Source: a virus. Taken from it: a DNA stretch of 37,344 nt. The stretch is from positions 1 through 37,344 of IMG/VR virus record IMGVR_UViG_3300018469_000005; one strand, written 5' to 3'. The translations under genes were made by a program, and so were the position numbers. The notes beneath the pieces were generated by a model. It was given only the letters and a program-made list of their open reading frames with translations. It was not told the origin of the DNA and made no database searches. Below are positions 1-37,344 of the stretch, piece after piece (the first letter of the stretch is position 1; each line of letters begins with the position of its first letter).

Positions 1-1034
1 AGATCATGCGCGCGTGGAATTGGCGCGGCCTGAGCGGCGGCGAGTTCGTGCCGGCCGGTATCACCATCACGGCCGAGGGCACGCCGCCTGTGCCCCTCAC
101 CGGCCCGCTGGCCGGCGGTGCCGGGGCGCCCGATATCGAGGATGTCATCACCGCGATGGGCGATGACGAGTACGATTTCATCTGCACGCCGTATACGGAC
201 ACCGCGTCGCTCGATCTGCTGACCGCGGAAATGAACGACGTCACCGGCCGGTGGGCATGGTCGCGCCAGATCTATGGGCATGTGTTCGGCGCCAAGATGG
301 GGACGCCGGGCGACCTGCAGGCGTTCGGCCTGACGCGCAACGACCCGCATACCTCGATCCTCGGCTACGCCGAATCGCCGACGGTAAGCTGGCGCCGCGC
401 CGCCGCGCTCTGCGGGCAGGCCGCAAGCTCGCTGCGCATCGACCCGGCCCGTCCCTTGCAGACGCTCGTCATGGTCGGCGTCCAGCCGCCGGCCCGCGGC
501 AAGCGCTTCAAGCTCGCCGACAACAACACGCTGCTCTACTCGGGCGTGGCGACCGAAATGGAGTCGGGCGGTGCGGCGGCGATCAGCCGGTGCGTCACCA
601 ACTATCGGGTCAACATGTGGAACCAGCCCGACCCGTCGTGGCTCGATGTCCAGACGCCGGCAACGTTGGCCTACATCATCCGCTTCATGCGCCAGCGCAT
701 CATGCAGAAGTTCGGCCGGCATAAGCTCGCCGACGACGGCACGCCGTTCGGCTACGGGCAGGCGATCGTCACGCCGCGCATCATCCGCGCCGAGCTTGTG
801 GCCGCCTACTCCGAACTGATCTCGATGGGCATTGCCGAGAACATGCCGGCCTTCAAGGCCTACCTGATCGTCGAGCGCGACCCCAACGATCCGAACCGCA
901 TCAACGTCCTGCTGCCGCCGGACCTGATCAACCAGCTTCGCATCTTCGCCATGCTGGTCGAGTTCCGCCTGCAGTCTTCGCCGGCTGCCTTCACCGCGGC
1001 GGGAACGCCGGTCGGCGCGCCGGTAGCGGCTTAA
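1..1034 (+). CDS. contractile tail sheath protein, 5' partial (Mu gpL-like)
   Basis: The reading frame is open to the left edge, so the N-terminal part is missing; about 343 residues remain, against roughly 500 in Mu gpL. The protein polymerises around the tail tube and contracts at infection. The visible part has the typical sheath C-terminal half: a DDEYDFICTPYTD segment, then a long stretch of alternating strands, then the C-terminal domain with NYRVNMWNQPDPSWLDVQTP and a helix YIIRFMRQRIMQKFGRHKLADDG, ending in a strand rich in hydrophobic residues (NVLLPPDLINQLRIFAMLVEF). It is followed 18 bases later by the tube gene, the standard order in Mu-like tails. An internal ATG at position 6 lies in frame but is unlikely to be the start. 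Confidence 0.92.
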   Translation, partial: IMRAWNWRGLSGGEFVPAGITITAEGTPPVPLTGPLAGGAGAPDIEDVITAMGDDEYDFICTPYTDTASLDLLTAEMNDVTGRWAWSRQIYGHVFGAKMGTPGDLQAFGLTRNDPHTSILGYAESPTVSWRRAAALCGQAASSLRIDPARPLQTLVMVGVQPPARGKRFKLADNNTLLYSGVATEMESGGAAAISRCVTNYRVNMWNQPDPSWLDVQTPATLAYIIRFMRQRIMQKFGRHKLADDGTPFGYGQAIVTPRIIRAELVAAYSELISMGIAENMPAFKAYLIVERDPNDPNRINVLLPPDLINQLRIFAMLVEFRLQSSPAAFTAAGTPVGAPVAA

Positions 1035-1052
1035 CCTTGAAGGAGGTTCATC

Positions 1053-1427
1053 ATGGCGTGCAGACGAATCGCAGGCGTCGCCTATGTCTTTGTCGACGGG
1101 CGGCAATATCCCCTGCGCGGCGACCTTACGATCTCGACGGATACCATCGAGCGCGAAGGCGTCGCCGGACAGGACGGCGTTCACGGCTTCATCGAGACGC
1201 CGCGCGTGCCGTGGATCGAAGGCTCGATCTCCGATCTCGGCGGGCTCTCACTCATGGAGCTACAGGCCATGTGTGACGTGACCGTCACCGCCGAACTCGC
1301 CAACGGAAAGGTCTACGTCCTGCGCAATGCGTGGACCTCGACGGCGCGCGAGTTCGACGCCGCGGAGGGGCAGGCCACGGTCCGCTTCGAGGGCATGTCG
1401 GCCGAAGAAATGATCACCGGGGCATGA
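1053..1427 (+). CDS. tail tube protein (Mu gpM-like)
   Basis: This 124-residue protein fits the size of Mu-type tail tube subunits, which form the inner tube inside the sheath. The N-terminus (GVAYVFVDGRQYPLRGDLTIS) and the segment GFIETPRVPWIEGSISDLGGLSL are typical of the family, and the C-terminus (GQATVRFEGMSAEEM) is the usual closing strand. A strong ribosome binding site, AAGGAGG, lies at 1040-1046, seven bases before the ATG, and sets the start; the ATG at 1037 is in another frame. The stop overlaps the start of the chaperone gene as ATGA, so the two are translationally coupled. Confidence 0.93.
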   Translation: MACRRIAGVAYVFVDGRQYPLRGDLTISTDTIEREGVAGQDGVHGFIETPRVPWIEGSISDLGGLSLMELQAMCDVTVTAELANGKVYVLRNAWTSTAREFDAAEGQATVRFEGMSAEEMITGA

Positions 1428-1777
1428 CCATGGACCTGATCAAACCCATTCAGGCGCACGGCAAGGAGATCTCCACGCTCGAGTTCCGCGAGCCCATCGG
1501 CGGCGACGTGGCCGCCTGTGGCTTCCCCTTCCGCTTTACCGTCAACGAGGACGGCACGCAGACCATTTCACCCGAGGCGGCGGCGATCACCGCGCTGATC
1601 GCCCGGCTCGGCAACATCCCGCTCTCGTCGGCGCGCGCCCTCGACTTCCGCGATTGGATGACGGCGATGGGAGAAGTCTTCAGTTTTTTCGGACAGTCGA
1701 CCCCGGCTCTCTCGTCGATCGCTACTTCGACCTCGCTTGGGTCTGGAAATGGGAGCCTCAAAGAGCCCTCGGCCTGA
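1424..1777 (+). CDS. tail assembly chaperone, upstream frame (Mu gp41-like)
   Basis: This gene lies between the tube and tape measure genes, where contractile phages encode the chaperone that coats the tape measure during tail assembly. The start is the ATG at 1424, which overlaps the tube stop as ATGA; ATG 1430 is an alternative. The product is 117 residues: MTMDLIKPIQAHGKEISTLEF, an acidic middle, then a helix DFRDWMTAMGEVFSFFG. The part after residue 89 (QSTPALSSIATSTSLGSGNG) is Ser/Thr-rich and unstructured-looking, as expected where the zero frame has little constraint after a frameshift site. The slippery heptamer at 1684-1690 would divert a fraction of ribosomes into the -1 frame. Confidence 0.85.
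   Translation: MTMDLIKPIQAHGKEISTLEFREPIGGDVAACGFPFRFTVNEDGTQTISPEAAAITALIARLGNIPLSSARALDFRDWMTAMGEVFSFFGQSTPALSSIATSTSLGSGNGSLKEPSA
1684..1690 (+). promoter_or_regulatory. probable -1 ribosomal frameshift site TTTTTTC
   Basis: The zero-frame codons are AGT TTT TTC GGA. Positions 1684-1690 read T TTT TTC, a perfect X XXY YYZ slippery heptamer; slippage by one base places TTT TTT in the P and A sites, with CGG next. P2 uses TTTTTTG for its gpE/E+E' frameshift, and Mu uses a -2 shift at the same place in the tail operon. A small inverted repeat (TCGAC 1697-1701, GTCGA 1714-1718) starts seven bases downstream and could act as a weak stimulator. Confidence 0.75.
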
Positions 1778-1857
1778 CGTTCGCAGAGCTTGAGCTTTAC
1801 GAGCGGCAGACTTCGCGAATCCTCGCCGAGACCGCGCGCAACCAGCAACTGCCCTAG
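1690..1857 (+). CDS. -1 frame extension of the tail assembly chaperone (GpE/T-like)
   Basis: After slippage the frame runs 55 codons to TAG at 1855-1857, giving a fusion of about 144 residues beginning at 1424. The extension contains YFDLAWVWKWEPQRALGL followed by TFAELELYERQTSRI. This resembles the short P2 GpE family: an aromatic/tryptophan-proline segment followed by a 'xxEL..WRxRA'-type helix. It ends seven bases before the tape measure ATG, so it fills what would otherwise be an 80-base gap. An independent start inside this frame (ATG 1654) has no convincing ribosome binding site. This supports expression by frameshift rather than as a separate gene. Confidence 0.72.
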   Translation, partial: RTVDPGSLVDRYFDLAWVWKWEPQRALGLTFAELELYERQTSRILAETARNQQLP

Positions 1858-1863
1858 GGTGCT

Positions 1864-3825
1864 ATGGCCGACGAAAAAATCGTCATCAGTGCTATTGCCC
1901 GCGTCGTCGATCTAGCGAGCGCACCGCTAAAGGCGATTCAGGCAGCGATTGGTGGCGTCGCCAGCGTTGCCGAGAAGACCACCTCTGCGGTCGCCTCGGT
2001 CGGCGCCAAGGTCGGCGGCGCCATGAAGGGCTTCGCCGGCCGGCTCGGCGAGGCGACATCGAAGGTCGGCAACTTCGTCCGCAATGTCGGCTCGATGGTC
2101 GGCCCGCTCGGCGGCCTGATCGGGCTCGCCGGTCTCGGCGGCGCCGCCGCGGCGATGCGCGAATTCGTCAACGAGGGCGACGCGCTCTACAAGATGGCGA
2201 CACGACTCGGCACGACGGTCGAGACGATCCAGCTATTCCGCATTGCCGCCGACAATGTGGGCCTCGCCGACGACGCGCTGGCCAATCTGCAGAAGACGAT
2301 GGCGAAGGTCGCGCGCGGCGGCAAGGAAGCCGAGCCGATCGTCGCGCTGCTCAAGAAGATGGGCGTCACTGCGCAGGAAATGAAGCTCGGCGATCTCGAA
2401 GCAATCCTCCCGAAGATCATGGAGGGCTTCAAGCAGAACGAGAATCAGGTTCTCAAAACCAACGCCGCGCTGCTGCTGTTCGGCAAGTCCGGACAGGCGC
2501 AACTCGAGTGGCTATCGAAGGGCGCCGAGGCGGCCAAGGCCGCGCGTGAGCAGATGGAGCGGCTGGGCTATATCTCGACCGCGGGCGCCAAGGCGGCGAA
2601 CGCGGCGGCCGATCAGATGACGGCGCTGGGCTTCGCCATCAAGGGCGTCCGCAACGTGGTCGGCGAGGCGCTGATCCCGGCGTTCCTGCCGATGATCAAG
2701 TGGCTGACGGATTTCATCGCCAACAATCGCGAACTGCTGAAACAGGTGGCGCTGCCGGCCTTCATCGGCGCCCTCGCCGCCGCCGTCATCGGCCTCGGCA
2801 TCGCCGTCGCCTCGGCGCTCGGACCATGGGGCCTGCTCGCCGCCGCCATCATCGCGGCCGGGACGGCGATCTATCAGCATTGGGACGAGATCATCAAATG
2901 GCTCGACGTGGAAATGCCGGGCCTGACGAAGACGGTCGGCGAAGCCGCCAGCGCGATCGGTAAGTTTGCCGCCGATACGGTCCGCAAGATCAACGAGGGC
3001 TTCCAGACCGGCGGGCTGGTCGGCGGGATCACGGCGTACGTCACGGCGTTCAAGGACGCCTACGTCGGCATCGTCGGCTGGATCATCGACCTGTTCCTCG
3101 GCATCGACTGGGCCGCCGTCGGCACGCAGGCCGGACATCTTATGGTCGGTGCCTTGATGGCACTGTGGCGGGCGAACCTCGCGCTCGGGCAGTTCATCAT
3201 CGACCAGTTCACCAACGCGCTCGCATGGATGCGCACCGCGGACTGGGGCTCGATCGGCCAAGACGCCGGCCGGCTCTTAGGCGAGGGCATCATGCTCACG
3301 CTGAAAGCGATCCTGAATTTCCACCTGCTCGCGGCGCAGGCCGGCGCGGCACTCGCCGAAGGAATCGCCAGCGTCGACTGGCTGAAAGTGATCCAGAAGA
3401 TCTCGACCTTCTTCGTGCAGCTTACCGTCGACATGGTCCGCATCGGCGCCGAACTGATCGGCGGTCTGATCAAGGGCATGTGGAATGCCATCCCCGGCCT
3501 AAGCGCGGTCTCCGATGCGGTGACCGGCGCCTTCAAGGGTGTCGGCGAGTTCTTCAAGAAGGGCTCGGTGCCGCTCGGCGATGGCGCGGGCGTCACGACC
3601 GGCCCGGCGTGGGGACGCGCCGCCGCCAACACCGACCAGCGGCCGAGCCTGCTACGCCAGCAGGCCGCCACCGGCAACGGTAACGGCGGCCATAGCAAGG
3701 TCGAGGTGACGAGCAAGGTGATCGCCGCGCCCGGCTCTACCGTCGAGACGACAGTCAGCCAGAGCGGTGCGCCGATCAATGTCGACAAGGTCGGCGGCTC
3801 CGACTTCGCCACGGTGCCGCAGTAA
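1864..3825 (+). CDS. tail tape measure protein (Mu gp42-like)
   Basis: This 653-residue protein sets tail length and lies immediately after the chaperone pair, as in all such tails. The N-terminus (MADEKIVISAIARVVDLAS) is followed by a long Ala/Gly/Lys-rich helical region with coiled-coil character. Near residues 100-230 comes a segment resembling the tape-measure core (REFVNEGDALYKMATRLGTTVETIQLFRIAADNVGL). Around residues 294-337 there is a hydrophobic pair of segments (LPAFIGALAAAVIGLGIAV, then GPWGLLAAAIIAAGTAIY) that could insert into the inner membrane during DNA ejection. The C-terminus is polar and Gly/Thr-rich. The gene is short for a tape measure protein, which predicts a fairly short tail. 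Confidence 0.92.
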   Translation: MADEKIVISAIARVVDLASAPLKAIQAAIGGVASVAEKTTSAVASVGAKVGGAMKGFAGRLGEATSKVGNFVRNVGSMVGPLGGLIGLAGLGGAAAAMREFVNEGDALYKMATRLGTTVETIQLFRIAADNVGLADDALANLQKTMAKVARGGKEAEPIVALLKKMGVTAQEMKLGDLEAILPKIMEGFKQNENQVLKTNAALLLFGKSGQAQLEWLSKGAEAAKAAREQMERLGYISTAGAKAANAAADQMTALGFAIKGVRNVVGEALIPAFLPMIKWLTDFIANNRELLKQVALPAFIGALAAAVIGLGIAVASALGPWGLLAAAIIAAGTAIYQHWDEIIKWLDVEMPGLTKTVGEAASAIGKFAADTVRKINEGFQTGGLVGGITAYVTAFKDAYVGIVGWIIDLFLGIDWAAVGTQAGHLMVGALMALWRANLALGQFIIDQFTNALAWMRTADWGSIGQDAGRLLGEGIMLTLKAILNFHLLAAQAGAALAEGIASVDWLKVIQKISTFFVQLTVDMVRIGAELIGGLIKGMWNAIPGLSAVSDAVTGAFKGVGEFFKKGSVPLGDGAGVTTGPAWGRAAANTDQRPSLLRQQAATGNGNGGHSKVEVTSKVIAAPGSTVETTVSQSGAPINVDKVGGSDFATVPQ

Positions 3826-5099
3826 TGGCCGACTGGAAAGACACGCTCCGACGCGCCTCGTTCCGGGGACAGCCGTTCTATACCGAGACGTATGGCGGCG
3901 GCACGGGCCGGCGCTGGGCCGATCATCAGTATCCCGGGCGCGACGTGCCCTATGCCGAGGACATGGGCCGCACGCAGCGGACGTGGACGTTCACCGGCTA
4001 TCTGATCGGCGACGACTACCCGGCGCGCCGCAACGCGCTGGTCGCAGCGTGCGAGGCGGCCGGCCCGGGCGAGCTCGTCCATCCCACGATCGGGACGACG
4101 CAGGCCGTCTGCCGCTCGGTCACTCACTCCGAGGCGCGTGACCGCGGACGCTACGTCGTCGTGCAATTCGAGTTCGCCGAGGCCGGCAAGCTGCGCGAGC
4201 CCTCGGCCTTTACCGACGCTATCGCGACCGTCACCGCCGCAGCAGAGCAGCTTGGCACGGCGGCGACCGGCAGCCTGACGGCCGCCTTTGCTACCTTCGG
4301 CGGCGGCTCGTACCTCTCCGACTCCGCGGTCGTGCAAATCGCCGAGCTTGCCGGCGCGCTCCAGATCGCGCGACTGCCGGCGCCCGGGGTCGATCAGGGG
4401 CCGCTTAACCGGGCGCTGCGGGATCTCGTCGAGAACGCCCCGGCACTGGCGGCCGACGTGACCGCGCTGGCCTCGACGGTCGAGAACGTCTTTACCGAAT
4501 TCACCAATGCCGGCGAAGCCCTGCCCGTCCTGTCGGCGATGATCAGCCTCGCCGCCCCGGGCGTGTCGTTCGCATGGCTGCCGGCGATGCAGCAGGTCCG
4601 CATCCCGCCGGCCGAGACGCCGCCGCCGGCTACGCGCGCGGCGATCACCGGGACGGCTACCTATCGCCTGCCCGTCATCGAGCAGCGCCGGGTCAACACG
4701 CTGTCCTTCGAGAGCTTCGCCCGTTGCATGGAGCTACGCGAGGTTGGCTACAACGTCCCGGGCGTCCCGCTCGACAACTACGATCAGGCGATGCTGCTGC
4801 TCGATACCGTCGCGCAGGCCTTCATCGCCGTCGAGGAGATCGCCGCCGCGGCCGGCGATGACGATACCTTCCGCGCGCTGGCGACGTTGCGTCATGAGAT
4901 CACCCGGCTCATCCAGCAGCGCGCCGTCAACCTCACGCCGCTCGTGCGCTATCGCGTGATCGGGCCGACCGCGGCCAATTCGCTCGCCTTCTCGTGGCGC
5001 ATGTATCAGGACGCGAGCCGCGAGCTTGAAGTGGTCGAGCGGACCCGGGCGCGCACCCCCGGCTATCTGCCGTTCACCGGCAGGGTGCTCGCCGAATGA
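3825..5099 (+). CDS. Mu gpN-like tail/DNA circularisation protein
   Basis: The 424-residue product begins MADWKDTLRRASFRGQPFYTE and continues with GGGTGRRWADHQYPGRDVPY and the RTWTFTGYLIGDDY segment. These are characteristic of the 'DNA circularisation protein N-terminal' domain of Mu gpN and relatives, a baseplate/hub-proximal tail protein. The first 130 residues carry this domain; the rest is helical and less conserved. The start ATG overlaps the tape measure stop (TAATG), and the stop overlaps the next gene as ATGA. The circularisation name is historical; position points to a structural role at the distal tail. Confidence 0.88.
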   Translation: MADWKDTLRRASFRGQPFYTETYGGGTGRRWADHQYPGRDVPYAEDMGRTQRTWTFTGYLIGDDYPARRNALVAACEAAGPGELVHPTIGTTQAVCRSVTHSEARDRGRYVVVQFEFAEAGKLREPSAFTDAIATVTAAAEQLGTAATGSLTAAFATFGGGSYLSDSAVVQIAELAGALQIARLPAPGVDQGPLNRALRDLVENAPALAADVTALASTVENVFTEFTNAGEALPVLSAMISLAAPGVSFAWLPAMQQVRIPPAETPPPATRAAITGTATYRLPVIEQRRVNTLSFESFARCMELREVGYNVPGVPLDNYDQAMLLLDTVAQAFIAVEEIAAAAGDDDTFRALATLRHEITRLIQQRAVNLTPLVRYRVIGPTAANSLAFSWRMYQDASRELEVVERTRARTPGYLPFTGRVLAE

Positions 5100-6364
5100 C
5101 GGCCCGGGTCGCCCTGTTCGTCGACGGCGCCGAGTATTCGGGCTGGAAGACGGTACGCGTTACCCGCGGGCTGACGCGCGCGACCAGCGACTTCGATCTC
5201 ACGGTCTCGGAGCGGTGGGGCCTCGAAGGCTCGGCGTGGCAGATACAGGCGGGCGCCGCCTGCGAAGTGCGCTACGGCAACCAGATCCTGCTCACCGGCT
5301 GGGTCGATTCCTACAAGCCGTCGTACGATGCGGCCTCGCACAACATCAGCCTCTCGGGCCGCTCGAAGACCTGCGACTTCGTCGACTCCTCGGTGCTGGT
5401 CGACGGTGGGCAGTTCAAGGGCTTGACGGTCGGCGAGATCGCGAAGATTTTGGCCGAGCCGTTCAAGCTAACCGTCAAAGTCCTCGACGACGGCGAGCCC
5501 GAAGCCGAGGTTCAAGTCCAGCAAGGGGAGACGTGCTTTGCCTTGGTCGAGAGACTGTCACGGCTGCAGGCGCTTCTGGTCACTGATGACGCGGATGGCA
5601 ACCTTGTCATCACGCGCGCGGGCACCGGGCGCGCTTCCACGTCCCTTCGTCACGGCGCCAACATCCTCACAGCCAGCGCGAACCTTGACCACTCCAAGCG
5701 GTACTCCGAAGTCCTCGTCAAAGCCCAGCGCCCCGGCAACGACAACAAATCCGACGACGACGCCTTGGCTGGGTGGCAGCCCAGCAGTCCGTCCGCCCTC
5801 GCGCTTCACCGACATACCGCCGCACGGATAGCCGCGATCGCCAATCACGGCGAGCGCCACCGCCAGCGCATGATCTGGCAGCGCGAGACCGGCACGAAGA
5901 AGGGCAACCCGAAGTCCCTCACCGAAGTCAAAGGCGGCGCCAAGGACCCCGACATCAAACGCTATCGCCCGCTCGTGGTCGTCGCCGAGGCGCAGAGCGA
6001 TGACGGGCTGGCCGAGAAGCGCGCCGATTGGGAAGTGCGGCGGCGGATGGCCGAGGGCACGCAGGCGACGATCACCGTCAACGGCTGGCAGCAGGACGAG
6101 GACGGCGCGCTTTGGCAGACCAACCAGATGGTCCCCGTCAAGGCGCCGTGGCTCGCGCTCGACCGTGAACTGGTGATCTCGGAAATAACCTACAGCTACG
6201 ACGACGGCGGCGAGAAGACGACGCTCGCGCTCACGCTGCCCGATGCCTTCCTGCCCGAGCAGAAGCGCAAGGCGAAGAAGGAGAAGGGCAAGAGCAGCGG
6301 CGGCGGTAGCGGCACGGCCGATCCGTTCAAGGACTGGAAGCCTACCGGGAGTTCAATCGCATGA
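5096..6364 (+). CDS. baseplate hub protein (Mu gpP / gp44-like)
   Basis: This 422-residue protein corresponds to Mu gpP, the hub below the tube that connects to the spike (the gpD/gp27 type fold). Diagnostic parts are the N-terminal LFVDGAEYSGWKTVRVTRGLTRATSDFDLTVSERW, the beta-rich domain with SYKPSYDAASHNISLSGRSKTCDFVDSSV, and the central GEIAKILAEPFKLTVKV segment. The C-terminal part has WEVRRRMAEGTQATITVNGW and a closing strand pair with YSYDDGGEKTTLALTLPDAF, then a lysine-rich flexible tail. It overlaps both neighbours as ATGA, so it is part of the same tightly coupled operon. Confidence 0.9.
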   Translation: MTARVALFVDGAEYSGWKTVRVTRGLTRATSDFDLTVSERWGLEGSAWQIQAGAACEVRYGNQILLTGWVDSYKPSYDAASHNISLSGRSKTCDFVDSSVLVDGGQFKGLTVGEIAKILAEPFKLTVKVLDDGEPEAEVQVQQGETCFALVERLSRLQALLVTDDADGNLVITRAGTGRASTSLRHGANILTASANLDHSKRYSEVLVKAQRPGNDNKSDDDALAGWQPSSPSALALHRHTAARIAAIANHGERHRQRMIWQRETGTKKGNPKSLTEVKGGAKDPDIKRYRPLVVVAEAQSDDGLAEKRADWEVRRRMAEGTQATITVNGWQQDEDGALWQTNQMVPVKAPWLALDRELVISEITYSYDDGGEKTTLALTLPDAFLPEQKRKAKKEKGKSSGGGSGTADPFKDWKPTGSSIA

Positions 6365-7002
6365 GCGAAATGACCGCGATGCGGCGACGCGTAATGAACA
6401 TGACGGCGCGCGGCGTGATCGCCAAGAGCGACGACGAGCCCGGCATGCAGAACGTGCAGGTCTCGCTGCTCCACGACGAATCGAAGGTCAAGGTCGAGCG
6501 CCTGCAGAACTACGGGTTCAGCGGACACGCGCCGCCCGACAGCGAAGTCATCGTCGTCTTCATTGGCGGCGGGCGCGATCACGGCGTGATCGTCGGGACC
6601 GACTCGCGCAACGCGCGGATGACCGGGCTCGCCGAGGGCGAGGTCGCGGTCTACACGGACGAAGGCGATTCGATCGTGCTCAAGCGCGACAACACCATCG
6701 AGATCACCACCAAGCACGCGATCGTCAAAGCCGAGGAAGACGTCACCGTCGAGAGCAAGCGCGTGGTGGTGAAGGCCTCGGAGAAGGCGACGATCGAGGC
6801 GCCCGAGATCCTGCTGAAAGGCAACGTCACGATTGACGGCAGCCTCTCGCAGCAGACCACGAGCGGGCCGGCCGCGAGCTACACCATCACCGGCAACATC
6901 CACCACATCGGCGATACCGATCAGACCGGCAACATCCATGTCGACGGCAACATCGACGCGACCGGCTCGATCAACGCGCCGGGCGGCGGCGTCGGCCCGT
7001 AA
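6361..7002 (+). CDS. baseplate assembly protein V / tail spike (Mu gp45-like)
   Basis: The 213-residue product is the puncturing spike at the tip of the tail. Residues about 15-95 form the OB-like N-terminal domain (GVIAKSDDEPGMQNVQVSLL, then RLQNYGFSGHAPPDSEVIVVFIGGGRDHGVIVGTD). The following region, with short periodic strands (SIVLKRDNTIEITTKHAIVKAEEDVTVES...), is typical of the trimeric beta-helix. The end has Gly/Asn-rich periods (GNIHHIGDTDQTGNIHVDGNIDATGSI) with histidines that could bind metal at the apex as in Mu gp45; the metal role is an inference. It overlaps the hub gene as ATGA. Confidence 0.9.
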   Translation: MSEMTAMRRRVMNMTARGVIAKSDDEPGMQNVQVSLLHDESKVKVERLQNYGFSGHAPPDSEVIVVFIGGGRDHGVIVGTDSRNARMTGLAEGEVAVYTDEGDSIVLKRDNTIEITTKHAIVKAEEDVTVESKRVVVKASEKATIEAPEILLKGNVTIDGSLSQQTTSGPAASYTITGNIHHIGDTDQTGNIHVDGNIDATGSINAPGGGVGP

Positions 7003-7016
7003 CCGCGGAGGCACCC

Positions 7017-8990
7017 ATGGCCCCACCTGTCAAAGAGCTTCCGCCCCGGCAACGGGCGCCGCGCGCGCTAACCGGCCCGCGGCCGGCACCGTTGCTCGAC
7101 GAGACCGGCACCCAGCTACAGGTCCGTATCTCCGAACTTGACCCGGCGACCAACATCGCCGACGGCGACCAGCTTGAAATCAATCAGGCCGGCATATCGC
7201 GGCGCATGTCGGTCGCGCAGATGAAGGCGACGACGGCGCCCGACCTCACGCAGTTCCTGACCGGCATCGTTCCCGGCGATGGCATCCAAGTCCTCGGCGG
7301 CGCCCCCGTCCCCACCGTCATGCTCGCCGATGTCGGCGCGCCCGGTACCTTCGGCGATGCCGCGAACGTCCCGCAGATCACGGTCGACCAGTACGGGCGG
7401 GTTAACGGCGTGGCCTTGGTGCCTATCCCGCAGCCGAACCTTTCCGGCTATGCGCCGCTCGCCAGCCCGGCCTTCACTGGCAATCCGACAGCGCCGACCG
7501 CCGCGCCGGGCGATGCTGACACCAGCCTTGCGACCACGAGCTTCGTTCAAAATGCGATCACCTCGCGCAACCTCGCGCCGATCGAGAGCCCGGCCTTTAC
7601 CGGCAACCCGACCGCGCCGACGCCCGCGCCCGGGGATGCTGATACCAGCATTGCGACGACGGGCTTCGTCGAGGCGCGCGTTGCCGCGATCGTGCCGGTC
7701 GATCTATCGGGCTATGCGCCGATCGCGTCGCCGAATTTTACCGGCGATCCGCGGGCGCCGACGCCGGCCCTGATCGAAGCCGACACGAGCATCGCGACAA
7801 CGGCCTTCGTGAAAGGGCAGAACTACGTCACCGCCGATTCGCCCGCGCTAACCGGCAACCCGACAGCGCCGACGCCGGCCGCCGAGGACAACGACACGAG
7901 CATTGCGACGACCGCCTTCGTCGCGGCGGCGATTGCTAGCGGCGCGTCGATCTCGGTCGGTGTCGCGCCGCCCGCGAGCCCGAAGCCCAATCAGCTTTGG
8001 TGGCACGCCGAGCTTGGGCAGATGTTCATTTACTACAACGACGGCGACACCTCGCAGTGGGTGCCGGCGTCGCCCGCCGCGAACATGACGTCACCCGGCG
8101 GCGAGTTCGCCGCGGTCAATTCGGGCGGCTTCGGCCTGCCCGTCAACACGCCGACCGTCATCGGCCCCAACACCGTCCAGACCGGCAACAGCGGCGGCTG
8201 GTACAATCCGGCGAACGGTCGCTATACGCCACCCGCCGGACGCTACTTCATCTTCGGCACGTTCTCGGCGGGAGCGCCCGGCGGCGCGAGCGGCCTGCAG
8301 ATCAGCTTCCGTAAGAACGGCGTGGCGATCGGCGGCTATAGCTGGGGCACATCCGGTTCGGCGAACTGGAACGAGGGCGCGACCAACGCGCAGATCGTTG
8401 ACGCGAGCGGCACCGATTACTTTGAACTCGTGCTGCTGTCCGGCATTTCGTCGAATGTCTCGTCGGTCCAGTTCATGGCCTTCCCGATCTCGGGCATCAA
8501 AGGCCCGCCGGGCGATATCGGCGCACCGGTCGCGGCGTTTAACGTGCGCTCGACGGTGGTCGATACCGTGAGCGGGCCCAACAATATCCCGGTCTTTCGC
8601 TCGATCATGGCGCCGGTCAAGGACCACGATCCGGACAATGTGTGGGATCTCGCGAACGCGCGTTTTACCGCGCCGAGCGCCGGCCGCTACTGGTTCTCCT
8701 GCCACGTCTATGGCGCCAACTCTGTCGCGAGCCTCACCGGGCTCGTGCTTCGCCATTCGACGGCAGCCGGCGCCGTGATCCGCGACTACATGCAGGCGCA
8801 GGTTGGCGACGGCACGCCCTACGGCTCCGACTACAACGTGACGATGGAATTGCAGATGGGCGCCGGCGAGCGCGTCTCGTTCCATGTCGGCACGAACGCC
8901 GGGAACTTCGCGATGGCGCCGTCGAGTAGCAGCGTTGGTGGTCTACTAGGCGCGACGCTGTGCTGGGCGAGCGGAAGGAAGGTGGTGTGA
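7017..8990 (+). CDS. modular tail fibre with AFTGNPTAPT repeats and C1q-like domains
   Basis: This 657-residue protein begins with a proline-rich region and an ISELDPATNIADGDQLEINQ segment. From about residue 148 to 305 it has four repeats built around SPAFTGNPTAPTPAPGDADTS followed by IATTAFV, the repeat seen in side-tail-fibre shafts. From residue 360 on there are two beta-sandwich modules that look like C1q/TNF-type head domains (GGWYNPANGRYTPPAGRYF, LQISFRKNGVAI). The first module ends with FPISGIKGPPGD, a short collagen-like linker. A GGAGGC ribosome binding site lies before the ATG. The role is probably receptor binding at the baseplate. It sits between the gp45-like and gp46-like genes, where Mu has no fibre gene. 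Confidence 0.82.
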   Translation: MAPPVKELPPRQRAPRALTGPRPAPLLDETGTQLQVRISELDPATNIADGDQLEINQAGISRRMSVAQMKATTAPDLTQFLTGIVPGDGIQVLGGAPVPTVMLADVGAPGTFGDAANVPQITVDQYGRVNGVALVPIPQPNLSGYAPLASPAFTGNPTAPTAAPGDADTSLATTSFVQNAITSRNLAPIESPAFTGNPTAPTPAPGDADTSIATTGFVEARVAAIVPVDLSGYAPIASPNFTGDPRAPTPALIEADTSIATTAFVKGQNYVTADSPALTGNPTAPTPAAEDNDTSIATTAFVAAAIASGASISVGVAPPASPKPNQLWWHAELGQMFIYYNDGDTSQWVPASPAANMTSPGGEFAAVNSGGFGLPVNTPTVIGPNTVQTGNSGGWYNPANGRYTPPAGRYFIFGTFSAGAPGGASGLQISFRKNGVAIGGYSWGTSGSANWNEGATNAQIVDASGTDYFELVLLSGISSNVSSVQFMAFPISGIKGPPGDIGAPVAAFNVRSTVVDTVSGPNNIPVFRSIMAPVKDHDPDNVWDLANARFTAPSAGRYWFSCHVYGANSVASLTGLVLRHSTAAGAVIRDYMQAQVGDGTPYGSDYNVTMELQMGAGERVSFHVGTNAGNFAMAPSSSSVGGLLGATLCWASGRKVV

Positions 8991-10366
8991 TGGCCGCGCT
9001 CGATTTCCCCGCCGCGCCGACCACCGGGCAGACATGGGGCGCCCCGAACGGCGTGATCTATCGCTGGACCGGCACGCTGTGGACGGCGATCGGCAACGTC
9101 TCGCCGTCACCGGGCGGCGACTTCATGGCGATCAGCACCGCCGACATCGGGCTGACCGGCCCGGGTGCCGTCATCGTCCCCAACTCTGTGCTCGTCGGAA
9201 ATGCCGGCGGTTGGTACTCCACCGTTACCGGTCGCTTTACGCCGCCCGCCGGACGCTATTTTCTGCAGGTCCAGTTCTCCGCGTGGAACGGCGGCGGTAC
9301 CGGCGGCACGTCCACCGTTCAACTGCGCAAGAACGGCGTCGCTATTCCGACCGCCTTCGGCTCGACGACGCAGAGCGGCAATCAGGGCATGGCCGTCGCG
9401 ACGGCGCTCGTCGATGCCAATGGGACGGACTACTTCGACTGCTTCGGCCTGACCGGTGCGTCGCAAGGGCTGTGCCGCCCAACCTTCTCGGCCTTCCCGA
9501 TCTCGGGCATCAAAGGCCCGCCGGGCGACAAGACGTCACCTGATGGCGACTTCTTCGCGTTTGGCTACAACGTCCCGGGCATCGGCACGACACCGACGAC
9601 GGCACTGAACATTCCCGTGCTGACCGGCAACGCAGGCGGCTGGTTCAACAGCGCGACCGGCCGCTGGACCCCACCGGCTGGCCGCTACCATTTGTACGGT
9701 GGCTATAGCTTCTACAGTTCAAGCAGCCTCATCCTCGGCTCGATCTATCTTCGCAAGAATGGCGTCGTAATCACCCAGTTCAACGCGTCGTCCGGCCCGA
9801 GCGCGAATCACTATGGCGAGGCGACGACCCAAGCCAACGTAGACGCCAACGGGACCGACTGGTTCGACCTGCAGTGCTACACGCATATCGGCAACAGCGG
9901 GAACATGATCGCCTTCGGCGCCTTCCCGCTCTCGGGCATCAAGGGACCGCCGGGTGATCCCGGCCCTAGCGTCATCAGCGCGAATGACGTGCTCGTCTAC
10001 ATGCCGGCTGACGTGCCGATCAATACCGGCCTCAATGTGCCGCTCATCAGTACGGGGATGATCGGCCTCGCCGGACAGAAGTGGGAGATCGAAGGCGTTG
10101 CTCTGATCGGCAGCAACCAAGCGGCGGCTACCACCGCGGGCGTGAACATTCATGACGGCACGGCTCACATCGCAGGCGGTGGTGGCGTCATGGGTTGGGC
10201 CACGCCGGGCTGGGGTGTCACCGGCATCTGCAAGGGGCACAAGCTGCTGACGGGTCCGACGACCTTCACCCTGCGCGGCTCCGGCAACGCAAGCGGCTGC
10301 CTCGCCTATGCCAACGGGCAGGGCGGCTTCGGCGCGACGTACATTTCAGCGCGGAGGCTCTACTGA
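8990..10366 (+). CDS. second modular tail fibre with C1q-like domains
   Basis: The start is the ATG at 8990, overlapping the preceding TGA, with GGAAGGAAGGTGG just upstream; the ATG at 8960 is weaker. The product is 458 residues. Residues 1-35 (ALDFPAAPTTGQTWGAPNGVIYRWTGTLWTA) form an N-terminal module often found at the start of phage fibre proteins. Three beta-sandwich modules follow. The first two share SP[GD]GDF, GNAGGW, TGR[FW]TPPAGRY, LRKNGV and [DA]NGTD[YW]F with each other and with the upstream fibre, and end in FP[IL]SGIKGPPGD. The third, C-terminal module is divergent and rich in Gly. The two fibres are clearly products of module duplication and likely form a heteromeric or alternative receptor-binding apparatus. 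Confidence 0.8.
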   Translation: MAALDFPAAPTTGQTWGAPNGVIYRWTGTLWTAIGNVSPSPGGDFMAISTADIGLTGPGAVIVPNSVLVGNAGGWYSTVTGRFTPPAGRYFLQVQFSAWNGGGTGGTSTVQLRKNGVAIPTAFGSTTQSGNQGMAVATALVDANGTDYFDCFGLTGASQGLCRPTFSAFPISGIKGPPGDKTSPDGDFFAFGYNVPGIGTTPTTALNIPVLTGNAGGWFNSATGRWTPPAGRYHLYGGYSFYSSSSLILGSIYLRKNGVVITQFNASSGPSANHYGEATTQANVDANGTDWFDLQCYTHIGNSGNMIAFGAFPLSGIKGPPGDPGPSVISANDVLVYMPADVPINTGLNVPLISTGMIGLAGQKWEIEGVALIGSNQAAATTAGVNIHDGTAHIAGGGGVMGWATPGWGVTGICKGHKLLTGPTTFTLRGSGNASGCLAYANGQGGFGATYISARRLY

Positions 10367-11013
10367 TGGCCGGCGGCGTCTCCAAGACCGCGTTCGCCAC
10401 GCCGACGGTCGAGTACGGCGCCGGCACGGTCGAGCGCATCACGGAAGACGGGCGCGTCCGCATCACCGAGGACGGCCGCGATATCCGGATCACCGAGCAC
10501 AAGCCGGTGATGCTGATACCGACCGAGCCGCCGATCACCGCGCTTTCCGACATCCGCACGACATGGGACCCGTGGCTGCTGCACGGCGACTGGCTATTCA
10601 TCCCGCCGGATCTGGTGACCGGCCGCGATCTTGAGACGGCGGCGACTATCTCGCTGTTCACCGACCGGCTCGCCGAGCCCGACGATCCGCTCCCCGATCC
10701 GAACGACGGCGACCGCCGCGGATGGTGGGCCGATTGGGAAGCGGCCGGCGGACCTATCGGCTCGCGGCTCTGGCTGATCTCGCGCGAGAAGCAGACCGAG
10801 GACGTACGCCAGCGCGCCGAGGCCTACTGCCGCGAGGCGCTGCAATGGATGCTCGACGATGATGTCGCCGACTCAATCGTGGTCGTCGCCGCATGGAACA
10901 CCGCGGCGCCCGGGCGGCTCGATGTCGACGTGACGATCGTCCGCGACCGCAACGTGCTGCTCAAACGCAACTACAGTTGGGCATGGGGGCAATTGTACAA
11001 TGCCATTCGCTAG
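10366..11013 (+). CDS. baseplate wedge protein (Mu gp46-like) with N-terminal extension
   Basis: The start ATG at 10366 overlaps the previous TGA; GGAGG at 10353-10357 is the ribosome binding site. The product is 215 residues. The C-terminal 150 residues (SDIRTTWDPWLLHGDW, LETAATISLFTDRLAEPDD, RRGWWADW, GSRLWLISREKQTEDVRQRAEAYCREALQWML) match the Mu gp46 family, a T4 gp25-type baseplate protein. Mu gp46 is about 146 residues, so the first 60-70 residues are extra. They include three imperfect periods, RITEDGRVRITEDGRDIRITE, a short repeat that might contact the fibres encoded just upstream. The end overlaps gp47 by 14 bases. Confidence 0.88.
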   Translation: MAGGVSKTAFATPTVEYGAGTVERITEDGRVRITEDGRDIRITEHKPVMLIPTEPPITALSDIRTTWDPWLLHGDWLFIPPDLVTGRDLETAATISLFTDRLAEPDDPLPDPNDGDRRGWWADWEAAGGPIGSRLWLISREKQTEDVRQRAEAYCREALQWMLDDDVADSIVVVAAWNTAAPGRLDVDVTIVRDRNVLLKRNYSWAWGQLYNAIR

Positions 11014-12073
11014 GCCATCCCTCGGCGATATCCGGCGCCGCGTCGCCGACGATCTCGTCAACAAGCTGCCGGGCGCCGACACGCGCCTGCGCGTGAACAA
11101 CCTCCGTGCCTTCTCGGAGGTCGAGGCCGGCGTCGCCCACATGCTCTACGGCCGGCTCGAATGGTCCTTCCGCCAGCTATTCCCCGATACCGCCGAGCAG
11201 GAATTTCTTGAGCGATGGGCGTCGATCTGGGGCGTCCAGCGCATCCCGGCCGCGGCGGCGTTCGGCAACAGCATCTGGCAGGCGCAGCCCGGCGCGCGCA
11301 TCGCGGCCGGCGCGATGATCCAGCGCGCCGATAACGTGCGTTACATGACGCGCGATGGCGGCTCGGAGGAAGGCGGTACGATCACGGTGGCGATCGAGGC
11401 CGTCACCTTGGGCGCCGTGGGCAACGCCGAGCCCGGCACGCAACTCAATCTGCTGACGACGTTCGCCGGGGTCGCCGTGCAGGGCGTGGTCGCCGAGCCC
11501 GGCCTAGCCGGCGGCGCTGATGAGCAGACCGATCAGGCGCTGCTGCAAGCCGTGCTCATGCGTATCCAGATGCCGCCGCACGGTGGCGCTGCTTTCGACT
11601 ACGTGCGCTGGGCGCTCGAAGTGCCGGGCGTGACGCGGGCATGGTGCTACCCGCTCGAAATGGGCGCCGGCACAGTGACCGTGCGCTTCATGATGGACGA
11701 CGTACGCGCCGATCAGGACGGCATCCCGACGCCGGCCGATGTCGAGATCGTCGCCGCCTACATCGACCCGCGGCGCCCGGTAACGGCCAAGGTCTATGTC
11801 GCCGCGCCGATCCCCTACCCGGTCGCCGTCGTGATCCGCGACCTCGAGCCCGACACCCCGGCGATCCGCACCGACATCGAAGCCAATCTACGACAGATGA
11901 TTCTCGCCGAGGCCGAGCCGAGCGAGCCGATCTATCTCTCGCAGTGGTCGACGGCAATCGGCATTACCGCCGGGGTCGACCGTTTCATCATGGACGAGCC
12001 GGCCGTGCAGACCGAACCCGGCATCGGCGAAATCGTGATCCTCGATAGCGTCAGCTTCACCGTGACGCCATGA
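11000..12073 (+). CDS. baseplate wedge protein J (Mu gp47-like)
   Basis: This 357-residue protein is the baseplate J family wedge subunit. Typical parts are the N-terminal MPFARPSLGDIRRRVADDL, the EAGVAHMLYGRLEWSFRQLFPDTAEQEFLERWASIWGV helix pair, and the central PGARIAAGAMIQRADNVRYMT strand region. These are followed by GGADEQTDQALLQAVLMRIQMPPHGGAAFDYVRWALEVPGVTRAWCYP and the C-terminal domain with PRRPVTAKVYVAAPIPYPVAVVI. It overlaps gp46-like and gp48-like genes on both sides, so the three form the usual wedge gene trio. Confidence 0.93.
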   Translation: MPFARPSLGDIRRRVADDLVNKLPGADTRLRVNNLRAFSEVEAGVAHMLYGRLEWSFRQLFPDTAEQEFLERWASIWGVQRIPAAAAFGNSIWQAQPGARIAAGAMIQRADNVRYMTRDGGSEEGGTITVAIEAVTLGAVGNAEPGTQLNLLTTFAGVAVQGVVAEPGLAGGADEQTDQALLQAVLMRIQMPPHGGAAFDYVRWALEVPGVTRAWCYPLEMGAGTVTVRFMMDDVRADQDGIPTPADVEIVAAYIDPRRPVTAKVYVAAPIPYPVAVVIRDLEPDTPAIRTDIEANLRQMILAEAEPSEPIYLSQWSTAIGITAGVDRFIMDEPAVQTEPGIGEIVILDSVSFTVTP

Positions 12074-12795
12074 GACTTGAACTCGCCCCCGACCCCAGCC
12101 GGATGGCTGATCAGGAGCATCAGCAGGTCTGCGGCTTCACGGCCGAGGACTACGCGCAGGTGATGGCCGATCTGCTGCCGCGCGGCTGGGCGTGGGCGCG
12201 CGATCCCGGCGCGATCCTGATGCTCACCATCGAAGGGCTCGCCGTCGAGTACGCGCGCGTCCATGCGCGCGACTGCGATCTGCTCGCCGAAAGCTATCCC
12301 GGGACGGCGCTCGAAACGCTGACCGATTGGGAGCGCATCTGCGGCCTGCCCGATCCGTGCACGGGCGAGCTCGGCACGATCCAAGAGCGGCGGCTGGCGA
12401 TCCTCGCCAAGCTCGCGGCGCGCGGCGGGCAGAGCCGGCAATACTACATCGACGTTGCCGCGGCGATCGGCTTCACCATCACCATCGAGGAGTTCAACGC
12501 GTTCCGCGTCGGGCAGAACCGGACGAGCCACGCGCTCTACGGCGAGGCGTGGCTGTACTACTGGCGCGTCACGTCATGGGAGCAGAACCAGAAGATCATC
12601 GCCTTCCGCACCGGACAGTCGGCGACGCGCGAGCGCCTGCGCAGTTGGGGCAACGACATGCTCGAATGCCTGATCCGCGGGATCATGCCGGCGCACACCA
12701 TCGTGCAGTTCGCCTATCAGCTTCTCGTGTCCGCGTGGGATGGCGGCGAGACGCGCTGGGACGACGGCACGTCGATTTGGGATCAGGAGATTTAG
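12070..12795 (+). CDS. baseplate/tail-tip protein (Mu gp48 / YmfQ-like)
   Basis: The 241-residue product matches the YmfQ/DUF2313 family that follows gp47 in Mu-like baseplates. Recognisable parts are YAQVMADLLPRGWAWARDPGAIL, FPG-type segment ESYPGTALETLTDWERICGLPDPC, RRLAILAKLAARGGQSRQYYIDVAAAIGF, and C-terminal CLIRGIMPAHTIVQFAY. The last 20 residues (WDGGETRWDDGTSIWDQEI) carry three tryptophan-containing turns and are an addition relative to the short family members. The start overlaps gp47 as ATGA. Four bases separate it from the next gene. Confidence 0.9.
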   Translation: MRLELAPDPSRMADQEHQQVCGFTAEDYAQVMADLLPRGWAWARDPGAILMLTIEGLAVEYARVHARDCDLLAESYPGTALETLTDWERICGLPDPCTGELGTIQERRLAILAKLAARGGQSRQYYIDVAAAIGFTITIEEFNAFRVGQNRTSHALYGEAWLYYWRVTSWEQNQKIIAFRTGQSATRERLRSWGNDMLECLIRGIMPAHTIVQFAYQLLVSAWDGGETRWDDGTSIWDQEI

Positions 12796-12798
12796 ACC

Positions 12799-13110
12799 AT
12801 GGCCAGCGCCATCAACGACAACTATCCGGTGCAGGGCAATCCGACCACGCAGTCGGTGCGCGACAACTTCACGATCGCCAAGAACGAGATCACCAACCTG
12901 CAGACGCAGGTCGCCGGCATCCTGCTCAACATGCCGTACCTGCCGCTCGCCGGCGCCGCGATGACCGGGCCGATGACCCTAGCCGGTCCGCCGGCACAGG
13001 ATCTGGAGCCGGCGACCAAGGCCTATGTCGACGCGCTCCTCGCAGCCGTCGCCACGCTCGAAGGGCGCATCGCTGCGCTGGAAAACGCAGAACGCCGCGA
13101 ACTCGAATAG
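12799..13110 (+). CDS. small fibre-associated protein with coiled coils
   Basis: A 103-residue protein found between gp48-like and the collar fibre. It opens with SAINDNYPVQGNPTTQSVRDNFTIAKNEITNLQTQV, a typical phage fibre N-terminal attachment segment. A shaft-like motif follows (YLPLAGAAMTGPMTLAGPPAQDLEPATKAYVDAL), the same motif type that forms beta-shafts in tail fibres. The end is a coiled coil (LAAVATLEGRIAALENAERREL). It may be a short trimeric adaptor joining fibre to baseplate. The start follows the gp48 stop by three bases, with GGAG inside that gene's end. Confidence 0.75.
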   Translation: MASAINDNYPVQGNPTTQSVRDNFTIAKNEITNLQTQVAGILLNMPYLPLAGAAMTGPMTLAGPPAQDLEPATKAYVDALLAAVATLEGRIAALENAERRELE

Positions 13111-13124
13111 AGAGGGGGAACCCC

Positions 13125-14309
13125 ATGCATCGCATCGACAATCCATCCGCCGTCCCCGTCCGCCCGACGCCCGGCCCGCCCGGCACGCCCGGCTATTTCA
13201 CCAACGGCAACCCGGCGCAGGCGCAGGAAGCGACCATCGTCGACGATTGGTGGGCCAACTCCGTGCAGGAAGAAATCCTGACGGTGATCGAGCAGGCCGG
13301 CATCGTGCCGGACAAGAGCCGCATCGACCAACTGTTCGAGGCGCTGAACGTGCTCTATCAGGGGCAAGGCGACCTCGGTAACACGTATCTCACGATCGCC
13401 GGCTGGCGGCAGTGGACGGCGCCGGTCCTGACCCAGAACAGCGCGACCGCCTACACGATCACCTATGCGGTCTCGCCGGGCGCGCTGATCGACGGCCTGA
13501 TGCACAACGTCGAGTTCCACATTCTCAACGGGCCGCTCGCGACCTTGAACGTCAATGCGCTGGGACCGAAGCCTATCCACTACTACTCGGTCAACGCGTG
13601 GCGCCCGATCCCGCCCGGCCTGCTCGGGCCCAACCAGATCCACCCCGTCGCCTACCACGCCGGCACCGACGCCTATCGGCTGATCGAGTGGCGGGACGTG
13701 ACCGGCGACTATGTGCCGACCGGCCGCGCGGTCGCCCGGGTCGGCACCATCTTCGGGCTCGGACAACCGGTGAGCCGCACCGAGTACGCCGGCCTGTTCG
13801 CCGCCTACGGCACGACCTACGGCGCCGGCAACGGCTCGACCACCTTCAACCTGCCGGATCTCCGCGGCCGTGCCGTCATCGGTACCGATCAGGGCGCCGG
13901 CCGCCTCGGCGTCGCGATCGGCGCACCGGTTGCCGGCACGCTCGGCGCGTTCGGCGGTGCCGAAATGGTGCAGTATGCCGTCACCGGCTCGACCCCGGCC
14001 CAATCGATCAGCGGCAACGCCTCGGTCTCGGGCACCGCCTACACCTCCGGGCTCGGCGTGCACGTCTGGGGCACGTCCGACATCAACACGGGCGGCACCT
14101 TGAACGTCACCCATTCCGGCGGCACGGCGGCGGCATGGCACCCGCACAACCACGGCATCGACATCTGGGGCGCCATCAACGGGCACGCGTCGTGCGACGG
14201 TTACGGCCCGATCAATGGCTGGACCAGCGGCGCGTCGATCAGCGGCACGACCGACAACCGGACCAACCTGCCACCGGTGCTGGTCGCCAACTACGCGATC
14301 CTGCTGTGA
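13125..14309 (+). CDS. tail collar domain fibre protein
   Basis: The start is the ATG at 13125 with AGAGGGGG upstream; the longer open frame to 12192 only runs over gp48 in another frame. The 394-residue product starts with a segment found in phage fibres (FTNGNPAQAQEATIVDDWWANSVQEEIL). Residues about 200-250 are a tail collar domain (GRAVARVGTIFGLGQPVSRTEYAGLFAAYGTTYGAGNGSTTFNLPDLRGRAVIG). The C-terminal third is Gly/Ser/Thr-rich with histidines (WHPHNHG) and ends NLPPVLVANYAILL, the usual end of collar proteins. This is the probable receptor-binding tip and the last gene of the tail operon. No reverse transcriptase gene is nearby, so there is no evidence of targeted diversification. Confidence 0.87.
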   Translation: MHRIDNPSAVPVRPTPGPPGTPGYFTNGNPAQAQEATIVDDWWANSVQEEILTVIEQAGIVPDKSRIDQLFEALNVLYQGQGDLGNTYLTIAGWRQWTAPVLTQNSATAYTITYAVSPGALIDGLMHNVEFHILNGPLATLNVNALGPKPIHYYSVNAWRPIPPGLLGPNQIHPVAYHAGTDAYRLIEWRDVTGDYVPTGRAVARVGTIFGLGQPVSRTEYAGLFAAYGTTYGAGNGSTTFNLPDLRGRAVIGTDQGAGRLGVAIGAPVAGTLGAFGGAEMVQYAVTGSTPAQSISGNASVSGTAYTSGLGVHVWGTSDINTGGTLNVTHSGGTAAAWHPHNHGIDIWGAINGHASCDGYGPINGWTSGASISGTTDNRTNLPPVLVANYAILL

Positions 14310-14314
14310 CTTGC

Positions 14315-14348
14315 CCACCGAAATAAAATACGCCGTATTTTTTGGTGG
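14315..14348 (+). terminator. hairpin after the tail operon
   Basis: Outer arms CCACC (14315-14319) and GGTGG (14344-14348) and inner arms AAAATAC / GTATTTT around a GCC loop form an imperfect hairpin with a three-base bulge, six bases after the collar gene stop. It lies in the only AT-rich patch nearby. Its position suggests a transcription terminator or attenuator; it lacks a U-run outside the stem, so efficiency is uncertain. Confidence 0.5.
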
Positions 14349-14367
14349 TTGACATCGAGGCGGGCAA

Positions 14368-14640
14368 ATGACGGTCGAACGCGCTGCGCTGGTCGAATGG
14401 TGGCCGCTAGTCGATGTCGGCCGGCTCGAGTTGCGGCCCGGCGATACCGTCGTCCTGCGATCGGCGACGCCGCTCCCCGTCGAGACGCGCGCCCGGCTGC
14501 GCGCCGCGTGGGAACAGGCCTTCCCCGACATGAAGGTGATCGTCACCAACGGCGCGCTCGATTTCATCGTCTGGCAGCCCAGCCGGGAAATGCGCGCCGA
14601 GGATCTGGTGCAGCCGCCGCGGCGATCGACGATGGAGTGA
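14368..14640 (+). CDS. small protein of unknown function at the end of the tail operon
   Basis: A 90-residue protein: TVERAALVEWWPLVDVGRLELRPGDTVVLRSATPLPVETRARLRAAWEQAFPDMKVIVTNGALDFIVWQ. The core reads as a small alpha/beta fold, with a 'PGD.VVLRS..PLP.E....LR..WE.AFP..KV.V..G' pattern that I associate with uncharacterised phage proteins of similar size. I do not recognise a function. It starts downstream of the putative terminator, and GGCGGG lies before the ATG. It is the last plus-strand gene before the convergent region. Confidence 0.65.
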   Translation: MTVERAALVEWWPLVDVGRLELRPGDTVVLRSATPLPVETRARLRAAWEQAFPDMKVIVTNGALDFIVWQPSREMRAEDLVQPPRRSTME

Positions 14641-14724
14641 CGGCCCGTCTATTTGCCGCGGGCTGATAACCGCGCTACCTACGGCGGCCGGCCCCACACC
14701 GACCACGCCCGGGCGCCGGGGGAT

Positions 14725-14740
14725 TGTTTCCCGTGAAACA
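14725..14740 (+). promoter_or_regulatory. parS-like 16-bp site
   Basis: The sequence TGTTTCCCGTGAAACA differs at one position (A to C at base 7) from the chromosomal parS consensus TGTTNCACGTGAAACA bound by ParB. It lies in the convergent, gene-free stretch 14641-14992, where a near-palindrome is not explained by coding. It may bind host ParB, or a phage ParB-like protein. The ParB-like genes at 34417-36633 belong to a different subgroup, so a direct link is only a possibility. Confidence 0.5.
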
Positions 14741-14742
14741 TT

Positions 14743-14759
14743 GGTCAACCCCGTTGACC
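14743..14759 (+). repeat. inverted repeat GGTCAAC-CCC-GTTGACC
   Basis: Perfect seven-base arms (14743-14749 and 14753-14759) with a CCC centre, only two bases after the parS-like site. It could be an operator or part of a composite protein-binding site. No promoter elements are obvious beside it. Confidence 0.55.
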
Positions 14760-14779
14760 GATTATCCGGGGGACACGGC

Positions 14780-14809
14780 GGCCGGCCCGTACTCCTATCC
14801 GGGCCGGCC
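14780..14809. terminator. strong GC hairpin in convergent intergenic region
   Basis: Perfect ten-base arms GGCCGGCCCG (14780-14789) and CGGGCCGGCC (14800-14809) flank a ten-base loop. It lies between the end of the plus-strand tail operon and the end of the minus-strand accessory operon, so a bidirectional terminator role is plausible. There is no T-run on either side. The rest of 14641-14992 shows only GC-rich sequence; the open frames there have proline/arginine-rich shadow composition. Confidence 0.5.
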
Positions 14810-14992
14810 CGCCACCCCCGCCGGCACCCCGCCAGCCCTAGGCTGTGGCACGCTTCCCCGCCCCGGGCGGTGCTCCCCTACCGGCCATGGCCGAAATCGC
14901 CCAGCGGGCCGCTGTGGGCCTTCCCCGGCCCGGCCGCGGCGCAACAATCTTTCGCGGGTTACCCCGGGCAGGCTACCCCGGACGGGCGCCGG

Positions 14993-15121
14993 CTAGAGCA
15001 GTGCCCAGAGGAACAGGGTCAGCATGACGATAGAACAGACCATGATCGGCCGTTCGTCGTGCAGCACGGCGACGATGCCGACCGCGGTGAACAGCAGGCA
15101 GGCGATGAAGGACGCGATCAC
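14993..15121 (-). CDS. 42-residue two-helix membrane protein, holin-like
   Basis: This gene is easily missed because it starts at GTG and is short. The GTG (15121-15119) overlaps the TGA of the upstream gene as GTGA, the same coupling seen throughout this operon. The product is IASFIACLLFTAVGIVAVL (helix 1), a polar turn HDERP, then IMVCSIVMLTLFLWALL (helix 2), and stops. It is almost entirely two transmembrane segments with a charged hairpin turn, the architecture of small class II-type holins or antiholins. It is the last gene of the minus operon and is far from the M15 peptidase gene, so the lysis role is an inference from topology alone. Confidence 0.7.
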   Translation of the reverse strand: MIASFIACLLFTAVGIVAVLHDERPIMVCSIVMLTLFLWALL

Positions 15122-15333
15122 GGCGGCGGCTCGGCGAGGAAGTAGCGGGTCGTCCCGTCATCCTGCTGCTCGGCACGCAGATAGCCAAGGGCGACCAGCC
15201 GCCGGACGTGCCCGCGCATTTCCCCGGGCGACAGCAGGTGCCAGCCATCGGCCGCCGCCCATGAGCCGCCGCGATGTTGGATCAGGAACAGCAGGTGACG
15301 CATGCGCGCGGAGAGCGGCCGCGGCCTGATCAT
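15118..15333 (-). CDS. small winged-helix-like protein
   Basis: The start ATG at 15333 overlaps the upstream stop as ATGA; the longer frame to 15522 is arginine/proline-rich shadow over the neighbour. The 71-residue product MIRPRPLSARMRHLLFLIQHRGG... contains helix, helix (SPGEMRGHVRRLVALGYL) and a two-strand wing (RAEQQDDGTTRYFLAEP), the pattern of winged-helix DNA-binding domains. It may be a small transcription regulator. I do not recognise a named family. Confidence 0.68.
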   Translation of the reverse strand: MIRPRPLSARMRHLLFLIQHRGGSWAAADGWHLLSPGEMRGHVRRLVALGYLRAEQQDDGTTRYFLAEPPP

Positions 15334-15515
15334 CGTCGGCGGCGCGGCTTGCGCTCGGGCAGATCGACCGGTGCCTTGAGCGACGGCACGAGCGGCAGCA
15401 CGTAGGCCCAGACGGCGAGTTTCAGGATGGCGCTCTGGCTCACGCCCTTGTCGCGCGCGAGCCGGCGGATCAGTTGCGCCTCGCGCTGGCGGATCACGAA
15501 GCCGACACGCGGCAT
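15330..15515 (-). CDS. small ribbon-helix-helix-like protein
   Basis: A 61-residue basic protein. RVGFVIRQREAQLIRRLARDKGVSQSAILKLAVWAYVLPLV reads as a strand followed by two helices with a GVS turn, like the Arc/CopG fold, then a basic tail (PERKPRRRR). A DNA-binding regulatory role is likely but not certain. It follows the zinc-ribbon gene by three bases and overlaps the winged-helix-like gene, so three small putative nucleic-acid binding proteins are co-translated here. Confidence 0.62.
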   Translation of the reverse strand: MPRVGFVIRQREAQLIRRLARDKGVSQSAILKLAVWAYVLPLVPSLKAPVDLPERKPRRRR

Positions 15516-15518
15516 CGG

Positions 15519-15812
15519 TCAAACCTTAGCCGCGGCCTTGACCTCTCGCCGCCGACAGCGGCTGCAGAGCGGCGCGTGCGTCATGTTGTAGACGGCCCGC
15601 CCGCACGACGCGCAGACGAACCCGCCGGGCTTGAAGTCGCCGGGCTTCGGCAGATCGCGCAGGATCGCCTCGTCCATGAACTTCGGCGGCTCCTCGCGCC
15701 GAGCGAACAGCGCGTCCCACGACATCTGCAACAGGACCCACCACGCTCGTCGGCGCGGGCCGTAGTAGTGCCGGCGCGCCGCCTCGATCACGTCGTCTGG
15801 AAGTTCCGCCAT
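15519..15812 (-). CDS. zinc-ribbon protein of unknown function
   Basis: A 97-residue protein with a helical N-terminus (ELPDDVIEAARRHYYGPRRRAWWVLLQMSWDALFARREEPPKFMDEAIL) and a C-terminal four-cysteine motif, CASCGRAVYNMTHAPLCSRCRRREV, a CxxC-x(14)-CxxC zinc ribbon. AGGAGGG lies four bases before the ATG, overlapping the upstream stop. The function is unknown; nucleic-acid or protein binding is likely. Confidence 0.7.
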   Translation of the reverse strand: MAELPDDVIEAARRHYYGPRRRAWWVLLQMSWDALFARREEPPKFMDEAILRDLPKPGDFKPGGFVCASCGRAVYNMTHAPLCSRCRRREVKAAAKV

Positions 15813-15824
15813 CGTGCCCTCCTA

Positions 15825-16166
15825 TCAATGGTCACGCCGCACGCTCACCGTCGCATCGGGAAAGACGAGCATTTCAACCGGCTCGCCGTCCGGTCCTGTC
15901 ACGCTGATCACGCGCGCATCGAGCGGCCGGTCGTCAGGCCGAATGCGCAGCCCGATACGGAGCGTGATCGCCAGAGCTTCGCCGGCATGACGCACGCGCA
16001 TTGCCAACACGAAGTCGTTGGGCGCTGCGTCCGGCCGCACGATGCCGGCATGAACCGCCGAGGACTCCAGCCCGAGCGCCTCCATGGCGCGGGCGATGTC
16101 TTGGGTCAGCGGCGAGTCGCTGTTGCCCGAGGCGGTGCCGGCATCGAAGTAGCGGGGCCGTTTCAT
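15825..16166 (-). CDS. hypothetical phage protein (113 aa)
   Basis: The start ATG at 16166 overlaps the upstream stop as ATGA and has GGGGAGG nearby; the longer frame is a shadow of the DUF6283-like gene. The product begins MKRPRYFDAGTASGNSDSPLTQDIARAMEALGLES and continues as an alternating-strand domain (FVLAMRVRHAGEALAITLRIGLRI, RVISVTGPDGEPVEMLVFPDATVSV). It looks like a small beta-rich domain. I do not recognise the family. Confidence 0.62.
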   Translation of the reverse strand: MKRPRYFDAGTASGNSDSPLTQDIARAMEALGLESSAVHAGIVRPDAAPNDFVLAMRVRHAGEALAITLRIGLRIRPDDRPLDARVISVTGPDGEPVEMLVFPDATVSVRRDH

Positions 16167-16573
16167 GCTCGCCTCCCCGTCAGCCGGGCCATCATGCGCT
16201 GCGCCCGCCGTCCCGGCCGCCGGATCGCGCGCTTGCCGTGGGCCGCCGCCGCGGCGCCGGATCGGAACAGCGGCACCGGGCTTCGATAGGTGAGCACCGC
16301 ATCGTCGAGGGCGCGGTCGTCGTCTTCGTAGAAGGCGGCTAGCCTGATCGCCAGCAGATTGCCGGCGCCGTGACAGCCAAGCCAGCCGGCGCAGATCCTG
16401 CCGTCCTGCTGATGGCACATGAACAGGCCGCCGGCCTTCGCCGCGAGTTGCGCGTGGATCTCGCCATCGTAGACCGGCAGCTTGTCGTACTCGTCTTCGG
16501 ACCACACGCCGGACGGCACATCGCGGCGATAGGGGCAGGACTTGCACGGCGCCTTCGCACAGGTGACCGTCAT
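16163..16573 (-). CDS. cysteine-rich phage protein (DUF6283-like)
   Basis: The start at 16573 overlaps the upstream stop as ATGA; an upstream start would extend into the neighbour. The 136-residue product begins MTVTCAKAPCKSCPYRRDVPSGVWSEDEYDKLPVYD and has FMCHQQDGRICAGWLGCHG near residue 55. The cysteine/histidine set (C..PCKSCPYRRD, CH, C..W..CH) is what I recall of the DUF6283 family found in phages and actinobacteria; its metal binding is likely and its function unknown. The end is basic and alanine-rich. Confidence 0.75.
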   Translation of the reverse strand: MTVTCAKAPCKSCPYRRDVPSGVWSEDEYDKLPVYDGEIHAQLAAKAGGLFMCHQQDGRICAGWLGCHGAGNLLAIRLAAFYEDDDRALDDAVLTYRSPVPLFRSGAAAAAHGKRAIRRPGRRAQRMMARLTGRRA

Positions 16574-16794
16574 CGGCGCCGCCGCGTCGCCTTGGCCTTG
16601 CGCGGCGGCTTGACGTTTTCCAGCACCATCACGGCCCACTCGCTGGCGACGAACCGGAACATCGCTACTAGCGCCTCGGCGCGCTGGTCGATGGGCAGCG
16701 AACGCAGCCCCTTAATCTCGGGCGGCAGCGCCTTGGCCTTCCGCACTCGACGCGGGCTCTGCAGGATGCCGCGCGGAATTGAATACTGCGTCAC
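16570..16794 (-). CDS. small hypothetical protein (74 aa)
   Basis: TQYSIPRGILQSPRRVRKAKALPPEIKGLRSLPIDQRAEALVAMFRFVASEWAVMVLENVKPPRKAKATRRRR. Basic at both ends with an amphipathic central helix. ATGA overlaps at both ends place it in the operon. No family recognised. Confidence 0.62.
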   Translation of the reverse strand: MTQYSIPRGILQSPRRVRKAKALPPEIKGLRSLPIDQRAEALVAMFRFVASEWAVMVLENVKPPRKAKATRRRR

Positions 16795-17267
16795 GCGTCA
16801 CCCATCAGCAGGCGTTCAAGATTGCGCCCGCGCGGCGCATCGGCCCGGACGTGCTCGATGGTATGCACCGGATTCGGGACGCGGCCGACCTGACCGAGCT
16901 TGCCCCGCGGCTTCATATGGTGGCCGAGGCGTTGCGAACCTTTCGGCGGCATCAGCTTGAACTCGCCGCCGTGCATGATGCCGTCACGGTCGAACACCAT
17001 GATTTCCAGATAGAGGTGCAGCGGCGTGATGTACCGCTCCCATGTCCCGTCACGATGCTGCACATAGGTCTTGGTCTTGCAGACGCGGGCCTGCTTGTAA
17101 TGCTCCTGCCGGCATAGCGCGTTCGCCGCGGCGCAGTGCAATTGATCTTTCTTCTTCGCCGACCGGATATCGGCCGGCATCACTTTCAGGATCAGCGGTT
17201 CTTTGGCATCGCGCAGATAGGCGTGCGGGTTGGCACGATGCGGTCGGTTCTTTCTGGTCCTTGCCAT
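16791..17267 (-). CDS. conserved phage protein (158 aa)
   Basis: Two adjacent ATG codons occur; the second (17267) has AGGAG at six bases, better spaced than the first (17270). The product has EPLILKVMPADIRSAKKKDQLHCAAANALCRQEHYKQARVCKTKTYVQ, then WERYITPLHLYLEIMVFDRDGIMHGGEFKLMPPKGSQRLGH. I recognise this 'DI..A..KD..HCA.A.A' plus 'PP..SQRLG' arrangement from uncharacterised proteins of many phages. The function is unknown; the basic ends suggest nucleic-acid contact. Confidence 0.72.
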   Translation of the reverse strand: MARTRKNRPHRANPHAYLRDAKEPLILKVMPADIRSAKKKDQLHCAAANALCRQEHYKQARVCKTKTYVQHRDGTWERYITPLHLYLEIMVFDRDGIMHGGEFKLMPPKGSQRLGHHMKPRGKLGQVGRVPNPVHTIEHVRADAPRGRNLERLLMGDA

Positions 17268-17300
17268 CATCGACTCCTATCGAGGTTGCTGTCTTGGTTT

Positions 17301-17567
17301 TTACGCGTCGCGGATCTCGACCGATATCGAGGTAAACGGCCGATTCGGTTTGCCGTCACTGCGGCGAATCGGATGGACGGTTGATGCGGTGCGCCAGAAC
17401 TTCATCGCCTCGCCGGCATCGGCGAACTTCTTGGCGCGCGCCGGGTCCTTGGTGAACTCGCCGCGGCCCCGGCCGTCATCGTGGTCGAAGTCGAAGCTGA
17501 CGAGATACTGCCCCTCGAAGAGGCACGGCCGGTCGTCGGCGTAGCCTATCGCGATGATCACTTTCAT
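17301..17567 (-). CDS. hypothetical phage protein (88 aa)
   Basis: KVIIAIGYADDRPCLFEGQYLVSFDFDHDDGRGRGEFTKDPARAKKFADAGEAMKFWRTASTVHPIRRSDGKPNRPFTSISVEIRDA. It reads as an alpha/beta fold with a strand-helix core (YLVSFDFD, KKFADAGEAMKFWRTAS, PNRPFTSISVEI). Such a 'DA.EA..FWRT.S..HP.R.DGKPNRP' pattern is common in small phage proteins. Function unknown. It overlaps its upstream neighbour as ATGA. Confidence 0.66.
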   Translation of the reverse strand: MKVIIAIGYADDRPCLFEGQYLVSFDFDHDDGRGRGEFTKDPARAKKFADAGEAMKFWRTASTVHPIRRSDGKPNRPFTSISVEIRDA

Positions 17568-17800
17568 GGGTCGCTCACTTGGTCGATGTGCGAGATCACG
17601 ATGGGCCGCCCGAACAGCAGATCGCGAAAGCTGCCGTCATCGTCCATCAGCGCCGGCATGATGCCGAGAAAGCCGCCGAGGATCGCTTCGTATTCCAGCA
17701 CCAGTGAGCGCCCGTTGCTCGACGCGAGCTTTACCGTGCCGCGGACCGTCCGGCTGTCATAGGTGATCACGACAGGATCGCCGGTCCGCAGCAGCCTCAT
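17564..17800 (-). CDS. hypothetical protein, small beta-barrel-like (78 aa)
   Basis: RLLRTGDPVVITYDSRTVRGTVKLASSNGRSLVLEYEAILGGFLGIMPALMDDDGSFRDLLFGRPIVISHI. The first half (GDPV.I.YDSRTVRGTV.LAS..GRSLVLEYE) resembles an SH3-like or Hfq-like barrel. ATGA overlaps tie it to both neighbours. No function assigned. Confidence 0.64.
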   Translation of the reverse strand: MRLLRTGDPVVITYDSRTVRGTVKLASSNGRSLVLEYEAILGGFLGIMPALMDDDGSFRDLLFGRPIVISHIDQVSDP

Positions 17801-18054
17801 GCGTCGAATCCGCCGAAGGTTTCAACGACCTCGCGCGTGTGGAACTTCACCAGCCGGCAGCGCAGGCCGGTGATCTTCGCGATTGCGCGGGCGATAGGCC
17901 ACAGGCTGTTGAGTCGCGCCTCGTCGGCGGCGATCAGCGGGACCTGACTACCCGGCCCGAGTAGCGCGGCCGATAGCACGCCCTCGTTGCCGTCTTCCGG
18001 ATCGACCGAGACGAACGCCCAGATCACGTCGATGCGGGGTAGCGTGTTCTTCAT
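17797..18054 (-). CDS. hypothetical phage protein (85 aa)
   Basis: KNTLPRIDVIWAFVSVDPEDGNEGVLSAALLGPGSQVPLIAADEARLNSLWPIARAIAKITGLRCRLVKFHTREVVETFGGFDA. A strand-helix-strand pattern; the 'D.IWAFVSVD..DGNEGV' start and 'R...L.P.A..IA..TG...RLVKF..RE' end are familiar from phage orphan proteins, but no function is known to me. Overlaps both neighbours by four bases. Confidence 0.66.
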   Translation of the reverse strand: MKNTLPRIDVIWAFVSVDPEDGNEGVLSAALLGPGSQVPLIAADEARLNSLWPIARAIAKITGLRCRLVKFHTREVVETFGGFDA

Positions 18055-18347
18055 GGCGCCGGATCGGCTTCGTCCGGTTCGACCTGCTCGGCGTCGCCGA
18101 CCGCGCCGTCATCGTCGGCGGTACGGAGCGTCATCGCGGGCGACAGCGAGATCCCGGGCAGCAGCGGATCGTTGTACGGCAAGCCGCTGATCCACACTTC
18201 ATCGCTTGCCTGAATGTCGCCGCCGATCAGCGATAGCTCCATGCCGGTACCGTCGAGCGCGGCGATCTGCGCCTGCGCCTCTTTGGCATCCTCGGCTTTG
18301 ACGTAGGCCGTCGCTTCAATCTGAATCTCGATCCGGAATACCGGCAT
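18051..18347 (-). CDS. hypothetical protein (98 aa), acidic tail
   Basis: The start at 18347 has GGGGAGA upstream; the much longer frame reading to 19010 is a shadow. PVFRIEIQIEATAYVKAEDAKEAQAQIAALDGTGMELSLIGGDIQASDEVWISGLPYNDPLLPGISLSPAM forms strand-helix-strand with an 'ATAYVKAEDAKEA' element common in phage proteins. The end is acidic (DDDGAVGDAEQVEPDEADP). It starts inside the end of the upstream DUF6166-like gene (32-base overlap). Confidence 0.6.
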   Translation of the reverse strand: MPVFRIEIQIEATAYVKAEDAKEAQAQIAALDGTGMELSLIGGDIQASDEVWISGLPYNDPLLPGISLSPAMTLRTADDDGAVGDAEQVEPDEADPAP

Positions 18348-18669
18348 CGCGTATCTCCCCTTGCAGTGATGCCCACATGCGCACGTTGGCCGCCGGCATT
18401 GCCCAACTGTCCTTGTCCCAATTCTGGACGAACTTGCCCTTGAACTTCTGGTGCAGGCGTTGCGCCCGCTCGTCGTCACCGAGCGCGTCGGCGAGAATCG
18501 CGAGCGCGAGTTGCGCCGGCCCGGAGCCGGCATAGCCCCACTCGAATCCTGTCGGCGAGTGGTTGTCGAGATCGAGGCGTAGCGGCAGCGGGCGGTGCTT
18601 GCCGCGCTCGTCGACCGCGGAAACGATGCAGCCGTTGGAGCCGCGTAGGCCTTTGTACGTGACGACCAT
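18316..18669 (-). CDS. DUF6166-like phage protein
   Basis: The 117-residue product contains YKGLRGSNGCIVSAVDERGKHRPLPLRLDLDNHSPTGFEWGYAGSGPAQLALAILADALGDDERAQRLHQKFKGKFV. The 'L.L.NHSPTGFEWGYGGSGPAQLALAIL.D' block is diagnostic for a conserved phage family (DUF6166 as I recall it) of unknown function. The start follows immediately after the upstream stop. Confidence 0.75.
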   Translation of the reverse strand: MVVTYKGLRGSNGCIVSAVDERGKHRPLPLRLDLDNHSPTGFEWGYAGSGPAQLALAILADALGDDERAQRLHQKFKGKFVQNWDKDSWAMPAANVRMWASLQGEIRDAGIPDRDSD

Positions 18670-19359
18670 TCACTCCTCCTTCGATTGCGCCTCACGGTCG
18701 GCGGCCATCTGTGCCGCGTTGGCGAGCGCCTCGCGCGCGATGCGCGGATCAGCCTGCAGGGTACCGACGGGATAGGCCTTGTCGCCGACCTTGAGCGTCG
18801 TCCGGTAGGCGCCGCCGCCGCTGTCGCTAAAATCGAGTTCGACCATGCCGCCGAGCGCCGCCGCCTTTTCTTCGAGCGTGTGCGTGCGCTCGGTCGGCTG
18901 CGAGTCCATGTACTCGACCCAGCCCTGCCCCTGCGTCGTCGAGGGCGGGAACAGGATGAAGCCGTCGCGCGAATCGTAGCGGATGATCGCCGGTATCCCC
19001 TCGGCCTCAAGCCACGCCCGGAATGACGGCGCGCGGTGCGCGTCCTTGTGCGCCGGATCGACCCAGACCTGCACGACCGGGATATGCGTCGGCGTGCTGC
19101 CGTCGTGCGGCTTCATCGTGATGTAGTCAGGGATCAGATCGATGACGTAGTGCGCGCGGTCGGGCCGCGGCAGATCGGCGGTACTCTCGTCGACCAGCCA
19201 GCGGCAGTTCCACAACGCGCACGACATCGGGCGCCGGGCATAGATCGCGCAGCCCTTGCCGTGCTTCTGGTGCGGACAGCGCGCGAGCGCGGGCTTTTTG
19301 ATTTCTTCGGTGGGGAGGAGACGGCAGCACAGTTGGCAGTCGCCACAGCGGCGCGTCAT
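18670..19359 (-). CDS. YkgJ-like cysteine-cluster protein
   Basis: The start at 19359 overlaps the upstream stop as ATGA; the longer frame to 19437 is arginine-rich shadow. The 229-residue product begins MTRRCGDCQLCCRLLPT and continues CPHQKHGKGCAIYARRPMSCALWNCRWL. The C..C..CC start, followed by C...G.GC.IY..RP..C..W.C, is the YkgJ pattern thought to bind zinc or an iron-sulphur cluster. The C-terminal part is polar with a WVEYMDSQ segment. Its role in a phage is unknown. Confidence 0.8.
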   Translation of the reverse strand: MTRRCGDCQLCCRLLPTEEIKKPALARCPHQKHGKGCAIYARRPMSCALWNCRWLVDESTADLPRPDRAHYVIDLIPDYITMKPHDGSTPTHIPVVQVWVDPAHKDAHRAPSFRAWLEAEGIPAIIRYDSRDGFILFPPSTTQGQGWVEYMDSQPTERTHTLEEKAAALGGMVELDFSDSGGGAYRTTLKVGDKAYPVGTLQADPRIAREALANAAQMAADREAQSKEE

Positions 19360-19544
19360 GTCAGCACGCGCATGAAGGCGACGCCGGCCGCGAATAGCGC
19401 GGCGCCCGCTGTCGCGCCGCCGAGCGCCATCTGCCATGGCGCAAACCGGATTTCCTGCCGCTTACGATCGTGGTCGGCGAGCATCTGGTCGATATGCGCC
19501 AGCTTCTCGCGCACGTCGATCTCGGGAGTCGTCGTGTCTGTCAT
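19356..19544 (-). CDS. small membrane protein, coiled coil plus one TM helix
   Basis: A 62-residue protein: a polar N-terminus with a heptad-like segment (VREKLAHIDQMLADHDRKRQEIR), then a single membrane helix (WQMALGGATAGAALFAAGVAFMRVL). This topology is like XhlA-type phage proteins that assist lysis, but sequence identity cannot be judged by eye. TATAGGAGGGCG provides a strong ribosome binding site. It is the first gene after the promoter candidate at 19603-19576. Confidence 0.7.
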   Translation of the reverse strand: MTDTTTPEIDVREKLAHIDQMLADHDRKRQEIRFAPWQMALGGATAGAALFAAGVAFMRVLT

Positions 19545-19575
19545 AGTGAACGCGCCCTCCTATAAGCGCGGCCGT

Positions 19576-19603
19576 AGTTTAGGACACAGGCGCGGCTGGT
19601 CAA
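19576..19603 (-). promoter_or_regulatory. sigma-70-like promoter candidate for the 19544-14993 operon
   Basis: On the minus strand, TTGACC (19603-19598; 5 of 6 to consensus) is followed after 16 bases by TAAACT (19581-19576; 4 of 6). A transcript would start about 25-30 bases before the first gene of the minus operon. No competing gene lies here. Confidence 0.5.
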
Positions 19604-19648
19604 AAACTACTGCCGCCCGGTGAACAGGCGGGGAACAGACGCTAGGGG

Positions 19649-19792
19649 GTTTCGGCCCCTAACCGTTAGGGGCCAAAACTAAGTCTATGAAAAATCGACA
19701 TAAAACCCCCGGTGGTAGCTGGGGGCGGGCTTCTACTATCGGTATTTTTCAAAGACTTAGACGGCATAGGGGCCGAAACGTTTTGGCCCCTA
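19649..19792. other. candidate attP: symmetric inverted-repeat array
   Basis: Four copies of TAGGGGCC(A/G)AAAC are arranged as outer pairs: 19649-19661 (reverse), 19667-19679 (forward), 19767-19779 (forward), 19780-19792 (reverse). Inside them lie 17-base arms CTAAGTCT(A/T)TGAAAAAT, at 19679-19695 and inverted at 19744-19760 (16 of 17 identical). They bracket a 48-base centre with no long repeat. The array starts about 100 bases past the integrase stop. Tyrosine-recombinase attP sites have a core flanked by arm-type sites and lie beside int, so this is the best attP candidate; a replication or regulatory site is possible. Confidence 0.55.
19701..19725 (-). terminator. hairpin with T-run on minus strand, after the integrase
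   Basis: Read on the minus strand, CCCCC (19725-19721), a ten-base loop, GGGGG (19710-19706), then TTTTA. This is a weak intrinsic terminator shape for integrase transcripts, and lies in the centre of the attP-like array. Confidence 0.4.
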
Positions 19793-19799
19793 ACACTGT

Positions 19800-19834
19800 G
19801 AGGGGCCGCCGGGTGAACCTCCCGGCAGCCCCTC
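19800..19834. terminator. strong hairpin 63 bases past the integrase stop
   Basis: Arms GAGGGGC / GCCCCTC, a C-A mismatch, then GCCGGG / CCCGGC around a seven-base loop give a 13-pair stem. It lies between int and the attP-like array. A terminator or processing hairpin for integrase mRNA is plausible. Confidence 0.5.
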
Positions 19835-19896
19835 CACCGCGCCCGCCGCGCACACGTCCCGAGGCACACAAGGGACGGCGCGACAGACGCGGTGTG

Positions 19897-21123
19897 TTAG
19901 CCCTTGTCCTTGTCGCGGTCGCGGCGGTGATCACTTAGCCGGACCAGCAGGCCGAGCGCCTGCCGCTGCCTGTTGTAGTCGCGTGTGTACCGCTCCAATT
20001 CCTTCGTCGTGATCCAGCCGAAGATAGCCTTCATCGTGAAGTCGTTGATCACGGCGCCGTAGTTATCGAGCCACCAATGGGTCGCCGACTTACGCATGCC
20101 GTGGGCACTAAGGCCTTCGGGCAGGCCGCACTCCTTCCGCCACTTCTGCACCTTCATCGACATGCTGGCGGCCGAGGTAAACGGCTGGTCCCACTCCGAA
20201 TGGATGAAGCAGAAGCGGTCGGCCGGCAGTTCGTCGATTAGCGCCTGTAGCTCGGGCACCATCGGGATCACGATATCGGGCGGGTCGCCGGCCCGGTACA
20301 TGCTGTCGCTGCCCTTGGTCTGCTTGAAGGTCAGCACCTTGCCGGTCGGCGTCGTCCGGACCATGCCGCGGTTGAGCCGGTGCAGATCGGAGACGCGCGG
20401 CCCGATGATCTGCATCAGCCGTACCGTCCAGTTCTGCTGCCAGTCATCCTTCGAGGCGTGGAGCCACGCCGCGATGTTGTCGTCGGTGAAGGCAAGATGC
20501 CCGCGCCGCTTGCCGTCGCGCCGGGGCGCCATCTTCTCGATGCCGACGCACGGGTTACGCGCGATCTTGCTCACGCCCAGCACGGCCCGAGCCTCGGCGG
20601 CGTCGGGCTCGTTGCCGAGCAGCCAGCCGAACAAAGTGTCGAGCACGCCGAGCCGATGGTTCGCGGCATGTGACTTGTTCCCGCAAGATGCCATCACGCG
20701 AAGGACGGCCTCGCCGCCGTTACCTCCCGGCGCCAGCCAATCGGCCAGCAGGCTATCGCCTAGGACGTGCCGGTTAGGCGCGGGCGCCGGCAGGTTCATG
20801 ACCAGATTGAAATTGCTGCGCTGACCCTTGTGGGTGAGCGGCTTGAACGATCGCCACTTCTCCGATTCGTAGTAGGCGGTGATCGCCGCGCGGAGCGTCT
20901 TGCCTTGCGGCAGCCGCGCCGGCTGGATCGGTCCGGGCGTCGCCCGCGCCGTCGTCTTGTCGGCGAGGATCTGGGCGTACCGCGCGGCGCCTTCGCTTTC
21001 CGCCGCGGCCTTATCCGTCGACTCCAGCGCGTACCGCTGTCCATCGACGAGCAGTTCATAGCGGGGCCGCCCGCTCTGACGATCCTTCAACTTGACGCGA
21101 TAGTCTTTCCTTGGCCGTGCCAT
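19897..21123 (-). CDS. int: tyrosine-type site-specific integrase
   Basis: A 408-residue integrase. The N-terminal part has an arm-type binding start (RVKLKDRQSGRPRYELLVDG), then a SAM-like core-binding region (LRAAITAYYESEKWRSFKPLTHKGQRSNFNLV). The catalytic domain shows the first arginine in GPRVSDLHRL (about residue 243), the beta-hairpin lysine in FKQTKGS, the HxxR motif HGMRKSATHWW (about 340-343), the Trp in the position often held by His (IFGWITTKELE), and the tyrosine nucleophile in ERYTRDY (about 378). All six positions are thus accounted for. It follows an excisionase-like gene by ten bases and a putative attP lies downstream. This makes the phage temperate by integration rather than by transposition as Mu. 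Confidence 0.93.
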   Translation of the reverse strand: MARPRKDYRVKLKDRQSGRPRYELLVDGQRYALESTDKAAAESEGAARYAQILADKTTARATPGPIQPARLPQGKTLRAAITAYYESEKWRSFKPLTHKGQRSNFNLVMNLPAPAPNRHVLGDSLLADWLAPGGNGGEAVLRVMASCGNKSHAANHRLGVLDTLFGWLLGNEPDAAEARAVLGVSKIARNPCVGIEKMAPRRDGKRRGHLAFTDDNIAAWLHASKDDWQQNWTVRLMQIIGPRVSDLHRLNRGMVRTTPTGKVLTFKQTKGSDSMYRAGDPPDIVIPMVPELQALIDELPADRFCFIHSEWDQPFTSAASMSMKVQKWRKECGLPEGLSAHGMRKSATHWWLDNYGAVINDFTMKAIFGWITTKELERYTRDYNRQRQALGLLVRLSDHRRDRDKDKG

Positions 21124-21133
21124 GGTGTGTGCC

Positions 21134-21358
21134 TCATATGGTTGATCTCCGCAGCCCGGTCAGGCGGTCCATTGCCCGATCTAGCTGCACCAAGTCCCAC
21201 ACCTGCTCGCCGTCGAATTCGCTAGGCTGCGGTAGCCGGCCGTCACTCACCATCTGATCGAAGGTGGCGAAGGTTACGCCGACATAGATCGCTGCCTCGT
21301 CGTGATCGAGCCCGCGGCGGGGCTGTGTGGCGGTCTTGCCCGAGAGACGGCGGTTCAT
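21134..21358 (-). CDS. excisionase-like helix-turn-helix protein
   Basis: A 74-residue protein: RGLDHDEAAIYVGVTFATFDQMVSDGRLPQPSEFDGEQVWDLVQLDRAMDRLTG. This has the winged-helix/MerR-like form 'L...EAA.Y.GV....FD..V..G.LP.P....G...WD...LD.A.D' of excisionases and AlpA-like regulators. A GGGAGG ribosome binding site lies before the ATG. It lies directly before int in the same operon, the usual place for a directionality factor. Confidence 0.78.
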   Translation of the reverse strand: MNRRLSGKTATQPRRGLDHDEAAIYVGVTFATFDQMVSDGRLPQPSEFDGEQVWDLVQLDRAMDRLTGLRRSTI

Positions 21359-21410
21359 GTCCGCCTCCCTGTCACGACCGCCGGTTGTATGGGGGCTGCG
21401 CGCATAGCTG

Positions 21411-21653
21411 TCAAATCCGGTTTTCCCGGTGCTTGAGCCGGGGCTTCTGGGCCGGCCGCTCCAGCGAGTCGATGTAGCGGCGTACCTCGGCGCGCTTGAT
21501 CAGCGTCCGCTGGCCGACCTGTATCGTCTTGAGGTACGGCCGGTGCTTGTGCCACGAGCTACGGCTGATCGCGAGCAGGCCGCAGAACTCGGGGATCGTC
21601 AGATACTCGGGCGTCGGTCCACGGTCCGGCGCCCTACCTACGCGACGCGGCAT
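21411..21653 (-). CDS. second MerR/AlpA-like helix-turn-helix protein
   Basis: The start at 21653 gives 80 residues; the longer frame is a shadow of the upstream gene. PEYLTIPEFCGLLAISRSSWHKHRPYLKTIQVGQRTLIKRAEVRRYIDSLE shows the helix-turn-helix plus wing of AlpA/excisionase proteins, with a basic proline-rich tail. Two such proteins precede int; one may regulate transcription while the other acts in excision. It starts 20 bases before the end of the upstream gene. The 52 bases between its stop and the next start hold no gene. Confidence 0.75.
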   Translation of the reverse strand: MPRRVGRAPDRGPTPEYLTIPEFCGLLAISRSSWHKHRPYLKTIQVGQRTLIKRAEVRRYIDSLERPAQKPRLKHRENRI

Positions 21654-21897
21654 GGTCGGGCTCCTCCAACTCGGCTTTGAAGCTGAGTGCCTGACAGGCT
21701 TCGACGGCGAGGCGCAGGACGTGGAACGGTCCGGCGCGCATGATGGGGCCAAGCTCGTCGTACTCGATGACGGCGTAGCGCGGCCGGCCCGCTTCCTGCT
21801 CGCGCTTGGAATCGGGCACGCCACGATCAAGGACGGCGAAGCGCCCTTCGCGAAATACCTCCATCGCTTTCTCCCATCGCATGGCGCCCTCCGTCAC
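21634..21897 (-). CDS. hypothetical protein (87 aa)
   Basis: TEGAMRWEKAMEVFREGRFAVLDRGVPDSKREQEAGRPRYAVIEYDELGPIMRAGPFHVLRLAVEACQALSFKAELEEPDHAASRR. Alternating strand and helix; I do not recognise it. It overlaps the upstream gene as ATGA, and the DNA-binding gene downstream by 20 bases. Confidence 0.62.
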   Translation of the reverse strand: MTEGAMRWEKAMEVFREGRFAVLDRGVPDSKREQEAGRPRYAVIEYDELGPIMRAGPFHVLRLAVEACQALSFKAELEEPDHAASRR

Positions 21898-22076
21898 AGT
21901 CGCTTCTCCAAATCGGCGGCTTCACGCTTGAGCATGGCGACGCGCTTCTGCGCGTTGGCATGCGCTCGCAGGCGGGACACGCAGCCGCCGACGATGGATA
22001 GGCCATACTTCTTCACCAGCCGTTTCACTTCCGGCATGCACGCCTCGCGTCGCTGCTTCGCCTGATCGCGTTTCAT
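21894..22076 (-). CDS. small basic helical protein (60 aa)
   Basis: KRDQAKQRREACMPEVKRLVKKYGLSIVGGCVSRLRAHANAQKRVAMLKREAADLEKRL. The centre (VKRLVKKYGLSIVGGCVSRL) looks like a degenerate helix-turn-helix and the end is a coiled coil. It resembles short phage proteins of the 'KYG...V..CI.KL......K...L..E...LE..L' type. Overlaps both neighbours by four bases. Confidence 0.65.
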   Translation of the reverse strand: MKRDQAKQRREACMPEVKRLVKKYGLSIVGGCVSRLRAHANAQKRVAMLKREAADLEKRL

Positions 22077-22342
22077 GGGTCGCTCCTATCGTCATCGTCA
22101 TCGCCCTGCATCGGCATCAGGCCCCACCACCGCGCCGAGCACGCGTCACAGAACACACACGAGTTGCCCGGCTCGTCCCACATGCGGAGCGGTACCGCGT
22201 CCTCGGGGATCTCGGCGCCGCAGTACGAGCAGTCGTCACGCTGCGGCGCATCCGCCGCGTCCCAGCGGACCCGCGTCCAGTCGAAGCCTTTGACCGGGGA
22301 GAGGCTTGTCGCCATCGCTTCAATGAACCCCTTCAAGGCCAT
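22073..22342 (-). CDS. zinc-binding protein (89 aa)
   Basis: ALKGFIEAMATSLSPVKGFDWTRVRWDAADAPQRDDCSYCGAEIPEDAVPLRMWDEPGNSCVFCDACSARWWGLMPMQGDDDDD. Two CxxC pairs (CSYC and CVFCDAC) form a zinc ribbon; the acidic end is unusual. The 'C.YCG..IPEDA.PLR.W...G....FC..C...WWG' pattern occurs in proteobacterial phages. Function unknown. Confidence 0.7.
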   Translation of the reverse strand: MALKGFIEAMATSLSPVKGFDWTRVRWDAADAPQRDDCSYCGAEIPEDAVPLRMWDEPGNSCVFCDACSARWWGLMPMQGDDDDDRSDP

Positions 22343-22598
22343 GCTCGGTACCGAACAGTCGGCGATAGACCGGGATCAGTTCGCCGACCGCCTTCATGTG
22401 GTTGGCGAGCAACTGCCCGCCGGCATCGGGATGATGGCCGGCGAGCCAGATGGCGAGCAGGTTGGCGACGACGACGCCCTGCACGCCGGGGTGCTTGCCG
22501 GCGAGCAGCGGCTTGATCTTCTCGACGATCTCGTCGCTCTGCCGGTCAAGCTCCTCCGCGTCTAGCAGCGGCAGGTCTTCGAGGCGCCACGCTTTCAT
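22320..22598 (-). CDS. hypothetical helical protein (92 aa)
   Basis: The start at 22598 overlaps the upstream stop as ATGA. KAWRLEDLPLLDAEELDRQSDEIVEKIKPLLAGKHPGVQGVVVANLLAIWLAGHHPDAGGQLLANHMKAVGELIPVYRRLFGTEHGLEGVH is fully helical, with a 'LAGK.P..QG.VLA.L.A.WLAGH.P' segment typical of uncharacterised phage proteins. It overlaps the zinc protein by 23 bases. Confidence 0.65.
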   Translation of the reverse strand: MKAWRLEDLPLLDAEELDRQSDEIVEKIKPLLAGKHPGVQGVVVANLLAIWLAGHHPDAGGQLLANHMKAVGELIPVYRRLFGTEHGLEGVH

Positions 22599-22828
22599 GC
22601 CGCGACTCCCGCCTCGTGCCGGCGCCGTACTAGCTCGGCCTCTACGGCGAGGTTCCACGCGACCTGCACGCGGTCGAACCGGGACGGCGTGCACGTCAGC
22701 CGGCAGTCGGGACAGCGCACGCGGATCAGCCGCAGCTTCCGCGCGCCGCGCTCGACGACGGGCCGCGGTAACGACTCACCGCCGCAAGGGCACGGCATGA
22801 AGTACCCGTGCAGCCGCGGCGTTCTCAC
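22595..22828 (-). CDS. small zinc-ribbon protein (77 aa, GTG start)
   Basis: A GTG at 22828 overlaps the upstream stop as GTGA, matching the local pattern; an ATG at 22798 would give 67 residues. The product contains CPCGGESLPRPVVERGARKLRLIRVRCPDCRLTCTPS, a C-x-C...CxxC zinc ribbon, then a helical end (AWNLAVEAELVRRRHEAG). Function unknown. Confidence 0.65.
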   Translation of the reverse strand: MRTPRLHGYFMPCPCGGESLPRPVVERGARKLRLIRVRCPDCRLTCTPSRFDRVQVAWNLAVEAELVRRRHEAGVAA

Positions 22829-23427
22829 GAGATCACGCGCGTCGAGAGCACGGCGCGCTCGACCTCCGTCAGATCCCACTTGGCGACGACGAGCCAGAGG
22901 TCGGCCTTGCCGATGCGGCGCAGCAGGTAGGGGTCGCGCGGCGGGATAGGCTCCCACTCCGCTTCCCACAGGACGTGATAGTTCGCGAGCCCGCGCTTCG
23001 GACGGATGTACGCCGGGATGATCGGCAGCGTCGCCTTATGGTTCGAGCGGTGCGCGCGCTTGCGGTCCCACGTCCACGGGAAAGAGTCGGGCACGAACTC
23101 GAAGCTGTCGGCGCGCCAGTGGTGGATGTTCTTCTTCGTCCGCCAGTTATCCGAAGACGCCATCGTGGCGCCGCCGTTGACGTGCCGCTCCAGATAGCAG
23201 GCCTTCGCCGTCGCCGAGGCGATCGCCAGCTTGGGCAGGCCCTCGACATTGACCCCGGCCTTGGCGATCGACTCCAGCGCCTTGATCACCAGCCGCCCCT
23301 TCGACAGCAGTTGATAGGCGCGCATCACTTCGGCGTCGATCGGCGTCGAGTAGTTGGTGTGCTCCTTGTACTTGCGCCACAGCTTCGCAGCCTCGGCGCG
23401 ATCGAGCGTGATATGCGTGGTCTCCAT
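22825..23427 (-). CDS. conserved phage protein of unknown function (200 aa)
   Basis: The N-terminal half is helical (LDRAEAAKLWRKYKEHTNYSTPIDAEVMRAYQLLSKGRLVIKALESIAKAGV). The second half is aromatic and strand-rich (WRADSFEFVPDSFPWTWDRKRAHRSNHKATLPIIPAYIRPKRGLANYHVLWEAEWEPIPPRDPYLLRRIGKADLWLVVAKWDLTEVERAVLSTR). The 'A.VP.IPP..RP...L..YHVLWEAEW..IPP.DP.LLR' block is shared with phage proteins I have seen but never with a function. AGGAGG lies before the ATG. It is one of the larger products of the early operon. Confidence 0.7.
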   Translation of the reverse strand: METTHITLDRAEAAKLWRKYKEHTNYSTPIDAEVMRAYQLLSKGRLVIKALESIAKAGVNVEGLPKLAIASATAKACYLERHVNGGATMASSDNWRTKKNIHHWRADSFEFVPDSFPWTWDRKRAHRSNHKATLPIIPAYIRPKRGLANYHVLWEAEWEPIPPRDPYLLRRIGKADLWLVVAKWDLTEVERAVLSTRVIS

Positions 23428-23439
23428 TCCGTCCTCCTG

Positions 23440-23559
23440 TCAGAAGTCTCGATGCTCGGGCGCCCGCGGCCCTAGCGTCCCGATGATCAGGACGATGCCG
23501 CCGAGCGCCAGCACGATGCCGACCGCTACGCCGGTCAGCAGCCAGCCCCACCATTCCAT
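23440..23559 (-). CDS. 39-residue single-pass membrane protein
   Basis: A short gene inside a longer shadow frame. MEWWGWLLTGVAVGIVLALGGIVLIIGTLGPRAPEHRDF is one membrane helix with a short polar tail. GGGGAGGCGGGG precedes the ATG, and the gene fits between its neighbours with a 25-base overlap upstream. Function unknown; a lysis or superinfection role is possible but unproven. Confidence 0.6.
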   Translation of the reverse strand: MEWWGWLLTGVAVGIVLALGGIVLIIGTLGPRAPEHRDF

Positions 23560-23744
23560 CCCCGCCTCCCCTGCAGATACCGGCGCAGCTTCTCGCGCTC
23601 GCCCTCGTCCGTGATCTCGCGCAGCCACGAGCACTGCGCGCAGATATCCTGATCGTTGTCGTACGGCGCGCCGAAGCTGACGACATCCCAGCCGCAGTCG
23701 GCACATTTGAACGCGCGCGAGCCAACGTCGGCGAACGTGGTCAT
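23535..23744 (-). CDS. zinc-ribbon protein (69 aa)
   Basis: TTFADVGSRAFKCADCGWDVVSFGAPYDNDQDICAQCSWLREITDEGEREKLRRYLQGRRGWNGG. A CxxC-x(18)-CxxC ribbon with a following charged helix. The 'F.C..CG.DV...G....ND.DIC..C.WLR.I.D..ER..LR' pattern recurs in phages of Proteobacteria. ATGA overlap upstream. Confidence 0.7.
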   Translation of the reverse strand: MTTFADVGSRAFKCADCGWDVVSFGAPYDNDQDICAQCSWLREITDEGEREKLRRYLQGRRGWNGGAGC

Positions 23745-23956
23745 GACGGTACCTGTCGGACCGCGCCCGGCTGCCGGACTTCGCCGGCATCGCCGAGCAA
23801 CTCGCGGGCGTGCTGATCGAAGTGCCGCTCAAATTCCTTGGCCCGGGCGAAGGTGCTCGGGCTGTAGGGCACGGCCTCGACTTGCGCCCGGCGCATCCGG
23901 ACGGCGAGCGCGACCAGCGCGCGCAGCGCCTCGTAGTCGATCGGCGCGTCAGCCAT
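23741..23956 (-). CDS. small helical protein (71 aa)
   Basis: ADAPIDYEALRALVALAVRMRRAQVEAVPYSPSTFARAKEFERHFDQHARELLGDAGEVRQPGAVRQVPS. Helical and charged; no family recognised. It starts eight bases before the end of the 443-residue gene and overlaps the zinc-ribbon gene as ATGA. Confidence 0.62.
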   Translation of the reverse strand: MADAPIDYEALRALVALAVRMRRAQVEAVPYSPSTFARAKEFERHFDQHARELLGDAGEVRQPGAVRQVPS

Positions 23957-25280
23957 GGCCTTCCTCCGCGCGCAGCCGCCGCTTGTCGGCGAACCGCGTC
24001 CGAAGCAGTCGACCCTTTTCGCCGGTTATCTTGGCGATGCGCTCGGCGTTCTGCTGCTCGAAGTCATCCTGCTCGGCGTCACTCACCGTCTGATCGAGCA
24101 GGTCGTGCAGCGCCTTGATCACGTTATCCTGTCCCATCGTGCCGGGCGGGATCGTCCAGTCACGCTCGCCCCGGCCCGGCTGGTCCGTGGTCTCGTTCAC
24201 TGAACCAGACGGCGGCGGCGTCTCGGGCTCGGCGTGCGGATGGTGCGTCGGCTCGTCGGCCGGCGGATTGGTTGGCGGCGGCGCGCCTCCTCCGTGATCG
24301 GCAGGGGGAGAGGATGCGGCCGCCGCCCCTGCCGCCACGCCGACTCCGTTGGGGGACGGAGTCGGAGGGGACGTGGGTGCGGCAGCAGGTGTCTCGATAT
24401 CGCCGCGGCGCGGCTCGGGCGGCGCCGGCAACGGCCACGTCTCGTCGATCGAGGCGAAGCCGTCTTCGATGTTGTTAAGCTCGCCGTGGATGCCGGCGAT
24501 ATCGGGCGCCAGCCACTCGGCGACGGTACGGCCTTTCACATACTCGACGCGCGGCACGACGCCGACGATGCCGTGCTCGCGGCCTAGATCGTTCAATAGC
24601 TCGACGATGCGCTCGCGCGCCTTGTCGATGTTGCGGCCGATCCGCTCAAGGATCGACTTCTTCGCCGCCTGAAAAGCGCGCTGCGTGAAATCGCCGAGGG
24701 CGGCGTCGATCACGTTACGCTGGCTCTTGGACTGCCCGACGTTGTGCGCGATCTGCTGCCGGCGCTCCTCGTCTTCGCCGCCGAGCGTGGCCGAGCGCGG
24801 GACGATCTGCCCCTTGGTGATCGAGAACCCCGTCTCGAGGTCGCCAAAGCGCGAGTAGCAAATATCGCGCTTGGCATCGAGCCGCATGGTGCGGCTTTCA
24901 ATCGAGCAGTTGCCGTAGAGCCGGCCGATGGCGTTGGTGCATTTGACGCTGGGTCCCTCGATCCAGTCGGTCGTGCCCTTGCGCCGGTTCTTGACGGGAT
25001 AGCGATAGTACCAGCGTTCGCCGGCCATCGCCGCCCACACGTCGATCTTCTGCAGAATCTTGGCGTCGTTGCGTGCGACCTTTACCGGCTGCGCGGTGAT
25101 CAGATCGCCGAACAGACTACGTTCCTGCGTGATCGTCATGTCGCCGTTGACGGCGAGCTCTCCTAGCGAGCGCGCGGCCTCGGCAAACTCGTCGGCGCCG
25201 GGCGGCATGATTTCCGCCGTCGGCCGCGCCCGCTGCTGCTCCTCATGCTGGTCGCGTGGGTCGCCCTGTGGATCGGCCAT
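23949..25280 (-). CDS. large early protein, possible recombination/annealing protein
   Basis: A 443-residue protein with AAGGAGAA before the ATG. Residues about 55-240 form a conserved core (AARNDAKILQKIDVWAAMAGERWYYRYPVKNRR, WIEGPSVKCTNAIGRLYGNCSIESRTM, CYSRFGDLETGFSITK, DEERRQQIAHNVGQSKSQRNVIDAAL, RAFQAAKKSILERIGRNIDKAR). I know this core from phages of Alphaproteobacteria as an uncharacterised protein in early regions. Its size, its basic helices and the 'SK..RNVI..AL' element recall single-strand annealing proteins, but that is only an analogy. Residues 300-370 are a Pro/Ala/Gly linker, and the C-terminal 80 residues are a separate helical unit (VIKALHDLLDQTVSDAEQDDFEQQNAERI). Confidence 0.68.
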   Translation of the reverse strand: MADPQGDPRDQHEEQQRARPTAEIMPPGADEFAEAARSLGELAVNGDMTITQERSLFGDLITAQPVKVARNDAKILQKIDVWAAMAGERWYYRYPVKNRRKGTTDWIEGPSVKCTNAIGRLYGNCSIESRTMRLDAKRDICYSRFGDLETGFSITKGQIVPRSATLGGEDEERRQQIAHNVGQSKSQRNVIDAALGDFTQRAFQAAKKSILERIGRNIDKARERIVELLNDLGREHGIVGVVPRVEYVKGRTVAEWLAPDIAGIHGELNNIEDGFASIDETWPLPAPPEPRRGDIETPAAAPTSPPTPSPNGVGVAAGAAAASSPPADHGGGAPPPTNPPADEPTHHPHAEPETPPPSGSVNETTDQPGRGERDWTIPPGTMGQDNVIKALHDLLDQTVSDAEQDDFEQQNAERIAKITGEKGRLLRTRFADKRRLRAEEGHG

Positions 25281-25437
25281 CGTTCTTCTCCTTGGCTAGT
25301 TGCTGTCGCGCTAGGCGCTCGCGGTATTGCGCCTGATAGCGGCGCATATGGGTGCGCCGGCAATCGTCGCTGCACAGGTTCGTGCTGGCGTGCAACGCGA
25401 CAAATTCCTTTTTGCAGTGGATGCACCGCGCTTTCAT
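25243..25437 (-). CDS. small zinc-finger protein (64 aa)
   Basis: KARCIHCKKEFVALHASTNLCSDDCRRTHMRRYQAQYRERLARQQLAKEKNDGR. A CxxC-x(14)-CxxxC finger of the type that marks small phage DNA-binding or MYM-like proteins, followed by a basic helix. The start at 25437 overlaps the upstream gene; its end overlaps the 443-residue gene by 38 bases. Confidence 0.68.
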   Translation of the reverse strand: MKARCIHCKKEFVALHASTNLCSDDCRRTHMRRYQAQYRERLARQQLAKEKNDGRSTGRPTRPA

Positions 25438-26249
25438 TGGGCCTGCTCCCGCACCTCGAATTCGACACCGGGCGGCGCCTGCGCCTTGTCCTTGAGCCGG
25501 CGGGCGTCGGCGTTGGCGCACATCAGCACGGCGTCACGGAAGGCGTTGATCACGCGCTGCTCGGTCTTGTAGTGCCGGCCGGCCAGCTTCCAGTCGGTGA
25601 TCTTCGCCGACCAGTAGTCGCGTAGGCCGACCGCCTTGGGCGCGAGATCGCCTTTGACGCGGACGCGTTCGGGCTTGCGCTCGGCTTCGGCGCGCAATTC
25701 CTCGGCGGTCTCGACCGCCTGCCGTGCCTCTAGCTCGGCGTCGATGGTGCCCTCGACGCTGGCACGATCCTTCATCGTCTCGGCGGCGCGCGCGGCGTCG
25801 GCGGCGGCGCGCTTCGTCGCCTCGGCTTCGGCTTCCTTGCGCTGCCGCTCGCGCGCCATCCAGTCGGCGAGCAGGCCGGTGACCTTTTTGCTGCCGGCGA
25901 TCCGCTCGATGGCGAGGTCGAGCTTGGGCAGGACGCGGGCCGCCCGGGCGTTGATATTTTCCAGCGCCTGCTCGTGCGGCTCCATCAGATGCGCGACCGT
26001 CGCCCGGATCGCGGCGAGTGCGTCTAGGTGCGGCTGTCGGTCGGCGCCGGCCTTCACCGCCTCGCGCGCCTTGCGGATCTGCACCAGAAATTCGGAGAGC
26101 AGCCGCGCGTCGTCCTCCTTGGTCAGCGGCCCCCGCGTCGTCCAGCCGTCACACGCCGGGATCAACTCCTCGGCGCGCTCGATCGCGGTAGGCTCGGGCG
26201 GCTGGTTATCGCCGATGCCGGGACGGCGCAGGGGATCGTCGTCGGTCAT
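25434..26249 (-). CDS. coiled-coil phage protein (271 aa)
   Basis: The start at 26249 overlaps the upstream stop as ATGA; the frame to 26345 is a shadow. The protein begins TDDDPLRRPGIGDNQPPE, a motif common at the start of phage early proteins. Most of it is helical: ARLLSEFLVQIRKAREAVKAGADRQPHLDALAAIRA, then a long charged coiled coil (RERQRKEAEAEATKRAAADAARAAE ... AVETAEELRAEAERKPERV). The end is a compact domain (VGLRDYWSAKITDWKLAGRHYKTEQRVINAFRDAVLMCANADARRLKDKAQAPPGVEF). This C-terminus is conserved in phages beside recombination proteins; function unknown. Confidence 0.72.
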   Translation of the reverse strand: MTDDDPLRRPGIGDNQPPEPTAIERAEELIPACDGWTTRGPLTKEDDARLLSEFLVQIRKAREAVKAGADRQPHLDALAAIRATVAHLMEPHEQALENINARAARVLPKLDLAIERIAGSKKVTGLLADWMARERQRKEAEAEATKRAAADAARAAETMKDRASVEGTIDAELEARQAVETAEELRAEAERKPERVRVKGDLAPKAVGLRDYWSAKITDWKLAGRHYKTEQRVINAFRDAVLMCANADARRLKDKAQAPPGVEFEVREQAQ

Positions 26250-26776
26250 AGGTGCGTATCCAATAGCTGTCGGAGCGTGGCGATCGGCGCGAGCGCGGCG
26301 AGCGGCACGAAGAAGGCTGGATAGCGCACGCGCGTCTCCCACCATTCCGCGCGCTTGCCATCGCGGCCGAGTATCCAGCCGCGCAGCACGATGGTCGGCG
26401 CGCCGCTCGTGTCGGCGAGCACGTAGGGAAGTTCGTCGCGGTCGTCGGTATGAATGATCAGCCGCCGGTCGGCGTGATCGACCGCGCGGACCTCGACCCG
26501 GCCGCCGACATCGACCGCCTTGTAGTCGCCGACCGCGCCCGACCAGAACAGGTTGAACGCCTTGGCGACCGCGATCTCGCCGCGCACCGCCATCAGGTGC
26601 AGGGCATCGCTATCGCGTCCATTGCTGGCGCCGAAGCGTTGGATTTTGCCGCGCGCGATATTCATGTTGATGCGCTGGCCGGCGATGTGATGCGCCGTCG
26701 ACATTTCCTGCCACGTCAGGGTCACCGTCTCGGCGCCGAGCAGCGGCAGCATTTCGGTCTGGGCGTGATCGCTCAT
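26246..26776 (-). CDS. conserved phage protein, possible PD-(D/E)xK-like fold (176 aa)
   Basis: The start at 26776 overlaps the upstream stop as ATGA. The product has an N-terminal LTWQEMSTAHHIAGQRINMNIARGKIQR, then GEIAVAKAFNLFWSGAVGDYKAVDVGGRVEVRAVDHADRRLIIHTDDRDELPYVLADTSGAPTIVLRGWILGRDGKRAEWW and YPAFFVPLAAL. A helix with 'GE.AVAKA', then 'D.G..VEVR', then a strand with a charged residue, is the layout of restriction-endonuclease-like folds. The usual catalytic lysine of the ExK motif is an arginine here, so activity is uncertain. I know this family only as uncharacterised phage proteins. Confidence 0.65.
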   Translation of the reverse strand: MSDHAQTEMLPLLGAETVTLTWQEMSTAHHIAGQRINMNIARGKIQRFGASNGRDSDALHLMAVRGEIAVAKAFNLFWSGAVGDYKAVDVGGRVEVRAVDHADRRLIIHTDDRDELPYVLADTSGAPTIVLRGWILGRDGKRAEWWETRVRYPAFFVPLAALAPIATLRQLLDTHL

Positions 26777-27090
26777 GGCCGGCTCCGCGGCGGCATCGCG
26801 CCAAGGTCGATCGGCTCGCGCGGCCGGGCCGCCGGATGATGCGGCGCGTGACGGCGCGACCACTCGCGCATGATGGTGAAGAATCGGTAGTCGGCTTCGC
26901 TGCTCGGCCAGCAGATCGGCCACTCCTCGTGCGGGTCGATCGGCGTGCCGTCGGCGCGCTCGGTATAGCCGTCGACTTCGACGCGGATCTCGCCGCCGTC
27001 CTCGAAGAAGCGGACGGCGACCCACGGCCCACCTTTCACCAGCCGGCGTTTGTAGTAGCCGGGCATCGGCGTCCCCATCAGCCGCGTCAT
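26773..27090 (-). CDS. hypothetical phage protein (105 aa)
   Basis: The start at 27090 overlaps the upstream TGA. TRLMGTPMPGYYKRRLVKGGPWVAVRFFEDGGEIRVEVDGYTERADGTPIDPHEEWPICWPSSEADYRFFTIMREWSRRHAPHHPAARPREPIDL. The 'PG.Y..RLVKGGPWV.VR......DG..IDP...W..C.PI.EAEY.F......WA..H.P..P.A.PR..IDL' pattern is a familiar phage family of unknown function, aromatic and strand-rich. Confidence 0.7.
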   Translation of the reverse strand: MTRLMGTPMPGYYKRRLVKGGPWVAVRFFEDGGEIRVEVDGYTERADGTPIDPHEEWPICWPSSEADYRFFTIMREWSRRHAPHHPAARPREPIDLGAMPPRSRP

Positions 27091-27305
27091 CGGTCGGCCG
27101 ACAGGGTGTCTATCTTGATCTTGTTCTTGCGCAGGAGTGCTACCGCCGACTTGTAGTCGGCGATATCCATGACGATCAGCGGCGCGGCGCCGTGATGCAC
27201 GTCCATGCAATGTTTGAGCAGCGAGGCGCCCTGCCGGTAAGCGCGGCACATGGGGCAGTATAGAATCCCGGTCGTCGCGGCTGGCGAGTTGGCTGCGCGC
27301 GCCAT
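27087..27305 (-). CDS. first gene of the early minus operon, C2H2-like (72 aa)
   Basis: ARAANSPAATTGILYCPMCRAYRQGASLLKHCMDVHHGAAPLIVMDIADYKSAVALLRKNKIKIDTLSADR. The C..C-x(12)-H-x(4)-H segment looks like a zinc finger. GGGAGGAG provides a good ribosome binding site. As the first gene after the control region it is expected to be expressed early. Function unknown. Confidence 0.66.
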   Translation of the reverse strand: MARAANSPAATTGILYCPMCRAYRQGASLLKHCMDVHHGAAPLIVMDIADYKSAVALLRKNKIKIDTLSADR

Positions 27306-27823
27306 CGTGGTCTCCTCCCATCTTCAATAGGACGAGCTACGGCGTGCGCACCGACCCTACTCCCACCGCGACTTAGCGATGGTCCTACGCGAAGGCGAGA
27401 CGCGATAGCCTATCCTTGTCGTTCCGAGGGGAGGTTCATTCGAGGGGCTCCGCTCGATAGCCTGTGCGGCCCGGTGGCGGGGAGCCTCGTATGAAAACCT
27501 CGGGCGATGGTCTCGCCTTTTGTTGTAGAGTCGCCGAGGGGTCGGGCCGAAGGCTACGCGCGCGCGCGACGCGGCGTCAACCTTTCACAGTGACAGCAGG
27601 AAAATTTTTTTGTGGCCTTGACACATCGCTATGCGACGCCGGCTGTCAGCGTGAATTGCCGGCCTTTCACCGCACGGTTGCATACCGTTCCCTATCGCAG
27701 CCTACCCCTAACCTACCCGTAACCTATCCAACCGCGCGTACGTCATCGACTCGGCTGCCGTCTCGCTTCCTCGCGCCAAACGCGTTTAGACAACCTCGGC
27801 TTGCCGCGCCTAGCCTAGCGCCC
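27306..27823. promoter_or_regulatory. divergent control region between early operons
   Basis: A 518-base stretch without a gene; the open frame starting at 27464 is only an upstream continuation of the helix-turn-helix gene. It holds CGATAGCCT twice (27403-27411, 27455-27463), CGAGGGG three times (27425-27431, 27441-27447, and about 27534-27540), an inverted repeat CGAG/CTCG (27441-27456), a TTGACA at 27618-27623 without a good -10, an AT patch at about 27600-27611, and tandem repeats at 27691-27733. It must contain the promoters for both divergent operons, but I cannot place them with confidence. Confidence 0.6.
27691..27733 (+). repeat. 11-bp tandem repeats, operator- or iteron-like
   Basis: CCTACCCCTAA (27701-27711), CCTACCCGTAA (27712-27722), CCTATCCAACC (27723-27733), preceded by CCTATCGCAG (27691-27700). 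The period of 11 bases is one helical turn, so a protein could bind all units on one face of the DNA. The array lies about 90 bases before the helix-turn-helix gene at 27824, which may encode its ligand. Confidence 0.6.
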
Positions 27824-28231
27824 ATGCGTATCACTGACCGCGAAGTGCTCGACAGGTTGGTCCGCCGCTACAAGACGCCGGCCGCCGTGATGGACGCACT
27901 CGGCCTCGACCTCACCGATTACTACAATTGGTGCCGGCGCGGCATCCCGCGCGGCTGGCGCCGCACCATCTGGATGATCTGCCGCGAGCGCGACATTCGA
28001 TTTAGCGGCAACTTCCGGCTGACCGAGGCGTGGTGCGATCACGACAAGCTGCCGTCCGAACGGGCCGCCATTGAGCGGGCGTTGCGATCAGTGCGCCCCA
28101 ACAACAACGGAGTGTCCCATGGCGAAGCGGGGAAAGCGGAAGCCAAAAGCAAACGGGCAAGAGCAACCGGCCAACGGCCACCTCCCCGACGGGCTGCCGC
28201 CGGACGAAGTGTTCCAGCGCCACCTCGATAA
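27824..28231 (+). CDS. Cro/CI-type helix-turn-helix protein
   Basis: The start at 27824 is the first ATG after the control region. Residues 1-60 (RITDREVLDRLVRRYKTPAAVMDALGLDLTDYYNWCRRGIPRGWRRTIWMICRERDIRFS) form a helix-turn-helix of the Cro/YdaS type: 'V..L......AV...LG......Y.W...GIP..WR..I'. Its first 95 residues look genuine; the last 40 are arginine/proline/alanine-rich and overlap the next gene by 113 bases, so this tail may carry little structure. It is the only clear phage-repressor-like candidate in the window and is divergent to the early minus operon. Confidence 0.7.
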   Translation: MRITDREVLDRLVRRYKTPAAVMDALGLDLTDYYNWCRRGIPRGWRRTIWMICRERDIRFSGNFRLTEAWCDHDKLPSERAAIERALRSVRPNNNGVSHGEAGKAEAKSKRARATGQRPPPRRAAAGRSVPAPPR

Positions 28232-28667
28232 GATCAGGCCGGCGGTCGCCAAGCTCAAGAAGATGGTCGAGGCTGCGCGCCGACAGCGCGGTACGCTCGG
28301 CAATCTCTACGATCTCGCCGACAAGGACGGCTGCAATCGCAAGGGGTTCAAGAGCGCCATCGCGCTGCTCGACAAGGCGACCGACGAGGTTGCCGTCGAG
28401 ACGCGGACGGTCGGCCGCATCCTGCGCCTGATCGAGCACCCGCTGGTCCTCGATCACGGCCTGTTCCCCGACCTGCCGTTCGCGCCCAAGCCGCCGACGC
28501 CCTATCAGGCCGGCGTCGTGGTCGGCCGGGCCGGCGGCTCGCTAGACGAGTGCCCGCATAATCCGGGCTCGGAAGACTTCATCGAATGGCGCGATGGTCA
28601 CGAGGCCGGCCAGCGCACCAATCGCGACAGCCTGCGCACCGCGAGTGCCGATGCGCCTGCGTCCTGA
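28119..28667 (+). CDS. GapR-like/Rmf-like phage protein
   Basis: The start at 28119 (MAKRGKRKPKANGQEQ) gives 182 residues; the earlier ATG at 28071 lies inside the helix-turn-helix gene. The N-terminus is basic. The middle (IRPAVAKLKKMVEAARRQRGTLGNLYDLADKDGCNRKGFKSAIALLDKATDEVAVETRTVGRILRLI) is a helical pair of the GapR/DUF2312-type found in phages. The end (PYQAGVVVGRAGGSLDECPHNPGSEDFIEWRDGHEAGQ) resembles ribosome-modulation-factor proteins. The fusion of these two parts is common in alphaproteobacterial phages; a DNA- or RNA-binding role early in infection is likely. Confidence 0.68.
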   Translation: MAKRGKRKPKANGQEQPANGHLPDGLPPDEVFQRHLDKIRPAVAKLKKMVEAARRQRGTLGNLYDLADKDGCNRKGFKSAIALLDKATDEVAVETRTVGRILRLIEHPLVLDHGLFPDLPFAPKPPTPYQAGVVVGRAGGSLDECPHNPGSEDFIEWRDGHEAGQRTNRDSLRTASADAPAS

Positions 28668-28679
28668 CCGGCGGACCCC

Positions 28680-29204
28680 ATGCCGCCGGTCGATCTCCAC
28701 GCCGAGTTTTGGCGCGCCATTCGATTCGCGAAGGCGCTGCCGCCGCCCGTCGTCCTAGGCCTTACCGAGCAGGGATTTACCCGGCGCGTCCAATGGGGCC
28801 TCGCCCGCGTCAGCTTCTACGGTGAGCACGGCCGGCAGTACGAGCCGGCGCCGGACGGCCGGGCGATGGCGTTCATCGTCCCGGTCGTCGAGGGCGGCGA
28901 TACCGTGGATCTGTGCGCCATCGACATGATCACCCAGCACGTCGGCACGCGGCTCGGTCTCGGCCGCGCGCTCGGCCAGCCGGCGGTCGACGAGGCGCGC
29001 TTCGGTTCTCCGCTGAAACTGATGGCGCGGCCGCTCGACTGGCTGCGTGATCCAATCGGCTCCGTCTACCTGTTCAATTTTGCAACATTGCCGATCGCCC
29101 TCGACGGTGTAAGCGAGATCGTCTGCGCCAGCATAGAATTGGCCGAGCGGGCGCAGGCACTACTCCCGCCGTCCGAGAGCGATCGCGTCGTGGTGACTGA
29201 ATGA
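28680..29204 (+). CDS. conserved phage protein before the helicase (174 aa)
   Basis: The protein reads PPVDLHAEFWRAIRFAKALPPPVVLGLTEQGFTRRVQWGLARVSFYGEHGRQYEPAPDGRAMAFIVPVVEGGDTVDLCAIDMITQHVGTRLGLGRALGQPAVDEARFGSPLKLMARPLDWLRDPIGSVYLFNFATL. The 'DL.AI......TRLG.G..LG......A.....L.....PL.WLR.P..GV.L' arrangement is shared by phage proteins beside RepA-like ATPases and primases. Its role is unknown but probably in replication. It overlaps the ATPase gene as ATGA. Confidence 0.72.
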   Translation: MPPVDLHAEFWRAIRFAKALPPPVVLGLTEQGFTRRVQWGLARVSFYGEHGRQYEPAPDGRAMAFIVPVVEGGDTVDLCAIDMITQHVGTRLGLGRALGQPAVDEARFGSPLKLMARPLDWLRDPIGSVYLFNFATLPIALDGVSEIVCASIELAERAQALLPPSESDRVVVTE

Positions 29205-30409
29205 CCAAGCCGACGATCTCCGTCGAGGAAGCCAAACGGCGCCGCCGTGAGCGCGAGGGCAAGCAACGGCCGGCGCCGGTCGCCGCGGCCAAGTCCAACG
29301 GTAACGGGACGGTGCGCCATTTGAAGCGTACCGGCTGGCACGAGCTAGGCGATGTCGAGGCGCAGACCCAACTGATCCACGGCCTGCTCGGCGGCAATCA
29401 GCTAGCCGTGCTCTACGGCGAGAGCGGCAGCGGCAAGTCGTTCCTCGCCTTCGACTTCGGCGCGCACTTCGCTCTTAGCCGCGAATGGCTCGGGCACGCC
29501 GTTGCCGAGGGCGGCGTGCTCTACATCGCCGCCGAGGGACGCGGTGGCTGGTCCAATCGCGTCGCCGCCTTCTGCCAGCATCATGACCTCGACGATGAAG
29601 CGCGGGCGATGATCCCGTTCCAGTTCGTTTTGGAGAGCGTCAACCTCGGTCGCAATGGCGGGCTCGATGCTGCCGCCGTGATCGAGGCGGCGAAGCTGGC
29701 GAGCGAGGAGTTCGGCCGGCCGGTCCGTCTGATCTTCGTCGACACGATGGCGAGGGCGATGCCGGGCAGTAACGAGAACGATCCGGTCGACATGGGCGCC
29801 TTCGTCGCCAACGCCGATGCGATCCGCGAGGCGACTGGCGCCACCGTGGTGATCGTCCACCACACCGGCAAGAACGCCGCCCTCGGCGCCCGCGGTCACT
29901 CCTCGCTGCGCGCCGCCGTCGATACCGAGCTCGAGGTCGAGCGATCGGACACCATGCGCATGCTGCGCGTGCGCAAGAGCCGTGACGGTAACGACGGTTT
30001 TGAAATGGCCTTCCGGCTCGACGTGATCGAGATCGGCCGCGACGCCGACGAGCAGCCGATCACTAGCTGCATCATCGCGGGCGCCGACGCCGAGGAGCAC
30101 CGCAAGGCCAAGGCGGCGAAGGCCAAGCCGCTGGCGCAATGGCAGCTTGCCGCCGACTATCTCAAGAACACCTTGGTCGACTATCCCGAGACGGTAGCGC
30201 CGAACGGCCGCTTCCCGACCGGCGTCCCGGTCACGACCATTGGCCGTTTCCGCGAGCAGCTTGGCCGGGCCTCGATCATCGACGGCGAGACCGACGCCTC
30301 GAAGCGCCAGCAGTGGAAGCGCATCAAGGACAAGATGCTGGCCAAGGGGCTGATGCGGATCGAGGGCGAATACTGCTGGCGGCCGGACTGGAAATCCGAG
30401 GGTGCGTGA
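29201..30409 (+). CDS. RepA-like AAA ATPase, replicative helicase
   Basis: A 402-residue P-loop protein. Residues 1-40 are basic. The Walker A motif is GESGSGKS (residues 73-80), in the context LYGESGSGKSFLAFDFGAHFAL. The Walker B is RLIFVDTMAR (about 174-183), followed by GATVVIVHHTGKNAALGARGHSSLRAAVDTELEVE, where HHTGK and the SSLRAAVD segment are characteristic of the RepA/AAA_25 family of RecA-fold helicases. The last 100 residues are a helical region with a winged-helix-like part (TTIGRFREQLGRASI). It probably unwinds phage DNA at the origin that lies directly after it. It overlaps the upstream gene as ATGA. Confidence 0.87.
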   Translation: MTKPTISVEEAKRRRREREGKQRPAPVAAAKSNGNGTVRHLKRTGWHELGDVEAQTQLIHGLLGGNQLAVLYGESGSGKSFLAFDFGAHFALSREWLGHAVAEGGVLYIAAEGRGGWSNRVAAFCQHHDLDDEARAMIPFQFVLESVNLGRNGGLDAAAVIEAAKLASEEFGRPVRLIFVDTMARAMPGSNENDPVDMGAFVANADAIREATGATVVIVHHTGKNAALGARGHSSLRAAVDTELEVERSDTMRMLRVRKSRDGNDGFEMAFRLDVIEIGRDADEQPITSCIIAGADAEEHRKAKAAKAKPLAQWQLAADYLKNTLVDYPETVAPNGRFPTGVPVTTIGRFREQLGRASIIDGETDASKRQQWKRIKDKMLAKGLMRIEGEYCWRPDWKSEGA

Positions 30410-30463
30410 CATGGTTTCCGTGACAGGCGTTTCATGTGTCACGCTCGGATGTCACGAAGGGGC

Positions 30464-30472
30464 ATATCCACA
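30464..30472 (+). promoter_or_regulatory. DnaA box-like site ATATCCACA
   Basis: Eight of nine positions match the DnaA box consensus TTATCCACA (only the first base differs). It lies between iterons 4 and 5 of the array, as in many iteron origins where host DnaA and a phage or plasmid initiator act together. Confidence 0.55.
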
Positions 30473-30475
30473 GGC

Positions 30476-30528
30476 GCGTGACTCCGTGACAACACCACCC
30501 CCTACGGGGGTGGTGTCACGAGTCACGC
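30476..30528. repeat. long hairpin built from iterons
   Basis: Arms GCGTGACTC / GAGTCACGC (outer), GTGACA / TGTCAC (middle) and CCACCCCC / GGGGGTGG (inner) form 23 pairs with two small bulges (C and ACA) around a three-base TAC loop at 30503-30505. Four of the nine iterons lie in its arms, so it may be extruded or bound as a palindrome. It could alternatively terminate helicase transcripts, although there is no T-run. Confidence 0.65.
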
Positions 30529-30622
30529 ACTGGGGTGCCCCCGGCCCGTTGGAACAAGACAAGAACTGAGGAAGTGATCGCGTGACAGCCGCCGTCCTAC
30601 AAGGCGGACATGGAGGAAGGCC

Positions 30623-30988
30623 ATGAGAGAATCCATGAAGCGGCATCTGGTGAGCGCCGGCCTTGGCCTCGCGACCGCCGTCCTGCTGGTGCTGATGGTC
30701 GAGGCGGCGTTCGGACAGACGGTGACGTCACCTGTGCCGATCCGGCCGATCGTCCGGCCGGCCTACGTTGAACCGGCGCCCGCGGCCCCACAGGCGCCCG
30801 CTGGGCCCGGTGCCGCGGATTGGCGGCCTACCGTACGCCCCGCGCCGGACCAATCGCTTCTGGGCGGCCCGCCTGCCCGCCTACGCTACGTGCCGCTCCC
30901 CGGTAGCCACGCCTGCTCGCTCGCCCCGGGCGGGCGCGAGGTGTGCGGCGCGGGCGTCTGGATCGTCGACAGGGAGGAGAGCCGATGA
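30623..30988 (+). CDS. secreted proline-rich protein (121 aa)
   Basis: GGAGGAAGG lies three bases before the ATG. A signal peptide is clear: basic start (MRESMKRH), hydrophobic helix (LVSAGLGLATAVLLVLMVEA) and an AFGQ cleavage site about residue 30. The rest is Pro/Ala/Arg-rich (PVPIRPIVRPAYVEPAPAAPQAPAGPGAADWRPTVRPAP) with two cysteines near the end. It has no lipobox. It precedes the M15 peptidase by a four-base overlap, so an envelope role in lysis is possible; a proline-rich periplasmic protein is reminiscent of spanin subunits, but the topology does not fit a classical one. Confidence 0.68.
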   Translation: MRESMKRHLVSAGLGLATAVLLVLMVEAAFGQTVTSPVPIRPIVRPAYVEPAPAAPQAPAGPGAADWRPTVRPAPDQSLLGGPPARLRYVPLPGSHACSLAPGGREVCGAGVWIVDREESR

Positions 30989-31533
30989 CCGAGTATCTTG
31001 CGGACCAGACGTTTCAGCCGGCGCCCGAGGCGCTGTGCATCTGCGGCGCGTCCTACGAGGATCACCGCGCCAGCGATCTCGCCTGCCCGCTGGTCGAGGT
31101 GTTGCCCGAAGGCTACCTCACGCCGAACTTCACGCTCGCCGAAATGATCCACTCCGATACCGCGATCGCGAACGGCATCGACAACACGCCGCCGCCCGAA
31201 GCGATCGACAACCTCACCCGGCTATGCGGCGTGCTCGAAGAAATCCGCGTGATCTGCGGCAGCTATCCGGTGACGGTCAATTCCGGCTACCGCTGCGAGG
31301 CGCTGAACGAAAAGGTCGGCGGCGTCGAGGACAGTGCCCACCGCTACGGGCTGGGCGCCGATATCGTCATCCCCGACTACGGCGACCCGACCGACATCTG
31401 CGTTGCCGTCACGCCGCACCTTGTCGACCTCAGCATAGACCAACTGATCGACGAGACAGACGGCGAGGGCAATCGCTGGGTCCATGTCGGTCTCTGTGAA
31501 GGGGAGCCGCGCAATGAATGCTTCGCCCTCTGA
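30985..31533 (+). CDS. M15-family peptidase, probable endolysin
   Basis: The start at 30985 overlaps the upstream stop as ATGA, with AGGGAGGAG before it. The 182-residue product has the M15_3-type core FTLAEMIHSDTAIANGIDNTPPPEAIDNLTRLCGVLEEIRVICG, then VNSGYRC. The zinc site is SAHRYGLGAD (H119, D126) and WVHVG (H167). This enzyme type cleaves peptidoglycan cross-links or stem peptides. The first 40 residues are an extra segment with cysteines (CICGASYEDHRASDLAC), possibly a small zinc-binding part. There is no signal peptide, so export would require a holin; no holin is encoded beside it. Confidence 0.85.
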   Translation: MTEYLADQTFQPAPEALCICGASYEDHRASDLACPLVEVLPEGYLTPNFTLAEMIHSDTAIANGIDNTPPPEAIDNLTRLCGVLEEIRVICGSYPVTVNSGYRCEALNEKVGGVEDSAHRYGLGADIVIPDYGDPTDICVAVTPHLVDLSIDQLIDETDGEGNRWVHVGLCEGEPRNECFAL

Positions 31534-31723
31534 CGGCGGCCCCGGGCTCAAGGCCTTCCGTATCGAGTTGCTGGCCGGCGATAGCGTGGTCGGCGCCTAC
31601 GTGGTGCACAGCGAGTCGATCCTCGACGCGATCGGCCGCGGCAACCCGCGGATGTTCGACCGGGCGCGCGCCGCGACGGTCGACCAGATCCGCATCACGC
31701 CCCTACCCGCGAGTGATCCATGA
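31514..31723 (+). CDS. small hypothetical protein (69 aa)
   Basis: The start at 31514 has GAAGGGGA nine bases before it; the ATG at 31484 has none. NASPSDGGPGLKAFRIELLAGDSVVGAYVVHSESILDAIGRGNPRMFDRARAATVDQIRITPLPASDP. A strand-helix-strand unit with a 'FRIELL.GD..VGAY..H..S..DA' pattern. It overlaps the peptidase gene by 20 bases and the next by ATGA. Function unknown. Confidence 0.65.
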   Translation: MNASPSDGGPGLKAFRIELLAGDSVVGAYVVHSESILDAIGRGNPRMFDRARAATVDQIRITPLPASDP

Positions 31724-31923
31724 TCGTCAAGGTCCAGCGCAGCATCAGCCCGGCCGGCATGATGCTGGTCTACGGCGAGGACAAGCGCGTGCTCTTTCAC
31801 GGCCCGGTCTCCGAGGAGGTAACGGCGCTGCTCGGCAAGCGGCTGAAAGCCTACGTCCGCGGCCGGCTCGACGGTGACGGCGCCTTCGTCATCGAGCGCG
31901 AGGTCGACGCCCAGCCATGGTGA
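31720..31923 (+). CDS. small hypothetical protein (67 aa)
   Basis: IVKVQRSISPAGMMLVYGEDKRVLFHGPVSEEVTALLGKRLKAYVRGRLDGDGAFVIEREVDAQPW. The pattern 'I.KVQ......G..MLVY.EDR......P.......L.G..KA..RA.L..DG...I...V..Q.W' is common to short phage proteins of unknown function. Confidence 0.68.
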   Translation: MIVKVQRSISPAGMMLVYGEDKRVLFHGPVSEEVTALLGKRLKAYVRGRLDGDGAFVIEREVDAQPW

Positions 31924-32297
31924 CGGCGGCCGAGGGCATGTTAATTTTCGCGCCCTCATTTGTGGAGCTTCGAGGCTCGCCCGTGCACCAGCCGGCGACA
32001 AGTGACGCGCCCCAACCTGTGGCCGACGACAAGCGCCTCGCCGCCCGCCGGCAGAACTGGTCGGCACGCGAATGGCGTACGTCCGAGAACGGTAACGCGT
32101 TCACCAACGTACGCGGCTTCAACATCGTGGTCTTCGGCTCGCGTAAGGGCTGGGGCATCAAGGTCGAGCAGCGGTATGGCGAGCGCCTGCAATTCGGCAA
32201 GCAGCGGTTCGAGACGGCGGCCGAGGCCAAGGCGCGCGCCTTCGATGCGCTGATCTGGGCCGAGCGGGCATGGGGCGGGAACGGGCGATGGCAATAG
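31917..32297 (+). CDS. hypothetical protein (126 aa)
   Basis: The ATG at 31917 overlaps the upstream gene by seven bases. The first 40 residues are variable; the rest (KRLAARRQNWSAREWRTSENGNAFTNVRGFNIVVFGSRKGWGIKVEQRYGERLQFGKQRFETAAEAKARAFDALIWAERAW) is a compact domain: 'W......G....NV.GFN.VV....R.GW...V......RF....Y.T...A..AAFDAL.WA'. This is a familiar small phage domain with no known function; a two-strand wing and helix may bind nucleic acid. Confidence 0.68.
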   Translation: MVTAAEGMLIFAPSFVELRGSPVHQPATSDAPQPVADDKRLAARRQNWSAREWRTSENGNAFTNVRGFNIVVFGSRKGWGIKVEQRYGERLQFGKQRFETAAEAKARAFDALIWAERAWGGNGRWQ

Positions 32298-32644
32298 AGC
32301 CCGGCACCCTGCAGCGCCTGCAGACCGAACTGATGGTGGTCCGCGCCCAGCGCACCGACCTGCAATACAAAATCCGTCAGCGCCAGTTCGTCGAGCGCAC
32401 CAAGCTGAAAGACTCCTCGATCCGCCGGGCGCTCCGGGTGCGCGATCATCTGATCACCGCGCCGGCCCGCCATGCCCCGCTGCTCGCCGCCGAGTACGGC
32501 CTGAAAATGGAGACCGTCCACGCCGCGCTCTCCGACTTCATGGACAAGACCTTGCGGTGGATATCGGCGCGCGAGTACGTTTTGCCCGAGCAGATAGGAG
32601 CCGACCATGAACGCACCACCACAGACGACCATCCCGCTGCCTGA
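32288..32644 (+). CDS. small basic helical protein (118 aa)
   Basis: The start at 32288 (MAIEPG) is favoured over 32270. EPGTLQRLQTELMVVRAQRTDLQYKIRQRQFVERTKLKDSSIRRALRVRDHLITAPARHAPLLAAEYGLKMETVHAALSDFMDKTLRWISAREYVL. A coiled coil followed by a helix-turn-helix-like unit (APLLAAEYGLKMETVHAALSDFM). A nucleic-acid role is possible. Overlaps both neighbours. Confidence 0.62.
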   Translation: MAIEPGTLQRLQTELMVVRAQRTDLQYKIRQRQFVERTKLKDSSIRRALRVRDHLITAPARHAPLLAAEYGLKMETVHAALSDFMDKTLRWISAREYVLPEQIGADHERTTTDDHPAA

Positions 32645-33284
32645 CAGGATGCGCGACCTGCCGCGCGATCACCGCGGCTACATCATCCCGCGCTTCGTCC
32701 ATTGGGAGAACGGCGAGCCCGACTTCCGCATCGTCGACGCAGCGTTCCGTATGCGCTGCGTTACCTACCGGCTGTGCTGGCTGTGCGGGCAGAAGCTCGG
32801 CCGACACCTCGCCTTCGTGATCGGCCCGATGTGCGCGCTGACGCGGACGACCAGCGAGCCGCCGAGCCACCTTGAATGCGCGCGCTATGCCGCGCAGGTC
32901 TGCCCGTTCCTGTCGCGCCCGCGGATGCGGCGCAACGAGAAGGATTGGCCCGAGGACAAGGTGCGCTATATCCCGGGCGATCACCTTGAGCGCAACCCCG
33001 GCGTCTCGGTGATCTGGGTGACGGCCGACTACGGCGCCTTCGCCGTAGCGAACGGCGATCTCTACAAGGTCGGCGATCCGATCTCGATCGAGTGGTGGCG
33101 CGAGGGCCGGCCGGCGGCGCGCGCCGAATGCGCCGAGAGCATCGAGGCCGGGCTGCCGCTGCTGCGCGACATGGCCGACCGGCAGGATGCGACCAACCAG
33201 CTACGGCCGGATGATCCGCGCGGCGCGCGCTACGCGCTAGAACAGACCTACATCACCCGGCTCGATACGCTGCTGCCCGCGTGA
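32607..33284 (+). CDS. cysteine-rich conserved phage protein (225 aa)
   Basis: GATAGGAGCC lies before the ATG. The 225-residue product has RGYIIPRFVHWENGEPDFRIVD, then CWLCGQKLGRHLAFVIGPMCALTRTTSEPPSHLECARYAAQVCPFLSRPRMRRNE. The last block, CWLCG.......VIGPMC..NR...EPPSH..CA..A...CPFL..P...R, is a well-known phage family that binds zinc or iron and has no assigned function. Then comes NPGVSVIWVTADYGAFAVANG, and a helical end. Confidence 0.76.
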   Translation: MNAPPQTTIPLPDRMRDLPRDHRGYIIPRFVHWENGEPDFRIVDAAFRMRCVTYRLCWLCGQKLGRHLAFVIGPMCALTRTTSEPPSHLECARYAAQVCPFLSRPRMRRNEKDWPEDKVRYIPGDHLERNPGVSVIWVTADYGAFAVANGDLYKVGDPISIEWWREGRPAARAECAESIEAGLPLLRDMADRQDATNQLRPDDPRGARYALEQTYITRLDTLLPA

Positions 33285-33571
33285 AGGAGACCATCCACAA
33301 TGTGATCGACCGCCGGCACAGTTGGATCGGCGCGTGGGAGGCTGTGCCCTTCGACATCAATGCGCTGACCGACGCCGACATCGGCCGGACGGCGATCTAT
33401 CTCGACCGCGGCCGGCGGCAACGCTGGGGTTGGGCCGAGGCCGGCACGATCTCGTCATGGCGCCTCGGGCTGGTGTTCGTCCGCTTCTCGAAGGGCGACA
33501 CCGCCGCGGCCTGCGCGCCGCACGATCTGATGCTCGCCTGCCGTCCACTCGACGGCGATCCGCTGCGCTGA
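33281..33571 (+). CDS. hypothetical protein (96 aa, GTG start)
   Basis: The GTG at 33281 overlaps the upstream stop as GTGA. KETIHNVIDRRHSWIGAWEAVPFDINALTDADIGRTAIYLDRGRRQRWGWAEAGTISSWRLGLVFVRFSKGDTAAACAPHDLMLACRPLDGDPLR. A strand-rich fold: 'D.GR...Y....G.....GTISSW....VFVRF..GDTAAAC.P.DL', a pattern I recall from short phage proteins of unknown function. Confidence 0.68.
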   Translation: MKETIHNVIDRRHSWIGAWEAVPFDINALTDADIGRTAIYLDRGRRQRWGWAEAGTISSWRLGLVFVRFSKGDTAAACAPHDLMLACRPLDGDPLR

Positions 33572-33759
33572 GAAAATGACACGGTGTCGCAGATATAACC
33601 TTGATGCTGCGGCACTGACCGCCGCGATTCGCGCGATCGACATCCCGCGCCTTCTACAACAAACGATTTCTTTTCCGTCGATGACGGGCCTTCGTGCCTT
33701 ACGCCATCGCGTCGGCCTCGGGCGAATCGGGCAACACGCCCATTCTGGAAAAGTCGGTT

Positions 33760-33768
33760 TGCTATAAT
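33760..33768 (+). promoter_or_regulatory. extended -10 promoter TGCTATAAT
   Basis: A perfect TATAAT (33763-33768) with the extended -10 TGn. No good -35 is present, which extended -10 promoters do not need. A transcript from about 33775 would lead to the basic protein gene at 33886 with a 110-base leader. It stands in a gene-free stretch (33572-33885). Confidence 0.6.
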
Positions 33769-33774
33769 CGTCCC

Positions 33775-33866
33775 GCACGCGCGATCCGCGTGCCTCGGGC
33801 TCATTCGCCCGCGCGCTCTTTGCATCGTCTATCCATCAACCAAAAGCGGACGGCGCTGTAACGCCG
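33775..33866 (+). promoter_or_regulatory. structured 5' leader, three hairpins
   Basis: Hairpin 1: GCACGCG (33775-33781) / CGCGTGC (33787-33793). Hairpin 2: CGGGC (33796-33800) / GCCCG (33807-33811). Hairpin 3: CGGCG (33851-33855) / CGCCG (33862-33866). They fill the untranslated region between the extended -10 promoter and the ribosome binding site AGGAG (33875-33879). The first could attenuate transcription and the third could limit access to the ribosome binding site. The 33572-33759 part holds nothing else I can name. Confidence 0.45.
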
Positions 33867-33885
33867 CCCGCCATAGGAGCAAGTC

Positions 33886-34284
33886 ATGTCGAAGAAGAAG
33901 CGGCCGAAGGCTACGGCCACACCCCCGGCCCCGCAAGTTGCGGCGGCCCCGGCGCCTAGACGGCGGCGTCGTCGGCGGCGGCGGACCAACCAGCTACTCT
34001 CGCAGCGGCTGGTCACCGAAGTGAACCAGAAGAAGCGGACGTTCCTGCGGGACGTGAGCCAGATGCTCACCGACGCGCTGGGCTTCGAGGTCCGCGTCAC
34101 ACTGGTCCGACCGAAGGTGGATCTGTCGCCGGACCAGCGGCGGGCGGCGCGGATGACCAAGGCGCAGTCCCGCCGGCAGATGGCGGACTCGATGGTCGCG
34201 CCTATCGTCGCCCGGGCGCGGATCCTGCCCGGGACCAAGCGGGCCGGCATCCCCGGGCTCGACGACGGGATCGGCGACCTCTAG
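33886..34284 (+). CDS. very basic small protein with polyarginine tract (132 aa)
   Basis: AGGAG lies six bases before the ATG. The N-terminal 33 residues are unstructured, SKKKRPKATATPPAPQVAAAPAP, then nine arginines. The rest is helical: TNQLLSQRLVTEVNQKKRTFLRDVSQMLTDALGFEVRVTLVRPKVDLSPDQRRAARMTKAQSRRQMADSMVAPIVARARILPG. It looks nucleic-acid binding. It has its own strong promoter and leader, unlike other small genes here. I do not recognise a family. Confidence 0.66.
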   Translation: MSKKKRPKATATPPAPQVAAAPAPRRRRRRRRRTNQLLSQRLVTEVNQKKRTFLRDVSQMLTDALGFEVRVTLVRPKVDLSPDQRRAARMTKAQSRRQMADSMVAPIVARARILPGTKRAGIPGLDDGIGDL

Positions 34285-34365
34285 CGAAAAGCGGCATCGG
34301 CTTAGAGCGCGGCCCCGCATACTGTTGCAACGGTCAACCGCGCGTTACCCGAACCGGGCCGCCTG

Positions 34366-34408
34366 CCCCCACCCTGCCTGACCAAGACGGGGTGGGGGTT
34401 CCGTTTGT
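34366..34408. terminator. bidirectional intrinsic terminator
   Basis: CCCCCACCC (34366-34374) and GGGTGGGGG (34390-34398) form a perfect nine-pair stem with a 15-base loop, followed on the plus strand by TTCCGTTT. It lies between the plus-strand gene ending at 34284 and the minus-strand gene ending at 34417, so it can stop transcripts from both sides. The stretch 34285-34365 shows nothing else except a near-palindrome centred on GTTGCAAC. Confidence 0.7.
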
Positions 34409-34416
34409 CCGGGCGA

Positions 34417-34950
34417 TCAGACGTTCACCAGCGTCGAGGCTTCGCTGTATTTGTGATCGCCCTTCGTCATCATTTCGAGGAATTCGGCGCGCGTGAAGTC
34501 GGATAGACGGAAGACTTCCTCGGGCCGCATGCCGAGTTGCTTGCCGATCTCGGGCACCGTCTTCCCGTTATCCATCAGGCGCTTGACGATCGCCTTCATC
34601 GGCCCGAGTTGGTGGACGCCGCGCGCCCGGTTATGCGTGATCGTGCCGTAGACGTTGGCGTCATCATCGGCGTGCTCGACGACAGCGATCGGCACCATGC
34701 CGCCGAGCCGCGATAGCAACGGCTCGATGCCCGAGACCATCCAGCGGTGATAGCCGTCGATGATCACCATGTCGGGCCGGACCACGATGGGCATGGTCCA
34801 GCCGTTGGTCATGATCGACTGCGTGAGCAGCTTTAGGTTCTCGGGCAGGACGGCGTTCGGGTTGTAGTCATTCGGCCGCAGTTGATCGCGCTGGACCAAA
34901 CGCACGTTCGTCACCGGCCGGAGAAGGTCGATCGACGGACTGCTTGTCAT
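34417..34950 (-). CDS. ParB/Srx-like protein with helix-turn-helix (IbrB-like)
   Basis: The start at 34950 has GGGAG seven bases upstream, better than the ATG at 34980. The 177-residue product has an N-terminal ParB/sulfiredoxin-like domain: LVQRDQLRPNDYNPNAVLPENLKLLTQSIMTNGWTMPIVVRPDMVIIDGYHRWMVS, with GYHRW (66-70) at the position of the nucleotide-binding GERR box. THNRARGVHQLGPM (105-118) matches the following ParB box. Residues 130-150 (KTVPEIGKQLGMRPEEVFRLS) form a helix-turn-helix. E. coli IbrB has the same form and is paired with the PP-loop protein IbrA, as here. The gene overlaps the PP-loop gene by 83 bases. Confidence 0.82.
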   Translation of the reverse strand: MTSSPSIDLLRPVTNVRLVQRDQLRPNDYNPNAVLPENLKLLTQSIMTNGWTMPIVVRPDMVIIDGYHRWMVSGIEPLLSRLGGMVPIAVVEHADDDANVYGTITHNRARGVHQLGPMKAIVKRLMDNGKTVPEIGKQLGMRPEEVFRLSDFTRAEFLEMMTKGDHKYSEASTLVNV

Positions 34951-36049
34951 AGCGGACTCCCATCTTGTTGGAGAGCGCACGGAGCGACCGCTTCTTCGGG
35001 TCGCCGGCGACGAGGATCTGGTACATGTCGCGGTAGTCGACTTCGAGCATCGACGTGCCGGCCTTGATCATTTCCCGCAGGCACTCGCGCGCAAGCTGGC
35101 GCTGCGACTTGTTGGTGAAGTGCGCCGGGATGTCGGCGAACATCGCGTGTACCGCGGCCTTGTAGTTGACCGCCGTCCCGCCCTGCCCTTCGAGGACGCG
35201 CCGCGTCCGGCTACGGCGCCGGAACATTTCGGAGTGGAAGTAGAGCGAGACGAGGTAGGCGTTGGGCTCGCGCTTAAGGATAGCCAGCATCAGCCCGGGA
35301 TAGTACCGCTCGATGTCGGCGAGGTTGCGCGCGGTGTCGATCGAGAAGAACTGCGATATGCGCAACTGCTGCCCGCCGTCGATTGCGTACAGATGGAGAT
35401 AGGCGTCGGGGATCTCGACGGCGTGGTCTCGGAGGTAGAGCCAGACATCGTGGTCGCGCCAGTCATAGATCGGCTGGACGGTGTTGCACTGTTCCAGCTT
35501 GAGGTCGCCCCGGCGGCGCTGCGCGAAGGCTAGCCGGCGCTGCACCGATTCATTGATGCGCACGCCCGTCATGTTGAGCCCGTTGGAGAGCCGCGGCAGG
35601 AAGGCCTGATAGTTGTCCTTGCGCGGCTTGAGCAGCGGGTGGCTGCGGATCGCGAACGGCGGCGGGCGCCGTATCCAAACGTCCTCGCGGGTATGGTCCC
35701 AGCAGAAAAACGACTCGTCGTTCTCCAGCATGTTGAGGCACGAGTAGTGCCGGACCTCTAGGCAGTACCAATCGAATTTGGCGCCGGCCATCAGGAACAT
35801 ATCGCGCCATTGCCGGACGACGCGCTCGACGCACGGGAAGATCGCTTCCTCGTCGATGAAGATGACCGTAAGCTGGTGCAGGTCGATCGCGCCCTGTTGC
35901 CCCAACTCGAGCGTGAGGTGGGCGAGGGTCAGCGAATCCTTACCCCCGGAGAATGACATGTAGACCGGGAGCCCGTTGCCGAAGATCGAGCGGATGCGCA
36001 GGCGCGCCGCGGTGACGACATCCATGCCCAGCTTGCGCTCGACCATCAT
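34868..36049 (-). CDS. PAPS-reductase-like PP-loop ATPase (IbrA-like)
   Basis: The start ATG at 36049 overlaps the ParB-like stop as ATGA; the longer frame to 36079 overlaps that gene further. The 393-residue product has the PP-loop SGGKDS (residues 34-39) in VYMSFSGGKDSLTLAHLTLELG, then LTVIFIDEEAIFPCVERVVRQW, DWYCLEVRHYSCLNMLENDESFFCWDH, and the PAPS-reductase element VQPIYDWRDHDVWLYLRDHAVEIP. It activates substrates as adenylates, by family. The C-terminal 130 residues (IERYYPGLMLAILKREPNAYLVSLYF ...) are specific to the IbrA/phage subgroup. The substrate is unknown; sulphur or nucleotide chemistry is a guess from the fold. Confidence 0.86.
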   Translation of the reverse strand: MMVERKLGMDVVTAARLRIRSIFGNGLPVYMSFSGGKDSLTLAHLTLELGQQGAIDLHQLTVIFIDEEAIFPCVERVVRQWRDMFLMAGAKFDWYCLEVRHYSCLNMLENDESFFCWDHTREDVWIRRPPPFAIRSHPLLKPRKDNYQAFLPRLSNGLNMTGVRINESVQRRLAFAQRRRGDLKLEQCNTVQPIYDWRDHDVWLYLRDHAVEIPDAYLHLYAIDGGQQLRISQFFSIDTARNLADIERYYPGLMLAILKREPNAYLVSLYFHSEMFRRRSRTRRVLEGQGGTAVNYKAAVHAMFADIPAHFTNKSQRQLARECLREMIKAGTSMLEVDYRDMYQILVAGDPKKRSLRALSNKMGVRYDKQSVDRPSPAGDERAFGPARSTAAE

Positions 36050-36633
36050 AGCGTGAACTCCCCGCGGCAGTGCGGGCACGTCACGATCCGCGGCGCCGCC
36101 CCGTTCGCCGCGTGCGCGCCGTTGGTCCCCGCCCCGTTCGGCGCCGGCTGCGTCGAGCCCGCCGGGATCTGCCGGCCCTGCGCCGCGGCGATCTCCTCGG
36201 GCGATAGCCGGCCGTACTCGGTCGTATAGTTCTCGGTCAGTTGATCGACATTGCCGATCAGGCTTTTCAGCAGGCTCTCGTCGAAGCCCGGCACGTCGTA
36301 GTCGCTAAGGCTGCCGAGTACCGACTTGATCGCGTCGTAGTCGTCGACCCCCATCTGAAAAATCTTGTTGTCCGAGAGGATCAGCTTGGACTTGTCGGTC
36401 GGCGACAGGCCGGCCATCCGGATCGCCTGTACCTCCGTCCACTCCAGCTTTGTCGCCGCCTCGACCAGCCCGTTGCCGGCGAGCACCATGCCGTCCTCGT
36501 CGATGACGATGGGACGCGTCTGCCCGAACATCATGAGCGCGCGGCAGAACTCCGTGATCTGTGCCTCGGGGTGACGGCGGGTGTTGCGCGGCGGCGGGCG
36601 CAGGTCGGCGATGGCGACGGGCTCGATCTGCAT
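36046..36633 (-). CDS. ParB-like protein with C-terminal zinc knuckle
   Basis: The 195-residue product starts QIEPVAIADLRPPPRNTRRHPEAQITEFCRALMMFGQTRPIVIDEDGMVLAGNGLVEAATKLEW, a ParB N-terminal domain with the GNGLVEAA box, continued by LSPTDKSKLILSDNKIF. This is the subgroup usually linked to DNA methyltransferases or phage terminase regions, where the 'L.DNK' box follows. The middle is acidic, the linker is Pro/Ala/Gly-rich, and the end has CPHC (186-189), a single zinc knuckle. It lies between cupin and PP-loop genes with four-base overlap downstream. Confidence 0.8.
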   Translation of the reverse strand: MQIEPVAIADLRPPPRNTRRHPEAQITEFCRALMMFGQTRPIVIDEDGMVLAGNGLVEAATKLEWTEVQAIRMAGLSPTDKSKLILSDNKIFQMGVDDYDAIKSVLGSLSDYDVPGFDESLLKSLIGNVDQLTENYTTEYGRLSPEEIAAAQGRQIPAGSTQPAPNGAGTNGAHAANGAAPRIVTCPHCRGEFTL

Positions 36634-36636
36634 GGC

Positions 36637-37263
36637 CTAGGCTCCTACCGCAAGCGTTGCCTCCAGCATTTGATGGCGCTCGTCGGTCGGCCCCACCACG
36701 CTGTCGGGATGAAAGGCGATGATGTCCATGGTCTCGGCCTCGGTGGTGAAGCCGTGGATGGCGCCGGTCGGGATGACGAACACGGAGCCAGGTTCGAGCG
36801 GGAAGTCGCCGGTCGGCGCGCGGCAGATCCCGCGGCCGCTGGCGATCAGCCCGATGCGTACGCTCGGGTGAGTGTGCAGCGTCTGGACGATACCGGGCGG
36901 GAAGTGCAGGTGGTTAAGGCAGGGATCGCCCTGCTTGATCGGCCCGATCAGGCCGGTGTCCGTGCAGCCGTCGATGTAGCGTAGGCGCCCGGTCGCTTCG
37001 AGTGGTCCGCCGGCCATCCGAATCCCGCGGTAGTGCTTGGCGTGGACGAGTAGCGCGCGCGAGTCCTTCGAGGCCCGTAGGTTCGCGCGGCCGACGATCG
37101 CGGCGTACATGTGCGGCCATAGCCGGATGCCGTCGAAGCTAACCGTTCCTCTGGATACAGCGACGTAGGTCGTCGCCTCGCCGGTCTCGCCCGGCCCGTC
37201 CTGCCACCACGCGCGTACGTCACGATCCTCATAGCCGTCTTCAAGCAGGCCGACCTTAAGCAT
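36637..37263 (-). CDS. cupin-domain protein
   Basis: The start at 37263 has AAAGGAG about 11 bases upstream; an earlier ATG at 37314 is less likely. The 208-residue product has an N-terminal half with no recognisable motif (residues 1-110) and a cupin at 115-195. This has NHLHFPPGIVQTLHTHPSVRIGLIASGRG and PLEPGSVFVIPTGAIHGF, giving metal-binding candidates H130, H132 and H170. Cupins of this form are small-molecule binding or oxygenase-like folds. It precedes the ParB-like gene by three bases and begins the minus cassette. The 80 bases upstream hold only a TCGCTAGCGA palindrome. Confidence 0.76.
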   Translation of the reverse strand: MLKVGLLEDGYEDRDVRAWWQDGPGETGEATTYVAVSRGTVSFDGIRLWPHMYAAIVGRANLRASKDSRALLVHAKHYRGIRMAGGPLEATGRLRYIDGCTDTGLIGPIKQGDPCLNHLHFPPGIVQTLHTHPSVRIGLIASGRGICRAPTGDFPLEPGSVFVIPTGAIHGFTTEAETMDIIAFHPDSVVGPTDERHQMLEATLAVGA

Positions 37264-37344
37264 AGCGGGCAGGCTCCTTTGGGCTGGTCTACGGTCCGCG
37301 AATCTCGCGTTCAATCGCTAGCGAAAAAACGTGCCTCTCGCTCC

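Follow-up and report, generated by a model that had tools for sequence, protein, structure and literature searches.

The window, i.e., the whole stretch of viral DNA analysed here, is an entire IMG/VR record (37,344 bases) that lacks end repeats. Its start falls inside a tail sheath gene (window 1-1034, cut on the N-terminal side; profile match 189-493 of 493), so the contig is a fragment of a contractile-tailed phage. No portal, capsid or terminase was recognized among ten proteins scanned from the window, and the genome is probably incomplete. On the minus strand at 34417-37314, a weak ParB_N match, a phosphoadenosine-phosphosulfate-reductase-like protein (PHROG 2302, 1e-73), an unknown ORF and a cupin protein form a cluster that looks like a cargo or DNA-modification cassette. 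The integrase gene lies mid-contig with phage genes on either side, as expected of a non-integrated genome, and ARAGORN detected no tRNA in the window.

The integrase (P0001, 408 aa; 19897..21123, minus strand) matches PHROG 1 with an E value of 6e-14 and has the full tyrosine recombinase catalytic set (R, K, HxxR, H/W, Y), with R243, K270, H341, R344, W370 and Y379 invariant in 12 sequences. In an AlphaFold2 model (mean pLDDT 77.8, pTM 0.46) a beta-beta-beta-alpha domain at residues 9-58 (strands 9-14, 21-26 and 29-32, helix 38-58) is followed by a low-confidence linker (58-73), a helical domain and the catalytic domain. The top PDB match of the model is lambda Int (1z1b, E 5e-8, 401 columns), and the TM scores of 0.44-0.50 and large rmsd can be expected for multidomain proteins in different poses. 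At the level of prediction only, the enzyme would possess a separate N-terminal arm-binding domain. A small HTH protein is encoded at 21411..21830 on the minus strand; it scores 20.9 bits for HTH_17, short of the Pfam cut-off of 27, and is, from its position, a candidate excisionase (Xis).

The array of repeats described in the earlier note lies just past the integrase stop; 104 nt separate its last site from the end of the stop at 19897 (about 100 bases in that note). It comprises four exact 13-mers, each unique to the locus and all placed and oriented as described (reverse-forward ... forward-reverse): site 1, TAGGGGCCGAAAC, at 19649..19661 (minus strand); site 2, TAGGGGCCAAAAC, at 19667..19679 (plus); site 3, TAGGGGCCGAAAC, at 19767..19779 (plus); and site 4, TAGGGGCCAAAAC, which abuts site 3, at 19780..19792 (minus). 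The motif TAGGGGCCRAAAC occurs exactly four times in the window, and no other match with up to two mismatches exists in the 37,344 bases. Sites 2 and 4 form a 15/15 inverted pair and sites 2 and 1 a near-perfect palindrome, and the spacers within the pairs formed by neighbouring sites are 5 and 0 bp. Between the pairs, two 17-nt inverted arms (19679-19695 and 19744-19760, 94% complementary) enclose a 48-nt centre, again as described. The mirror regularity proposed for the array held for the orientations of the sites; the array as a whole is not an inverted repeat. The GC content of the inner part (0.40-0.60 in 40-nt windows) is below that of its surroundings, the window mean being 0.67. Such repetition is rare by chance: four or more copies of an 11-mer arose in none of 60 shuffles of the 440-nt flank, and four or more copies of any 13-mer (with at most one mismatch) in 2 of 907 control chunks of 341 nt, taken from elsewhere in the window and from the initial 3.5 kb of 80 viral loci. 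Database searches with the att region gave no match in Rfam and, by blastn against phages, weak matches only (best E 0.03), and the exact two-site pattern was absent from the viral contigs searched.

Scans with the window integrase alone returned zero relatives in genome contigs or viral contigs; alignment with distant relatives gave 80 viral loci at 21-35% identity. Many of these contigs stop at the integrase stop, which fits a prophage end just behind the gene but may instead reflect how the source cuts its contigs. Inspection by eye of the sequence past the integrase showed a tRNA gene in integrated relatives and a tRNA 3' end in free ones, with inverted repeats (e.g., TGTGTCCCAC/GTGGGACACA) and IHF-like sequences around it. 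Because the DNA behind the relatives' integrases follows this rule, we predicted that the centre of the window holds a tRNA 3' end, and (A)AGC-CCGCC-CCCAGCT-A-CCA was recorded before the tRNA scan. The pattern TTCRANYCCGCCCCCAGCTA matched at least 117 stretches; CCA directly follows the match in 76 of the 80 loci analysed out of these, and ARAGORN assigned tRNA-Met(CAT) in all 20 loci tested, which might alternatively be Ile2 tRNA genes, with the same gene anticodon. The longest match to tRNA-Met is 20 nt in the att region versus 13 nt anywhere else in the window. The core, CCGCCCCCAGCTACCA (19713..19728, minus strand), sits within the 48-base centre and equals the last 16 nt of tRNA-Met(CAT) including CCA, an assignment supported by the tRNA genes, by the free phage L278 and by the relatives' junctions; with some genomes the identity reaches 19732 (20 nt).

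The tRNA-Met(CAT) genes from the scan lie in Caulobacteraceae and Reyranella. In 12 genomes with such a gene, the 19-mer (up to two mismatches) occurs at 14 places, nine of them exact, with at most one exact copy per genome. In 65 of 75 genomes of the Reyranella massiliensis family the tRNA-Met 3' end was found, 62 reading TTCAAGTCC (identical to attP over 16 nt) and three TTCGAGCCC (identical over 19 nt); that most Reyranella tRNA-Met genes diverge from attP just outside the 16 nt counts against the assignment. Integrase matches occur in 23 of the 75 genomes, eight at 45-62% identity, and from these relatives the phage probably infects Reyranella-like bacteria (Reyranellaceae). No integrated copy carrying the att DNA of this phage was found in the 75 genomes. 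Caulobacteraceae were also considered as hosts, since their tRNA-Met fits (in some over 20 nt), but were rejected as their integrases are distant: 48 of 390 genomes gave a match, none better than E 2e-13. In a class-wide genome sample, 0 of 385 genomes matched at E <= 1e-30. Among distant Caulobacteraceae relatives (L217-L246), a tRNA gene, mostly tRNA-Ser or tRNA-Arg, lies close to the integrase in 25 of 30 loci.

In the Reyranella-family genomes, integrases 45-52% identical to that of the window sit at tRNA-Met. Among integrases whose target can be seen, the closest ones (52-62% identity) are at tRNA-Phe and not tRNA-Met, which counts against a tRNA-Met target; they account for four of the eight loci (L247, L249, L252, L254). 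Three further loci lie at tRNA-Met: one in G458 (L250), 1.8 kb beyond the integrase; one in G418 (L253), with remnants of more than one element; and one in G433 (L251), where ARAGORN missed the tRNA because the contig start cuts it. At L248 no target is visible. A search for the core 16-mer in these eight genomes found 12 places in seven of them: four attL (G433:C359, G458:C3, G418:C464 and, at the contig start, G460:C308), three attR (G433:C324, G418:C777, G460:C90), four whole tRNA-Met genes without an element behind them, which look empty (G404, G450, G458:C16, G460:C156), and one whole gene with other DNA and an IHF-like sequence behind it (G448). The attR of G433 is not on the 49.7-kb contig that carries its attL. 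Two tandem junctions, the inner core degraded, lie beside tRNA-Met in G418 (L272; G418:C464, 560-3925), so this gene is a repeated target in G418.

Two of the genomes with attL or attR, G458 and G460, also hold an empty attB, presumably because occupied and empty sites from mixed strains were combined in one assembly (G460: C90, C156, C308; G458: C3, C16). The attB and attR of G460 are identical at 104 of 104 positions right of the core and at none to the left, the attB and attL of G458 at 123 of 123 positions to the left and at none to the right, and attL and attR of G433 have only the core in common. As the identities break there, the exchanged segment is CCGCCCCCAGCTACCA, window 19713-19728 on the minus strand, and the attB, attL and attR of the relatives share exactly these 16 nt of the attP core. 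The attP proposed in the earlier note is therefore supported with corrections, since the relatives' attB, attL and attR join at these positions, within the array and inside the 19600-19900 interval in which that note had required the core to lie. The same result largely refutes the alternative offered alongside it, a large protein-bound regulatory structure, and likewise a replication structure, unconnected with integration: dense symmetric repeats and locally low GC would suit such a structure, but an exact 16-nt tRNA core common to the relatives' attB, attL and attR makes it extremely improbable.

We then compared the surroundings of the core. A reading of the 17-base arms as core-type recombinase arms was rejected, the arms being 48 nt apart and the relatives' crossover falling between the counterpart arms, and the arms instead hold two IHF-like sites flanking the core. 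Relative to WATCAANNNNTTR, which we take to be the IHF consensus, TTTCATAGACTTA in the first arm (19680..19692, minus strand) has two mismatches and lies 20 nt from the core, and TTTCAAAGACTTA in the second (19747..19759, plus strand) has one mismatch and lies 18 nt away. An IHF scan of the window alone gave two matches versus 3.5 expected, which is not above chance. Across nine sequences (the window, L278, four attL with offset 20 and three attR with offset 18) the best IHF-like site within 45 nt lies 18 nt left of the core in 5/5 and 20 nt right in 6/6 cases; IHF-like sites between core and arm sites are thus placed at a conserved spacing in all nine. Behind the integrase, exact WATCAANNNNTTR occurs in 8 of 46 wider relatives (all those with at least 300 nt there) versus 0.35 expected from shuffles, and in 0 of 46 inside the integrase gene.

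The free phage L278, with an integrase 46% identical to that of the window, has a core identical at 19/19 positions between flanks that agree, ungapped, at 39/110 and 39/111 positions (near 35%). Its TAAGTCTTTGAAA element is identical to that of the window and at the same distance, and its arm repeats, AATGCCGNTTT, have their own sequence; the 44.6-kb record contains three exact matches, none of them away from the att site. The next gene of the window (18670-19437) has a homologue (44%) on the far side of the L278 attP. Relative to the core, the integrase gene lies towards the tRNA 5' side in the window and L278 and towards the 3' side in G433. These sequence comparisons identify the core as the 3' end of tRNA-Met and show that close relatives recombine exactly at the 16 nt and that the IHF-like sites keep a conserved spacing.

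Between the array and the integrase stop there is a GC-rich hairpin (19800..19834, minus strand; 14-nt arms, 93% complementary), conserved around GGGAGGTTCACCC in L278; the tRNA-Met locus L251 has a similar hairpin with a T run behind the integrase. The hairpin is probably the int transcription terminator and separate from the array. Its presence after the int stop, together with a minus strand that folds far better than shuffles (z -8.2), could suggest that the inverted repeats act mainly as RNA, as an int-transcript terminator with 3' hairpins in a retroregulation-like manner. We regard this as very unlikely: the hairpin stands apart as its own element, no RNA role is needed for the tRNA core or the fixed IHF-like spacing, and relatives carry the same elements at both prophage ends, only one of which adjoins int.

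The four exact 13-mers lie on both sides of the core, two per side, and they are best read as arm-type sites of the integrase, a role suggested by the relatives, with binding by the integrase presumed. In the tRNA sense the site order is F-R / core / R-F in the window versus F-F / R-F in the attL/attR relatives; as the arm order differs, mirror symmetry is not a family rule. In the wider integrase family (L007, L041, L012, L029, L069, L072) other arm motifs, e.g., GTGGGACACA, lie in inverted pairs behind int, and L007 has the order R-F / core / F-R. The region could also be attP with the 13-mers serving a second protein, either Xis/RDF or an int repressor, and the gene for the small HTH protein does adjoin int. 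Such a division of labour appears unlikely, however, as like repeats occur to either side of the core in L278 and in the relatives' attL/attR, the repeat sequence shifts from one integrase clade to another, and the modelled integrase has a separate N-terminal domain with lambda Int as its top match.

Altogether, we place the attP of a temperate, contractile-tailed phage at 19649-19792 with high confidence, with a tRNA-Met core, IHF-like sites and arm-type sites. Read along the minus strand in the tRNA sense, starting from the side of int, the order is two putative arm-type sites, an IHF-like site, the core, an oppositely oriented IHF-like site and two further putative arm-type sites. The N-terminal domain of the integrase would bind the four TAGGGGCCRAAAC sites and its C-terminal part the core, while IHF would bend the DNA in between such that arm sites and core are bridged. 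Recombination between attP and an attB at the tRNA-Met 3' end would then leave a complete tRNA, whose last 16 nt are restored by the identical stretch of attP. A lambda-like mechanism is most likely, since the components of lambda attP recur in the window in unchanged order.

Lambda Int is the top fold match, and a heterobivalent integrase is predicted for the window from the model. Lambda attB lies between gal and bio, whereas the core of the window is a tRNA-Met 3' end, and the window differs further in that each side carries a tight inverted pair of arm sites, the pairs being in mirror order. The pairs mirror each other around two oppositely oriented IHF-like sites, and it is tempting to speculate, although we consider it doubtful, that this is a symmetric attP variant with one tight palindromic arm-site pair per arm, in which an N-domain dimer reads each pair as a unit and the arms are nearly equivalent. 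Equally tentatively, direction might then be set mainly by DNA-bending proteins and Xis, unlike in lambda with its unequal arms. In a study of lambda (eLife 2016;5:e14313, PMC4880445), Int is described as linking arm-type sites to core-type sites across DNA that IHF bends; as in the window, IHF sites and arm-type sites flank the core on both sides of lambda attP (P arm - core - P' arm), and the array of about 145 bp in all compares with a 240-bp lambda att complex.

An attP in a tRNA 3' end is a well-known kind of element, of which the window is a clear and tidy example. The attP cores of mycobacteriophage Ms6 (tRNA-Ala T-loop; PMC1762012) and Sinorhizobium prophages (PMC11476347) are likewise reported to reproduce a tRNA gene 3' end, the window differing in target tRNA, integrase clade and arm sequences. 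The tRNA-Met prophages of G433, G458, G418 and G460 share with the window the 16-nt core, the IHF-like spacing and GGGCC in the arm sites, whereas their arm sites are CGAGGGCCAC in the order F-F / R-F. Our literature search found no paper on integration sites of Reyranella phages, although such papers may exist. What was first a pattern noticed by eye is now mapped as an attachment site, which predicts a target gene and points to Reyranellaceae as the likely host family of an otherwise hostless viral contig. The att/int pair is compact, and its anatomy (a core, IHF-like sites 18 and 20 nt from it, and pairs of arm sites) provides a rule by which attP can be sought in related alphaproteobacterial phages.

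Follow-up and report, generated by a model that had tools for sequence, protein, structure and literature searches.

A candidate replication origin directly behind a RepA-like phage helicase gene, whose repeats appear to be read by a single helicase residue

The window analysed here, 37,344 bases long, is an entire virus record, which may represent only part of a genome. Its source is a temperate phage that encodes a tail sheath, a baseplate hub, a tape measure and an integrase, and a megablast search of positions 20000-37344 against phages found no close relatives. Central to our analysis is a gene encoding a 402-residue protein (Table 1) which carries AAA_25 as its sole Pfam domain (E 7e-36), matches the RSF1010 RepA profile (E 2e-14) and finds its closest solved structure in RSF1010 RepA itself (1g8y, Foldseek E 4.5e-11); by family, the protein is a replicative helicase. 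Its AF2 model reaches a pLDDT of 90, and the residues K79, D181 and H221 are invariant. Towards the C-terminus we predict a winged helix, composed of helices 313-327, 347-356 and 365-381, a strand at 344-346 and a wing at 386-393, which gives a pLDDT of 87 when modelled by itself. Structural searches with this domain singled out no solved winged-helix family, with a best Foldseek E-value of 0.12 and generic winged-helix matches in VIA-align, the best (Z ~8) falling among ORC, CRP and MCM domains.

Directly after this RepA-like helicase gene, the first-pass annotation had described nine copies of CGTGAC[A/T] in both orientations within 183 bases (30405-30587), a 23-pair hairpin containing four of them, and an array start lying inside the end of the gene. 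All of this is borne out. An exact count gives five copies on the plus strand and four on the minus strand, against a maximum of three per 183 bases in 200 dinucleotide shuffles, and the first copy holds the TGA stop codon of the helicase. Nor is the heptamer evenly spread: CGTGACW occurs 14 times in the whole record (9.49 expected by chance), nine of these copies lie in the array, and the other five are scattered with no enrichment outside it; no other heptamer in the window is as densely clustered as CGTGACA. The hairpin folds at -25.9 kcal/mol (z -7.7), a value equalled by 0 of 200 shuffles, and frames the palindromic core with two direct iterons and two inverted ones. Iterons 2-9 all lie upstream of the next plus-strand gene, which starts at 30623. 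Some 350 bases past the array begins a gene for an M15 peptidase (30943-31533, plus strand), possibly involved in lysis.

Table 1. Positions of the helicase gene and of the features of the repeat array in the window.
Feature	Position	Strand	Basis or remark
Replicative helicase, RepA-like (AAA_25, RecA-fold), with a predicted winged helix at the C-terminus	29201-30409	+	proposed self-loading initiator
Coding region of the predicted winged helix (residues 313-393), which we propose binds the iterons	30137-30379	+	model secondary structure
Codon of Q370, recognition-helix residue X covarying with the iteron dinucleotide	30308-30310	+	locus comparison
Iteron 1, CGTGACA	30405-30411	+	spans helicase TGA stop (30407-30409)
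Iteron 2, CGTGACA	30419-30425	+	exact match
Iteron 3, CGTGACA	30437-30443	-	exact match
Iteron 4, CGTGACA	30450-30456	-	exact match
DnaA-box-like ATATCCACA	30464-30472	+	one mismatch to TTATCCACA; unsupported as functional
Hairpin, 23 pairs; core palindrome 30492-30516, centre CCCCCTACGGGGG	30476-30528		folding
Iteron 5, CGTGACT	30477-30483	+	left hairpin arm
Iteron 6, CGTGACA	30485-30491	+	left hairpin arm
Iteron 7, CGTGACA	30514-30520	-	right hairpin arm
Iteron 8, CGTGACT	30521-30527	-	right hairpin arm
Iteron 9, CGTGACA	30581-30587	+	exact match

Does such an array also stand behind related helicase genes? Loci were picked by helicase similarity and not by the presence of arrays. In named plasmids and phages, ten distant homologues (~27-38% identity) are each followed by a short-repeat array, built on the words GTGACA, GGGACA, GGACA, GGAACA, GCAACA or GCGGAA, and most have a palindrome centred on CCCTATAGGG or similar. 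All ten beat 100 shuffles, a test from which eight loci were omitted as duplicates or fragments, although L023 did so barely and failed against 40 fresh shuffles. For the wider survey we scored the commonest 6-mer on both strands, from 30 bases before the stop codon to 420 after it, against dinucleotide shuffles. Loci sharing both the protein end and the downstream bases were collapsed as identical, and those with too little downstream sequence were excluded. In the first round, 292 loci reduced to 232 distinct ones, 227 of them with enough sequence, and an array was detected downstream in 157; control positions scored 3-5% (11/207 upstream, 6/226 inside the gene, 7/200 at +800 to +1250). The full set of 475 loci (349 distinct, 341 testable) yielded 213 downstream arrays, 150/224 among the earlier loci and 63/117 among the newer. 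In 128 of the 341 the test detects no array, and some subgroups are wholly without one, such as the L005-L011 group and, within the new loci, an SNPRSVYKQ/NPKTSYKQ group.

The arrangement of these 213 arrays is as consistent as their words are varied. Their start falls 0-30 bases after the stop codon in 136 cases, earlier in 37 and later in 40, and an iteron overlaps the stop codon itself in 11, including the window, a Pseudorhodobacter plasmid and phage 16-3. A CC..TA..GG centre is present in 115 (21.3 in shuffles), and 103 of these centres are flanked within 30 bases by words of opposite orientation; centres drawn at random from these arrays average 59. The arrays use 94 different 6-mer words. 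REP elements also combine short repeats with a hairpin, and the window array resembles them superficially; however, shuffles never exceeded three copies, and a mobile repeat would not be expected to keep a fixed position behind a single gene family while its word takes 94 forms, so that chance clustering or a REP- or MITE-type element with no role in replication is hardly credible. A comparison with related phages, which the first-pass annotation had proposed, comes down on the same side as its heptamer count: the nearest relatives found, at 55% identity (L060; also L299 and L300), keep both the GTGACA repeats and the hairpin. In one clade of small contigs, copies sit at fixed positions (7, 16, 26, 36, 61, 70, 91 and 100 in L087, L094 and L096), with CGTGAC, CGTAAC, CGTCAC, CGTTAC or CGGGAC as the word of a given member of the clade; the copies change together.

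What, then, might the word follow? In this same clade, the proteins differ at one position in the third helix of the winged helix, which we call X and which is Q370 in the window; the pairings of residue and word are Q/CGTGAC, M/CGTAAC, T/CGTCAC, V/CGTTAC and K/CGGGAC. The residue rule was written down before further loci were fetched. The motif class comprises 227 loci, of which 117 received a dinucleotide call and 110, having none, were left out of the code tables. Across the 117 called loci pooled, K or R goes with GG in 67/71, Q with TG in 12/13 and D or N with CG in 5/5, with mixed dinucleotides for A, S, T, M and V. In the 36 called new loci, K predicted GG in 17/20, R predicted GG in 5/5 and Q predicted TG in 3/3 (Fisher p of 1e-5 with K/R and of 1e-4 with Q, uncorrected for relatedness). 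Thirty of the 36 share less than 70% domain identity with any earlier locus, and there the rule held in 19/21 (K/R to GG) and 1/1 (Q to TG). The new-locus test was not blind to the caller: the first dinucleotide caller could not separate GTGAC from GTCAC and gave zero TG calls, and it was revised once, after both the training and the new tables had been seen. Applied to the new loci, the unrevised caller had paired K with GG in 17/19 and R with GG in 4/4. A further rule, T to TC, was rejected (0/3 in the new loci), and M and V yield no consistent single-residue reading.

Considering how closely related many such loci may be, the association was also examined at the level of clusters and of a tree. 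With one representative for each of 52 clusters at 50% identity, column X carried, of all C-terminal columns, the highest mutual information with the dinucleotide in 30/30 resamplings (z 10.4, next column 3.9); K went with GG in 19/22 clusters, R with GG in 5/6, and Q with TG in just 7/11, because the DTR[KR]Q subfamily pairs Q with GCAAC-type words. This subfamily (L077, L088-L093, L099, L102 and L104, with GTTGCA/GCAACA arrays) has a recognition helix that is built differently, and the residue rule does not apply to it. On a tree of 126 loci built from the ATPase part alone, without the C-terminal domain, X changed 49 times and the dinucleotide 43 times. Independent pairs on this tree were concordant for K/R and GG in 12.4 of 16 (0.0 discordant; p ~0.0005, or 0.002 for K alone) and for Q and TG in 8.5 of 10 (0.0 discordant; p ~0.008), and over 104 columns the next best after X reached p 0.07. 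In a pairwise test of 5-mer word changes, X came joint second (p 0.0087) behind column X+7 (p 0.0027), a test we set aside because it counted the reverse complements GTGAC and GTCAC as one word. Taken together, these comparisons suggest that the array word is rewritten in step with one helicase residue that appears to read it.

We read the 183-base array as the replication origin of the phage, recognised through the winged helix by the helicase encoded just upstream, and give this reading a probability of roughly 0.78. A conserved position behind distant homologues, a word that tracks the recognition helix, and plasmids in which no other known initiator is found make an origin beside the helicase, as the first-pass annotation had proposed, what appears to be the best-supported reading. 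The plasmids are two circular ones, Methylobacterium sp. FF17 pD and M. currus unnamed4, which carry both the helicase gene and the array. Annotated genes plus open frames of at least 100 codons in the gaps gave 52 and 64 proteins, respectively, and among the best 25 of 27 and the best 25 of 29 Pfam families there was no replication initiator beyond AAA_25; its partner in both is a Toprim_3/DUF7146 match, with the Toprim gene directly upstream of the helicase gene. The array is real and probably a functional origin, ordinary for one phage, yet a member of a large family.

Some observations speak against an origin: an AT-rich element is missing, DnaA boxes are not enriched, and skew agrees in just one of four plasmids. 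The step from array to origin is for this reason an inference, if the most economical one. In the window array, A+T stays at or below 0.45 over any 40 bases. The strict DnaA box consensus is TTWTNCACA; the DnaA-box-like site of the first-pass annotation is indeed present in the window, but as an element of the system it is unsupported, since strict boxes number 7 in the 213 family arrays and 7.1 in their shuffles. The GC skew calculation suggested at the same time lends no clear support: the cumulative minimum of the window lies near 33-34 kb and not at 30.4 kb, and of four circular plasmids it is Caenibius p1 alone that has its minimum near the array.

How might such an origin work? The C-terminal winged helix would bind the CGTGACA iterons, with Q370 in the recognition helix reading their TG step, and this binding would nucleate the RecA-fold helicase on its own origin. 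Two helicase assemblies might meet, the strands might open, or a primase might start at the central palindrome, where the inverted iterons are paired. Our analysis establishes the array, its position, the shared layout, the predicted winged helix and the covariation of residue and base; that the protein physically binds there, loads as a helicase, opens the strands and starts replication is what we infer.

Perhaps the helicase binds the array for regulation instead: acting as a roadblock or an attenuator, the site would end the replication operon or control downstream genes, with the true origin elsewhere. The array does sit between the helicase gene and the genes that follow, its hairpin is strong, and covariation of the helicase domain speaks for a binding partner and not for initiation as such. 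Against this, TTTT follows strong stems in only 4/134 cases, so the hairpin is not an intrinsic terminator, a candidate we rejected; outside the array the heptamer shows no enrichment, with five scattered copies, and there is therefore no second cluster at an early promoter; and the two plasmids have no other known initiator. We regard regulation without an origin as unlikely. Packaging (cos/pac) or partition (a centromere) would fit with the terminase genes that come next in pMRAD08 and Caenibius p1, and with the ParB-like protein encoded at 36046-36633 in the window. However, the array word follows the recognition helix of the helicase itself, and the array of phage 16-3 lies ~56 kb into a linear record that is 60 kb long, away from its end, which leaves a packaging or partition site very improbable.

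The origin reading joins features familiar from elsewhere. P4 alpha unites a Toprim primase, a helicase and a C-terminal iteron-binding winged helix in one protein, and in geminiviruses the iteron sequence covaries with the specificity determinants of Rep; the covariation is alike, and the protein, a rolling-circle Rep of plant viruses, is unrelated. Compared with a classical Rep_3-type origin, the phage locus has no Rep_3 initiator by Pfam, in the window helicase or the two plasmids, and neither the AT-rich element nor the DnaA boxes of that type were found, with A+T and box counts at the levels given above. The overall kind is already known from SaPI Rep, pRN1 and PLE. What sets the phage family apart is its RecA-fold motor of RepA type, a proposed iteron reader fused to that motor, inverted iteron pairs around a palindrome, and a residue-to-base relation that can be read across many clades.

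In the SaPI Rep helicases, the C-terminal domain acts on iterons directly downstream of rep, for which self-loading has been proposed, and SCCmec Cch2 likewise acts on AAGTG repeats, the Cch and Cch2 families being of the DUF927 and Primase_Cterm/D5 types (PMC7581432). The phage locus shares the short iterons directly downstream of a helicase gene, with an origin role that is our reading here; where SaPI Rep and Cch2 have a C-terminal domain that recognises the iterons, it offers a predicted winged helix and strong covariation. Unlike DUF927 or Primase_Cterm/D5, its motor is a RecA-fold RepA-like ATPase (AAA_25), and its iterons, again unlike theirs, point both ways about a conserved palindrome, and their word is highly variable. 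The helicase would thus work like a SaPI-type replicon without being a member, because the motor differs. ORF904 of pRN1 has a C-terminal winged helix and a required stem-loop or origin downstream of its gene, combined with an AEP primase and an SF3 helicase and, as the paper says, no iterons; its authors suggest that the scheme also occurs in phages (PMC4234260). The phage locus shares the downstream stem-loop and, by prediction, the winged helix, but has iterons as well as the hairpin, and a RepA-type motor with no AEP primase or SF3 helicase in its 402 residues. With RSF1010 it has in common the RecA-fold helicase core (RepA) and an iteron origin; there the iterons are read by a separate RepC (PMC4234260), whereas here the proposed iteron reader is fused to the motor. 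In PLE, the DNA-binding domain of RepA covaries with the origin from element to element, as in the phage family, and cognate pairs have been shown experimentally, although PLE RepA is a RepA_N initiator with ~30-bp iterons and two replicon types (PMC8263062). An AAA_25/RepA-like phage helicase features in PMC8965321, the accessible portion of which names no downstream iterons, and that of PMC4538821 does not mention iterons. In the open-access literature (subscription papers were not covered), we found no description of such an origin class.

On balance, and somewhat more for than against, we posit that RepA-like helicases to which a winged helix is fused make up a large class of self-loading initiators, as yet undescribed, that spans phages, satellites and plasmids. 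Their origins would sit immediately downstream of the gene, and a code in the recognition helix that rests largely on one residue (GG read by K/R, TG by Q, CG by D/N) would let replicons switch origin specificity by rewriting all their iterons in concert. The recognition code of a large helicase family appears to be readable from sequence. Origins could be predicted by sequence alone for many uncharacterised phages, satellites and plasmids, and the near-identical winged helices with differing words offer a natural series in which the specificity of initiator and origin changes while replication persists. The system also suggests a RepA-type motor acting as its own initiator, which would make a separate origin-binding protein and loader unnecessary.

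One such prediction concerns a known temperate phage, 16-3 (L019, DQ500118), where fifteen CGTGAC copies and a hairpin stand behind p101 (locus 4042-4410). We predict this array to be its origin; a literature search found no paper. Other observations lie to the side of the origin reading. In the window, a gene for a PAPS-reductase-like protein overlaps that for the ParB-like nuclease (34868-36633, minus strand), and the phage-like plasmid of M. currus (L486) encodes DarT and macro-domain proteins, a DarTG-like toxin-antitoxin pair, at 24769-26482 (minus strand). Finally, L075, L076, L087, L094, L100, L152 and others carry a GGTCCCAATGCCCC-like motif ~100-150 bases after the helicase stop, just past the array; these carriers form one clade of small contigs, mostly 7-14 kb, and are possibly a family of phage satellites.

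Follow-up and report, generated by a model that had tools for sequence, protein, structure and literature searches.

A recurrent viral operon joining a PP-loop ATP pyrophosphatase to two ParB-like proteins and a cupin, with a possible role in DNA modification

The window, defined as the whole 37,344-nucleotide stretch of DNA from a bacterial virus that was analysed (IMG/VR record IMGVR_UViG_3300018469_000005, a fragment), contains four minus-strand genes within positions 34417-37263. The open reading frame calls placed them in the order cupin, ParB1, PP-loop (PP) and ParB2 (Table 1). The genes are tightly packed, with a 3-base gap between the cupin and ParB1, a 4-base ATGA overlap between ParB1 and PP, and an 83-base overlap between PP and ParB2; these reading frames and spacings match the preliminary description of the locus exactly. 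A GC-rich hairpin with a 9-pair stem (CCCCCACCC/GGGTGGGGG; z -2.06) was observed shortly 3' of the ParB2 stop codon, where a strong terminator had been proposed. The hairpin is present; however, it has no T run and was not called by the terminator scan. The promoter scan identified no promoter, and the Rfam and tRNA scans were empty. The downstream neighbour of the cassette is a convergent gene, and a terminase is absent beside the cassette in the window.

Table 1. Features of the cassette and its downstream end, in window coordinates.
Feature	Position	Strand	Description
Cupin	36637-37263	-	208 aa; Pfam Cupin_2; predicted two-barrel (bicupin) fold
ParB1	36046-36633	-	195 aa; ParB/Srx domain, phrog_620; C-terminal CPHC tail
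PP	34868-36049	-	393 aa; PP-loop ATP pyrophosphatase, phrog_2302 'PAPS reductase-like'
ParB2	34417-34950	-	177 aa, ATG at 34950; phrog_2159, IbrB-like; ParB/Srx domain and HTH-like segment
Hairpin	34354-34398	-	GC-rich, terminator-like without T tract; after ParB2 stop

Related loci were sought from three separate seeds: PP, the cupin and a second PP-loop gene (PP2). ParB1 and ParB2 lay on the same strand as PP in 95/95 PP-seeded loci, PP and ParB2 were present in 22/22 cupin-seeded loci, and PP was present in 43 of the 44 loci seeded on PP2. The unit is real and recurrent, as three independent anchors gave identical partners. Its fixed core is ParB1-PP-ParB2, conserved in order and strand, with a median overlap of 10 bases across loci for ParB1-PP and likewise for PP-ParB2. 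Given that the arrangement recurs in relatives whose PP proteins share 20-57% identity, it is not due to chance. The distance correlation was 0.78 for PP-ParB1 and 0.50 for PP-ParB2, and 0.69 and 0.60, respectively, after correction for TerL. The tight packing and the recurrence across relatives uphold the earlier proposal that the four genes form one unit, and rare co-occurrence, named beforehand as a ground for refuting it, was not borne out, all four being found together elsewhere. Many of the loci lie in bacterial genomes, as expected of prophages. The literature search found no paper that combines the parts or describes this operon.

The slot ahead of the core was occupied by a cupin in 84 and by a membrane transporter in 154 of the 238 labelled loci, and by both in none. 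The transporter loci mostly also carried PP2, which encodes a second PP-loop enzyme, and some were without it. The cupin partner was found in two separate PP clades and in none of the isolated phages searched. Since the search seeded on the cupin alone returned PP and ParB2, the reading of the cupin as a chance neighbour was rejected. The cupin had been described as an extra part of the system; it does recur with the core, but as one of two alternatives, the other being the transporter with or without PP2. The window holds the cupin version, and the exchange of these partners suggests that a small molecule is involved. Terminase genes were located downstream of the core in most loci, usually with the core just upstream, and in prophi79-1 and Wheelbite methyltransferase genes lie between ParB2 and the terminase; some phage PP/ParB pairs are not near a terminase. 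The link to the terminase is a clue to the time and place of the cassette's action.

The PP protein matched Pfam PAPS_reduct (45.8 bits) and phrog_2302 (9.8e-74), and displayed the motifs SGGKDS (residues 34-39), D66, E68, R127, GxRxxES (162-168) and PIYDWxxxD (193-201), followed by a helical C-terminal region. Degradation of the PP-loop and ParB active sites had been named beforehand as a mark against the proposed system. The PP-loop site was intact in every relative examined, rare exceptions aside, and the catalytic residues were retained across 54-62 diverse PP proteins. A sequence search of the PDB with the single PP protein gave nothing useful. Residues 1-245 matched the folds of PAPS/APS reductase, FAD synthase and the ATP sulfurylase CysD (Z 13.8-14.9), a fold family absent from the VIA lists not being counted as excluded; the best matches were to PAPS reductases (Z up to 14.9, rmsd 3.4 over 181 residues). 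The C-terminal catalytic ECGxH of PAPS reductase was found in 0/196 PP family members. This, together with the constant ParB partners, makes the common label 'PAPS reductase / sulfur AMG' doubtful, and on these sequence features it is probably wrong. The only cysteines of the window PP are residues 73, 96, 104, 116, 188 and 323. An initial view from 14 sequences, that PP has no conserved cysteine, was contradicted by Cys73/96/104/116, which are 96-100% conserved in the window's own branch. The same four are mostly absent elsewhere in the family and are therefore not its shared catalytic device.

ParB1 matched phrog_620 (1.6e-35) and resembled the ParB portion of DNA methyltransferases from phages (phrog_498, 2.1e-26; PADLOC MTase_II, 2e-12), its relatives being the N-terminal halves of these enzymes. 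A zinc knuckle had been assigned to its tail, which holds a single CPHC pair and hence half a zinc site; a CPxC-type motif is nevertheless conserved within the last 20 residues of 135/157 ParB1 proteins. ParB2 matched phrog_2159 (9.2e-65), and matched Pfam ParB_N at 23.5 bits, below the cut-off of 26.3. It carries a helix-turn-helix-like segment at about residues 118-150, after the ParB/Srx domain, and residues 20-147 of its profile aligned with 38-167 of the solved ParB 6t1f, reaching into the HTH region, to which ParB1 showed no match. Both ParB domains are present; however, their nucleotide motifs are altered. The GERRxR and ENxxR motifs of CTP-dependent ParB partition proteins were found in neither protein on alignment to a solved ParB, ParB2 having DGFHRW (GFHRW) and HNRARG (HNxxR) and ParB1 having AGNGL (GNGL) and DN. 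The NTPase activity of both is, therefore, uncertain.

The cupin scored 29.3 bits with Pfam Cupin_2 (cut-off 27.2) and matched no PHROG. Its AlphaFold model (pLDDT 95.5) aligned with a DUF861 bicupin (Z 18.0, rmsd 2.9 over 188 residues). The C-terminal barrel holds the motif QTxHTHPSxR...H (H130, H132 and H170), and the tail holds FHPDSxxGPTDExHxM. The three histidines are invariant, with Arg136 of HTHPSxR at the usual Glu/Gln ligand position; a complete His/His/Glu(Gln)/His metal site is thus absent from the cupin, and a 3-His metal site is possible.

The explanation that we tentatively favour, at somewhat less than even confidence, is that the cassette is a phage or prophage enzyme system for ATP-driven DNA modification, linked to packaging and fed by a small molecule that is imported or handled by the cupin. 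PP would use ATP to adenylylate, and so activate, either a small molecule or a group on DNA, comparable to the activation of sulfate by CysD and of FMN by FAD synthase. The two ParB proteins would carry PP to the DNA and provide the choice of site, and supply or conversion of the small-molecule donor would fall to the cupin or to the transporter together with PP2. The outcome would be phage DNA covalently modified at a late stage, near packaging, a change that might shield the DNA from host nucleases or mark it for the terminase. The methyltransferase-fused family of ParB1, the terminase downstream in most loci and the precedents of DpdB and DndC count for DNA modification. Against it count the weak DndC/BrxP similarity, the altered ParB NTPase motifs, and the pairs lying away from a terminase, including plasmid IbrAB-like pairs and the window itself. 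Gene activation by IbrAB also counts against it, being to our knowledge the sole known function for a PP-loop/ParB pair. It is also possible, though on balance unlikely, that the cassette represents a widespread, undescribed DNA-hypermodification pathway with new chemistry, in which an imported or cupin-processed molecule is adenylylated by PP and guided by the ParB proteins onto phage DNA immediately before packaging.

The main rival, which we consider possible though on the unlikely side, is an IbrAB-like complex in which PP and ParB2 (with ParB1) would activate late prophage genes under the control of a nucleotide or metabolite. The signal molecule would be tuned by the transporter or cupin, and PP would make or sense an adenylylated signal. 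PP and ParB2 are homologous to IbrA/IbrB-like pairs, and IbrAB is said, in work attributed to Sandt et al. 2002, to be a co-activator of prophage eib genes. The putative DNA-binding HTH-like segment of ParB2 and the position of the operon where late (terminase) transcription begins would also suit an activator, as would the location of IbrAB-like genes on an E. albertii plasmid, beside fimbrial regulators and away from a terminase. However, two fully conserved enzymatic PP-loop sites and a transporter are heavy equipment for a switch, the relatives of ParB1 are fused to methyltransferases, and in some phages the pair is distant from the late genes.

A conflict module, in which the ParB/Srx proteins would be NTP-regulated nucleases or nucleotidases, a role reviewed for ParB domains of phages, controlled by PP and the cupin or transporter and excluding other phages or attacking the host, appears unlikely. 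The nicking and NTPase activity of ParB/Srx domains from phages and plasmids (PMC5512222), the DndB and GmrSD precedents and the many prophage-like loci in bacterial genomes are consistent with it, but no PADLOC defence family covers the cassette proteins, the GERR/ENxxR motifs are altered, and the terminase linkage is a poorer fit. Still less probable is that a protein or RNA, for instance one of the terminase subunits or a tRNA, is modified by chemistry driven by adenylylation, like that of QueC-like/TtcA-like PP-loop enzymes. Both tRNA thiolases and the protein Cap9 are found among the PP-loop relatives, and Cys73/96/104/116 of the window's branch might bind a metal or an iron-sulfur cluster; yet the two ParB-like partners and the HTH point toward DNA, and the rest of the family lacks these four cysteines. 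The usual reading of phage 'cysH', a real PAPS reductase raising host cysteine synthesis, agrees with the Pfam match and the best fold matches of PP; we rejected it as very improbable on the absent ECGxH and the constant ParB partners.

Reports of viral sulfur AMGs commonly include PP-loop 'PAPS reductases' (e.g. PMC8319345, PMC8879888), which are listed as not validated (PMC12713726). As the family analysed here has two ParB-like partners and no reductase cysteine, ecological claims based on the label need re-examination. If the hypermodification reading is true, many such phage genes belong there and not to sulfur metabolism. The operon also turns the unexplained chemistry of IbrA/IbrB into a testable pathway.

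Among known systems, PADLOC gave only weak partial matches to the cassette proteins, and a known defence system was rejected on that basis. PP shares the PP-loop fold and the SGGKDS site with CysH, and differs from it in its missing ECGxH cysteine and its ParB partners. Dnd and BREX type 4 phosphorothioation likewise bring a PP-loop ATPase, the DNA-modifying DndC (PMC10853773), and the ParB-superfamily DndB to DNA (PMC10853773, PMC12839542). However, no sulfur-donor gene was seen within the window operon, the similarity of PP to DndC and BrxP is weak and local, and the DndC models scored PP at 15 bits (TIGR03183, cut-off 290.4) and 16 bits (PADLOC). In the Dpd 7-deazaguanine system (DpdA/DpdB), a ParB-like ATPase, DpdB, serves preQ0 insertion into DNA alongside a base-modifying enzyme (PMC12839542), a comparable pairing; no TGT-like DpdA was found among the proteins examined. 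A PP-loop gene followed by an overlapping ParB-like gene is also the arrangement of IbrA/IbrB-like pairs. The kinship proposed earlier was confirmed with a pair on an E. albertii plasmid, which carries the annotation PAPS reductase / ParB and was used here instead of the ECOR-9 originals: PP was 27% identical to its IbrA-like protein over 264 aa (BLASTP 1e-24) and ParB2 39% identical to its IbrB-like protein over 147 aa (3e-31). The IbrA/IbrB pair belongs to E. coli ECOR-9, with relatives on plasmids. The window PP had no Pfam match to DUF3440 at E<=1 and is therefore classed as IbrA-like, not IbrA. The window cassette further differs in adding ParB1 and the cupin and in the C-terminal region of PP, and its nearest kin adjoin a terminase, with the transporter and PP2. 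The Faecalibacterium phage FP_Taranis, phage PJN03 and others share the adjacent core of PHROGs 620, 2302 and 2159 upstream of the terminase, FP_Taranis carrying a transporter in place of the window's cupin.

The four genes were packed exactly as the preliminary description had claimed, successive genes being 3 bases apart, then overlapping by 4 and by 83 bases (see table). Its strong terminator was borne out in part: a GC-rich hairpin followed the last stop codon, but it lacked a T run and was absent from the terminator scan, so that a terminator function for the hairpin beyond the ParB2 stop is no more than plausible. The viral record is 37,344 bases long and its left end (window 1-1034) lies inside a tail-sheath gene. 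As baseplate, tail-fibre, integrase and primase/helicase-type genes were also present, the window is a piece of a temperate contractile-tailed phage. Terminase, portal and capsid genes were all missing from the window ORFs examined; the head module probably lies past the cassette (34417-37344), in the part that the record lacks. Internal repeats were seen in the tail-fibre genes (7467-7928 and 8472-9957): one of 87 nt in four copies that are 70-79% alike, another of 44 nt in three copies that are 84-95% alike. They point to duplication or exchange of fibres.

Genes of the cassette
Gene	Position	Strand	Location
cupin	36637-37263	-	right end of window
ParB1	36046-36633	-	right end of window
PP-loop	34868-36049	-	right end of window
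ParB2	34417-34950	-	right end of window

Neighbourhood searches from separate PP-loop (PP) and cupin anchors recovered the partners, which upheld the earlier view of the four genes as one unit. The loci compared were those with the best scores and hence do not sample all relatives at random. The search seeded on the window PP gave 11 viral loci, and the order ParB1-PP-ParB2 was seen in all 10 with upstream DNA on the contig, the eleventh being truncated at the contig end. A profile search gave 80 further viral loci and 80 bacterial-genome loci, the latter chiefly from Clostridia, with some from Treponema and Bacteroidales. When distinct PP loci flanked by 4.5 kb or more on each side were considered, both ParB genes lay on the PP strand in 40/40 viral and 55/55 genomic cases. 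The cupin-seeded search found PP and ParB2 in 22/22 loci and ParB1 in 17/22; seeding on PP2, a second PAPS_reduct-type PP-loop protein of the relatives, found PP and ParB2 in 43 of 44 loci and ParB1 in 41. A different set of peptide patterns served for each anchor, so the search itself did not bring in the partners. A rearranged core, ParB1-ParB2-PP, was observed immediately upstream of terminase at two loci (L014:4899-7074 and L177:7901-10065).

Most relatives had the order transporter, PP2, ParB1, PP, ParB2, then the terminase small and large subunits. PP2 (L006:4590-5369) carried a CGTH-type motif in its last 60 residues in 90 of 107 relatives, a motif absent from PP. One transporter type belongs to the Sodium:solute symporter family (Pfam SSF, 79.1 bits), its closest solved chains by sequence being urea and choline transporters; the other, found in FP_Taranis, is shorter and may be a remote relative of it (profile comparison, probability 85). 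The window and its closest relatives had a cupin in the transporter position. Among 238 labelled loci with either partner, some of them overlapping, 84 had the cupin, 154 the transporter and none both. On the PP tree (103 rows), the cupin label fell in two separate parts, a large divergent clade and an 11-row clade including the window, nested among transporter-linked rows. This distribution of cupin versus transporter needs at least two changes; well-supported branches also require four or more swaps between the two transporter types. The repeated swapping of the front gene beside a fixed core suggests that the genes in this position meet a common need, probably for a small molecule. In two Actinobacteriophage loci (L018:7968-8573 and L019:5627-6205), a methyltransferase gene lay between ParB2 and terminase, as if it and the core shared one genomic slot.

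The cupin was modelled confidently (pLDDT 95.5) as two barrels, with best fold matches to DUF861 proteins including ureidoglycine aminohydrolase, followed by BacB and dioxygenases (Z 14-18). These matches do not give the substrate, because cupin folds are common to many enzymes. Three His residues were invariant and Arg136 occupied the usual acidic-ligand position. No cupin relatives were found among 50,697 phage records. A cellular homologue was located on the Paraburkholderia caribensis replicon NZ_CP015960 (L257:13926-15439), with no PP or ParB at the locus; the SAM-methyltransferase-like gene directly after it may be a clue to the small-molecule chemistry of the cupin.

The PP active site was not degraded. 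SGGKDS, D66, E68, W94, W117, R127, P130, R164, E167-S168, R171, D196-W197 and D201 were kept family-wide with rare exceptions, even in relatives at 20-25% identity. In the model (pLDDT 82.6), residues 1-245 matched PAPS/APS reductases, FAD synthase and the ATP sulfurylase subunit CysD (Z 13.8-14.9), a comparison that barely covers the helical remainder. The usual annotation of such proteins is PAPS reductase; however, the reductase motif ECGxH was found in 0 of 196 family members, which makes a role in sulfur metabolism highly improbable. Both CysD and FAD synthase are adenylyl-transferring enzymes, and from this we infer that PP may catalyse adenylylation. Cys73, 96, 104 and 116 were 96-100% conserved within the window's PP branch; outside it, only Cys96 and, partly, Cys116 were present.

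The alignment of ParB2 with a solved chromosome-partitioning ParB (6t1f) spanned the ParB/Srx domain and ran on into the helix-turn-helix. Its motifs (GFHRW vs GERRWR, HNRAR vs ENxxR) kept the Gly, second Arg, Asn and last Arg; ParB1 retained the Gly and Asn and no Arg. A CPxC-type tail ended ParB1 in 135 of 157 relatives, chiefly of the transporter-linked group. The ParB1 domain also forms the front part of phage DNA methyltransferases (phrog_498, PADLOC MTase_II), and this kinship is its best functional clue. Nicking activity was reported for a Bacillus cereus ParB domain joined to an adenine methylase (cited in PMC5512222). Distance matrices correlated at 0.78 for PP-ParB1 and 0.50 for PP-ParB2 (0.69 and 0.60 after correction for terminase).

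We tentatively propose an ATP-driven DNA modification before packaging. PP would use ATP to activate a donor, supplied by the cupin or transporter, or a DNA group, and the ParBs would position the activated group on the phage DNA shortly ahead of packaging. The proposal draws on the fixed core, the intact PP site without the reductase cysteine, the predicted DNA-binding architecture of ParB2, the methyltransferase kinship of ParB1, the exchangeable small-molecule-type partners and the terminase linkage seen in most kin of the cassette. The main rival, a late-gene activator resembling IbrAB and responding to a metabolite, is only a little less likely.

PP relatives were present on 571 plasmid records, chiefly from Klebsiella and Escherichia, and on the Escherichia albertii plasmid pEA36_4 (L258:4989-6838) an IbrA/IbrB-like pair adjoined PapB- and PapI-family fimbrial regulators. 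No paper describing the full operon, in which cupin and transporter alternate and a second PP-loop gene and a link to terminase occur, was found in a search that most subscription journals lay outside. The PP-loop/ParB pairs themselves are already known, both as IbrA/IbrB and as PHROGs.
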